From: Henriciella sp.
GTDB taxonomy: Bacteria > Pseudomonadota > Alphaproteobacteria > Caulobacterales > Hyphomonadaceae
Length of the DNA: 33,260 nt
Assembly: GCA_027019605.1 (NCBI GenBank)
Contig: JALUWJ010000263.1
Location: 1 to 33,260, forward strand
Direction of reading: 5' to 3'
Numbering within the stretch: the stretch's first letter is position 1; the number at the start of each line of letters is the position of its first letter. Below, one piece after another: positions 1 through 33,260 of this stretch. The notes beneath the pieces are model-generated. The model did no database searches, was not told the origin of the DNA, and saw only the letters and a program-made list of their open reading frames with translations. Both the position numbers and the translations under genes were made by a program.

Positions 1-134
1 GCACCAATTGAAGTCGTGAGCATGTCAAAGGCTTGCTCTGTATCTGTTTGATCGCCGTCCGGTGATGGTCCACCACACCCTGCGATGCACAGACTCAAAG
101 TCACTCCATACAATGCGTGAGATAAACCGCGCAT
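1..134 (-). CDS. Putative lipoprotein, N-terminal part (runs off window)
   Basis: An open frame of 44 codons reads leftwards from an ATG at 134 and is still open at the window edge. The N-terminus has a short signal peptide ending in a lipobox (Ile-Ala-Gly-Cys, Cys20), followed by a Gly/Pro/Asp-rich linker, which is typical of an outer-membrane-directed lipoprotein. A purine-rich Shine-Dalgarno (AAGGGGGGA) lies just upstream of the ATG and supports this start. The mature domain lies outside the window, so no function can be given. The gene points away from the operon that starts at 799. Confidence 0.7.
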   Translation of the reverse strand, partial: MRGLSHALYGVTLSLCIAGCGGPSPDGDQTDTEQAFDMLTTSIG

Positions 135-201
135 ATAAATCCCCCCTTAGATTTTCGGAGGACATCAAAGACCTGGTGCGGGACAATAGCAAGCGCTGCA
201 C

Positions 202-480
202 GGTTCGCCTGGGCGAACCTGACTTTCCATATTTTCAAGGAAATATACGTGCTTCACTTCAAAGAAGTGGCGCGAGTGACGTGCCACATTCCATATTTTT
301 TATCCAATATTTTCAATCACTTACGTGACTCAAAATCGATTTTTGGTCCTCAGTTCGGTCAGTTTTTGGTCCACAGTTTTGTGGACCGCTTGAGTTCGAC
401 GCTGGTTCAGCGCGTCGAACTCATTCTTAGCATGTTTTCGCGCACCGAGGAATCCTCGATTGTACAAACGCGTACGTTTT
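202..480. other. Hairpin-rich intergenic segment
   Basis: The 135-798 gap holds no convincing gene but many inverted repeats. An 8-bp stem with a 2-nt loop lies at 202-219 (GGTTCGCC/GGCGAACC). CACTTC/GAAGTG lies at 255-269, and an 8-bp stem at 368-387 (GGTCCACA/TGTGGACC). A perfect 11-bp stem lies at 392-402/412-422 (GAGTTCGACGC and its complement), and CGAGGA/TCCTCG at 446-458. A 16-bp direct repeat with one mismatch (TTTTTGGTCC-T/A-CAGTT) occurs at 340-355 and 363-378. The density suggests a structured RNA, a repeat cluster or stacked terminators. Which of these cannot be decided from the sequence. Confidence 0.5.
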
Positions 481-732
481 GAAACCCTAGTATTATCTGA
501 GGGTCGCAAACTTTGGGGGTAGCGAAATCTGGTGCACGACCATTGTTGGGCGGATCCAGGAAGCCTCTGCGCCGCTGCGAGTGGCCAAGCATGGACTTAA
601 TCAGAGGCTTCAGGTTTGAAAACAAACGCCCGTTTTTGAGGATAGCCACCAATATATTCCCGGACGACCTAAAATTGTGATCTGATTATAGCACCATTTG
701 TATTGCCTAATATTATTTCACTCGATTTCGAC

Positions 733-772
733 ATTCACCTGAGAAGACTTTCGGCTTATCGTCGAGGTGAAT
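733..772 (+). promoter_or_regulatory. Inverted repeat before the 799 operon
   Basis: ATTCACCT (733-740) and AGGTGAAT (765-772) form a perfect 8-bp inverted repeat with 24 nt between the arms. It ends 26 nt before the first ATG of the four-gene operon. It could be an operator or a leader hairpin. It is unrelated to the TAACC-N5-GGTTA sites found later in the window. Confidence 0.4.
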
Positions 773-798
773 TAAACTTGATTCCCGCAAGGTAGAGA

Positions 799-2478
799 AT
801 GTTACGAATGCAACCTACTCGAATTGTCATCGTCATATTGATTGCGTTGGTCTGGTGCAACGGGTGTGCTCGAGAGAGCAGAGAGGAAGAAAGTCGATAT
901 TCGAGTGAAACGCGTCAGGCCGACCATGATCTAGAGGCAGAACTTTTTGCTCAGGCCTTTGACGAAGCGAAAGCGAAAAGGGAAACGAGTGCGGAACCGG
1001 ATGACATCGACCTGACACTTGAGCTTCTCAACGAAAGCGTAGACGAAGACGCACCGCTAGCGCCATCGGTTGGCGATCTAGGGCTGGGCGCGCCCGCCTT
1101 GAACAAAAAGCGCGCGATCGCGCCCGGGGAGCCCGCTCCGAGCGGTCAATCACAGATGACTGAGGCGGAGAAGGAAGAATTTATCCGTCGCCTCGATGCG
1201 CTGGCGGCTAAAGCTAGCGTATCGCTTGCAGAAATTGATGCGACACAAAAAGCGCTCGATCGCGAGATGGAAGAGGCCCTCAACCGCTTCATTTCTGAAA
1301 GCAGATTGGGCGACGTTGACGATGCCAATCGCAGTACCGAATGCGTGGCGCTGACCAACGCGATTATCGGCGGCAAAACCTATCAGGAGATCTACTGGCA
1401 TCTTTTGGGCCGCGCCGAACTTGATTTGGGGTGGGAGCAACGTAATCCGCTGCGCGATTGCGCCATGAACAAAGACGGGCTTTCGATCCTGGTGCTGATT
1501 TTGGACCGTATCGAAAATGATTGGGTTTACGGAACGCCAAGTCCGGAATGGGTGATGGATGCGCTGCTAACCTCCGGCGAGTTCGGCGCTAAACCGGCTG
1601 GCTTCTTGGCCGATCTTTGGGCGGTGAATTTTGGAGAAAAGCAGTATTTCGAAAACGGGCTTTATTGGCGTCTCACCAATTCAGATCGTATGAAGCGATT
1701 AAGGCAATTGATGTCTTCCATCGAGGGATGGGAACAAAACTTTGATCAAATGCTTGCGGATAATCGTGAGCTAAAAAAAACATTAAATGATACACAAACC
1801 ACGTGCTGGAGGGCGCAAGGCAACCATAGAGAATTGCCTGAAACCGGACGCGCTGACTTCGTTGATATCATGAACGAGGTCGCCCCACGCCAACAAGAGG
1901 CATGCGCGCTCGTCGGCATCGAAGTATTAGAACTCGGACCGTTGCCGCAACACGACGTCCAGTGGGCAGAAGGTGTGGAAGATCTCAGCTTCCGCTCCGG
2001 CGAAGGTTTAGTAACGGCGAGGGATGTCGCGCGTTTATTCGATAATTGGCGGAGGGCGCGCAGCGAGAAAAACTGGAACAGTGAATACGCATCGTTTGTG
2101 CATTTTTCTGATGATTCAAAAACACAATATGTTGCTGGATACGACCCTTATCCCCACCGATACGGCGATACGATGCATTATGGTTTCCGCGTGCTCCGAG
2201 TTGATTTCGGGGTTTATCGCGAGTTCTTGAGCGCCTATTGGGCGCCGTATTCCGATCGGGCCTATGCGCAGGAACACCCCATTGAGGACGCCCGCGAGGA
2301 CGTCAAAAAAATCCTTCTCGCCGTGGAGCCGGGCATTCATTTCCTTTTGGGGCACTATGAAGAGGAAGGCATGTGGACATGGATGTCTCTGGAGGAGGCT
2401 CTGCGACATCCTACGGTCTATGCGCAGAGCAAGCCGTTTCATGAATATGAAGCGATGGTTGAAGACGCGCTGAGGTGA
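799..2478 (+). CDS. Putative lipoprotein of unknown function (559 aa)
   Basis: This is the first gene of a four-gene operon. The start is chosen because AAGGTAGAG lies just before the ATG. Residues 1-23 form a basic and hydrophobic signal sequence ending in Cys-Asn-Gly-Cys. Cys23 could be lipidated, although Cys at -3 is unusual for a lipobox, so secretion by signal peptidase I is the alternative. Residues 24-100 are acidic and probably disordered. Residues about 115-165 are charged and helical, probably a short coiled coil. The rest is globular and rich in Trp and Tyr, and I recognise no family in it. The protein is probably periplasmic or outer-membrane attached. It ends 52 nt before the next gene. 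Confidence 0.75.
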   Translation: MLRMQPTRIVIVILIALVWCNGCARESREEESRYSSETRQADHDLEAELFAQAFDEAKAKRETSAEPDDIDLTLELLNESVDEDAPLAPSVGDLGLGAPALNKKRAIAPGEPAPSGQSQMTEAEKEEFIRRLDALAAKASVSLAEIDATQKALDREMEEALNRFISESRLGDVDDANRSTECVALTNAIIGGKTYQEIYWHLLGRAELDLGWEQRNPLRDCAMNKDGLSILVLILDRIENDWVYGTPSPEWVMDALLTSGEFGAKPAGFLADLWAVNFGEKQYFENGLYWRLTNSDRMKRLRQLMSSIEGWEQNFDQMLADNRELKKTLNDTQTTCWRAQGNHRELPETGRADFVDIMNEVAPRQQEACALVGIEVLELGPLPQHDVQWAEGVEDLSFRSGEGLVTARDVARLFDNWRRARSEKNWNSEYASFVHFSDDSKTQYVAGYDPYPHRYGDTMHYGFRVLRVDFGVYREFLSAYWAPYSDRAYAQEHPIEDAREDVKKILLAVEPGIHFLLGHYEEEGMWTWMSLEEALRHPTVYAQSKPFHEYEAMVEDALR

Positions 2479-2530
2479 TCATTGGCGGGACCGCCTTCAC
2501 CCATTAAAGACGAGATAAGAGGGGAACAAT

Positions 2531-3649
2531 ATGCTTAAGATAGTATCGGCAATTGCTGCTGGACTGACGTTATGTTGCGCCGCCATGGCGCAGAGCTTTC
2601 CTGCCGGTTACGACATCGGTTCTAACTCCATCCGAGGCGGCGCGGTGGGGGAGGCGATTGATCTCCAGATCACACCGTATAATGCGGGAAACGAACTCGC
2701 TAAGAGAGAAAAATTTACGGTCTTTGAGCGGATCAATTTGCTCAGCTGGGACTATGATGCGTACGGCGATCCGCTTTGTATGATTATTGATCCAGGCAGC
2801 GAATATCAGCGCTATTGGTCAAAAATGGTTGTGGTTGTAAACGCCGAGCGGGATGAACGTATCACCCGTCGTTTCCTCTGGGACGAAGTAAAACCGGTGT
2901 TGGAAGCGATTACGGCACAGCGTTGTCCTCACGCCAGCACGATTACGGCTCATGTATATGTTAAGGGATGGGACCTGACGCCCGACGGCACGCCCTATCT
3001 GACGGAAGTCGTTCCGATGCCGATTGTGCAATTGCCACCTAACTTTGCACGGGACAATCCGGCCAACCGTTCCGGCATGAACCGCCGCAACCGGCGCGCT
3101 TATAACGCCATCCACACCCTCGTTTCAGAGGGGATGATGGTGGCGCATTTTTCTTACACGCAAGCCACCCACGATCCTTGCAAACCGAGCGCTGCTATCG
3201 CCGGGCAAAACTGCACGTTTGATACGTTTACCCCGCTCTATTGGGGTGGGACGCCCTCCACTATGGAGCTGTCGAACGCGGTTGATAATCTTCGAGTCAA
3301 CGGCCATCGCGGCGGGCGCTATGTGGAAACCATGCAGGCGAAGATCGAAGAGCTGAAAGTCCGCTATGAGCGCGATTTCAGCTATTTCGATGGATATGTG
3401 AGCGGTGTTCAGTGGAAAATTGAGCGCGAAAAATACATCCGTGAAAGGAATATGCGCAAACAAGAGGCGCTCAACGCCTGGAACGATATGCTGACCGCCG
3501 CGATGGAACAAGTAGAAAAGCAGGGCCTGATTGGTTCCTTATTGGCTGTCTCAGGCAGCGGTGGCGGTAATCAAATCTGCGCCACGCGGGTCGGCTCGCT
3601 GGTCGATAGCTGTCTTGAGGATGCGCTCTTCATTCCCGGTTATCTGTGA
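2531..3649 (+). CDS. Secreted protein of unknown function (372 aa)
   Basis: A strong Shine-Dalgarno (AGAGGGGA) precedes the ATG. Residues 1-20 are a classical Sec signal peptide with a probable cut after Ala-Met-Ala, so the mature protein should be periplasmic or secreted. It has several cysteines that could form disulphides. Residues about 280-330 are charged and probably helical or coiled, followed by a Gly/Ser-rich stretch near residue 347. I recognise no catalytic motif. It is the second gene of the operon and lies 12 nt before the next lipoprotein gene, so it is probably co-expressed with its neighbours and works in the same compartment. Confidence 0.75.
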   Translation: MLKIVSAIAAGLTLCCAAMAQSFPAGYDIGSNSIRGGAVGEAIDLQITPYNAGNELAKREKFTVFERINLLSWDYDAYGDPLCMIIDPGSEYQRYWSKMVVVVNAERDERITRRFLWDEVKPVLEAITAQRCPHASTITAHVYVKGWDLTPDGTPYLTEVVPMPIVQLPPNFARDNPANRSGMNRRNRRAYNAIHTLVSEGMMVAHFSYTQATHDPCKPSAAIAGQNCTFDTFTPLYWGGTPSTMELSNAVDNLRVNGHRGGRYVETMQAKIEELKVRYERDFSYFDGYVSGVQWKIEREKYIRERNMRKQEALNAWNDMLTAAMEQVEKQGLIGSLLAVSGSGGGNQICATRVGSLVDSCLEDALFIPGYL

Positions 3650-3661
3650 GGGTTTGCAACG

Positions 3662-3919
3662 ATGAACCTGTATTATGTCAAGGTGCGTTGCGGGTGGCTG
3701 TGGTTTGCTGCCGTTAGTTCAATGCTCATCTCTGGTTGCAGTTCTGTTACACCCAATGACGCCCCTTCTGTCAGCGCCATCGACCCCGTGCTTGAAGACG
3801 CGGCTATCATCGAAACGCTCGATAACGGGTGCTTCGTCGTTGCGCTTGATGCCCCGGAAGAGGGCGGCGAGGCCGAACCGCAAGTGGTTTGCCCCTTGGC
3901 CGGGGGCTCAAACCAATGA
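3662..3919 (+). CDS. Small lipoprotein (85 aa)
   Basis: The N-terminus is basic and then hydrophobic, and ends in the lipobox Leu-Ile-Ser-Gly-Cys (Cys26), followed by a Ser/Pro/Asp linker. The mature part is only about 60 residues, is acidic and contains two more cysteines. The stop overlaps the start of the next gene in ATGA, so the two are probably translationally coupled. This couples a lipoprotein to a WD40 protein, the same pairing of themes seen in the large block at 12-26 kb. Confidence 0.7.
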   Translation: MNLYYVKVRCGWLWFAAVSSMLISGCSSVTPNDAPSVSAIDPVLEDAAIIETLDNGCFVVALDAPEEGGEAEPQVVCPLAGGSNQ

Positions 3920-4632
3920 CTGCTCAACTCACATCGCAAAAGTTGTCAATTACGATAGAAGCGGGGCCGGTCATTAAAAGCGAAGGCCGCTTTTCTTCCG
4001 CTGCGTTTAGCCCTGACGGCGCCTCTATTATCACGATATCGAAAGCCGGGTGCGATCTGTGGGATGCGCAAACCGGACAGCATATGAAAAAGCTCACCCT
4101 CGGAGATGCGGGCTATCGAACTCGCGCAGATGTCTCGAAACGCCATTACGATGCTCTTTATCCTCAGACTGATGATGAGAAGACTGCTGCGGCTGGCGCG
4201 ATGGGCTTTGCTGATTACGCCGTGACGGCAAGGAACGGTCGGCTAATTGCGCTGGGTTCCAATTCAGGTGATTTGCGCGTTGTCGATCTGGGGGGCGGAA
4301 CGCCTTTATTCTTGAACGGTCATTCGACATCGATGAATAATCACATGCGTCAAAATTCAATCACGGCGATGGTGTTTGATGAAAGCTCTAGCTTTCTGAT
4401 TTCCATGGCTGACGAGGATAGCTCACCCTTACTCTGGGATTTAACGGCGCAAGGAAAAGACGTCACACGAGGCGATAAACCTGCAAGGCTTCTGGATGAA
4501 CCTGTTCAATTGAACGACGTAACGCCAGGCGGCATCGACACAGTTGCTTTCAGTCCAACCGAGCCTAAGTTCATTTGCACGCATCGCATGACCGAAACGG
4601 TGGCAGTCTGGCAGATTGTGCGCAAGGCGTGA
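3916..4632 (+). CDS. WD40-repeat protein (238 aa)
   Basis: At least three WD40-type blades can be read. One is near residues 22-52 (FSPDG, then DLWDAQTG), one near 135-165 (LLWDLTAQG) and one near 210-235 (VAFSP, ending AVWQI). WD40 proteins are beta-propeller scaffolds for protein contacts and have no catalytic role of their own. A full propeller needs about seven blades, so this 238-residue protein is either short or has degenerate blades. There is no signal peptide. The start is set at 3916, overlapping the upstream stop (ATGA), rather than at an in-frame ATG nine codons earlier inside the preceding gene. This is the last gene of the operon. Confidence 0.72.
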   Translation: MTAQLTSQKLSITIEAGPVIKSEGRFSSAAFSPDGASIITISKAGCDLWDAQTGQHMKKLTLGDAGYRTRADVSKRHYDALYPQTDDEKTAAAGAMGFADYAVTARNGRLIALGSNSGDLRVVDLGGGTPLFLNGHSTSMNNHMRQNSITAMVFDESSSFLISMADEDSSPLLWDLTAQGKDVTRGDKPARLLDEPVQLNDVTPGGIDTVAFSPTEPKFICTHRMTETVAVWQIVRKA

Positions 4633-4857
4633 GAGTGTCACGAGAGCCTGACCGTATAATCGCATTATCGCAGTATCTAGTTCATTTCCAAGTTTCCGAA
4701 ACTTATGGTTCCTTGCAAAAGCCCGAACGGCAGTTTCGGGACGCTTTAAACCGCCTTCTAAGGCGAGCTTTGTACTGAGTTCGGACATTGGGTTTCGATA
4801 TAGGAAAGGTCGGTTCGGACCGATCTCGGCCGTTGAACCAATTTACTGCTCTGGAGC

Positions 4858-5106
4858 CTAATGCGTCTGCTTGAGCCAACTTCGGAAGACCCATTTCAAA
4901 ACTGGCATAATCGCGTACGTCATCAAAAAAACAATTAACCCTACGGCCAGACCAGTGACGAGAAGCGTTTGATCCGGGAATAGCCGCGAGAGCAACTGCG
5001 GTATGAAATAAACAGGTGCCAAGAGACCGATGAAGGTCAGCGCTGCCATCTTGTGTCTCGGCAACGGTCTGCACGGGTCTATCGGATTGTCCGGTGTAGT
5101 AGGCAT
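4858..5106 (-). CDS. Small membrane protein like the C-terminal membrane part of ABM-superfamily proteins
   Basis: The 82-residue protein has two hydrophobic helices (about residues 20-41 and 47-70). They are joined and bordered by a pattern ending in Met-Thr-Tyr-Ala-Ile-Met-Pro and then an Arg-x-Trp-Leu tail. From memory this pattern matches the membrane tail fused to antibiotic-biosynthesis-monooxygenase-like (ABM) domains. Here the ABM domain is missing and the tail stands alone. It is the last gene of the araC-pirin-hydrolase group, 77 nt after the hydrolase. AGGA upstream of the ATG is a plausible ribosome site. The family assignment is tentative. Confidence 0.6.
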   Translation of the reverse strand: MPTTPDNPIDPCRPLPRHKMAALTFIGLLAPVYFIPQLLSRLFPDQTLLVTGLAVGLIVFLMTYAIMPVLKWVFRSWLKQTH

Positions 5107-5183
5107 TTTTCATATCCTATTATTTCGATGATACGGAAATGTGAGGGACCGAATCACTCCTGTCCCCCACAAGCGCAGAAAGA

Positions 5184-5822
5184 CTAGCGAGAACTTGCCT
5201 GCTCGATAGCGCTGGATCGGACTTGACCAACCAGTATCGACCAATCCATGGCGAGTGCGGAGTAGACCTCCATGGCTTTTGGTGAGGCATTGTCTGCAAG
5301 AATTTCAATCATGAGGCTGGCCCCGTCTGCGATCACAACGCCGCTTTGTACGAGACGTGCCATTCCGGTTTCCCGTTTGGTGGAGTTGAAATTACCACTC
5401 GCATCCACAGCAACGTAGGCTTCAAAGCCCTCACGCACCGCTCGCATCGCTGGGAAGGCGGCGCAGACTTCAAGGGAAATACCGGCGAAGATCAATTTCT
5501 TGCGTCCCGTCTCACGTATCGCTGCCTCGACGCGAGGATCGTCCCAGGCATTCACGGTGGTGCGATCGATAAATGTGTGATCGGGAAGAGCTGCTTGCAG
5601 CTCTGGGAAGGCAGGCCCCCAAAGCGTCTCTGCCGACGTTGTGGTTGTCACGATCGGGATATCCAATGCGCTCGCAGCTTTTGCGAGGCCAACAACATTA
5701 TGCTTCAGCTCTGCAATCGAGTAATCCCGAATGCCCGTCATGAGCCCTACCTGATGATCTATCAGTACAAGGGCTGCGTTATCCGTTGTCAAAGGTTCGG
5801 GGTTATAATGCGTCGTTGTCAT
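5184..5822 (-). CDS. Isochorismatase-family cysteine hydrolase, YcaC-like
   Basis: The 212 residues match the YcaC branch of the isochorismatase-like fold. The opening strand carries VLIDHQ (Asp22), an NAWDDP segment lies near residue 91, and the nucleophile elbow is AGISLEVC (Cys120), followed by FPAMRAVREGF and DASG. Asp22 and Cys120 are the expected catalytic pair. Arg87 sits close to where many family members have the catalytic Lys, and this should be checked. YcaC proteins are cytoplasmic octamers with poorly defined substrates. A good Shine-Dalgarno (AAAGGAG) precedes the ATG. The gene follows pirin by 40 nt and is probably in the same operon. Confidence 0.88.
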   Translation of the reverse strand: MTTTHYNPEPLTTDNAALVLIDHQVGLMTGIRDYSIAELKHNVVGLAKAASALDIPIVTTTTSAETLWGPAFPELQAALPDHTFIDRTTVNAWDDPRVEAAIRETGRKKLIFAGISLEVCAAFPAMRAVREGFEAYVAVDASGNFNSTKRETGMARLVQSGVVIADGASLMIEILADNASPKAMEVYSALAMDWSILVGQVRSSAIEQASSR

Positions 5823-5862
5823 AGTTCACTCCTTTTGATTGGTTAAGACGCTGGAATTCGAA

Positions 5863-6744
5863 TTAAAGGTCTTCGAGTGAGCCAAGCTCGCCTGCGGCGT
5901 GCGCAGCAAACATGGCTTCAACTTCCTTTTCGGTTGTCATCGCGAACGGACCGCGCTGCACAAATTGTTCACGCAACGGTTCGGCTTGAAGAATGACGAA
6001 ATGCGCTTTTGTATTTCCGGAGACGATCAGATCTTGGGTGTGATGCTGAGCACGGATCGATACCGACGCTCCGGATTTGAGAGATGCTGTCGCATCGCCG
6101 TTCCGGATACCAATGGTACCATTGATGCCCAACAGCCACGCAGATTGTCCGGGTGGAACTTGATGTGCGAACGAAGCGCCCTCTTCCAGATTTACATCCA
6201 CAATGGTCATTGGAAGTGCGGGTGAGCTAGCGCCTTCAATCCCATGGCTTTCACCAAGTACCAGGCGAGCGCGATACCCTTCGCCGACACGCACCGGCAT
6301 GTCGGTTGATTTGACATGAAGAGAGTCTGGCACGTCATACTTCATGCGGGCTGGCAAATTTACGAAGACCTGCAGCGCGTGAGTGCGTGCGCCCGTTCGT
6401 GGCTTTTCATCGTGGACAGCGCCGCGTCCTGCCTTCAGCCAGTACAGGTCCCCCGGCAACAAATCGATGTCGTTACCGAGGCTGTCTTTGTTGTTGAAGA
6501 TACCTTCGCTATCCTCGAACAGGATTGATACAGCCGACAGGCCCGCGTGGGCATGAGGCCCAAATGTGGGCAGTGTCATGGTGAAATGGTCAACCATGAT
6601 CAGGGGATCCATTGCTCCCGCGTACATGGCGTGTGTGAAACTCAACGCGTCAAACCCTGCGCCGATCGAAAATGGCTTCCCTTGAACTTTCGTCAATTCA
6701 ACAGGGTCCGATTGTTCTTGTGCATTGTATGATTCATAGGGCAT
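5863..6744 (-). CDS. Pirin family protein
   Basis: The 293-residue bicupin has the pirin signature in its N-terminal cupin: GPHAHAGLSAVS (His64, His66), then AGRGAVHDE (His111, Glu113). This is the four-ligand set that holds iron in pirins, with spacing close to human pirin. The C-terminal half is the second cupin, with the usual ILQAEPLREQ tail segment. Pirins act as redox-sensitive regulators or as quercetinase-like dioxygenases, and the sequence does not say which applies here. GAGAGGGAAG precedes the ATG. The neighbours (AraC regulator 24 nt upstream, hydrolase 40 nt downstream) suggest one operon. Confidence 0.93.
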   Translation of the reverse strand: MPYESYNAQEQSDPVELTKVQGKPFSIGAGFDALSFTHAMYAGAMDPLIMVDHFTMTLPTFGPHAHAGLSAVSILFEDSEGIFNNKDSLGNDIDLLPGDLYWLKAGRGAVHDEKPRTGARTHALQVFVNLPARMKYDVPDSLHVKSTDMPVRVGEGYRARLVLGESHGIEGASSPALPMTIVDVNLEEGASFAHQVPPGQSAWLLGINGTIGIRNGDATASLKSGASVSIRAQHHTQDLIVSGNTKAHFVILQAEPLREQFVQRGPFAMTTEKEVEAMFAAHAAGELGSLEDL

Positions 6745-6768
6745 TTGGCTTCCCTCTCTTTCGTTTGG

Positions 6769-7374
6769 TTAAGTCAGTTGATTGCAGTAATGAGCAGCGT
6801 TCTGTTGTTCTGAAACGCCAGAGTATGAACCGATCGAGTCAGGTCCTGATTGCCGAGCCGAGCTCGTTTCCAGTCTGTATGAACGAGGGGTTTGCCCTGC
6901 CCAGCGTTTAAATGCGCGGGTGAAGCCGCTCTGCTCAGAGAACCCTGTCAAAAATGCGATTTCGGCCAGGCAAAGTTCTGTTTCCTGTAATAGCCGCTGC
7001 GCGAGGTCCTTACGGGCCATATCAACAATGCCCTGGAAGGAATGTCCGCTGGCGGACAAACGCCGCTGCAAGGTCCGGGGCCCGATTCCCAATTCCGAAG
7101 CGATAGCGGAAAGTGTAGGCACGCCCTGGCTGAGCGTATCGGTGACTGTAAGGCGGACTCTACCTGCCAAATCGATGCGGGAGCGCAAACCCAGGGATTG
7201 TCCTGTTTCTGCCCAGGACCGACTTGCAGGGGTTTGCCCGAATGGTTCTGAAAACGCTGAGCGGTCAAACGGGAATGCGTCAGGTCGCGCCCAAATGACA
7301 TTCAGTTCTCCGACGAACAGTGCCTGTTCAGCGGTTTGATGATCCTGATCTATGGCCAGTGAACCGTACGACAT
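6769..7374 (-). CDS. AraC-family regulator, short form lacking most of the N-terminal domain
   Basis: The C-terminal half is a complete AraC-type double helix-turn-helix (about residues 85-170), including RTLQRRL, LAEIAFLTGFSEQSGFTRAFKRW and the closing TPRSYR. Full-length relatives of this type have about 330 residues with a ligand-binding N-terminal domain. Only its last ~75 residues remain here. Upstream there are just 93 bp before the divergent LysR gene, so the missing part is not hidden in another frame. A good Shine-Dalgarno (GAGAGGA) sits before the ATG, so a short product is probably made. It probably heads the pirin operon. Confidence 0.8.
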   Translation of the reverse strand: MSYGSLAIDQDHQTAEQALFVGELNVIWARPDAFPFDRSAFSEPFGQTPASRSWAETGQSLGLRSRIDLAGRVRLTVTDTLSQGVPTLSAIASELGIGPRTLQRRLSASGHSFQGIVDMARKDLAQRLLQETELCLAEIAFLTGFSEQSGFTRAFKRWAGQTPRSYRLETSSARQSGPDSIGSYSGVSEQQNAAHYCNQLT

Positions 7375-7467
7375 GCATCCTCTCCTCTTCTCGAGTTAAG
7401 GGCATACTATCGGAACGACCTGCGCAAAATTCCTGTACATAGGACTTATCGTTCTATAAATGGAACC
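7375..7467. promoter_or_regulatory. Divergent araC/lysR promoter region
   Basis: This 93-bp gap separates the minus-strand araC-pirin group from the plus-strand lysR. It contains the inverted pair GAACGA (7413-7418) and TCGTTC (7449-7454), centred in the gap. LysR regulators usually bind imperfect dyads in exactly such divergent regions, so this is a candidate binding site. That it controls both directions is inference. Confidence 0.45.
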
Positions 7468-8391
7468 ATGCTTCAGGATCCGACATTCGATTTGAACGAC
7501 TACGCCTACTTTTTCCATGTTGTGGAGCATCGGGGATTTGCACCGGCAGGACGCACGCTTGGCATCCCGAAGTCACGGATCAGTCGCCACATTCAGCAAC
7601 TGGAAGCGCGACTAGGCGCTCGGCTCATCCAGCGAACCTCGCGCCAGTTCGCGATCACTGATGCGGGTATTGAGTTTTTCCGTCACACCAAGGCCGTCAT
7701 GGAGGAAGTGCATGCGGCGGAAGTTGCGATCAAGCAGCGAAGCGCAGAACTTACAGGAAAGGTTCGCATATCCTGCTCGCCGGGTGTCGCGCAGTTTGCC
7801 CTGGAAGCACTTGTTTCAGACTTCCTCCGCCAACACCCCAAGGTCGAAATCGGACAGTTCGTTACGAATGAACTGGTCAATCTCATCGACGCAGGTCTGG
7901 ACCTCGCGATTCGAGGGCACGTCGAGAACCTGCCAGATTCTAGCCTCATCCAGAAGCGGGTCGCAAAAGTCGAATGGCGATTGTTCGCCTCGCCTCGCTA
8001 CACGGAAGAATTCGGCGAACCAGCTGCACCCGACGACTTGAAAGTTCATAGCGGGCTTTGTCTCGGATGGCGCAACGATGTCGGGCAATGGAAACTGCAT
8101 AATAACCACGGAGATTCAAAACTTATTCAATTCATTCCCAGACTGAGCAGTGACGATATGGTCACGCTCAAGGAAGCGTGCGCTGCTGGTTTAGGCATCG
8201 TATCACTTCCAGCCTATGTATGCGAAAATGATGTCAAAATCGGTCGACTTGTCGGATTGCTGCCTGATTGGCTTTCCGGTGAAGCAACACTCAGTCTGCT
8301 GCAGCCGTCTCGCCGCGGAACACCTCCTGCCGTGAACGCCTTTGCAGAACACATCACCCGGAGATTACCTGAATTGATATCAATGAAATAA
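7468..8391 (+). CDS. LysR-family transcriptional regulator
   Basis: The 307 residues have the standard length and layout. An N-terminal winged helix-turn-helix (about 8-66) includes AGRTLGIPKSRISRHIQQLEARLGA with the RTSR wing, followed by a linker helix and a periplasmic-binding-like effector domain (about 95-300). The family normally activates divergently transcribed genes when a small aromatic or oxidised ligand binds. The divergent araC-pirin-hydrolase group and the convergent dioxygenase gene are the likely targets. The 55 bp between its stop and the dioxygenase stop contain no clear terminator. Confidence 0.92.
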   Translation: MLQDPTFDLNDYAYFFHVVEHRGFAPAGRTLGIPKSRISRHIQQLEARLGARLIQRTSRQFAITDAGIEFFRHTKAVMEEVHAAEVAIKQRSAELTGKVRISCSPGVAQFALEALVSDFLRQHPKVEIGQFVTNELVNLIDAGLDLAIRGHVENLPDSSLIQKRVAKVEWRLFASPRYTEEFGEPAAPDDLKVHSGLCLGWRNDVGQWKLHNNHGDSKLIQFIPRLSSDDMVTLKEACAAGLGIVSLPAYVCENDVKIGRLVGLLPDWLSGEATLSLLQPSRRGTPPAVNAFAEHITRRLPELISMK

Positions 8392-8445
8392 CCAATGCTG
8401 CGTGGCTACCAAGGCAGAGCATAATGGGGCTTTCGGCTAATCTCC

Positions 8446-9246
8446 TCAATTCTCGCTGAAGGCATAAGCGTCCATCGCGAGCACACCATAGGTCGAACTC
8501 TTGTGCAGCCTTACGCCCTTCGCCTGTTCACCACCGGCGCCCATAGCCACAAAAAGCGGCAGGATATGATCCATCGTGGGATGGTTTTTATGTCCATCAG
8601 GACCGGACTCGACAGCATCCAGAACCGCTGAGACATCGCCAACCCCTATTCGGTCTGAAAGCCAGTCCGCAAATGTCGCAACCCATTCCGGACTTTCCGC
8701 ATCCAGATGATAACCGCCTTTGAAAAACTCCCGCAAATTGTGCGTTGCCCCTCCAGATCCGATGATCAGAATTCCTTCCTGACGAAGTGGCGCGAGCGCC
8801 AGCCCAAGATCGTAATGCCATCGAGGCGACATTTGCATGTTAATTGAAACCTGAACGACCGGAATGTCGGCATCTGGATACATCAAATGCAATGGCACCC
8901 AGGCGCCATGGTCAAAACCTCGGCTCACGTCAGCGACGGCGGCAAGGCCTACGTCCTTGAGACGATCGATAATTTGGGAAGCAAGCTTGGGATCGCCAGG
9001 CGCCGCATAGGTGACTTGGTATAGCTCTTCTGGAAACCCAGAGAAATCATAGATTGTCTCGGGCGTCGCGCCTTCGGTTACGGCGACGCTGTTTCCGCGA
9101 CTATGATGATGAGCAGATATTACCAAAATGGCTCTCGGGGTGCCGAACTCTTTGCCCAAGCCACTCAAATAACGTCTGGCTGGGCTATCCTCAACGAGTA
9201 GCGTCGGCGCGCCATGAGAAATAAAGAGGGATGCGTATTCAGTCAT
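8446..9246 (-). CDS. DODA-type extradiol aromatic ring-opening dioxygenase (LigB/YgiD family)
   Basis: The 266-residue protein carries the metal and catalytic histidines of the class III extradiol dioxygenase family: SHGAP (His11), ISAHH (His46), GFDHG (His113), GGATHN (His169) and NHPT (His222). The spacing is that of E. coli YgiD-like enzymes, which cleave catechol-type rings such as DOPA with a divalent metal. The natural substrate here is unknown. It is cytoplasmic and has no signal. A GGAAG sequence lies before the ATG. An insertion sequence begins about 100 bp upstream, so its native promoter may be disrupted. Confidence 0.92.
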   Translation of the reverse strand: MTEYASLFISHGAPTLLVEDSPARRYLSGLGKEFGTPRAILVISAHHHSRGNSVAVTEGATPETIYDFSGFPEELYQVTYAAPGDPKLASQIIDRLKDVGLAAVADVSRGFDHGAWVPLHLMYPDADIPVVQVSINMQMSPRWHYDLGLALAPLRQEGILIIGSGGATHNLREFFKGGYHLDAESPEWVATFADWLSDRIGVGDVSAVLDAVESGPDGHKNHPTMDHILPLFVAMGAGGEQAKGVRLHKSSTYGVLAMDAYAFSEN

Positions 9247-9361
9247 GAGCAGAACTTCCAGTTGCAGAATAGCTGCGCCGGACCTAGCGCACGGCGAGCG
9301 CCAGATCCGGGCAGGACACGTTTATCCGTAATGAAACACTTCGCGGTGTCCAGCCCCCTTG

Positions 9362-10210
9362 TTATGGGCCAGTTGGCGTAAGGGTTTCTGGAACCGGTGG
9401 CCGCATACTGAGCGCCTGATGAGGCCGGATACGATTGTACTGTCTGAGCCAGGTATTGATAACGGTTTGAGCCTGATCGAGTGAGGTGAACCACTCGGCA
9501 TTCAGGATTTCGCGGCGCAGGGTTCCATTGAAGCGCTCATTGTATCCGTTCTCCCAAGGGCTCCCCGGATAGATGCGAAGCGGCTTGATCCCGACCTTGG
9601 TTAGCCAGTCTTGCAATCCTTCGGCAATAAACTCCGGGCCATTGTCAGACCGGATATGATCAGGCTTCCCGTGCCTGAGCAGGAGCGGATAGAGCGCCTC
9701 CAGAACATCAGCTGAGCCCATCCTGGCACGGACATGTACACACAGCGCTTCTCTTGTGTACTCATCGAGCACGGTCAGCATCTTGTAGGGCCGGCCGGAG
9801 CTCAGCTTGTCATGCACGAAGTCGACGCTCCAGATATGGTTCTGGTATTGTGGCCTGAGGCGGATGACAGAACTATCCTTGTGGTAGAGCCGTTTGCGTT
9901 TCTTATGGCGCTGTGGGAGCTGCAGGCCTTCCTCACGCCAGATCCGCTCGACCTTCTTGTGATTGACCCGCCAGCCTTCGAGGCTCAGCAGCCTGGCGAT
10001 TTTGACCTGAGACCCGATTGGTCCCGCATTTGAATTGAGAGTCTCTGACAACGGAGACCCAAATGCGAAAGAGCAGATTTAGCGAAGAACAGATCATTTC
10101 GATCCTGGCAGAACAGGAGCGCGCCATGCCGACCGTTCTGCAGGTGCGCCGCTCAGAGGTGTCGAGCTTCTGGCGCACATGGATCACGGCCTGACGCAGA
10201 TCGGCTGGCT
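9362..10210 (-). pseudogene. IS3-family transposase OrfB of element A, interrupted
   Basis: The orfB frame lies -1 to orfA, as expected for programmed frameshifting. Its start region near 10187-10135 reads IHVRQKLDTSERRTCR. The coding then breaks at about 10135 and resumes at about 10007 with KIARLLSLEGWRVNHKKVERIW. The rve catalytic core is intact in the downstream 229-codon frame (Asp77, Asp136, Glu172, i.e. DD(35)E). The missing piece is roughly the linker before the core. The interrupting DNA is a fragment of a second IS3 element in opposite orientation. The stop codon lies at the very end of the element. Confidence 0.8.
10008..10135 (+). mobile_element. Remnant of a second IS3 element inside orfB
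   Basis: On the plus strand an ATG at 10063 begins MRKSRFSEEQIISILAEQE, the classic start of an IS407-group OrfA. This is opposite in direction to element A. After about 24 codons it runs into element A sequence, giving a 43-codon chimeric frame that stops at 10194. Upstream is a nested hairpin: CGCATTTG (10025-10032) pairs with CAAATGCG (10060-10067), and GTCTC (10041-10045) with GAGAC (10054-10058). It is probably the left end of an IS that inserted and was then largely deleted. Boundaries are approximate. Confidence 0.65.
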
Positions 10211-10498
10211 TCAGGCCTTTGGCTTTACATAATCAAGCGTCTCTTTGAGGATCAGCTTGTCCAACTCCAGGTCGGCCACGATCCGTTTGAGCCGGGCGTT
10301 CTCCTTCTCCAGAGCTTTCTTCTCCGCCAGTTGGGACTTACTCACACCGCCAAACTTCTTACGCCAATTATAGTAAGTCGCATCAGACACCCCTGCCTTG
10401 CGACAGGCGCCCATTACATCCAGACCGTCCGCCAGAGACAGCTCGATCTCACGTAACAATCGCAGAACGTCCTCATCCGAATACCGCTTCCGAGCCAT
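10211..10498 (-). CDS. IS3-family transposase OrfA of element A
   Basis: The 95-residue protein has a helix-turn-helix (KAGVSDATYYNWRKKFGG) followed by a leucine-zipper-like helix (LEKENARLKRIVADLELDK), the two parts of IS3 OrfA proteins that bind the terminal repeats and multimerise. The start is set at the ATG that gives MARKRYSDED, with AGGAAGGA upstream, rather than at the longer frame start. Without an intact OrfB it could act only as an inhibitor of related elements. Confidence 0.88.
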   Translation of the reverse strand: MARKRYSDEDVLRLLREIELSLADGLDVMGACRKAGVSDATYYNWRKKFGGVSKSQLAEKKALEKENARLKRIVADLELDKLILKETLDYVKPKA

Positions 10499-10635
10499 CT
10501 TCAATCCTTCCTGAAACGCCAAAATTACTAAGATCAATTTGGCCCAAGTTGTAGCGGTTCAGCGACCGTGAGACATTTTTGTGGTTTTGCTTAAGGAGGA
10601 TTTTTGGCTCATCGTAACTGACTCAAGGAGTGAAG

Positions 10636-10998
10636 ATGAGCAAAAAATCCGAAAGTGCCGAGCAGCACATAAAATCGGTGAAGCGCCGCACCCGGCGCAA
10701 ATATTCAGCTGAGGAGAAGATCCGCATTGTCCTGGAAGGCATGCGCGGCGATCATTCGATTGCCGAGCTGTGTCGCCGAGAGGGGATTGCCCAGAGCCAG
10801 TATTATAGCTGGTCGAAAGACTTCATGGAGGCTGGCAAGAAACGCCTGGCAGGCGACACCCAACGCGAAGCGCGCAGCGATGAAGTCGTGGAGATGCGCC
10901 GTGAGATGCGCGACCTCAAAGAGGTGGTTGCGGACCTGACCCTCGAGAACCGCGTGCTCAAAAAAAGCGTGATTGCGGATGGGGACGACGACATATGA
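10636..10998 (+). CDS. IS3-family transposase OrfA of element C
   Basis: The 120-residue protein has an N-terminal helix-turn-helix (RRKYSAEEKIRIVLEG, then SIAELCRREGIAQSQYYSW) and a C-terminal zipper-like helix. The ATG at 10636 is preferred over the in-frame GTG six bases earlier because AAGGAG at 10625-10630 is well spaced. The stop overlaps the orfB start in ATGA, so orfB is probably translated by coupling rather than only by frameshift. Confidence 0.9.
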   Translation: MSKKSESAEQHIKSVKRRTRRKYSAEEKIRIVLEGMRGDHSIAELCRREGIAQSQYYSWSKDFMEAGKKRLAGDTQREARSDEVVEMRREMRDLKEVVADLTLENRVLKKSVIADGDDDI

Positions 10999-11975
10999 GA
11001 TACCCTGCATCTGAGAAGCTGGAGATCATCCATCTGGTCGAGCAATCGCATCAGCCGATCAAACGCACGCTGGAACAGATCGGTGTGTCACGCCCGACGT
11101 TCTATCGCTGGTATGATGCCTGGCAACAAGGCGGTGTCGATGCCCTGGAAGACCGGCGCTGTGGCCCCAAAGTAACCTGGAACCGTATTCCGGATGGTAT
11201 TCGCGACGCAGTCGTCAAAATGGCCTTGGATCGCACCGATCTCAGTCCACGTGAACTGGCTGTGACCTTCACCGATGAGAAGCGCTACTTCATCTCAGAA
11301 GCCAGTGTCTATCGCATCCTGAAAGCCAGGGACCTGATCCCGAGCCCGGCCTTCATCGTCATCAAGGCGGCCGATGAGTTCAAGGATAAGACCACGCGCC
11401 CAAATGAGATGTGGCAGACCGACTTCACTTATCTGAAGGTGATTGGCTGGGGCTGGTATTACCTGTCCACCGTGCTTGATGATTTCTCGCGCTATATCGT
11501 CAGCTGGAAGCTTTGCACCAACATGGCCTCCATCGATGCGCAGGAAACCCTGGACCTCGCCTTGCAAGCCTCTGGGCTCGACCAGGTCAAAGTCAGACAC
11601 CGGCCTCGTATCCTCTCGGACAATGGGCCGTCTTACGTATCTGAACAATTTGCCGACTGGCTTGCCGAAGAAGGCTTCACCCACACGCGTGGAGCGCCTT
11701 ACCATCCACAGACCCAGGGCAAGATCGAGCGCTGGCACCAGACGCTCAAAAACCGCATCCTCTTGGAAAACTATTTCCTGCCCGGTGACCTCACCCACGA
11801 GATCGACGCCTTTGTCGATCACTACAACCATCGCCGCTACCACGAGAGCCTGAACAACCTCACGCCCGCTGACGTCTCCTTCGGCCGCGGCGACGAAATC
11901 CTGCAGCAACGCGCCCAAACCAAACGGAGGACCATGAAACTACGCCGCTTGCATCATGCAAGATCTACTGATTAA
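10995..11975 (+). CDS. IS3-family transposase OrfB (DDE) of element C
   Basis: The 326-residue protein has an N-terminal helix-turn-helix (PIKRTLEQIGVSRPTFYRWY), an HTH_21-like segment and the rve integrase core. Catalytic residues are Asp143 (QTDFTYL), Asp209 (LSDNGPSY) and Glu245 (GKIERWHQ), with 35 residues between the last two, as expected for IS3. The frame is complete and the C-terminal YNHRRYHESLNNLTPADV motif is intact, so the enzyme should be active. Confidence 0.94.
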   Translation: MRYPASEKLEIIHLVEQSHQPIKRTLEQIGVSRPTFYRWYDAWQQGGVDALEDRRCGPKVTWNRIPDGIRDAVVKMALDRTDLSPRELAVTFTDEKRYFISEASVYRILKARDLIPSPAFIVIKAADEFKDKTTRPNEMWQTDFTYLKVIGWGWYYLSTVLDDFSRYIVSWKLCTNMASIDAQETLDLALQASGLDQVKVRHRPRILSDNGPSYVSEQFADWLAEEGFTHTRGAPYHPQTQGKIERWHQTLKNRILLENYFLPGDLTHEIDAFVDHYNHRRYHESLNNLTPADVSFGRGDEILQQRAQTKRRTMKLRRLHHARSTD

Positions 11976-11995
11976 ACCAAACCAGATGAGCCAAT

Positions 11996-12031
11996 CTCTC
12001 CTGATCCAAAAGTATCAGAGTGTCTCAACCG
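11996..12031. repeat. Right terminal repeat of element C and target duplication
   Basis: The end TGTCTCA at 12021-12027 mirrors TGAGACA at 10569-10575. It is followed directly by ACCG (12028-12031), the second copy of the 4-bp duplication whose first copy is at 10565-10568. Confidence 0.85.
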
Positions 12032-12073
12032 TTTGAAAACGGACACCCTAGATATTTTATCGAATGCAGCATG

Positions 12074-12388
12074 TTATTCATCCTGCATCATTTCGATTGA
12101 TCTTTCGATCCGATCATCCCCGGAAACGGATCGGTTTTCACTGCAAATTTCTCCATCTGAGCAGATAAAATTACGTTTGGTTGCCCATAGGCCTGGCGTA
12201 AAGCAACCTGTTACCCAACTCTTGGGCAACCCTTTTGTCGCTCCCATTGAGATGGTTGGGGATTGAGAAAAATCGTTCGACATAGGTGGCTCGTTTGGTG
12301 CCCGGAGGCTGGTGCACGATGACACGGAAGCCAAAAGCAATGACAAAGCGATGAGGGAGACGCGTTGGCACCGAAAGAAACTCTTCAT
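12074..12388 (-). CDS. Small lipoprotein of the regulated block (104 aa)
   Basis: The ATG at 12388 gives a basic then hydrophobic leader ending Ala-Ser-Val-Ser-Ser-Cys (Cys25), an acceptable lipobox, followed by a Pro/Ser-rich linker and a short mature region with two more cysteines. GGGAAG lies about nine bases before the ATG. A longer in-frame start exists at 12421 but lacks a ribosome site and would bury the signal peptide. A perfect TAACC-N5-GGTTA site lies 63-77 bp upstream with TAAAAT 20 nt nearer the gene. The stop is within 50 bp of the insertion-sequence boundary. Function unknown. Confidence 0.6.
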   Translation of the reverse strand: MKSFFRCQRVSLIALSLLLASVSSCTSLRAPNEPPMSNDFSQSPTISMGATKGLPKSWVTGCFTPGLWATKRNFICSDGEICSENRSVSGDDRIERSIEMMQDE

Positions 12389-12450
12389 TGTCCATCTTCC
12401 CAAAAAATTGATCAGTTCCAAACTATTTTAAACGGGGGTGGCGGAGCAAG

Positions 12451-12465
12451 TAACCATTTGGGTTA
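12451..12465. promoter_or_regulatory. Palindromic operator copy 1 (TAACC-N5-GGTTA)
   Basis: TAACC ATTTG GGTTA is a perfect match to the motif shared by six intergenic regions of this block. It lies between the phosphatase gene and the lipoprotein gene at 12074-12388, with TAAAAT (a -10-like hexamer) 20 nt towards the lipoprotein gene. Confidence 0.65.
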
Positions 12466-12502
12466 GGTGTGCTGAGATGGCGACTCATCGATCACCGCAC
12501 CA

Positions 12503-13294
12503 TCAATTGGAGGGGTGTGGAACAGGATCTAAAACGTAAGGGGTAAAACGCTCGGACCCAACCGAGATGAAGGTGGGAGACATACCCTGCTGGAGCGTAA
12601 GCGCGGTCAACCCGCCGCCATGGACCGCTCCGGTGTCAATGCCGGTCGCATATGTAAACTTTGCTGGCCTGCTCAAAAAAGGTTGGTGGCCAAAAACGAC
12701 ATGTCCGAACCGGCCATCATAAACCTCTGCCCAAAATGGATCGGCTGGCCCTTGGTCTCCGAGGGCGAGAAACTCACCTGACTTCGCATTGACAAAACGG
12801 GTACGATAAATCTTTTCAATTCGCTTTGCTTCCCGCCCGGTCAGCGCACTGGCTTCTTCGACTGAGACGGGAAAGTCTTGCAAGGTTCCGGGAATTCCGC
12901 CGTGTACGACAAGCACATCATGTGTCTTGCAGCGGTAAAACGGAACCGACCAGTCGAGGAACGCCATTCCTTCTGACGCTAGTTGCTCTTTAAATTGCTC
13001 TAGCTCAGGCGCTCGGGCAGCTTGCTCAATTGCAACGCGTGGCCTCAGTTTCAGGTTGCGCAAGTATCGACGCATCCGGTCTTCGTGATTGCCTTCAACC
13101 ACAACAATTTCATAGTCTGCAGTGCGGCGGAGACTTTCGACATATTTCACGACACCGATGGAATCAGGCCCCTTGTCGATCAGGTCGCCGACGAAGACGA
13201 GCTTGTCAGAGGGGTGAATATCCAGCTTGCAGACAAGCGCACGCAACGGTGCCAGCATCCCGTGCACATCACCGATAATGCATAAGCGGCTCAT
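12503..13294 (-). CDS. PPP-type metallophosphoesterase (Ser/Thr phosphatase or ApaH-like)
   Basis: The 263 residues carry every metal-site motif of the calcineurin-like PPP superfamily: GDVHG (Asp9, His11), GDLIDKGPDS (Asp37), GNHE (Asn69, His70), HGG (His131), GHQPF (His203) and DTGAVHGG (Asp220, His225). Such enzymes remove phosphate from proteins or hydrolyse diadenosine polyphosphates, and the sequence alone does not decide. It is cytoplasmic. No TAACC-type site lies upstream, so it may not belong to the regulon. The 236 bp between it and the next gene upstream (13295-13530) show nothing recognisable. Confidence 0.9.
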   Translation of the reverse strand: MSRLCIIGDVHGMLAPLRALVCKLDIHPSDKLVFVGDLIDKGPDSIGVVKYVESLRRTADYEIVVVEGNHEDRMRRYLRNLKLRPRVAIEQAARAPELEQFKEQLASEGMAFLDWSVPFYRCKTHDVLVVHGGIPGTLQDFPVSVEEASALTGREAKRIEKIYRTRFVNAKSGEFLALGDQGPADPFWAEVYDGRFGHVVFGHQPFLSRPAKFTYATGIDTGAVHGGGLTALTLQQGMSPTFISVGSERFTPYVLDPVPHPSN

Positions 13295-13530
13295 TTCCCG
13301 AACTCACTACTTCCAACCGCCCCGCGATCCTACAGGTCACTGGCCGTCATACGCCCTGTAACAACATGTGCGCACCTTCGCGACTCCCATGCGGCGCGCT
13401 CTTCCGATGGAGACGCTGTCGCACAGGCAGAAAGACAAGCAGCGCCGCCAAGAGTGCGCGCCGGTAATGGGAATCAGCTTTCATTCAAAATGTACGCCTT
13501 CTCGGGAACACGAGGGAACACGACGCGTGA

Positions 13531-14988
13531 CTATTGGCTAAACAGACAAGCCGCATGAAACCCTCCAAGCCCCTTTTCACTGGATTCTGACCCAAAATCA
13601 CCCAGCATCACTGTTCGAACAGCGCCGTTTTGCCTGATGTCGGCGTAGATCTTGAGAGTTTTTGAGCGCATCGCATCTTCTAATGAGAGAAAATTGATCC
13701 CCATTCTGGTCAACGCTTCTAAGGATGTTCCAAAAAGTTCGGCCTGACGCCGCGTGCGCTCGAGCAAAGCCGGGTCCTGAACATATTTATTATCGAGTCT
13801 TGATGGGATCATATCTGCAAAAATGATCCGCAGTGTGTTGGTATACCGCGTATCGTCGATGACTTCTAATTCGGCGCGATGGGTAATGATGCCGCGCTCC
13901 GTTTCTAATCGCACTGGCACATGATCGTTTCGCACAACCCAAGCGGCATTTGTTCCCGGAGAAGCCGCGTGCGTGACTGTCACGTAAATCGACTGATAAC
14001 CCGATAGATTGTGGCAAAGCATCTTGCTCTTGAAAAGAAGCCCCCGGTCACGGAAGTGTCGATCAACACCAAAGTACTTCCCGCCCACGGCTTCCAATGT
14101 CCCCCAACGCTCTCTGTCAATCTGCACATTGATATCGTAAGATTCGCGGTACAAGTCGGATAGTTCTTGCTGCAATATGGCACGTTGCTCCGCAGGTGAA
14201 CTATCTGTTTTCTTAGGCGTTGTATCATTTTGAGCAGCTTGTTGTGCAGCTCGCGCTTCAGCCAATTCTACCGCCTCGTTTCTCGTTTCAGCCGCAAGTT
14301 CCTCGGTTTGCGCCGCACGCAGGACGTCGCCCGTGCGAGCGGCCTCGATAAGCTGAGCTCGTTCGCTTTGAGCGTGTGTTTTTATTTGATATTCGTCGCA
14401 CTGAAGTCCGCTGTGGCCCTTCGCTTCCGTTGCCTCTGCTAGGACCAGCATGGCTATCCCGGCTTTTCTCGTGAAGGCGTGTTCGGAGGCGCGCATCGAA
14501 GCGAACTGCGTAAACTCATCATGCAAGCTCTTTCCTTGTTGAAGGAGCGTGGAGCAAACGCCGAGAACATCACCTCTCACAAAACTTGCGAATATGAGTT
14601 GTCCGGGTTGTTCCTCTTGTTCCAACGTCGAGATGAAAAGGCGCGTTTCTTCATCTTCAAATATCGACCTAGAGAAAGTTGGATTCGCCTCCCAGTCTTC
14701 ATTCGGTTCCTTGTATGTCGCCATTCGATCAATCGGAACAAAACCCATATTGAAAACTCGAAAGGTCTGCTCAGGTGAATTCGTCTCAGCCTCTCTATAT
14801 GCTGGAATGTATTGGTTCTGGTCACTGATAGAGTAGAGCCCCAAAGGTCCATGGGCATCGCTTATCGTTATCAGTTCGCCCTTTACCGGAAGGAAATAGT
14901 CCTCTTTCTCATAGATTTTGTCTTCGGCTTGCCAGCATCCAGAAAGCATTAATAGAGTAAAAAGCGAAATTACTCGCACGACAGTCAT
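13531..14988 (-). CDS. Lipoprotein of unknown function, paralogue 1 (485 aa)
   Basis: A signal peptide ends in Leu-Ser-Gly-Cys (Cys18). The N-terminal ~200 residues resemble the neighbouring lipoprotein at 15125-16441: both have an ITISDAHGPLGLYS-type block, then a YIPAYR-like segment and a QTFRVFNMGFVPID-like segment, then a helical region. Residues about 205-265 are Ala/Glu-rich and helical, probably a coiled coil. The C-terminal ~220 residues differ from the paralogue. A perfect operator lies 97-111 bp upstream. The protein probably sits on the outer membrane facing the periplasm or the surface. No enzymatic motif was seen. Confidence 0.78.
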   Translation of the reverse strand: MTVVRVISLFTLLMLSGCWQAEDKIYEKEDYFLPVKGELITISDAHGPLGLYSISDQNQYIPAYREAETNSPEQTFRVFNMGFVPIDRMATYKEPNEDWEANPTFSRSIFEDEETRLFISTLEQEEQPGQLIFASFVRGDVLGVCSTLLQQGKSLHDEFTQFASMRASEHAFTRKAGIAMLVLAEATEAKGHSGLQCDEYQIKTHAQSERAQLIEAARTGDVLRAAQTEELAAETRNEAVELAEARAAQQAAQNDTTPKKTDSSPAEQRAILQQELSDLYRESYDINVQIDRERWGTLEAVGGKYFGVDRHFRDRGLLFKSKMLCHNLSGYQSIYVTVTHAASPGTNAAWVVRNDHVPVRLETERGIITHRAELEVIDDTRYTNTLRIIFADMIPSRLDNKYVQDPALLERTRRQAELFGTSLEALTRMGINFLSLEDAMRSKTLKIYADIRQNGAVRTVMLGDFGSESSEKGLGGFHAACLFSQ

Positions 14989-15084
14989 GGCGTATTTCTC
15001 AACTCATTTTGGCGTAAAGCTTGCCAGCTTACCTATTAATCCACGGGTTCAAATAATCTCTAGCATTTCGCCTAAGACATCAAA

Positions 15085-15099
15085 TAACCGTTTCGGTTA
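15085..15099. promoter_or_regulatory. Palindromic operator copy 2 (TAACC-N5-GGTTA)
   Basis: TAACC GTTTC GGTTA is a perfect match, 97 bp before the ATG of the lipoprotein at 13531-14988. TAGAGA, a possible -10, lies 22 nt nearer the gene. The flank TGCACC resembles TGCGCC next to copy 3. Confidence 0.65.
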
Positions 15100-15124
15100 T
15101 GCACCGCTAATGGCGTCCACAGTG

Positions 15125-16441
15125 TCAGTTGCTTCGCAAATGATCATACAGTGCCGAAGCCTTTTCAGCATCACGCACAACGGCAACAGGTCCAATGTCA
15201 GGCTGATTGCGCGCGCGTAGCAAACAACGCACACGTCTGCAGGATCCGATCGCTACGTCATAAGCCATGCACGCATTAGGATTACTCTGTCGGCTGGGCG
15301 CGTACTGAAGCCCCTCGTACCAGACACCGGGCGCGTCCCGTTCAGAGAACTCAAATCTGGCAGACCAGTTAGGATCGGTATACTCTGCACAAGATCCATT
15401 TCGGGTGGCAGCGTAAGCCTGATACTCATACTGTTGGGTATCAGGGAAAAACTGTACTCGACCCATCCTACCGTTTCGTGCGGTTGCGTTAGCATGACCT
15501 CGAACAACGTTGAGAGTGTAGGCTCTAACACCGCCGCGATATTCGGCTGGGTCAAATCGTGCGACGCCGACTTTGCTGACATGAAAATATCCGCTCAGGT
15601 CCTCAAGCCGAATTTGGACCCCGTCCGCTTCTAGCTTGGCGAGACGGGCGCGTTTGGCTTCTGCCTGTCTTGCTGCGAACTCTGCGTCTCGTGCAGCCCT
15701 ATCGGCGACGCGAGCCTCTTTCGCCGGAACGATTTTTGCGACTGCCGTTCGAACCTCGTCGTTTAAAATCTCTTCCACTTGATAGATGTCTTCACCGCAC
15801 TCTATCCAGCCCTCTTCTACGGCAGACATCATATTTTGGATGGCGGCCTCAAATATAGCGTGCGTTCTCGCTTCTGCGCTGATGGCTTTATCGAACAAGG
15901 CGTCAACCAAATTTGCATAATCGCCATAACCTGGACCACTGACTGAGGTGGAAAACACGCCATCCCCCGTACACCGGCTGATAGCGGCACCATGGATCAG
16001 CACAGGTACGATATACTGCCCTCCGGACCCAGAACTGGTAGGTTCCTGCCCGACCAAGATTGCCAGCCTCTTGTCGTGGTCTGAACTGAATTTATGCGAG
16101 TACTGACGCCACGCCGGGGCGCTACTCAGGGCGAACCGGTTCGGAGGCGGGGCAAACTTGTCAATAAAAACGATCGCAAATCGACTTACTTCGAATGTCT
16201 TTTGCGGCTGGCTCTTTTCCGAAGGATCAACGCGATGCTGTGGCACAAACCAGTTGCCGTCCCTGCCATAAACCCCGATCGGGCCGAACTCATCACTGAC
16301 AGAAAAATAGTTCCCGTCAAAGGGTTGGTCGAATTCGGCCTCATCCAGTTCAAACGACCCAAGGTCCCAGCATGCGGCCAGCATCATCGGCCCTATGATG
16401 AGAATGATCGACCGTACAAATTTCACCGTATTGAACCTCAT
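15125..16441 (-). CDS. Lipoprotein of unknown function, paralogue 2 (438 aa)
   Basis: The start at 16441 is chosen because GAGGGGA precedes it and it puts a signal peptide with lipobox Leu-Ala-Ala-Cys (Cys24) at the N-terminus. An upstream extension to 16510 would add 23 non-signal residues. The N-terminal half matches the neighbouring paralogue (VSDEFGPIGVYG, WFVPQHR, KTFEVSRFAIVFIDK). Residues about 245-290 form an Ala/Arg/Glu-rich helix, and the C-terminal ~140 residues are unique and Cys-containing. No operator lies directly upstream. The gene may be read through from the small lipoprotein gene 117 bp upstream. Confidence 0.78.
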   Translation of the reverse strand: MRFNTVKFVRSIILIIGPMMLAACWDLGSFELDEAEFDQPFDGNYFSVSDEFGPIGVYGRDGNWFVPQHRVDPSEKSQPQKTFEVSRFAIVFIDKFAPPPNRFALSSAPAWRQYSHKFSSDHDKRLAILVGQEPTSSGSGGQYIVPVLIHGAAISRCTGDGVFSTSVSGPGYGDYANLVDALFDKAISAEARTHAIFEAAIQNMMSAVEEGWIECGEDIYQVEEILNDEVRTAVAKIVPAKEARVADRAARDAEFAARQAEAKRARLAKLEADGVQIRLEDLSGYFHVSKVGVARFDPAEYRGGVRAYTLNVVRGHANATARNGRMGRVQFFPDTQQYEYQAYAATRNGSCAEYTDPNWSARFEFSERDAPGVWYEGLQYAPSRQSNPNACMAYDVAIGSCRRVRCLLRARNQPDIGPVAVVRDAEKASALYDHLRSN

Positions 16442-16558
16442 CGCTTCCCCTCGCATATCTGATACTTTAGCGCATAACAGCGCCGACGAACTTTTGCAGC
16501 TCATCACCATGCAATCTCTGTACTGATCTTGAAACGGGATATGGGCCGCTCCTAACTT

Positions 16559-16879
16559 CTATCGAACGCCATCAGAACAAACTTTAGACGCCCATGCACC
16601 AACACAGCTGCACACAAAAGCTGACTTCTGAGCCTCAGCCTCCGCAAAACCGTCGCGACGCAATCCCGTCGCAATCAGACGGTAATTGGGCATGAAGCAG
16701 TCCGTCGAAACATCACCTGCCAGCGGCTCCTCTGACTCAATAATCTGGCTTTCAGACGTCGAGTAATTGGTCGAATTGTTCACGTCTTCATTGACTGGGT
16801 AATGGACGCAGGCCGAAATCGACAAGGCGGCCAAAGTCAAGACGATAACCAGCAAAGATGTAGGCGGACAGCGTTTCAT
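16559..16879 (-). CDS. Small lipoprotein (106 aa)
   Basis: The leader (basic MKR start, hydrophobic core) ends in a lipobox Ile-Ser-Ala-Cys (Cys24). The mature part begins with an Asn/Ser/Thr-rich spacer and ends in a compact region with several cysteines that could form disulphides. AAGAG lies before the ATG. A perfect operator lies 61-75 bp upstream. It is probably the first gene of a unit that continues into the larger lipoprotein at 15125-16441. Function unknown. Confidence 0.7.
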   Translation of the reverse strand: MKRCPPTSLLVIVLTLAALSISACVHYPVNEDVNNSTNYSTSESQIIESEEPLAGDVSTDCFMPNYRLIATGLRRDGFAEAEAQKSAFVCSCVGAWASKVCSDGVR

Positions 16880-16939
16880 AAGTACACTCTTGCGACCTCT
16901 TCGCCTTACAAATTTCTCGATCTCGACAGTTGGGGCAAC

Positions 16940-16954
16940 TAACCATTCAGGTTA
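16940..16954. promoter_or_regulatory. Palindromic operator copy 3 (TAACC-N5-GGTTA)
   Basis: TAACC ATTCA GGTTA is a perfect match, 61 bp before the small lipoprotein gene at 16559-16879. The -10 candidate here is weak. The flank TGCGCC resembles that of copy 2. Confidence 0.65.
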
Positions 16955-17029
16955 TGCGCCTTCTGAAGTACCTGATAGTTTGCTCAACGCGCGATATGCG
17001 GTGACGCATGCGGATTACTGATATCGAAA

Positions 17030-18238
17030 TCAAATCTGAAAGTGATATTGATCATTACTGACGAGCCCGCCAAAATTCTCGACACGCACGGTTTTTGGCG
17101 CAATTTCCCCCTTTAGATACGTGTTGCAGTCATGGTCGCCGACAATCAGGAATTGTAGATCGCAAAAACCATCCCAAACATAGAATAGCCCTGTTGCGCC
17201 ATAGGTCGTGCCACCACCGCAAAGCCGTGCGTCAGATGTGATGAACCAGTCGGAATATCCAGCTTCGCTGTCCATCACATCCCAAATTCTCTCACTTGGG
17301 TGTTCATCAATTTTAATCACACACGGCTTCACAATGTTCTGCATTTTCTCCGATCGTGACGCACATTGGAAACTGTGTTGCGCTCCTCCCGGTTTGGTTA
17401 TCCAGTCAATGCGCACATTCGGAGACGGCAGATGCTGGTCGTTGATAAAGCGCAATTTTTCAGAGGGCTTCATTCTGGCGAACATGGCGCATGACAAGAC
17501 CGCACGCCGATCGGCCGGATGAGGCCAAAGAGGCAACGGAAGAACATCCGAGCACATACCCGTCGAGAGGTCCCAAACGCGGATGAGATAGTCCCGCCCC
17601 CACGTAATAAGCCTGCCATCCTCTAGAAGTTCAACACCACGGACATCGCCGAAATGATGCCCACGGAGAAAGTTAATTCGCTTACCAGACTGCGTTTCCC
17701 AAATTGCCATGGGTTGCGGCACCAGTGGTCGGTGTCTTCCATCAGCAAGAAAACTCGGGGCGTAGTACTTCCAACGCCCCTCCACACCGAGCACCATCCC
17801 CTCGCCGAATTCAAACAAGTTGAAGAATAAAACGCGATCACTGTCTTCTAGCCGAACCGGTTCGTCGGTTTCTGGCAAATACCAAGCTGGCTTCCCCCAA
17901 CTTGTTAGAAAATTTCCGCGCTTCTTGTGATTGGAGTAGTCACTACGCTCCTCCATGAGCTTTTCAATCTGCCTGATCCCGGCTTCCATCTTTGCGCGCG
18001 CTGAGATATTGGCAGTGTGAATCGAAATTTTTGGTGCCGTCCACATTTTCATGCTGACTGCTTCCTCAATCCACAATATAACATCATAGCCCGTGCCCCG
18101 CTCATCATCACCGAGATCATGATCAAGACTAATCTCTGTCACTTCGCCCGAATGCAGAAGATCAATGACCTCATCGGGCCAATAGCACCTGACCCAACCC
18201 TCCGGCGTCTCACGCTCATCGTCCAAATATACTTTCAT
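17030..18238 (-). CDS. Cyclic-phosphate-processing receiver (cREC) domain fused to WD40-like repeats
   Basis: Residues 1-100 match the cREC family, a receiver-like fold predicted to act on cyclic phosphate ends. It opens with VYLDDER (Asp6, Asp7), then TPEGW, SLDHDLG (Asp39, His40, Asp41), GTGYDV and an IHTAN block (His74, Asn77). After a linker, residues about 130-402 contain WD40-like blades, the clearest ending LIRVWDLSTG near residue 235. I do not know this fusion from described systems. The ATG at 18238 is preferred to a TTG five codons earlier because AAGGG is correctly spaced before it. It is the last gene of a four-gene operon, 11 nt after the WD40 gene. It is cytoplasmic. Confidence 0.82.
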   Translation of the reverse strand: MKVYLDDERETPEGWVRCYWPDEVIDLLHSGEVTEISLDHDLGDDERGTGYDVILWIEEAVSMKMWTAPKISIHTANISARAKMEAGIRQIEKLMEERSDYSNHKKRGNFLTSWGKPAWYLPETDEPVRLEDSDRVLFFNLFEFGEGMVLGVEGRWKYYAPSFLADGRHRPLVPQPMAIWETQSGKRINFLRGHHFGDVRGVELLEDGRLITWGRDYLIRVWDLSTGMCSDVLPLPLWPHPADRRAVLSCAMFARMKPSEKLRFINDQHLPSPNVRIDWITKPGGAQHSFQCASRSEKMQNIVKPCVIKIDEHPSERIWDVMDSEAGYSDWFITSDARLCGGGTTYGATGLFYVWDGFCDLQFLIVGDHDCNTYLKGEIAPKTVRVENFGGLVSNDQYHFQI

Positions 18239-18249
18239 GACGTCGCCCT

Positions 18250-19161
18250 TCAAACGTGCATGGATAGGTGCTCAAGCCGCACCCAATCGCTCGTCCAGTT
18301 AACTGCGCTGACAATTTTCTCTCGATGAGCATGAAACAGTTTGAGGATTTCTAAGGCAGATTGGGTTTTGCAATCTTGCAAGCTTGTTAAATCCACGCGA
18401 TAGATCGCCGGACCATCCTTATCAGCAATAATACTGACGCCATCAGGGTGGTATCCAACAGCGTAAGTTTGCTTGATATTATTGGAATATATGGCGTATC
18501 CGGAGTTTAGGTGAAACAATCGCGCCCCACTTTTAGTCCCAGTGAAAAGTAGGCTTCCATCTGGGCTAAATTTCAACGCGGCTTCATGATCGCAGGCGAT
18601 GAATTCGCCAAGATAATCCCCGCGATGAACATTCCATATCCGAACAGCGCTATCGTACGCATAGGATACAGCGACCAACTGTGAATCGGGTGAGAACGCC
18701 ACATTCACGGTGCACGCTTCTGCCGAATTTCGGTCCCAGGCAAGACGCGTGAACATCTCGTCCGTTGCCGCCTCAAACACGCCAACAAAATCATTGCGGT
18801 CCGTGTAGAAACGACCATCGGGACTGCGGGACCTGTCGCGGAATATATCGGGCGAGCATTCTTGCCTGGTACGCTCAGCAGTCTTGCCGGTCATCAGATC
18901 CAATGAAATGATGGTATTTCCAGAACGAAAGACGATCTCGTGGCCGCCATTGACAAACTCGATTGGATCGAAGGCATTCGGCTCGCAATCTGATGAAAAA
19001 TGCTGAACTGGCGGCCCCATCCCATCCGATGGGGCTGAGCGATGAAGCACAAGCGCAAGCTGCATCGACATTGCTTCCAATAGTTCAGTTGATGGGTTGG
19101 GAGCTACGCATTTATCCACGCAGTCTTCCAGATGGTCGCAGAATGCTTCGACGGCCTCCAT
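18250..19161 (-). CDS. WD40-repeat protein (303 aa)
   Basis: The first ~70 residues are helical and unrecognised. Residues about 75-285 hold WD40-type blades, seen as FSPDSQLVAVSY ending VRIWNVHRG, KFSPDGSLLFTG ending ARLFHLNSG, and a YHPDGVSIIADKD blade. The propeller is short and probably degenerate. There is no signal peptide, so it is probably a cytoplasmic scaffold. The start at 19161 has GGGAAG six bases upstream; a TTG two codons earlier is the alternative. It sits between the PH/Lcl_C membrane protein and the cREC-WD40 protein in one operon, and could dock to either. Confidence 0.78.
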   Translation of the reverse strand: MEAVEAFCDHLEDCVDKCVAPNPSTELLEAMSMQLALVLHRSAPSDGMGPPVQHFSSDCEPNAFDPIEFVNGGHEIVFRSGNTIISLDLMTGKTAERTRQECSPDIFRDRSRSPDGRFYTDRNDFVGVFEAATDEMFTRLAWDRNSAEACTVNVAFSPDSQLVAVSYAYDSAVRIWNVHRGDYLGEFIACDHEAALKFSPDGSLLFTGTKSGARLFHLNSGYAIYSNNIKQTYAVGYHPDGVSIIADKDGPAIYRVDLTSLQDCKTQSALEILKLFHAHREKIVSAVNWTSDWVRLEHLSMHV

Positions 19162-19195
19162 CGTCAACTTCCCTTGAAAGGGTTCGAAACTGACC

Positions 19196-20521
19196 TCAAT
19201 CCCACTGGAGCTCTTCGTCTTCCATCCTCGGTGCTTTCAATTCGCCGCCTGTAAGCTTGCGGACGAATAAAACGGGCCGCTCATCTGAAACCTTGAAATC
19301 ACCGACCGGGAGCCCGCCATCAAACGCCCAGGCGAGTCCTCCACCCAGCCCATTCGCAGTCCACAAATAAGACTTCATGGCCGACAGCTCCGGATAGAGG
19401 CGCTGGAATACCGCTCGCGCGGCCTTTCCATGCCATTGCCAGTCATATGTATCATCTCGCGATAGATCATGATCTTTGCGGCCAGCATCATTCGAATTGC
19501 TGTGAATATAGGGAGAGAGCCGATCTATTTCCTCGGCAGTTGGAAGCCTCCAATCCTTGTATCCTGCCGCATGCACCACACAACTGCCGCGCTCGTACCC
19601 ATTGCTGAAAGCTGAGGCCCTGCGCTTCTCATGCCCCATATAGGCCATTGTGCTTCCGACATTGTAGCCAACGTCAACGCCTATCCCAAAGAGATCTGCT
19701 GCGGTTCCCCATTTGAGGGGGATCGGTTCGCTGGCAAAACCAACCCCCGTCCAAACCATGCCCCAGGGGGCGCGAAGCCACATCAGTTGGCCCTGCTCAT
19801 CGGTCACGGTCCCGTCATCATTATCCGTGTAATTGCCCAAAGGAGTCTTGATGCGTTTCGCAATCATCTCCGAGACTTGTTTGTAGTCTGGAGCTCGCCC
19901 GAAATGGGTGTACTTCGACGACTTAGCCTCTTTCAGAGTTGGCAGTTCTGGAATTCGACTTGCGTGCCCGTCACCAGTCGACGTGGAGGACATGCGCGGC
20001 GCATCACTGCTCTGGTGCGAGGCCGAAGGGTCGCCCGATTTCAGTCGATCCAGGAAGGCAACGACCTGATCTGGGTCTGGCGCATCCTTCCAAGTCAATC
20101 GGCTGCGATCATCACCCGTCCAAAAGGCCAGTGTGCCATAATTGAGAATCCGTCCGATGAAGCTCTGCCCCATATCTGTCTGGACTTTGTCCGTCAGGGA
20201 AAATTCGCGTTTTACCCTAGAGATAAAACCGGCAACCAATCGGAGTTTCGTACCGTTCTCAATCTCATAAGCGTGGGTATAACGATGATAGAAAACGCGA
20301 ATTACGATTGGCAAAAGCCCTATCGCTAATCCAAAGCCAGCAAACTCAGTGGAAAGGCCCAGAGCATCAGCCATGCCGTCAAAGAAAGGGCGCTGAGCAA
20401 TCCACAATCCAATCACAGCCATGGCGGCAAGAAAGCTCCCCCAATAACTGAGCCAAGCCGGACGCATCCTCAAAACGTCCTGGCCTCCCCGTTGTACGGT
20501 CTTGAATAGGCGCGATGTCAT
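19196..20521 (-). CDS. Membrane protein with bacterial PH domain fused to Lcl_C (DUF1566-like) domain
   Basis: Residues about 20-80 contain two membrane helices. They are followed by a bacterial PH-like domain (about 83-160; it starts YEIENGTKLRLVAG and has a TFWTGDD-like strand reading LAFWTGDD), as in YdbS/DUF304 proteins. A Ser-rich linker leads to an Lcl_C/DUF1566-type domain (about 235-435) with the typical DNGDGTVTD-like block (NDDGTVTDEQGQLMW), GYKDWRLPTAEEI and YLWTAN. Such domains are usually extracytoplasmic lectin-like or formylglycine-like folds, so the topology is uncertain. It overlaps the upstream small gene in ATGA and is 34 nt from the WD40 gene. Confidence 0.75.
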   Translation of the reverse strand: MTSRLFKTVQRGGQDVLRMRPAWLSYWGSFLAAMAVIGLWIAQRPFFDGMADALGLSTEFAGFGLAIGLLPIVIRVFYHRYTHAYEIENGTKLRLVAGFISRVKREFSLTDKVQTDMGQSFIGRILNYGTLAFWTGDDRSRLTWKDAPDPDQVVAFLDRLKSGDPSASHQSSDAPRMSSTSTGDGHASRIPELPTLKEAKSSKYTHFGRAPDYKQVSEMIAKRIKTPLGNYTDNDDGTVTDEQGQLMWLRAPWGMVWTGVGFASEPIPLKWGTAADLFGIGVDVGYNVGSTMAYMGHEKRRASAFSNGYERGSCVVHAAGYKDWRLPTAEEIDRLSPYIHSNSNDAGRKDHDLSRDDTYDWQWHGKAARAVFQRLYPELSAMKSYLWTANGLGGGLAWAFDGGLPVGDFKVSDERPVLFVRKLTGGELKAPRMEDEELQWD

Positions 20522-20766
20522 GAATCCCCCGAAGTGTTCTTATTAAATGTTTCCAATTTTCCACTTACATTATTCACCAGACGCAAGGAGAACGGCAAGA
20601 AATCTTCGCGATATCTATTCTCGGAAAAATAGTCCAAAGCTCTTTGGACATCCGGGTGCTCAAACAAACCTGCCTCAGAGGCAATCGCTCCAATGACTTG
20701 ATAGGCTTGGCCCATAAGTTCTTGCCCACGACGGTTGGTTTCAGATTTTGGTGTTGCGCTCTTCAT
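20518..20766 (-). CDS. Small cytoplasmic protein of unknown function (82 aa)
   Basis: The protein is polar and helical with no signal or membrane segment. GGAAAGGA stands before the ATG. The stop overlaps the start of the PH/Lcl_C gene by four bases, so it is the first gene of the four-gene operon (20766 down to 17030). A perfect operator copy lies 143-157 bp upstream, with TAGGAT 19 nt nearer the gene. It could be an adaptor or subunit of the operon's complex, but I recognise no family. Confidence 0.65.
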   Translation of the reverse strand: MKSATPKSETNRRGQELMGQAYQVIGAIASEAGLFEHPDVQRALDYFSENRYREDFLPFSLRLVNNVSGKLETFNKNTSGDS

Positions 20767-20908
20767 CTCGTTTCCTTTCCAGTCATATAACTTCTGTCTC
20801 GGTGACTAGACCGATGTTGAGCGCTAAGAAACTATTCCGCATTTCTTTTGACTCTTAGCCAAACGCTTTATTGTTTGAACCCTATCCTACATATTGCCAT
20901 CATGCAGC

Positions 20909-20923
20909 TAACCATCCAGGTTA
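20909..20923. promoter_or_regulatory. Palindromic operator copy 4 (TAACC-N5-GGTTA)
   Basis: TAACC ATCCA GGTTA is a perfect match, followed by a further GGTTA half-site (GGTTAGGTTAGG). Towards the four-gene operon, TAGGAT at 20884-20889 is a good -10 candidate 19 nt from the palindrome. It sits just past the stop of the kinase gene. Confidence 0.68.
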
Positions 20924-20940
20924 GGTTAGGAAACGCAGGC

Positions 20941-22266
20941 TCATGACAACCGGAAGAAAAGCGAAGCTTTCAATCCCGGGGCGGCATTTTCCAACTTCAA
21001 TTGAGCCCCGTGGCGGATTGCAACGGCTTCCACATGCCGTAATCCAAACCCATGCCCGCCGGAATCGCCGACGCGACCCAATGCGGCTAGCGCTTCCAGC
21101 TCGGTGCTTTTTACCCCTGGCCCATGATCTCTGACAACAAACCCCACCCTCTTGCCATCTCGCACCATCGAAACTGTGACTTTCGACTGTCTTGGTGCAT
21201 GTTTGAGCGCATTGGACAGGAGATTGATTAGCGCACTCTCTATCAATGGCTTCGAGCCCAGTATTTGAGCGTCCGCATCTTCAATATCGACAACTATAGA
21301 AACGGCCATTTCGTCGAAGGACTCAGAGTAGAGATCCAGTGCTGACGTCACCACATCTGCCAGTTTGATTGTCTGCATGGCAAAGCCAGGGGTCGCCTCA
21401 ATTTTCGCCAATTCCAAAATATGGGTCACCAGTTCAATCAGTTGATCTGCCTGTTTGGCGCCCTCAGTCTCTCCTTTGTTAGACAGACGGTCTCGTAAAT
21501 TGGTGATCGAATGGTTCAGTTCATGTGCTGCAACCTGACTATAGGATTCAAGCCCCCGCAACAGGCGCTCAACTTCATCAAGCGCGTTGTTTACGTGATG
21601 CTCCAACACACCCAGATCATCATCCAGAGTTGCCCGCGTCGTGGTTGGCATTCGAGCACCAAGTTCGCCCGACTCCACGCTTTGGAAAACCTGATTGAAA
21701 GCCTGAACTTTTCGGCGAAAGCGCTGATTGAGGCTCCACAGGAGCAGTGAACTCAGCCCGCTGAGCACAAGCACGCTAATCGCAAGTATTGGCAGGAACC
21801 AGGCGTTTAGAGATTGGCGTGCAGTCAATCGGCGGCCGACTAACAGACGGTGATCCCCTTCAACACTGACAATACGAATAAGAACCGGTCCGGCTGTAAT
21901 GCCAAGCTCTTGCCCAGTCACTTCTGTCCAGATGTCGGTTTCGGACTGGGGCATACGCTCGGCATTACCAACAATAGCGCCCCCTTCGGTACCTGCAAGC
22001 AGGTAAACCCAGCCCCCCTCTTCTGCATTTTCGGTGAACATGCGTCGACCAATATTGGTTGTCAGAATTGCCGTATCGGGAATGGTGTTCCGCTCAGGCG
22101 TGCGGTCAAGCATGATCGCAATTTCTCGCGATATATCCTCCCTGGCCGCGCGTTCAACGGCCATGTCAACGGCGCGAAAGGCAGTAAAAATAGCGACCGC
22201 AGCCACACAAAAGGTCACCACCAAATTCGTGTAGAGAGCGATGGAAATGGGGGATCGGAACAACAC
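20941..22266 (-). CDS. Sensor histidine kinase with HAMP domain
   Basis: Layout of the 441 residues: membrane helix 1 (about 8-30), a periplasmic sensor of about 120 residues, membrane helix 2 (about 155-178), HAMP (about 180-235), the phospho-acceptor region with His248 (AAHELNHSITNL), and the ATPase with N box (NLLSNALKHA), G1 (DHGPGV) and G2 (GHGFGLRHV). The H box departs from the usual HELRTPL, having Asn-His-Ser in place of Arg-Thr-Pro. The start is GTG, with AGGG six bases upstream. Its partner is most likely the OmpR-type regulator at 23261-23983. A near-perfect operator copy sits 93-107 bp upstream, suggesting autoregulation. Confidence 0.9.
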   Translation of the reverse strand: MLFRSPISIALYTNLVVTFCVAAVAIFTAFRAVDMAVERAAREDISREIAIMLDRTPERNTIPDTAILTTNIGRRMFTENAEEGGWVYLLAGTEGGAIVGNAERMPQSETDIWTEVTGQELGITAGPVLIRIVSVEGDHRLLVGRRLTARQSLNAWFLPILAISVLVLSGLSSLLLWSLNQRFRRKVQAFNQVFQSVESGELGARMPTTTRATLDDDLGVLEHHVNNALDEVERLLRGLESYSQVAAHELNHSITNLRDRLSNKGETEGAKQADQLIELVTHILELAKIEATPGFAMQTIKLADVVTSALDLYSESFDEMAVSIVVDIEDADAQILGSKPLIESALINLLSNALKHAPRQSKVTVSMVRDGKRVGFVVRDHGPGVKSTELEALAALGRVGDSGGHGFGLRHVEAVAIRHGAQLKLENAAPGLKASLFFRLS

Positions 22267-22358
22267 TACATGCCCTATTTTCTATTCCAGCTATCTGCCA
22301 ACGTGAGTGACAGCGCCTTTATGCACAAACATTGTCGCAAAACGGAGTGATCGTCACA

Positions 22359-22373
22359 TAACCAATTCGGTTT
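22359..22373. promoter_or_regulatory. Palindromic operator copy 5 (one mismatch)
   Basis: TAACC AATTC GGTTT has one mismatch to TAACC-N5-GGTTA. It lies 93 bp before the kinase start, with GACAAT 22 nt nearer the gene as a possible -10. Confidence 0.55.
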
Positions 22374-22378
22374 GACGC

Positions 22379-23179
22379 TCATTCCTGTGTCAGCGCCGTC
22401 GTGACGCTAGCGGCGTTACCACTAACGAAAATGAGGACCGGCACACGAAAACGGCTGTGATTGGTCAACCATATCTCCACGCCGGTATGATCGCCGGGCG
22501 CAACATAGCAAGATAGTCTCCCCTGCTTGGCGCGCGGCGAACAGGCTGTTTTTGTTGTATCAGGGGTGATTGGCATGCGTTTCACGCGCATTGACAATTC
22601 GGTGGGCATTTCTGCGTAAGGGCGGCCAACAGGTTGCACAAAGATCGTTGTTCCTTGTGCCCCATCAACGGGCAGCTGAAGGAGCTCCGGCGCGTTTGGC
22701 TCCAGCGTGGCGTCTATTTCCAGTCCGATTGTCACTTTAACCGCGCGCCGTTCCCCGATAAATCCACGGAAAACACCCAACTCGCCTGATTGCGCCATTT
22801 GCTCTTGAGGAAAGATGCGCTCAATACGTGAAAGCGTATCCGGATCATTTTGCGCCAACGCTCTTGCCGCTCTGACCATTTCGAATGCGCCAGTTTCGAT
22901 GGCCTCCCAGCGCCTCGAGATTTGCGACTGCCCCCCAATCCCTTCAACAGCGCCGGGCAGATTGATCAGGTCCAGTAATTCGAGACGTGCTTTGGCTGAT
23001 CGCGCCATTCCAACAGCGTCACCGGCAGATTTTCGCTCTTCAAACTGCTGCTCTATGAAAAACAGAGTGCTCGCTATGGAGGAGCCATCATGGGCTATGC
23101 TCGTGCCGACTTGACGGGTTGCACACCCGGCGAGCGACCCCACGAGCAATGGTAAAATGAGCATTGTTCTGAACTTCAA
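22379..23179 (-). CDS. Lipoprotein of unknown function next to the two-component system (266 aa)
   Basis: The TTG start at 23179 gives a leader with Lys and Arg, a hydrophobic core and lipobox Leu-Ala-Gly-Cys (Cys19). The first internal ATG would leave a leader without positive charge, so TTG is preferred; AGAGG lies upstream. Residues about 40-130 are helical, and the C-terminal half looks beta-rich. It stands between kinase and regulator genes, so it could be an accessory periplasmic sensor, but this rests on position only. The divergent regulator gene is 81 bp away with operator copy 6 in between. Confidence 0.72.
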   Translation of the reverse strand: MKFRTMLILPLLVGSLAGCATRQVGTSIAHDGSSIASTLFFIEQQFEERKSAGDAVGMARSAKARLELLDLINLPGAVEGIGGQSQISRRWEAIETGAFEMVRAARALAQNDPDTLSRIERIFPQEQMAQSGELGVFRGFIGERRAVKVTIGLEIDATLEPNAPELLQLPVDGAQGTTIFVQPVGRPYAEMPTELSMRVKRMPITPDTTKTACSPRAKQGRLSCYVAPGDHTGVEIWLTNHSRFRVPVLIFVSGNAASVTTALTQE

Positions 23180-23185
23180 AGGATC

Positions 23186-23200
23186 TAACCTCTATTGTTA
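23186..23200. promoter_or_regulatory. Palindromic operator copy 6 (one mismatch)
   Basis: TAACC TCTAT TGTTA has one mismatch to the consensus and is followed by GGTGTG, as in copy 1 (AGGTGTG). It lies in the divergent gap, 61 bp before the response-regulator ATG and immediately before the lipoprotein start. Confidence 0.5.
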
Positions 23201-23260
23201 GGTGTGGTTTTCATTGGCTTCGAATAGTGTAGCGTTAATGCATGGGAACCGCGAAATAAA

Positions 23261-23983
23261 ATGTCCGAAGACCGCCAACTCTTGATCATCGAGGACGACA
23301 AGACGATGGCGCCCGCTATGGCGACCGTCGCGATCGAACTTGGATATCAAGTCAGTTTCGCCGAAACGCTTGATGAAGCCAAAGGCGTCACGGCCACCAC
23401 TCTGCCTGAGTTGGTGATCCTCGACAGGATGCTTGCGGATGGCAGTGAGGGGCTCGACTATATCGCATGGCTCGATGCGCTCGAAGGCAAGCGCCCCGGC
23501 ATTCTCGTCGCCAGCCGACTGACATCCGTCAGCGATCATATTTTGGGCCTGGAGGCCGGCGCCGACGATTACATCAACAAGCCCTTCGACCCGAAAGAGC
23601 TTCGCGCCAGACTGCGCGCTGTGGCACGCCGCGCAGAAACAAATCGTGCGCCTGCGAGCGTTCTCATATTTGATGCGCTGGAACTCCGTAAACTGAGTGG
23701 TCAGGCATTCATCAATAATATTCCATTGGATCTGCGCCCACAATCGTTTTCCTTGCTGAACGCAATCGCTGAACGTCAGGGCGAATGGGTCAGCCGCAAG
23801 GCGCTTTGGCATGAGGTGTGGACGGACTATAAAAACCTCTCACCACAAGACACCGTCATCAACACCGCCATCAGCCGTCTGCGGCGTGTTCTATCAAAGG
23901 CAGAAAGAGCCCCGGAAATCGTCAGCGAAGATTTAGGATATCGACTCGTTCCGCGGGAAAAGAAGCCAACTTCGCCCTCGTAA
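23261..23983 (+). CDS. OmpR/PhoB-family response regulator
   Basis: The 240 residues contain a receiver domain (1-120) with acidic pocket Glu11-Asp12-Asp13, phospho-acceptor Asp55 (VILDRML), Ser85 at the switch position and Lys107 (INKPF). A winged helix-turn-helix (about 135-232) follows, with DTVINTAISRLRRVL as recognition helix and a GYRL wing end. It is the natural partner of the kinase at 20941-22266 and the best candidate to bind the TAACC-N5-GGTTA sites. It is the first gene of a plus-strand unit continuing into 24024 and 25423. Confidence 0.93.
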   Translation: MSEDRQLLIIEDDKTMAPAMATVAIELGYQVSFAETLDEAKGVTATTLPELVILDRMLADGSEGLDYIAWLDALEGKRPGILVASRLTSVSDHILGLEAGADDYINKPFDPKELRARLRAVARRAETNRAPASVLIFDALELRKLSGQAFINNIPLDLRPQSFSLLNAIAERQGEWVSRKALWHEVWTDYKNLSPQDTVINTAISRLRRVLSKAERAPEIVSEDLGYRLVPREKKPTSPS

Positions 23984-24023
23984 TTCCAAACCACTCTCTC
24001 AGCTTATGTCGCAAAGGCCTGTC

Positions 24024-25382
24024 ATGAAACTCACCCCATTACTATTTCTCGTGGCTTGCTTTGCTATTGCGTTACCCGCGTCGGCAGAAACTTACTATCT
24101 GAAGGACCATCCCGGCTGGCATGCCTTTGGCGACCCTGAGGGCAAGCTGACCTTTACGCGAGACGATAGTTCACTCGCTAAATTATCCATAACAACCTAC
24201 CCCGCCCAATCAGATCAGATTGCGAGCGATGAAGACCTCGCACACAAAATTGAGCAGATTGTTGCTGATATTGTCAGAAGTCGCCCGACGCAATGTGCCG
24301 GATTAAGTGGCGTCCCCCCTCAACCCGACGGTATGGGTCTTGAAGTCAAGAACGACCCGATACGCCCGACATGCTTCCTGTTTGTCAGCATGACTCCAGA
24401 GAAGAAACTTTTTGCGAATCTCTGGATAGAGAATAGCGGCCTTGCCCGCGATGGGCTTGCTTACCAAAACACCGCCAGTCTGTGGCTTCATCTCGCCTTC
24501 AGCAGGATACAGGGGCTTCCGATTGTTCCAACCAGCGGCGCACCGGCGGACCTGGCATCGATTGCGGAAAAGGCCGCCGTAGACCACAGCCCAGCTCGGA
24601 TGCTTCTGACACAGAAGAGCGATGAGTACGCCCCAAAGTACAGGGCCCTGCCAATATTTGAGGGACAGCCGATCACCAATTGTGTGGACTGGGATCCAAG
24701 TTTTTACACGCCGAAAGATCTTGTGGCTGAATCACCTTTGGAAGCACTACGCCCCATCATCCCCGCCTGTTCGATCTTTGCCTGGAAAGATAACAATATA
24801 ACCGGCCAGCCTGAGGCTTATATTGAAGGCGATTGGCAACCACTGTCAGTACTTGGTCAAAAAGAACCTTTGCTGTTTTATGATGTGACGGGCACCCGCA
24901 TTGAGCCGTTTGAACCTGGCGAACAAATCAACTTCCTGAGCGGCGACAAAACGCGCCTGTTTTCCTATGTTCGCACGGATGGCAATATCAGAGATCTGTC
25001 GGCACAAGATGTCTGGTTCACCCCGGACGGGCGCTATACGTCAGGCGGCTTTGGGCTTGCCAACAGGCCGCGGACCCTGCCGTCTGGCTCAGACGGTCGT
25101 TACTACCTGCATGGTCATATTGCCGTGTTTGAACGCGATGATGGTCCAATCCTCATCGCACTTGCCGGAAAGACCATGAAGGATGGCAAAGTTGATCAGA
25201 TCTTTATCGGCAACAGATCCTTTGAAGCCTCAGAAGAGTATGAATCTTTTCGCAGCATCTCTCAAGCTTCCCAACCGGATGCCGCGACAGATCGGCAATC
25301 GGAATCCAGCGCACGACCGGCCGCGCCTGAAAAACCTGCGAGAATTCCTTTAGTTATCCCACCGAGGAAGACGCCTCATTAG
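24024..25382 (+). CDS. Secreted protein of unknown function (452 aa)
   Basis: The start at 24024 has AAAGG upstream and places a clear signal peptide at the N-terminus (cleavage after Ala-Ser-Ala, about residue 21). An ATG six codons earlier lacks a ribosome site. The mature protein has a beta-rich N-terminal part beginning YYLKDHPGWHAFG, a central region with paired cysteines, a C-terminal beta-rich region, and a Pro/Arg-rich tail. I recognise no family. It begins 40 nt after the response-regulator stop, so it is probably co-transcribed and periplasmic. It is a candidate output or signal-binding partner of the two-component system. Confidence 0.72.
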   Translation: MKLTPLLFLVACFAIALPASAETYYLKDHPGWHAFGDPEGKLTFTRDDSSLAKLSITTYPAQSDQIASDEDLAHKIEQIVADIVRSRPTQCAGLSGVPPQPDGMGLEVKNDPIRPTCFLFVSMTPEKKLFANLWIENSGLARDGLAYQNTASLWLHLAFSRIQGLPIVPTSGAPADLASIAEKAAVDHSPARMLLTQKSDEYAPKYRALPIFEGQPITNCVDWDPSFYTPKDLVAESPLEALRPIIPACSIFAWKDNNITGQPEAYIEGDWQPLSVLGQKEPLLFYDVTGTRIEPFEPGEQINFLSGDKTRLFSYVRTDGNIRDLSAQDVWFTPDGRYTSGGFGLANRPRTLPSGSDGRYYLHGHIAVFERDDGPILIALAGKTMKDGKVDQIFIGNRSFEASEEYESFRSISQASQPDAATDRQSESSARPAAPEKPARIPLVIPPRKTPH

Positions 25383-25422
25383 ACGTCTGCCATCGCGCAT
25401 TTAGACAAACACAGGCCTTGAA

Positions 25423-26106
25423 ATGGACGACGATTCTCAAAACGCCTTTAAAGTGTGGTTCGATCCGCATATTAAGAACCTTATTCATGCGACCTTCTCC
25501 TACATGGCAGAGAACTATCACATGACCGGCGTGATAGATCATGCTGCCTGGGTCATTCAGGAAGGGGAGCTTGAAAGCTTGCTTCCCACTTTCGCGCCGC
25601 GCGCCCAAGCCGCACGCTACACGTCATTTTCCTCCAAAGATTACGATAGATTTGTGCGTCTGATCGATTATGCGGGCTATGCAGCTCCAAAACAGAAAGA
25701 CCGGGCATTGCTGGAACTGATCCATGAGTGCTTTCTGGACTCAGGGCGCGGCAATAACCGAATTTATGCCCTGATGATGTTCGCTCCTGATAGTCTGGCA
25801 GCTCTCGTCTCAGTGTTCGGCAAGATTATTGATGACCCAGGCGCCATAGATAATTCAATGTACGACCTCACGCCCTGGCCAAAATTCGTGGACCTGACAA
25901 ACAGATTGAAAGAGCTTCAGGCGACGCCGGATCGACAAATCTTTGTACCCATGACTTTTGGAGAATGGGCGGCATACTCTTCATACTTAAGCCATGTATT
26001 CGATCTGGACGAAGAAGATCTGACATCCGGCGAGACCGCTGAGATAGAAAAACTTCTCGCTGAAACGGGTGTTATTCTAATGCTTCATGCGAAGCCGGGG
26101 GGATGA
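25423..26106 (+). CDS. Cytoplasmic protein of unknown function (227 aa)
   Basis: The protein is mostly helical by composition, with no signal peptide or membrane helix. The ribosome site is weak (CCTTGAA before the ATG). It follows the secreted-protein gene by 40 nt in the same direction and is probably the third gene of the regulator operon. I recognise no family and see no catalytic motif. Confidence 0.65.
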   Translation: MDDDSQNAFKVWFDPHIKNLIHATFSYMAENYHMTGVIDHAAWVIQEGELESLLPTFAPRAQAARYTSFSSKDYDRFVRLIDYAGYAAPKQKDRALLELIHECFLDSGRGNNRIYALMMFAPDSLAALVSVFGKIIDDPGAIDNSMYDLTPWPKFVDLTNRLKELQATPDRQIFVPMTFGEWAAYSSYLSHVFDLDEEDLTSGETAEIEKLLAETGVILMLHAKPGG

Positions 26107-26116
26107 CTTGGGAAAA

Positions 26117-26368
26117 GTGAACGGCAGCGAAAACTTTTTTGCGCAGCTTCACAAGCAAACTAAATTGCGTGCCGACGCAGCCGATATCACTTGCGACATT
26201 CATCTATGCGTTCGCAAGACTCAGTCAAAGCCCTTCGCAATTCAGCCGGGAATACAAACACCAATTCGGACATGCACCTTCGGCGAAGCCAATGCACTAA
26301 CCTTCGCATTTACCACCACTGTACACGTGAAGTCGTGGGCGGCAAAGGTGAAATCGAACATCGACTGA
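26117..26368 (+). CDS. Possible small protein (83 aa), weak support
   Basis: A GTG-started frame begins ten bases after the previous stop, with GGGAAA just before it. It fills most of the 324-bp gap between the regulator operon and the transfer module. The product is basic, with no recognised motif. It could be a real short gene or a decayed end at the junction of two DNA modules. No other structure was seen in this gap except a weak GCGGCT/AGCCGC pair at 26379-26407. Confidence 0.3.
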   Translation: MNGSENFFAQLHKQTKLRADAADITCDIHLCVRKTQSKPFAIQPGIQTPIRTCTFGEANALTFAFTTTVHVKSWAAKVKSNID

Positions 26369-26430
26369 ACCTGAGTAAGCGGCTTAAAATCGCCCCAAGT
26401 CAGCCGCCCGTGCCCAGCGAGCAGGCTGAT

Positions 26431-26802
26431 TTAGTCGTCACCGGACACTTTCCTATTCACCTGCTCATTAAAGTATTCCAGCCGCCTCTGCCCCAGCGAA
26501 TGCGCAATATCTCTCTCGCCTTCCGGAATGGGTTCCGTCCGCGTCAGCCAGTAATACACAAAATGCGACAGCGTAGCGTAGGTATAGGCAAGGTCCTTCT
26601 CCATATCCGCCTGATGCTGATCAAAGGCATCCATGCGGGCAAGCAATCTCTCCTCCAGCACGGAACGCGCTTCTGGATCAAACCACGCTCGAAGCGCATC
26701 TTCGACGATCGCTGTCTTAGTCACGCCCGGCTTGTCGGCTGCTTCACTCAGTTGCGCATAAAGCTTTGTTGAAATCCTGATATTGACGCGCGGTTTTCCC
26801 AT
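26431..26802 (-). CDS. Ribbon-helix-helix (CopG-like) transfer-associated protein
   Basis: The 123-residue protein starts with a short ribbon-helix-helix pattern (a VNIRIS strand, then helices ending DALRAWFDPEA), followed by a helical C-terminal part. Such proteins next to TraG act as relaxosome accessories or repress transfer genes. The start at 26802 follows the coupling-protein stop directly. Longer in-frame starts would lie inside that gene. It is the last gene of the minus-strand transfer unit. Confidence 0.75.
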   Translation of the reverse strand: MGKPRVNIRISTKLYAQLSEAADKPGVTKTAIVEDALRAWFDPEARSVLEERLLARMDAFDQHQADMEKDLAYTYATLSHFVYYWLTRTEPIPEGERDIAHSLGQRRLEYFNEQVNRKVSGDD

Positions 26803-26806
26803 TTGC

Positions 26807-28768
26807 TCAGAACCCCGGAAGCACATCAGGGTCGCCGCGATCTGCCGCAACGGCGCGTCTAACGGTTTCGAGGTTCTGATCGCCCGCAGGATCAGCCTCA
26901 TCTTCGATATCAGCCTCAAGAACAGGCTCCGGTGCGCGTTTCTCAGACCCCTCATCCTTAGCGTGCTCAGGTTCTCGAGTCCGTTTCAATGACACGCCAC
27001 CTGGTTTCCCGCTATCCTTGGCCTCCGGCTCCTTGAACGGCGACGCGGCAACGATTGATGTCCATTCCACGTCACAAGTGACGTCGCCCCATTCTACGGT
27101 TGCGGGCGGCAACACTCGCCGCGTGAAATTCCGATCCTTGAAATATCGCAGCTTCTGGGCAAGCACCGGCGGCGCACCGGACACCATGACAATTTCATCG
27201 CTGGCGGAGAGCTGCATGACCTCACCCGGCGTAATCAGAGCGCGCTGGGTTTCCTGGCGCGACACCATCATGTGGGACAGCCAGGGGGCAAGCCGGTGGC
27301 CGGTATAATTCTTCTGGGATCGAAGCTCTGTTGTTGTGCCGAGGGCATCAGACACGCGTTTAGCGGTGCGCTCATCATTGGTCGCGAAAGCAATCCGCAC
27401 ATGGCAATTGTCGAGGATCGAATTGTTGGGCCCGTAAGCCTTTTCGATCTGGTTCAGCGACTGTGCGATCAGGTAGGCGCGAATGCCGTAGCCTGCCATG
27501 AAGGCCAGCGCGCTTTCAAAGAAGTCGAGCCGCCCCAGCGCTGGGAACTCATCGAGCATGAAGAGCAGTTTTCGCCGGTTTTTCTCGGGCAAGTCCTCCG
27601 TCAACCTTCGTCCGATCTGATTCAGGATAAGCCGGATCAGCGGTTTCGTCCGTGACAGGTCCGACGGCGGCACGACCAGGTACAGCGATAGCGGGCTTTC
27701 CCCTTCCACCAGGTCTTCTATGCGCCAGTCTGATCGGCTCGTGACTTCTGCAATCACCGGATCGCGATACAGCGACAGAAAGCTCATGGCGGTCGACAGC
27801 ACACCGGAGCGTTCATTTTCTGACTTGTTGAGCAGCTCGCGCGCAGCCTGTGCGACGATCGGATGAACGCCTCTCTCGCCGAGATGCGGTGTTGTCATCA
27901 TGGTGCGGAGCGTCACCGCGAAGGAGCGCTTTGGATCAGACAGAAACCGGACGCAGCCGCTGAGTGTTTTGTCTGCTTCAGCGTAAAGCACGTGCAGGAT
28001 GACGCCGACGAGCAAGGCGTGACCGGTCTTTTCCCAATGGTTTCGGCGTTCGAGCGAGCCTTCCGGATCGACCAGAATATCGGCAATGTTCTGAACATCA
28101 CGCACTTCATGCTCGCCCGGGCGCACAGCCATGAGTGGATTGTATTTCGGGGAGCGTCGGTCGGTTGGATCGAACCGGACGCAGCGTGAGAAGCCGGACC
28201 GCCAACCTGAAGTCAGCTCCCAGTTCTCGCCTTTGATGTCGTGAATGACGGCGCTGCCGGTCCAGGACAACAGCGTCGGCACGACAAGGCCAACGCCCTT
28301 GCCGGAGCGCGTCGGCGCAAAGGCCATGACATGTTCGGGTCCATCATGACGGAGGTAGCGCTTCTGCCAGCGCCCGAGGAACACACCCGCATCTGCAAAC
28401 AGTCCGGCGCGTTTCAGATCGGATACACCTGCCCACCGCGCTGAACCGTATGTCGTCACATGGCGCTCATGACGGCTGCGCAAGACAGAGCCGATGATCG
28501 CCGCCAGAAATCCAAGCGCTGAGCCTGACACAGCGATCAGGCCGCCGCGCGCAAAGACTTCCGGCGCATAGGCTTCATAGGCATACCACCACTGGAAGAG
28601 CCGCCAGGGTTTGTAGATCGGTGTCTCGCCCGCCATGAACCATGGCGCGCCTAGCGCTGCCTGAAACCCGAGCGCTTCGGCGGTCATTTGGGTGGCAAGC
28701 CAGACCGCGCCAATGATGAGCGCAAACACCACCATGATCTGGCCAATGAGTATCTTTGTGCCGGTCAT
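26807..28768 (-). CDS. traG: Conjugal transfer coupling protein TraG/VirD4 (T4CP)
   Basis: The 653 residues begin with membrane helices (about 5-30 and 73-97). The ATPase follows, with Walker A APTRSGKGVG (about 151-160) and Walker B LFMLDEFPALG (about 400). The C-terminal tail is charged and variable. TraG proteins are inner-membrane hexameric ATPases that bring the relaxase-DNA complex to the type IV secretion channel. The start at 28768 has AAGGAG upstream; an upstream extension to 28876 runs towards the relaxase gene. It lies between the relaxase and CopG-like genes. No mating-pair (trb/virB) genes are seen in this window. Confidence 0.95.
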   Translation of the reverse strand: MTGTKILIGQIMVVFALIIGAVWLATQMTAEALGFQAALGAPWFMAGETPIYKPWRLFQWWYAYEAYAPEVFARGGLIAVSGSALGFLAAIIGSVLRSRHERHVTTYGSARWAGVSDLKRAGLFADAGVFLGRWQKRYLRHDGPEHVMAFAPTRSGKGVGLVVPTLLSWTGSAVIHDIKGENWELTSGWRSGFSRCVRFDPTDRRSPKYNPLMAVRPGEHEVRDVQNIADILVDPEGSLERRNHWEKTGHALLVGVILHVLYAEADKTLSGCVRFLSDPKRSFAVTLRTMMTTPHLGERGVHPIVAQAARELLNKSENERSGVLSTAMSFLSLYRDPVIAEVTSRSDWRIEDLVEGESPLSLYLVVPPSDLSRTKPLIRLILNQIGRRLTEDLPEKNRRKLLFMLDEFPALGRLDFFESALAFMAGYGIRAYLIAQSLNQIEKAYGPNNSILDNCHVRIAFATNDERTAKRVSDALGTTTELRSQKNYTGHRLAPWLSHMMVSRQETQRALITPGEVMQLSASDEIVMVSGAPPVLAQKLRYFKDRNFTRRVLPPATVEWGDVTCDVEWTSIVAASPFKEPEAKDSGKPGGVSLKRTREPEHAKDEGSEKRAPEPVLEADIEDEADPAGDQNLETVRRAVAADRGDPDVLPGF

Positions 28769-28885
28769 GGCGGTCTCCTTGAAAGGGCAATTTGTCTTTC
28801 TCCAAGGATGATCGCTTGCGCCCTGCGCCGGCCAGCGGGATTCTGCGCCAATGCACGCAAACCTCTGCAAACCCATCCAACACGC

Positions 28886-30814
28886 CTAGCGCGATAGCCC
28901 TCTGGACCGACCCATATCGATACTCCAGCCAATGCCCGACGCAGTACGTTTGATCGTCAGCTCGCGGCCCATTTGCCGCCCGAGCGCACTACGCCACGGC
29001 ACCAGCGCAAATTCCTTTGCATTGCCGATAACCGCCATGCGCCCGGCTGCCAGGTCCACATGGCCTTCCAGCTTCCCGTCAAAGCGCTCGCTGCGAGACA
29101 GCTGAACAGCCGTTCTGTCCGAACGCGTCGCAACGGCATCGCTTTCGCGTTTCAGCTCCAGGGCGCGCAGCCTGGTCCTTTGCGCGTCGCCAAGGTCTGT
29201 CTGATCAGGACCAAGATGGCCTTGCGCGCGCAACCAGACCTGACGCTGGGATTTCAAATCCTGTAGAGCTTTTGAGCGCCCGGCGTTCTCATCTGACAAG
29301 GAGTCGACCCACGTCTCGCCGAGGCGGTCGATCTGGGCTTCAGGCGATAGCCAGGAGAGGACGTTCAGTTTGACGCCGCCGGAACGCCGCCCCTCATAGT
29401 CCGTTGCGCGCTCCAGAAACTTTTCATCGACATGCCATTCGCCGGTGGCAAGCCGCTCGCCAATACCTGCCCGGCGCAAAGCTTCAAGCCGCCGCTTCAG
29501 GGACAGGCGGTAAGCCGGTTTCGATCCCGGATCATGGCGGGCGTGCAAGTCTTCCGACCAGATGCCGCCGGTCTGCTCTGCCACCAGAGCAATCGCCTTG
29601 TCCGAAGCCCGCGCCATGGCCTTGGCCCGGGAAAGCTCGACCACGGCCCCGCGCGGCGGGCGGGCGTGAACATCCACCGCCGCTGACGGCACATGCCAGA
29701 TGCCGCCCGCAAAATCTTCTACCAGCAGATAGCGCGTATCGCGCAGCTCATCTTCCGGGCCATAGGCTTTCACGATGCCTGTGATGGGTGGCGCATCATC
29801 GCCCCGGTCCTGAACAAAGCGAATGGTCTTGTTCTGCTCGCCAAACTCAGCCGCCAGGGTCCGGATGATATCGCCGCGCCGTCCCTGCCGTTTCAGCTGG
29901 GCTTGCCAGTCCTCTTTCAATTGCCAGGAGAGCGCGCCGTCCGCTTTTGCAAGGCCGAGGGATTCCAGGTGGCGCATGCGTGAAATCCGTAGCGACTGGT
30001 CAAATCGTTCACCGCTTGTGTTCGCATGGCCCGGCACAAACCTTCCTTGCTCGAGCCGGGTTTCGATCTCGTGATCAAGTGCGGTCCAGCGGTCCTGTTC
30101 GACCTCATTCTGGCGGGCGTTTGCAATCTCCAGCGTGCGTCTTGGTCCGTGTCTCTGGGTGGCGAGCTCTTCGGCGGCTTCGCGCAGGCCTTTGGTAAGA
30201 TAGCCCCGGGCGATGACCACATCCTTCATCCGGGCATCGCGGCCACGCACCACAATATGGGTGTGCGGGTGACCGGTATTGTGGTGATCGACCGCGACCC
30301 AATCGAGCCGCCGCCCGACATCGCGTTCCATTCTTGCCATCAGCTCGCGCGTGGCCTGTTTGAGGTCGCCCATGCGCGCCCCATCTTCGGGTGAAACGAT
30401 GATCCGAAACTGGTGGCGATCATGCTCGCTGCGCTCGAGAAAGTCGCGGGGGCTGATGCCTTCCTGATCTCGGTCATAGAGGATGCCGCCGTCTCCCTCG
30501 CGATCGACGCCGTCGCGTTGCAAATAGCTGACATGGGCGCGGAATAATCCGGGGCCTGCACCCCGCGCTCTTGCGATATGCACTTTGACGATGACGCGGC
30601 GCATCTGAGCGCGTGACAAATGCCGGTGCCTGGAGCCGCCTGTCCGCGCCGCGCCGCCCGCACCATAGCGCGCGCCAGTGAAGGACGATTTGCGCGGGGC
30701 TTTTGAAAGCCTTTTGCCCGCCTTGTTCAACTGGCGTGATATGCGCTTTCCTGCTGGTCCGCCCTGGTCGCGGATACGTCCGAGTCGCGGTGTGAACGGT
30801 TTTTCCTCGCTCAT
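28886..30814 (-). CDS. Relaxase, VirD2/TraI-like with DUF3363 region
   Basis: The 642-residue protein has a basic N-terminal tail. Then comes a relaxase core: AHVSYLQRDG (Tyr97, likely the nicking tyrosine) and the three-histidine metal motif HPHTHIVVRG (His182, His184, His186). After about residue 230 the protein matches the DUF3363 type often annotated as VirD2 in alphaproteobacteria. Relaxases nick oriT and lead the strand into the recipient. The start at 30814 is chosen at the MSEEK methionine; the ribosome site is weak. A candidate oriT lies directly upstream and traG 117 bp downstream. Confidence 0.92.
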   Translation of the reverse strand: MSEEKPFTPRLGRIRDQGGPAGKRISRQLNKAGKRLSKAPRKSSFTGARYGAGGAARTGGSRHRHLSRAQMRRVIVKVHIARARGAGPGLFRAHVSYLQRDGVDREGDGGILYDRDQEGISPRDFLERSEHDRHQFRIIVSPEDGARMGDLKQATRELMARMERDVGRRLDWVAVDHHNTGHPHTHIVVRGRDARMKDVVIARGYLTKGLREAAEELATQRHGPRRTLEIANARQNEVEQDRWTALDHEIETRLEQGRFVPGHANTSGERFDQSLRISRMRHLESLGLAKADGALSWQLKEDWQAQLKRQGRRGDIIRTLAAEFGEQNKTIRFVQDRGDDAPPITGIVKAYGPEDELRDTRYLLVEDFAGGIWHVPSAAVDVHARPPRGAVVELSRAKAMARASDKAIALVAEQTGGIWSEDLHARHDPGSKPAYRLSLKRRLEALRRAGIGERLATGEWHVDEKFLERATDYEGRRSGGVKLNVLSWLSPEAQIDRLGETWVDSLSDENAGRSKALQDLKSQRQVWLRAQGHLGPDQTDLGDAQRTRLRALELKRESDAVATRSDRTAVQLSRSERFDGKLEGHVDLAAGRMAVIGNAKEFALVPWRSALGRQMGRELTIKRTASGIGWSIDMGRSRGLSR

Positions 30815-30934
30815 GCTGGCGCTCTTTGTCCGTGCACCACGCAAATCCCAATAAAAACGAGGCTTTTCCGAAACCCCGTGCACCACAAGGCTGTGCAAAG
30901 GGCGCCAAAAAACAGATGTGCAGACAAGGGGTTA

Positions 30935-30992
30935 GGCACCATGTGGTGCCATAGCTTCAATCTTGCCCTACCGGGTTCGCTTCTCATCCTGT
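30935..30992. other. Candidate origin of transfer (oriT)
   Basis: The 217-bp gap between traF and the relaxase gene holds a 16-bp near-perfect hairpin, GGCACCA-TG-TGGTGCC (30935-30950). About 35 bp further on is CATCCTGT (30985-30992), which fits the YATCCTGY nick consensus known for IncP-type MOB-P relaxases. Hairpin plus nick core immediately beside a relaxase gene is the expected oriT layout. The nick assignment is inference by analogy. Confidence 0.45.
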
Positions 30993-31031
30993 TGCATGCG
31001 CTTGTATCGCTTTGCATCCGCTTGCAGTCTT

Positions 31032-31532
31032 TCAGTCCTGAGAGGTCATGAGGGGAATGGCGACGCCATCCAGGTCTGTCTGTTTGATGGGGCCGAAATA
31101 TCGGCCATCCAGAGACGCCGGGTGCGGCGTCAGCAGGAAGAGTTGGTCAGCCTGAAGGATGCTGCATCCCTCCCAGACCGGCAGGTTTCGCCCACTTGAA
31201 TCGACGTCCTTCGCCACAGCAGCCGGCTGCTTGTTGATCCGGATTTCGCTGCCGTTCCGGCAGATTTCATCGCCTGGCAGGCCAGCAACCTGCTTCAATA
31301 GCGGCCAATCTTTCCCGACATATCCGCGCGCTTCTGCCCACTCCGCGACAGCGCTCTGGCTGGAGACGACGACCCATCTGCCTTGGGTGAATGGCTCGTC
31401 GCTCAGCCAGTAAAGCCCTGTTGGCGCACTTGCTGTTCGGTTCCAGATCAGGCGATTCAGCGGATCAAAAATCGATCCGAAAATCACAAGAGAGATGCCC
31501 GATAGTGTCAGCCAGAAATTGAGCTTTTTCAT
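31032..31532 (-). CDS. traF: TraF-like S26 signal peptidase (transfer pilus maturation)
   Basis: The 166-residue protein has one N-terminal membrane helix (about 5-25). The S26 catalytic pair follows: Ser in SAPTGLYW (Ser35) and Lys in LLKQVAGLPGD (Lys80). TraF of conjugation systems trims and cyclises the pilin. It is an inner-membrane enzyme facing the periplasm. Its ATG overlaps the upstream helix-turn-helix gene stop in ATGA, so the two are coupled. Confidence 0.9.
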   Translation of the reverse strand: MKKLNFWLTLSGISLVIFGSIFDPLNRLIWNRTASAPTGLYWLSDEPFTQGRWVVVSSQSAVAEWAEARGYVGKDWPLLKQVAGLPGDEICRNGSEIRINKQPAAVAKDVDSSGRNLPVWEGCSILQADQLFLLTPHPASLDGRYFGPIKQTDLDGVAIPLMTSQD

Positions 31533-31771
31533 TTCGGATCACGCAGGCGTTCGGACGTGGACGCATAGGAATTGCGTTCTGACCAGCGGATGAGATCGGG
31601 CTTTGGATAGAAGACGCGTGCGCCATGTTTGCGGTAAATGGGCCCGCGCCCTTCGCAGCGATAATGATCGAGTGTGGAGCGCTTGAGGCGCAGAAACTTT
31701 GCTGCTTCTTCAACACTCAGAAGCTCCGGCCAATTGTCTCCATGCGAATTTTTCTTACCCGTTCTTGTCAT
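31529..31771 (-). CDS. Helix-turn-helix (excisionase/MerR-like) DNA-binding protein
   Basis: The 80 residues contain LLSVEEAAKFLRLKRSTLDHYR, then an RVFYPKPDLIRWSERN wing, the small winged-helix layout of HTH_17 proteins. These commonly precede traF in alphaproteobacterial transfer modules and may regulate the operon. The start at 31771 has GGAAAGG upstream. The longer in-frame start at 31930 overlaps a terminator and is rejected. Confidence 0.82.
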   Translation of the reverse strand: MTRTGKKNSHGDNWPELLSVEEAAKFLRLKRSTLDHYRCEGRGPIYRKHGARVFYPKPDLIRWSERNSYASTSERLRDPK

Positions 31772-31893
31772 TGTACACCTTTCCTTTTGCTTGTTTGTGC
31801 TCGGAAAGGATTGGCCAGACATGCGGATGTTTGCAGGGTTAAAATTCGCATGGTGCATTTTCTCCCCTGCGTTTAACCAAGGAAAACACACGG

Positions 31894-31927
31894 AAAAACC
31901 GCCCCGGAGTTGCGCTCCGGAGCGGTT
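31894..31927 (-). terminator. Rho-independent terminator after the DUF736 remnant
   Basis: Reading leftwards, AACCGC-x-CCGGAG-type arms (31915-31927 with 31897-31909, one mismatch) enclose a 5-nt loop and are followed by a run of five T on the minus strand. This ends transcripts coming from the DUF736 side before the helix-turn-helix gene. Confidence 0.8.
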
Positions 31928-31948
31928 CATTTGTGCTGGCTTTAGGGT

Positions 31949-32117
31949 CTAGTCGCGCGGGTTCCAGAGGATCACGTGACGGCCTTTCTTGCCTTTCACC
32001 GGCGCGAGGTTTGCGTAGATCTTGCGCGGGCCGATCTGCGGGTCAGCCAGGGTGATCGAGACATATTCCCTGCCGCTCGCCTTGGCTTTGCGAAGCCACC
32101 CGCCGCCGATTTCAGTA
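31949..32117 (-). pseudogene. 3' remnant of a DUF736 gene
   Basis: The minus strand translates to about 55 residues ending at TAG (31951-31949): TEIGGGWLRKAKASG, then YVSITLADP, KIYANLAPV and ILWNPRD. These align with the C-terminal half of the intact DUF736 protein at 32302-32631 (ELGAAWRRTGKVSG, YISLTLAAP, LFANL, IIWNPE). The N-terminal half is missing. The break falls exactly at a 20-bp palindrome (32118-32137), so it was probably cut by insertion or recombination of a mobile element. Confidence 0.8.
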
Positions 32118-32226
32118 TTATGCAGAGCTCTGCATAAGACCGATTATGCGGAGTAGTGTGTTATGCGGAGTCTTGGTCTCAGGGCTCTGATTATACAGGT
32201 GATCTGAGAAGATTTACTGCGCATAA
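32118..32226. repeat. 20-bp palindrome and TTATGCRGAG repeats
   Basis: TTATGCAGAGCTCTGCATAA (32118-32137) is a perfect palindrome. TTATGCGGAG follows at 32144-32153 and again at 32161-32170, and an inverted copy with one mismatch (CTGCGCATAA) lies at 32217-32226. A TCTCAG/CTGAGA pair sits at 32177-32182/32204-32209. The cluster begins where the DUF736 remnant is cut. It looks like recombinase binding sites at the end of a mobile element. Confidence 0.7.
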
Positions 32227-32258
32227 TAACGGCGTTTCCAGGGTGCATTTTGGGGTGT

Positions 32259-32288
32259 AAAAACCCCCGCGAGATGATCTCGCGAGGG
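32259..32288 (-). terminator. Rho-independent terminator of the DUF736 gene
   Basis: On the minus strand a GC-rich hairpin (CGCGAGAT pairing with ATCTCGCG, plus three outer G-C pairs past one mismatch) is followed by TTTTT. It begins 13 bp after the stop of the DUF736 gene. Confidence 0.85.
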
Positions 32289-32301
32289 CTATAGGGCTGT
32301 C

Positions 32302-32631
32302 CTATTCAGGGTTCCAGATGATGGCATAAACCTGATCATCGTCTTGGCCTGAAGCCTGCCCTAGATTGGCGAAGAGCCGGCGATTACCGAGTTCTGGCGC
32401 GGCTAGGGTGAGACTGATATAGGGGTTACCCGAGACCTTTCCGGTGCGGCGCCAAGCGGCTCCCAACTCAGTTTGCTCATCAGTGACGATGCGATAATCG
32501 GGCTGGCGATCATCTGTCTTTTCTGAGTTTGGAATGATCTCGATACCACAGGCGATTGTGAGCGTGCGCAAGGTGCCTTTGAAGTGGTCGGTCTTAGGAT
32601 CATGTGTGACGTATCCGATTGCTGTTGACAT
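32302..32631 (-). CDS. DUF736 family protein
   Basis: The 109-residue protein starts MSTAIGYVTHD and has the family landmarks: FKGTLRTLTI near the N-terminus, an AWRRTGKVSGNPYISLTL block, and the closing IIWNPE. DUF736 proteins are small, of unknown function, and very common beside conjugation genes in alphaproteobacterial plasmids and islands. The start at 32631 has GGAGA upstream; an earlier in-frame start at 32667 is less likely. A strong terminator follows. Confidence 0.88.
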   Translation of the reverse strand: MSTAIGYVTHDPKTDHFKGTLRTLTIACGIEIIPNSEKTDDRQPDYRIVTDEQTELGAAWRRTGKVSGNPYISLTLAAPELGNRRLFANLGQASGQDDDQVYAIIWNPE

Positions 32632-32741
32632 AGTGTTTGTCTCCGTTTGTTCGTCAGCGGGGACCATTCCCTGCCGACGAGGACCGAAGAGATGGCGGGC
32701 GTTTCATCGGAGCACCCGCAGGGCCGCAACGCATGTGTAGG

Positions 32742-32813
32742 ACCCGTGATCTGGGATAATGTGATCCGCGCGGAATGGGCGAAGCCCAGGGGACATTATC
32801 CCAGATCACGGGT
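32742..32813. repeat. Perfect 21-bp inverted repeat in the 347-bp gap before the recombinase
   Basis: The arm at 32742-32762 (starting ACCCGTGATC, ending ATAATGT) is exactly complementary to 32793-32813. The 30-bp centre contains GGGCGAAGCCC. The gap 32632-32986 holds no credible gene. Possible roles are a recombination or transfer site, a strong terminator-like hairpin between the divergent genes, or the end of an element. Confidence 0.75.
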
Positions 32814-32986
32814 TACTCCGGTGAAACGCTTGCCATAGGTCCAAATCGTCAAGGCAGGACATGGAACCCCGCAAAAACAACACGGAGAGAAAGGACTGTC
32901 TGCTCGAACGGACGGACGCGCACGAGAGAAAGACCGTCATTGCTAGCTTATGAAGCCCCTCTGATCAGCATTGAAGAGGAGTGATC

Positions 32987-33260
32987 ATGACAGAAGTAGT
33001 ATGGCGAAAACGGCAACCAGTTGCAGAGCGACTTCATTTTGCAAGAGTTTATGTGCCTGGCTTTCAAACCTGGTTGCTGGAGCAATCTTATTCACCGAAC
33101 ACGATTGAAGAACTGGTTCGGTTGTTGGCGATTTGGACGCAATGGGTGCATGAACAAGGCTATACACTCGCGACAATCGTTGACGGATATCGAGCGTCGA
33201 AGCCAATCTTTTTGGCTCAACCAAAGAAGATTAGGCGCGCATTGAGCCCAGCGCGGTCGT
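32987..33260 (+). CDS. Tyrosine recombinase/integrase, N-terminal part (runs off window)
   Basis: An open frame of 91 codons starts at the ATG at 32987 (GAAGAGGAG upstream) and is still open at the window end. Residues about 15-70 (HFARVYVPGFQTWL, SPNTIEELVRLLAIW, EQGYTLATI) look like the SAM-like core-binding domain of phage-type integrases. The catalytic Arg/His/Tyr domain lies beyond the window. It could be the first of a recombinase-in-trio set, or a lone integrase. Confidence 0.7.
   Translation, partial: MTEVVWRKRQPVAERLHFARVYVPGFQTWLLEQSYSPNTIEELVRLLAIWTQWVHEQGYTLATIVDGYRASKPIFLAQPKKIRRALSPARS

Follow-up and report, generated by a model that had tools for sequence, protein, structure and literature searches.

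In PhoB-type promoters, a regulator of the PhoB/OmpR type is placed at the -35, and pho boxes are direct repeats. To our knowledge, few regulons beyond that of CtrA have been mapped in Hyphomonadaceae. Many OmpR-type regulators bind direct repeats, according to the available part of the study on AgrR of Cupriavidus metallidurans (PMC7380067). In the same part, AgrR, itself an OmpR-family regulator, is described as binding an inverted repeat with half-sites ATTACA, a 6-4-6 spacing and half-site centres 10 bp apart, with a better conserved proximal half, a type II activator position, autoregulation and metal-resistance targets (PMC7380067). CusR, in the sections available, has a very restricted local regulon, and its palindrome is placed between divergently oriented operons, one of which contains the regulator gene itself; the sequences given for CusR/CopR/CzcR of Pseudomonas and for E. 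coli CusR are ATTCATnnATGTAAT; TGACAAnnTTGTCA, and the response is to metals (PMC11195947). The accessible text on Hyphomonas neptunium, of the same genus as the organism analyzed here, describes the OmpR-type regulator CtrA in cell-cycle control, with a TTAA-N7-TTAAC box at 222 chromosome-wide sites (PMC7200025).

A motif scan of the window (the whole stretch of 33,260 nt analyzed here) located TAACC-N5-GGTTA at six positions, four perfect and two with one mismatch, all intergenic (Table 1), as the preliminary description had claimed. The window holds no further copy at 0–1 mismatch and 8 more at two mismatches. Like the AgrR, CopR and CusR sites, the motif consists of inverted half-sites one helical turn apart (5-5-5, centres separated by 10 bp) near a presumed -35, but it does not resemble their consensus ATKACANNNNTGTMAT; the half-sites are TAACC and the adjacent genes mostly encode lipoproteins. 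The inverted arrangement also distinguishes it from PhoB-type promoters, with which it shares the regulator type at the -35. As reported for AgrR, the promoter-proximal arm is the better conserved one in the window: GGTTA is identical in six of six copies there, although in only five of nine copies from G143 and G148, which represent a different genus within the family. TAACC-N5-GGTTA was not found in the text of the literature searched, where sequences inside figures would be missed. The type of system is known, whereas the motif and most of the genes under its putative control appear to be undescribed. We consider it probable (roughly 77%) that the 23261-23983 response regulator binds this motif and activates a local, autoregulated regulon. 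Judging from the sequence, the regulator most likely governs several lipoprotein genes as well as the kinase gene and the operon to which it belongs itself.

Table 1. Positions of operator copies, -35-like elements and genes in the window.
Feature	Position	Strand	Remarks
Operator copy 1	12451-12465	-	TAACCCAAATGGTTA, perfect; precedes lipoprotein gene 12074-12421
-35-like TTGCTC	12444-12449	-	one base after copy 1
Operator copy 2	15085-15099	-	TAACCGAAACGGTTA, perfect; precedes lipoprotein gene 13531-14988
-35-like TTGATG	15078-15083	-	one base after copy 2
Operator copy 3	16940-16954	-	TAACCTGAATGGTTA, perfect; precedes lipoprotein genes 16559-16879, 15125-16510
-35-like TTGCCC	16933-16938	-	one base after copy 3
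Operator copy 4	20909-20923	-	TAACCTGGATGGTTA, perfect; precedes unit 20518-19196-18250-17030
-35-like CTGCAT	20902-20907	-	one base after copy 4
Operator copy 5	22359-22373	-	AAACCGAATTGGTTA, one mismatch; precedes kinase gene
-35-like GTGACG	22352-22357	-	one base after copy 5
Operator copy 6	23186-23200	.	one mismatch; between regulator gene (+) and lipoprotein gene 22379 (-)
Small lipoprotein	12074-12421	-	likely start MKSFFRC; ortholog at G011 contig end
Lipoprotein	13531-14988	-	distant paralog of 15125 (26% over 153 columns)
Two lipoprotein genes	16559-16879, 15125-16510	-	lipoboxes by eye
cREC receiver + WD40-like protein	17030-18253	-	
WD40-like protein	18250-19167	-	
Bacterial-PH/Lcl_C protein	19196-20521	-	
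82-aa protein	20518-20766	-	
Membrane sensor histidine kinase	20941-22266	-	Pfam HATPase_c 2.6e-13, above cut-off
Lipoprotein	22379-23179	-	lipobox LAGC by eye; TTG start
Response regulator, OmpR/PhoB type	23261-23983	+	proposed operator-binding protein; Pfam Response_reg, Trans_reg_C
Protein of unknown family	24006-25382	+	signal peptide by eye; second gene of regulator operon
Protein of unknown family	25423-26106	+	third gene of regulator operon

A TG element follows the motif at a fixed distance. Among 15 sites from four genomes, 14 have T at offset 2 and 14 have G at offset 3, and none of 1000 shuffles gave as good a TG/TTG element at a fixed distance; the element was first noticed in the window sites, which are part of the tested 15. 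At the seven G143/G148 sites it is exact in five and shifted by one base in two. This element is probably the -35 of these promoters. The regulator's own promoter, at copy 6, is without the geometry seen at the other sites. Across the 15 sites, a TATAAT-like box has no significant position (p = 0.32). The best score of a Caulobacter-type -10 falls at the spacing expected (p = 0.003, corrected 0.045), with weak elements matching 3–5 of 7 positions. The preliminary description had pointed to -10 hexamers (TAAAAT, TAGGAT, GACAAT and TAGAGA) lying 19–22 nt downstream of four copies; the hexamers are present as typed but are not the constant element, and their placement at the five minus-strand window sites gave p = 0.012, or 0.053 after correction. 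The TG (-35-like) element just past the motif is better supported as the constant promoter feature than the proposed -10 boxes.

Under the activation model, the sensor kinase would phosphorylate the regulator upon its signal, two regulator subunits would occupy the two TAACC half-sites, and the bound regulator, directly upstream of a weak TG/TTG-type -35, would assist RNA polymerase in starting transcription in a type II-like manner. Six transcription units would each have one site: the kinase gene, four lipoprotein, envelope or signalling units, and the divergent region in which the regulator operon and the 22379 lipoprotein gene would share copy 6. With sites before both the regulator and the kinase genes, as had been claimed earlier, and before lipoprotein units, the system would increase its own production and turn on a local set of mostly lipoprotein genes. 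Alternatively, the same regulator may bind the same operator as a repressor, or as activator or repressor depending on the promoter, covering the -35 for as long as the kinase signal stays unchanged. The motif directly borders the -35-like element, a position at which bound protein could also keep polymerase out, and copy 6 comes to within 7 nt of the TTG codon (23179) that starts the 22379 gene. A precedent exists in CopR: in the part of the source available, it is described as repressing the pcoA2 operon through interference with CusR at a palindrome used by both (PMC11195947). However, both the -35 and the -10 elements match poorly, a usual trait of promoters that depend on an activator, and at all five minus-strand window sites the motif lies just upstream of TG rather than over the -10 or the start. 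Repression at some or all promoters is considered the less likely mode, with a chance of about one in five.

Three further genomes carry conserved operator copies as well as the regulator. Four copies are shared with G011, a second Hyphomonas genome, and 0 of their 40 arm bases are changed, against 67 of 421 positions in the rest of these same intergenic stretches (p = 0.0014). The arms of copy 1 are conserved (TAACCTAAATGGTTA), and in copies 5 and 6 even the mismatched arms are unchanged; copy 6 carries its mismatch in the arm on the regulator-gene side. The only two perfect copies in the G011 assembly (87% complete) lie within the homologous locus, as do four of its 40 copies at up to one mismatch. 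Copies 2 and 3 belong to a segment (13.3-17.0 kb) that is missing between matching G011 stretches. In G143 and G148, whose gene borders were taken from longest ORFs and our own list rather than curated annotation, the motif occurs at three matching promoters each with 1–2 mismatches. Copy 4 has counterparts in G011, G143 (TGACCCGCTTGGTCA) and G148 (TAACCCGTCTGGTAA), copy 5 in the same three genomes, and copy 6 in G011 (one mismatch) and in G143 and G148 (two mismatches). G148 has three further copies with 0–1 mismatch, of which a perfect one precedes 16559-like and 13531-like genes. Identity to this other genus is 68% for the regulator, 46–47% for the kinase and 36% for the 22379 lipoprotein. 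A related two-component pair (37% and 29%) is present on a Pseudosulfitobacter plasmid; the 18.7 kb read there contain no copy at 0–1 mismatch and two at two mismatches, inside annotated genes. Among the plasmid matches listed for kinase and regulator (1193; at least 5000), all are below 60% identity. With the copies kept alongside the regulator, the earlier proposal of an autoregulated two-component regulon gains inferential support.

The 23261-23983 regulator consists of a receiver and a C-terminal winged-helix Trans_reg_C domain (Pfam 5.2e-16 and 4.2e-12, both above cut-off). D12, D13, D55 and K107 are retained in four orthologs, and identities to the orthologs are 91, 68 and 68%. Only one ortholog departs from the stretch QDTVINTA(I/V)SRLRRVLS, by a single residue, and the recognition helix is nearly unchanged in the other genus. 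Unlike the AgrR/CopR/CusR group, this regulator falls outside the heavy-metal subfamily (TIGR01387; 97.9 bits against a cut-off of 279.2); the RpaB (116.2 bits) and PhoB (115.6 bits) models score higher, yet below their own cut-offs. The operator would work like the AgrR and CopR inverted repeats, with another sequence and a regulator from outside that subfamily. In the kinase, H248, the N-box and the G-boxes are visible by eye; HisKA reached only E = 0.24 in Pfam, though the HEL box with H248 is visible and is the same in G011. Structures predicted from two-row alignments (mean pLDDT 41 for the regulator and 52 for the 22379 lipoprotein) were not usable.

Binding by a regulator encoded elsewhere, such as the global cell-cycle regulator CtrA, is improbable. 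The CtrA half-site is TTAACCAT, and TAACCAT (plus strand), present in three of the six window copies, is close to it; CtrA sites also contain TAAC. The product of the 22379 gene and further shared proteins without family match may bind DNA as well. Among the genes common to all four loci, however, a recognized DNA-binding domain is found only in the 23261-23983 regulator. The H. neptunium box, as given in the accessible text (PMC7200025), differs in spacing and sequence and fits none of the six copies, and CtrA was rejected on motif grounds. Moreover, perfect sites are confined to one locus, and an unlinked regulator leaves this confinement, as well as the co-presence with the 23261 regulator in another genus, unexplained.

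Still less probable, to the point of being hardly credible, is that the palindrome acts as RNA, i.e., as a small intergenic hairpin serving as terminator, processing site or repeat element. Five copies lie within about 80 nt past a stop codon, and 25-nt stretches are predicted to form stems with energies from -3.4 to -6.9 kcal/mol. However, the z-score is below -2 in only two of six copies, none of the six positions appears in a terminator scan, the motif is not a dispersed repeat, and copies 5 and 6 have kept their stem-weakening mismatched arms unchanged in G011. The hairpin reading was rejected on the terminator scan, the stem z-scores and this arm conservation.

A genome-wide search, named in the preliminary description as a way to refute the regulon, did not refute it: the 3.37-Mb assembly (84% complete) has four perfect copies, every one at the locus. 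At up to one mismatch there are 40 copies, six of them at the locus. The pattern read backwards gave 6 perfect copies and 170 at up to one mismatch; as this control is commoner than the motif, the signal is clustering and not genome-wide over-representation. Genus genomes without a regulator ortholog have on average 0.59 perfect copies (16 in 27); one of them, G023, has four, on four contigs, and with six in G033 and eight in G042, copy number alone is not unusual. The rest of the genome holds 34 one-mismatch copies; 30 of these sit entirely inside an ORF of at least 90 aa (longest ORFs plus our own list) and four do not, compared with six of six intergenic copies at the locus (Fisher p = 5e-5). 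A wider regulon in this genome is unsupported, with those 30 copies inside ORFs and no locus protein matched (E 1e-3) in the 34 surrounding stretches. A perfect copy arose in 3 of 120 dinucleotide-preserving window shuffles, one each and never more, so the earlier chance estimate of about 0.03 per window was about right. Chance clustering has a negligible probability: with free motif choice (all 5-base arms, spacers 0–20), some motif reached four copies in 4 of 120 whole-window shuffles, but in intergenic DNA alone (same ORF-based borders) no motif exceeded two in 400 shuffles, against four observed, and conservation in three other genomes already contradicts it.

Several genes of the locus are rare. 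The 22379 lipoprotein, whose ORF has an internal ATG not conserved in G011, has matches in four of the 105 genomes searched within the family, its own among them, and its profile retrieved its own genome and two weak partial matches from 385 class genomes. The 24006-25382 and 25423-26106 proteins have no match in Pfam, NCBIfam or PADLOC. The latter shares 86% identity with that in G011 and was found in one of 385 class genomes (its own); for the 24006 protein, a viral-contig scan and plasmid tblastn found nothing, and the only relative of it in G173 and G063 is a weak one (27–29%), neither genome having a perfect motif. The 15125 lipoprotein was found in 1 of 61 genomes (its own), a weak G148 match being the 13531-like gene. 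PADLOC gave a single weak match among 10 locus proteins, phosphoesterase 12503-13294 (E = 0.0033), and a defence-system reading was rejected. The missing two-operator segment in G011, together with the perfect operator in G148 before two differently arranged lipoprotein genes, one of them a 79% ortholog of 13531, suggests, tentatively and with less than even odds, a self-contained, horizontally moving regulon, in which a PhoB-like regulator with a private inverted-repeat operator has had rare lipoprotein genes added as operator-plus-gene cassettes.

Collectively, this Hyphomonadaceae locus pairs a likely regulator with a defined operator and a defined set of genes that have no known relatives. 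Its OmpR-type regulator, which does not belong to the heavy-metal subfamily, probably recognizes an inverted repeat, and the 68% orthologs with their altered operators permit base changes to be compared with residue changes. It also suggests a route by which accessory genes may join the control of a resident two-component system.

All six copies of TAACC-N5-GGTTA claimed in the preliminary description were present in the window, four of them perfect (12451, 15085, 16940 and 20909) and two with one mismatch (22359 and 23186), and no further copies with 0-1 mismatch occur across all 33,260 bases. Because the motif had been picked after reading the sequence, the count was redone over all 5-base arms with spacers of 0-20. 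Among all these combinations, TAACC with a spacer of 5 gave the highest count in the window (four copies). With the same free choice of arm and spacer, 4 of 120 whole-window shuffles gave some motif with four copies. When only intergenic sequence was shuffled (12.6% of the window, based on our own gene list), none of 400 shuffles gave any motif with more than two copies.

Judging from gene order, each motif copy stands upstream of one transcription unit. Five copies front genes on the - strand; the regulator and lipoprotein genes diverge from either side of the sixth. No motif copy lies upstream of the phosphoesterase gene 12503, which in G011, a second genome of the genus, directly follows the 17030 homolog. 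No family match was found for the two proteins encoded 3' of the regulator gene (24006 and 25423) nor, as far as scanned, for the 12074-, 13531-, 15125-, 16559- and 22379-type proteins. The product of 17030-18253 fuses a cREC (cyclic-phosphate processing receiver) domain to a WD40-like part, and a second WD40-like protein adjoins it.

Features of the block, its surroundings and the operator-like copies in two genomes of another genus (G143 and G148)
Feature	Position or sequence	Remarks
Response regulator	23261-23983	Response_reg + Trans_reg_C
Membrane histidine kinase	20941-22266	HATPase_c; HisKA weak match
Five lipobox-bearing proteins	12074, 13531, 15125, 16559, 22379	lipobox judged by eye
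Bacterial-PH/Lcl_C, WD40-like, cREC-plus-WD40-like and metallophosphoesterase proteins		further block products
Transposase gene	10995-11975	by Pfam
Transposase gene	9362-10537	by eye
Regulator/lipoprotein promoter copy, G143 and G148 both	TAACAAACGAGGTTT	2 mismatches
Kinase promoter copies, G143/G148	CAACCCAAGGGGTTA, CAACCCGAACGGTTA	1 mismatch
PH/Lcl_C promoter copy, G143	TGACCCGCTTGGTCA	2 mismatches, arms still perfectly inverted
PH/Lcl_C promoter copy, G148	TAACCCGTCTGGTAA	1 mismatch
G148 perfect copy		upstream of small lipoprotein gene, then 13531 ortholog
G148 one-mismatch copy		upstream of 1396 ORF
G148 one-mismatch copy		upstream of second PH-type gene; within doubtful 100-aa ORF

A search of the whole assembly from which the window comes (3.37 Mb in 327 contigs; completeness 84%) gave four perfect copies, all inside the window. 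At ≤1 mismatch the assembly holds 40 sites, 6 of them inside the 10.75-kb block; all 34 outside sites were inspected, and 30 lie wholly within ORFs of ≥90 aa and four do not. A control pattern read backward occurs 6 times perfectly and 170 times at ≤1 mismatch (motif: 4 and 40), and by this control the motif is not over-represented genome-wide. Over 27 other genomes of the genus (G011 excluded), 16 perfect copies were found, or 0.59 per genome, giving an expectation of approximately 0.002 per block of this size. One of the 27, G023, has four perfect copies spread over four contigs, and genomes of other genera contain six (G033) and eight (G042). The unusual feature of the motif in the window is its clustering, not its copy number. 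No description of the motif was found in the literature searched.

The locus is also present in G011, split over two contigs, and shares 91% identity in the regulator, 91% in the kinase and 84% in the lipoprotein. Among 60 relatives, G011 alone has a close regulator ortholog, the other matches listed reaching at most 36-37%. Both perfect motif copies of G011 and 4 of its 40 sites at ≤1 mismatch are within the homologous locus. At the four promoters common to both genomes, 0/40 arm bases are altered, compared with 2/20 spacer bases and 67/421 other intergenic bases (gaps scored as changes; Fisher p 0.0014), and the non-consensus arms AAACC (22359) and TAACA (23186) are unchanged. G011 lacks the segment in which copies 2 and 3 precede lipoprotein genes; the 15125 protein was found in 1 of 61 genomes, its own.

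Beyond the genus, the 22379 lipoprotein was found in 4 of 105 family genomes, namely the window's own, G011, G143 (38%) and G148 (36%). G143 and G148 both have the core genes: besides the lipoprotein, these encode the regulator, at 68% identity, the kinase, at 46-47%, the PH/Lcl_C protein, at 61-62%, and the phosphoesterase, at 67-69%. The 13531 lipoprotein has a 79% ortholog in G148, and in G143 just its end is present, at a contig edge. No match to the 24006, 25423, 82-aa and WD40/cREC genes was found in the stretches examined (L071 of G143 and L072 of G148; 16 and 20 kb). The motif recurs in both genomes at the counterpart regulator/lipoprotein, kinase and PH/Lcl_C promoters, and G148 has three additional copies, one perfect and two with one mismatch. 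At ≤1 mismatch, L071 holds one copy and L072 five, with approximately 0.2 expected in each at the rate of the window's assembly (an estimate). The G148 kinase-promoter copy falls within a mechanical reverse-strand ORF overlapping the lipoprotein and kinase genes. Comparing the two kinase promoters, CAACC, GGTTA and then TGTGACAC agree, and the bases between and beyond differ. The match of the second PH-type gene of G148 (L072 1996-3291), with its operator-like copy upstream, to the 19196 protein covers the PH part only.

Of the proteins that all four loci share, the 23261 product alone carries a recognised DNA-binding domain, and its stretch QDTVINTAISRLRRVLS is identical in all four orthologs except for one I/V exchange (G148). 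CtrA does not fit as the motif-binding protein (PMC7200025). AraC-type and LysR-type genes also occur in the window, but in a different stretch, at 6.8-8.4 kb; the G011 locus has no LysR match and only distant AraC-domain matches (29-39%). Inverted repeats are not the typical binding mode for OmpR-type regulators, with precedents in AgrR and the CopR/CusR group (PMC7380067, PMC11195947); AgrR is reported to be a type II activator at a 6-4-6 inverted repeat with a better-conserved proximal half (PMC7380067). The window motif resembles these precedents in geometry, its half-site centres being 10 bp apart. Viewed from the - strand genes, the six window copies depart from consensus in the distal arm only. 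The other genus does not share this last feature: 5 of the 9 G143/G148 copies have GGTTA as the proximal arm.

The sequence 3' of the motif was compared over 15 sites from four genomes (8 ortholog groups); the four 23186-type copies were excluded on account of their position at a start codon. T at offset 2 and G at offset 3 each occur in 14 of 15 sites; the - strand window sites read TTG in three of five, and CTG and GTG in the other two. A TTGACA-like hexamer at that offset was equalled in 0/1000 shuffles. As the TG was first spotted in window sites, the independent test comprises only the seven G143/G148 sites, five exact and two off by one base. A TATAAT-like box had no significant position over the 15 sites (p 0.32). 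A Caulobacter-type -10 is expected 10-14 bases beyond the -35 box. It scored highest at 10-14 bases (p 0.003, corrected 0.045), with matches at only 3-5 of 7 positions. The Caulobacter RpoD consensus used is TTGaCgS / GCtANAWC, and the study that gives it scanned spacings of 10-19 (PMC8144410). This -35/-10 placement would put the motif centre at about -44, which would fit an activator next to sigma.

Adjoining the regulon, genes at 26807-31930 (TraG/VirD4-type coupling protein, DUF3363 relaxase, S26 peptidase and HTH_17 protein) represent a conjugative or mobilisable element. On the other side, the region 4703-11975 separates the regulon from the 799-4632 genes and contains transposase genes and an AraC-, LysR- and hydrolase/dioxygenase-type stretch. 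Relatives of the 799-2478 and 3889-4632 genes (47% and 45%) abut the regulon in G011 (L018 12010-14443), and thus the island seems to be split in the window; no operator copy at ≤2 mismatches lies between those genes and the G011 regulon. A related regulator-kinase pair is located on a Pseudosulfitobacter plasmid (L066, NZ_CP054608.1, 4863-17298) amid caspase-like, trypsin-like and patatin-like genes, and a common stretch around CCAATGCACCATAAGC is present in two intergenic regions there.

Collectively, the comparative evidence indicates that the operator and its regulon are very likely real, and we infer that the regulator would bind the operator and activate these genes in response to a signal. 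The system is of a known kind; within the literature and families searched, its operator sequence and most of the genes it controls appear undescribed so far.
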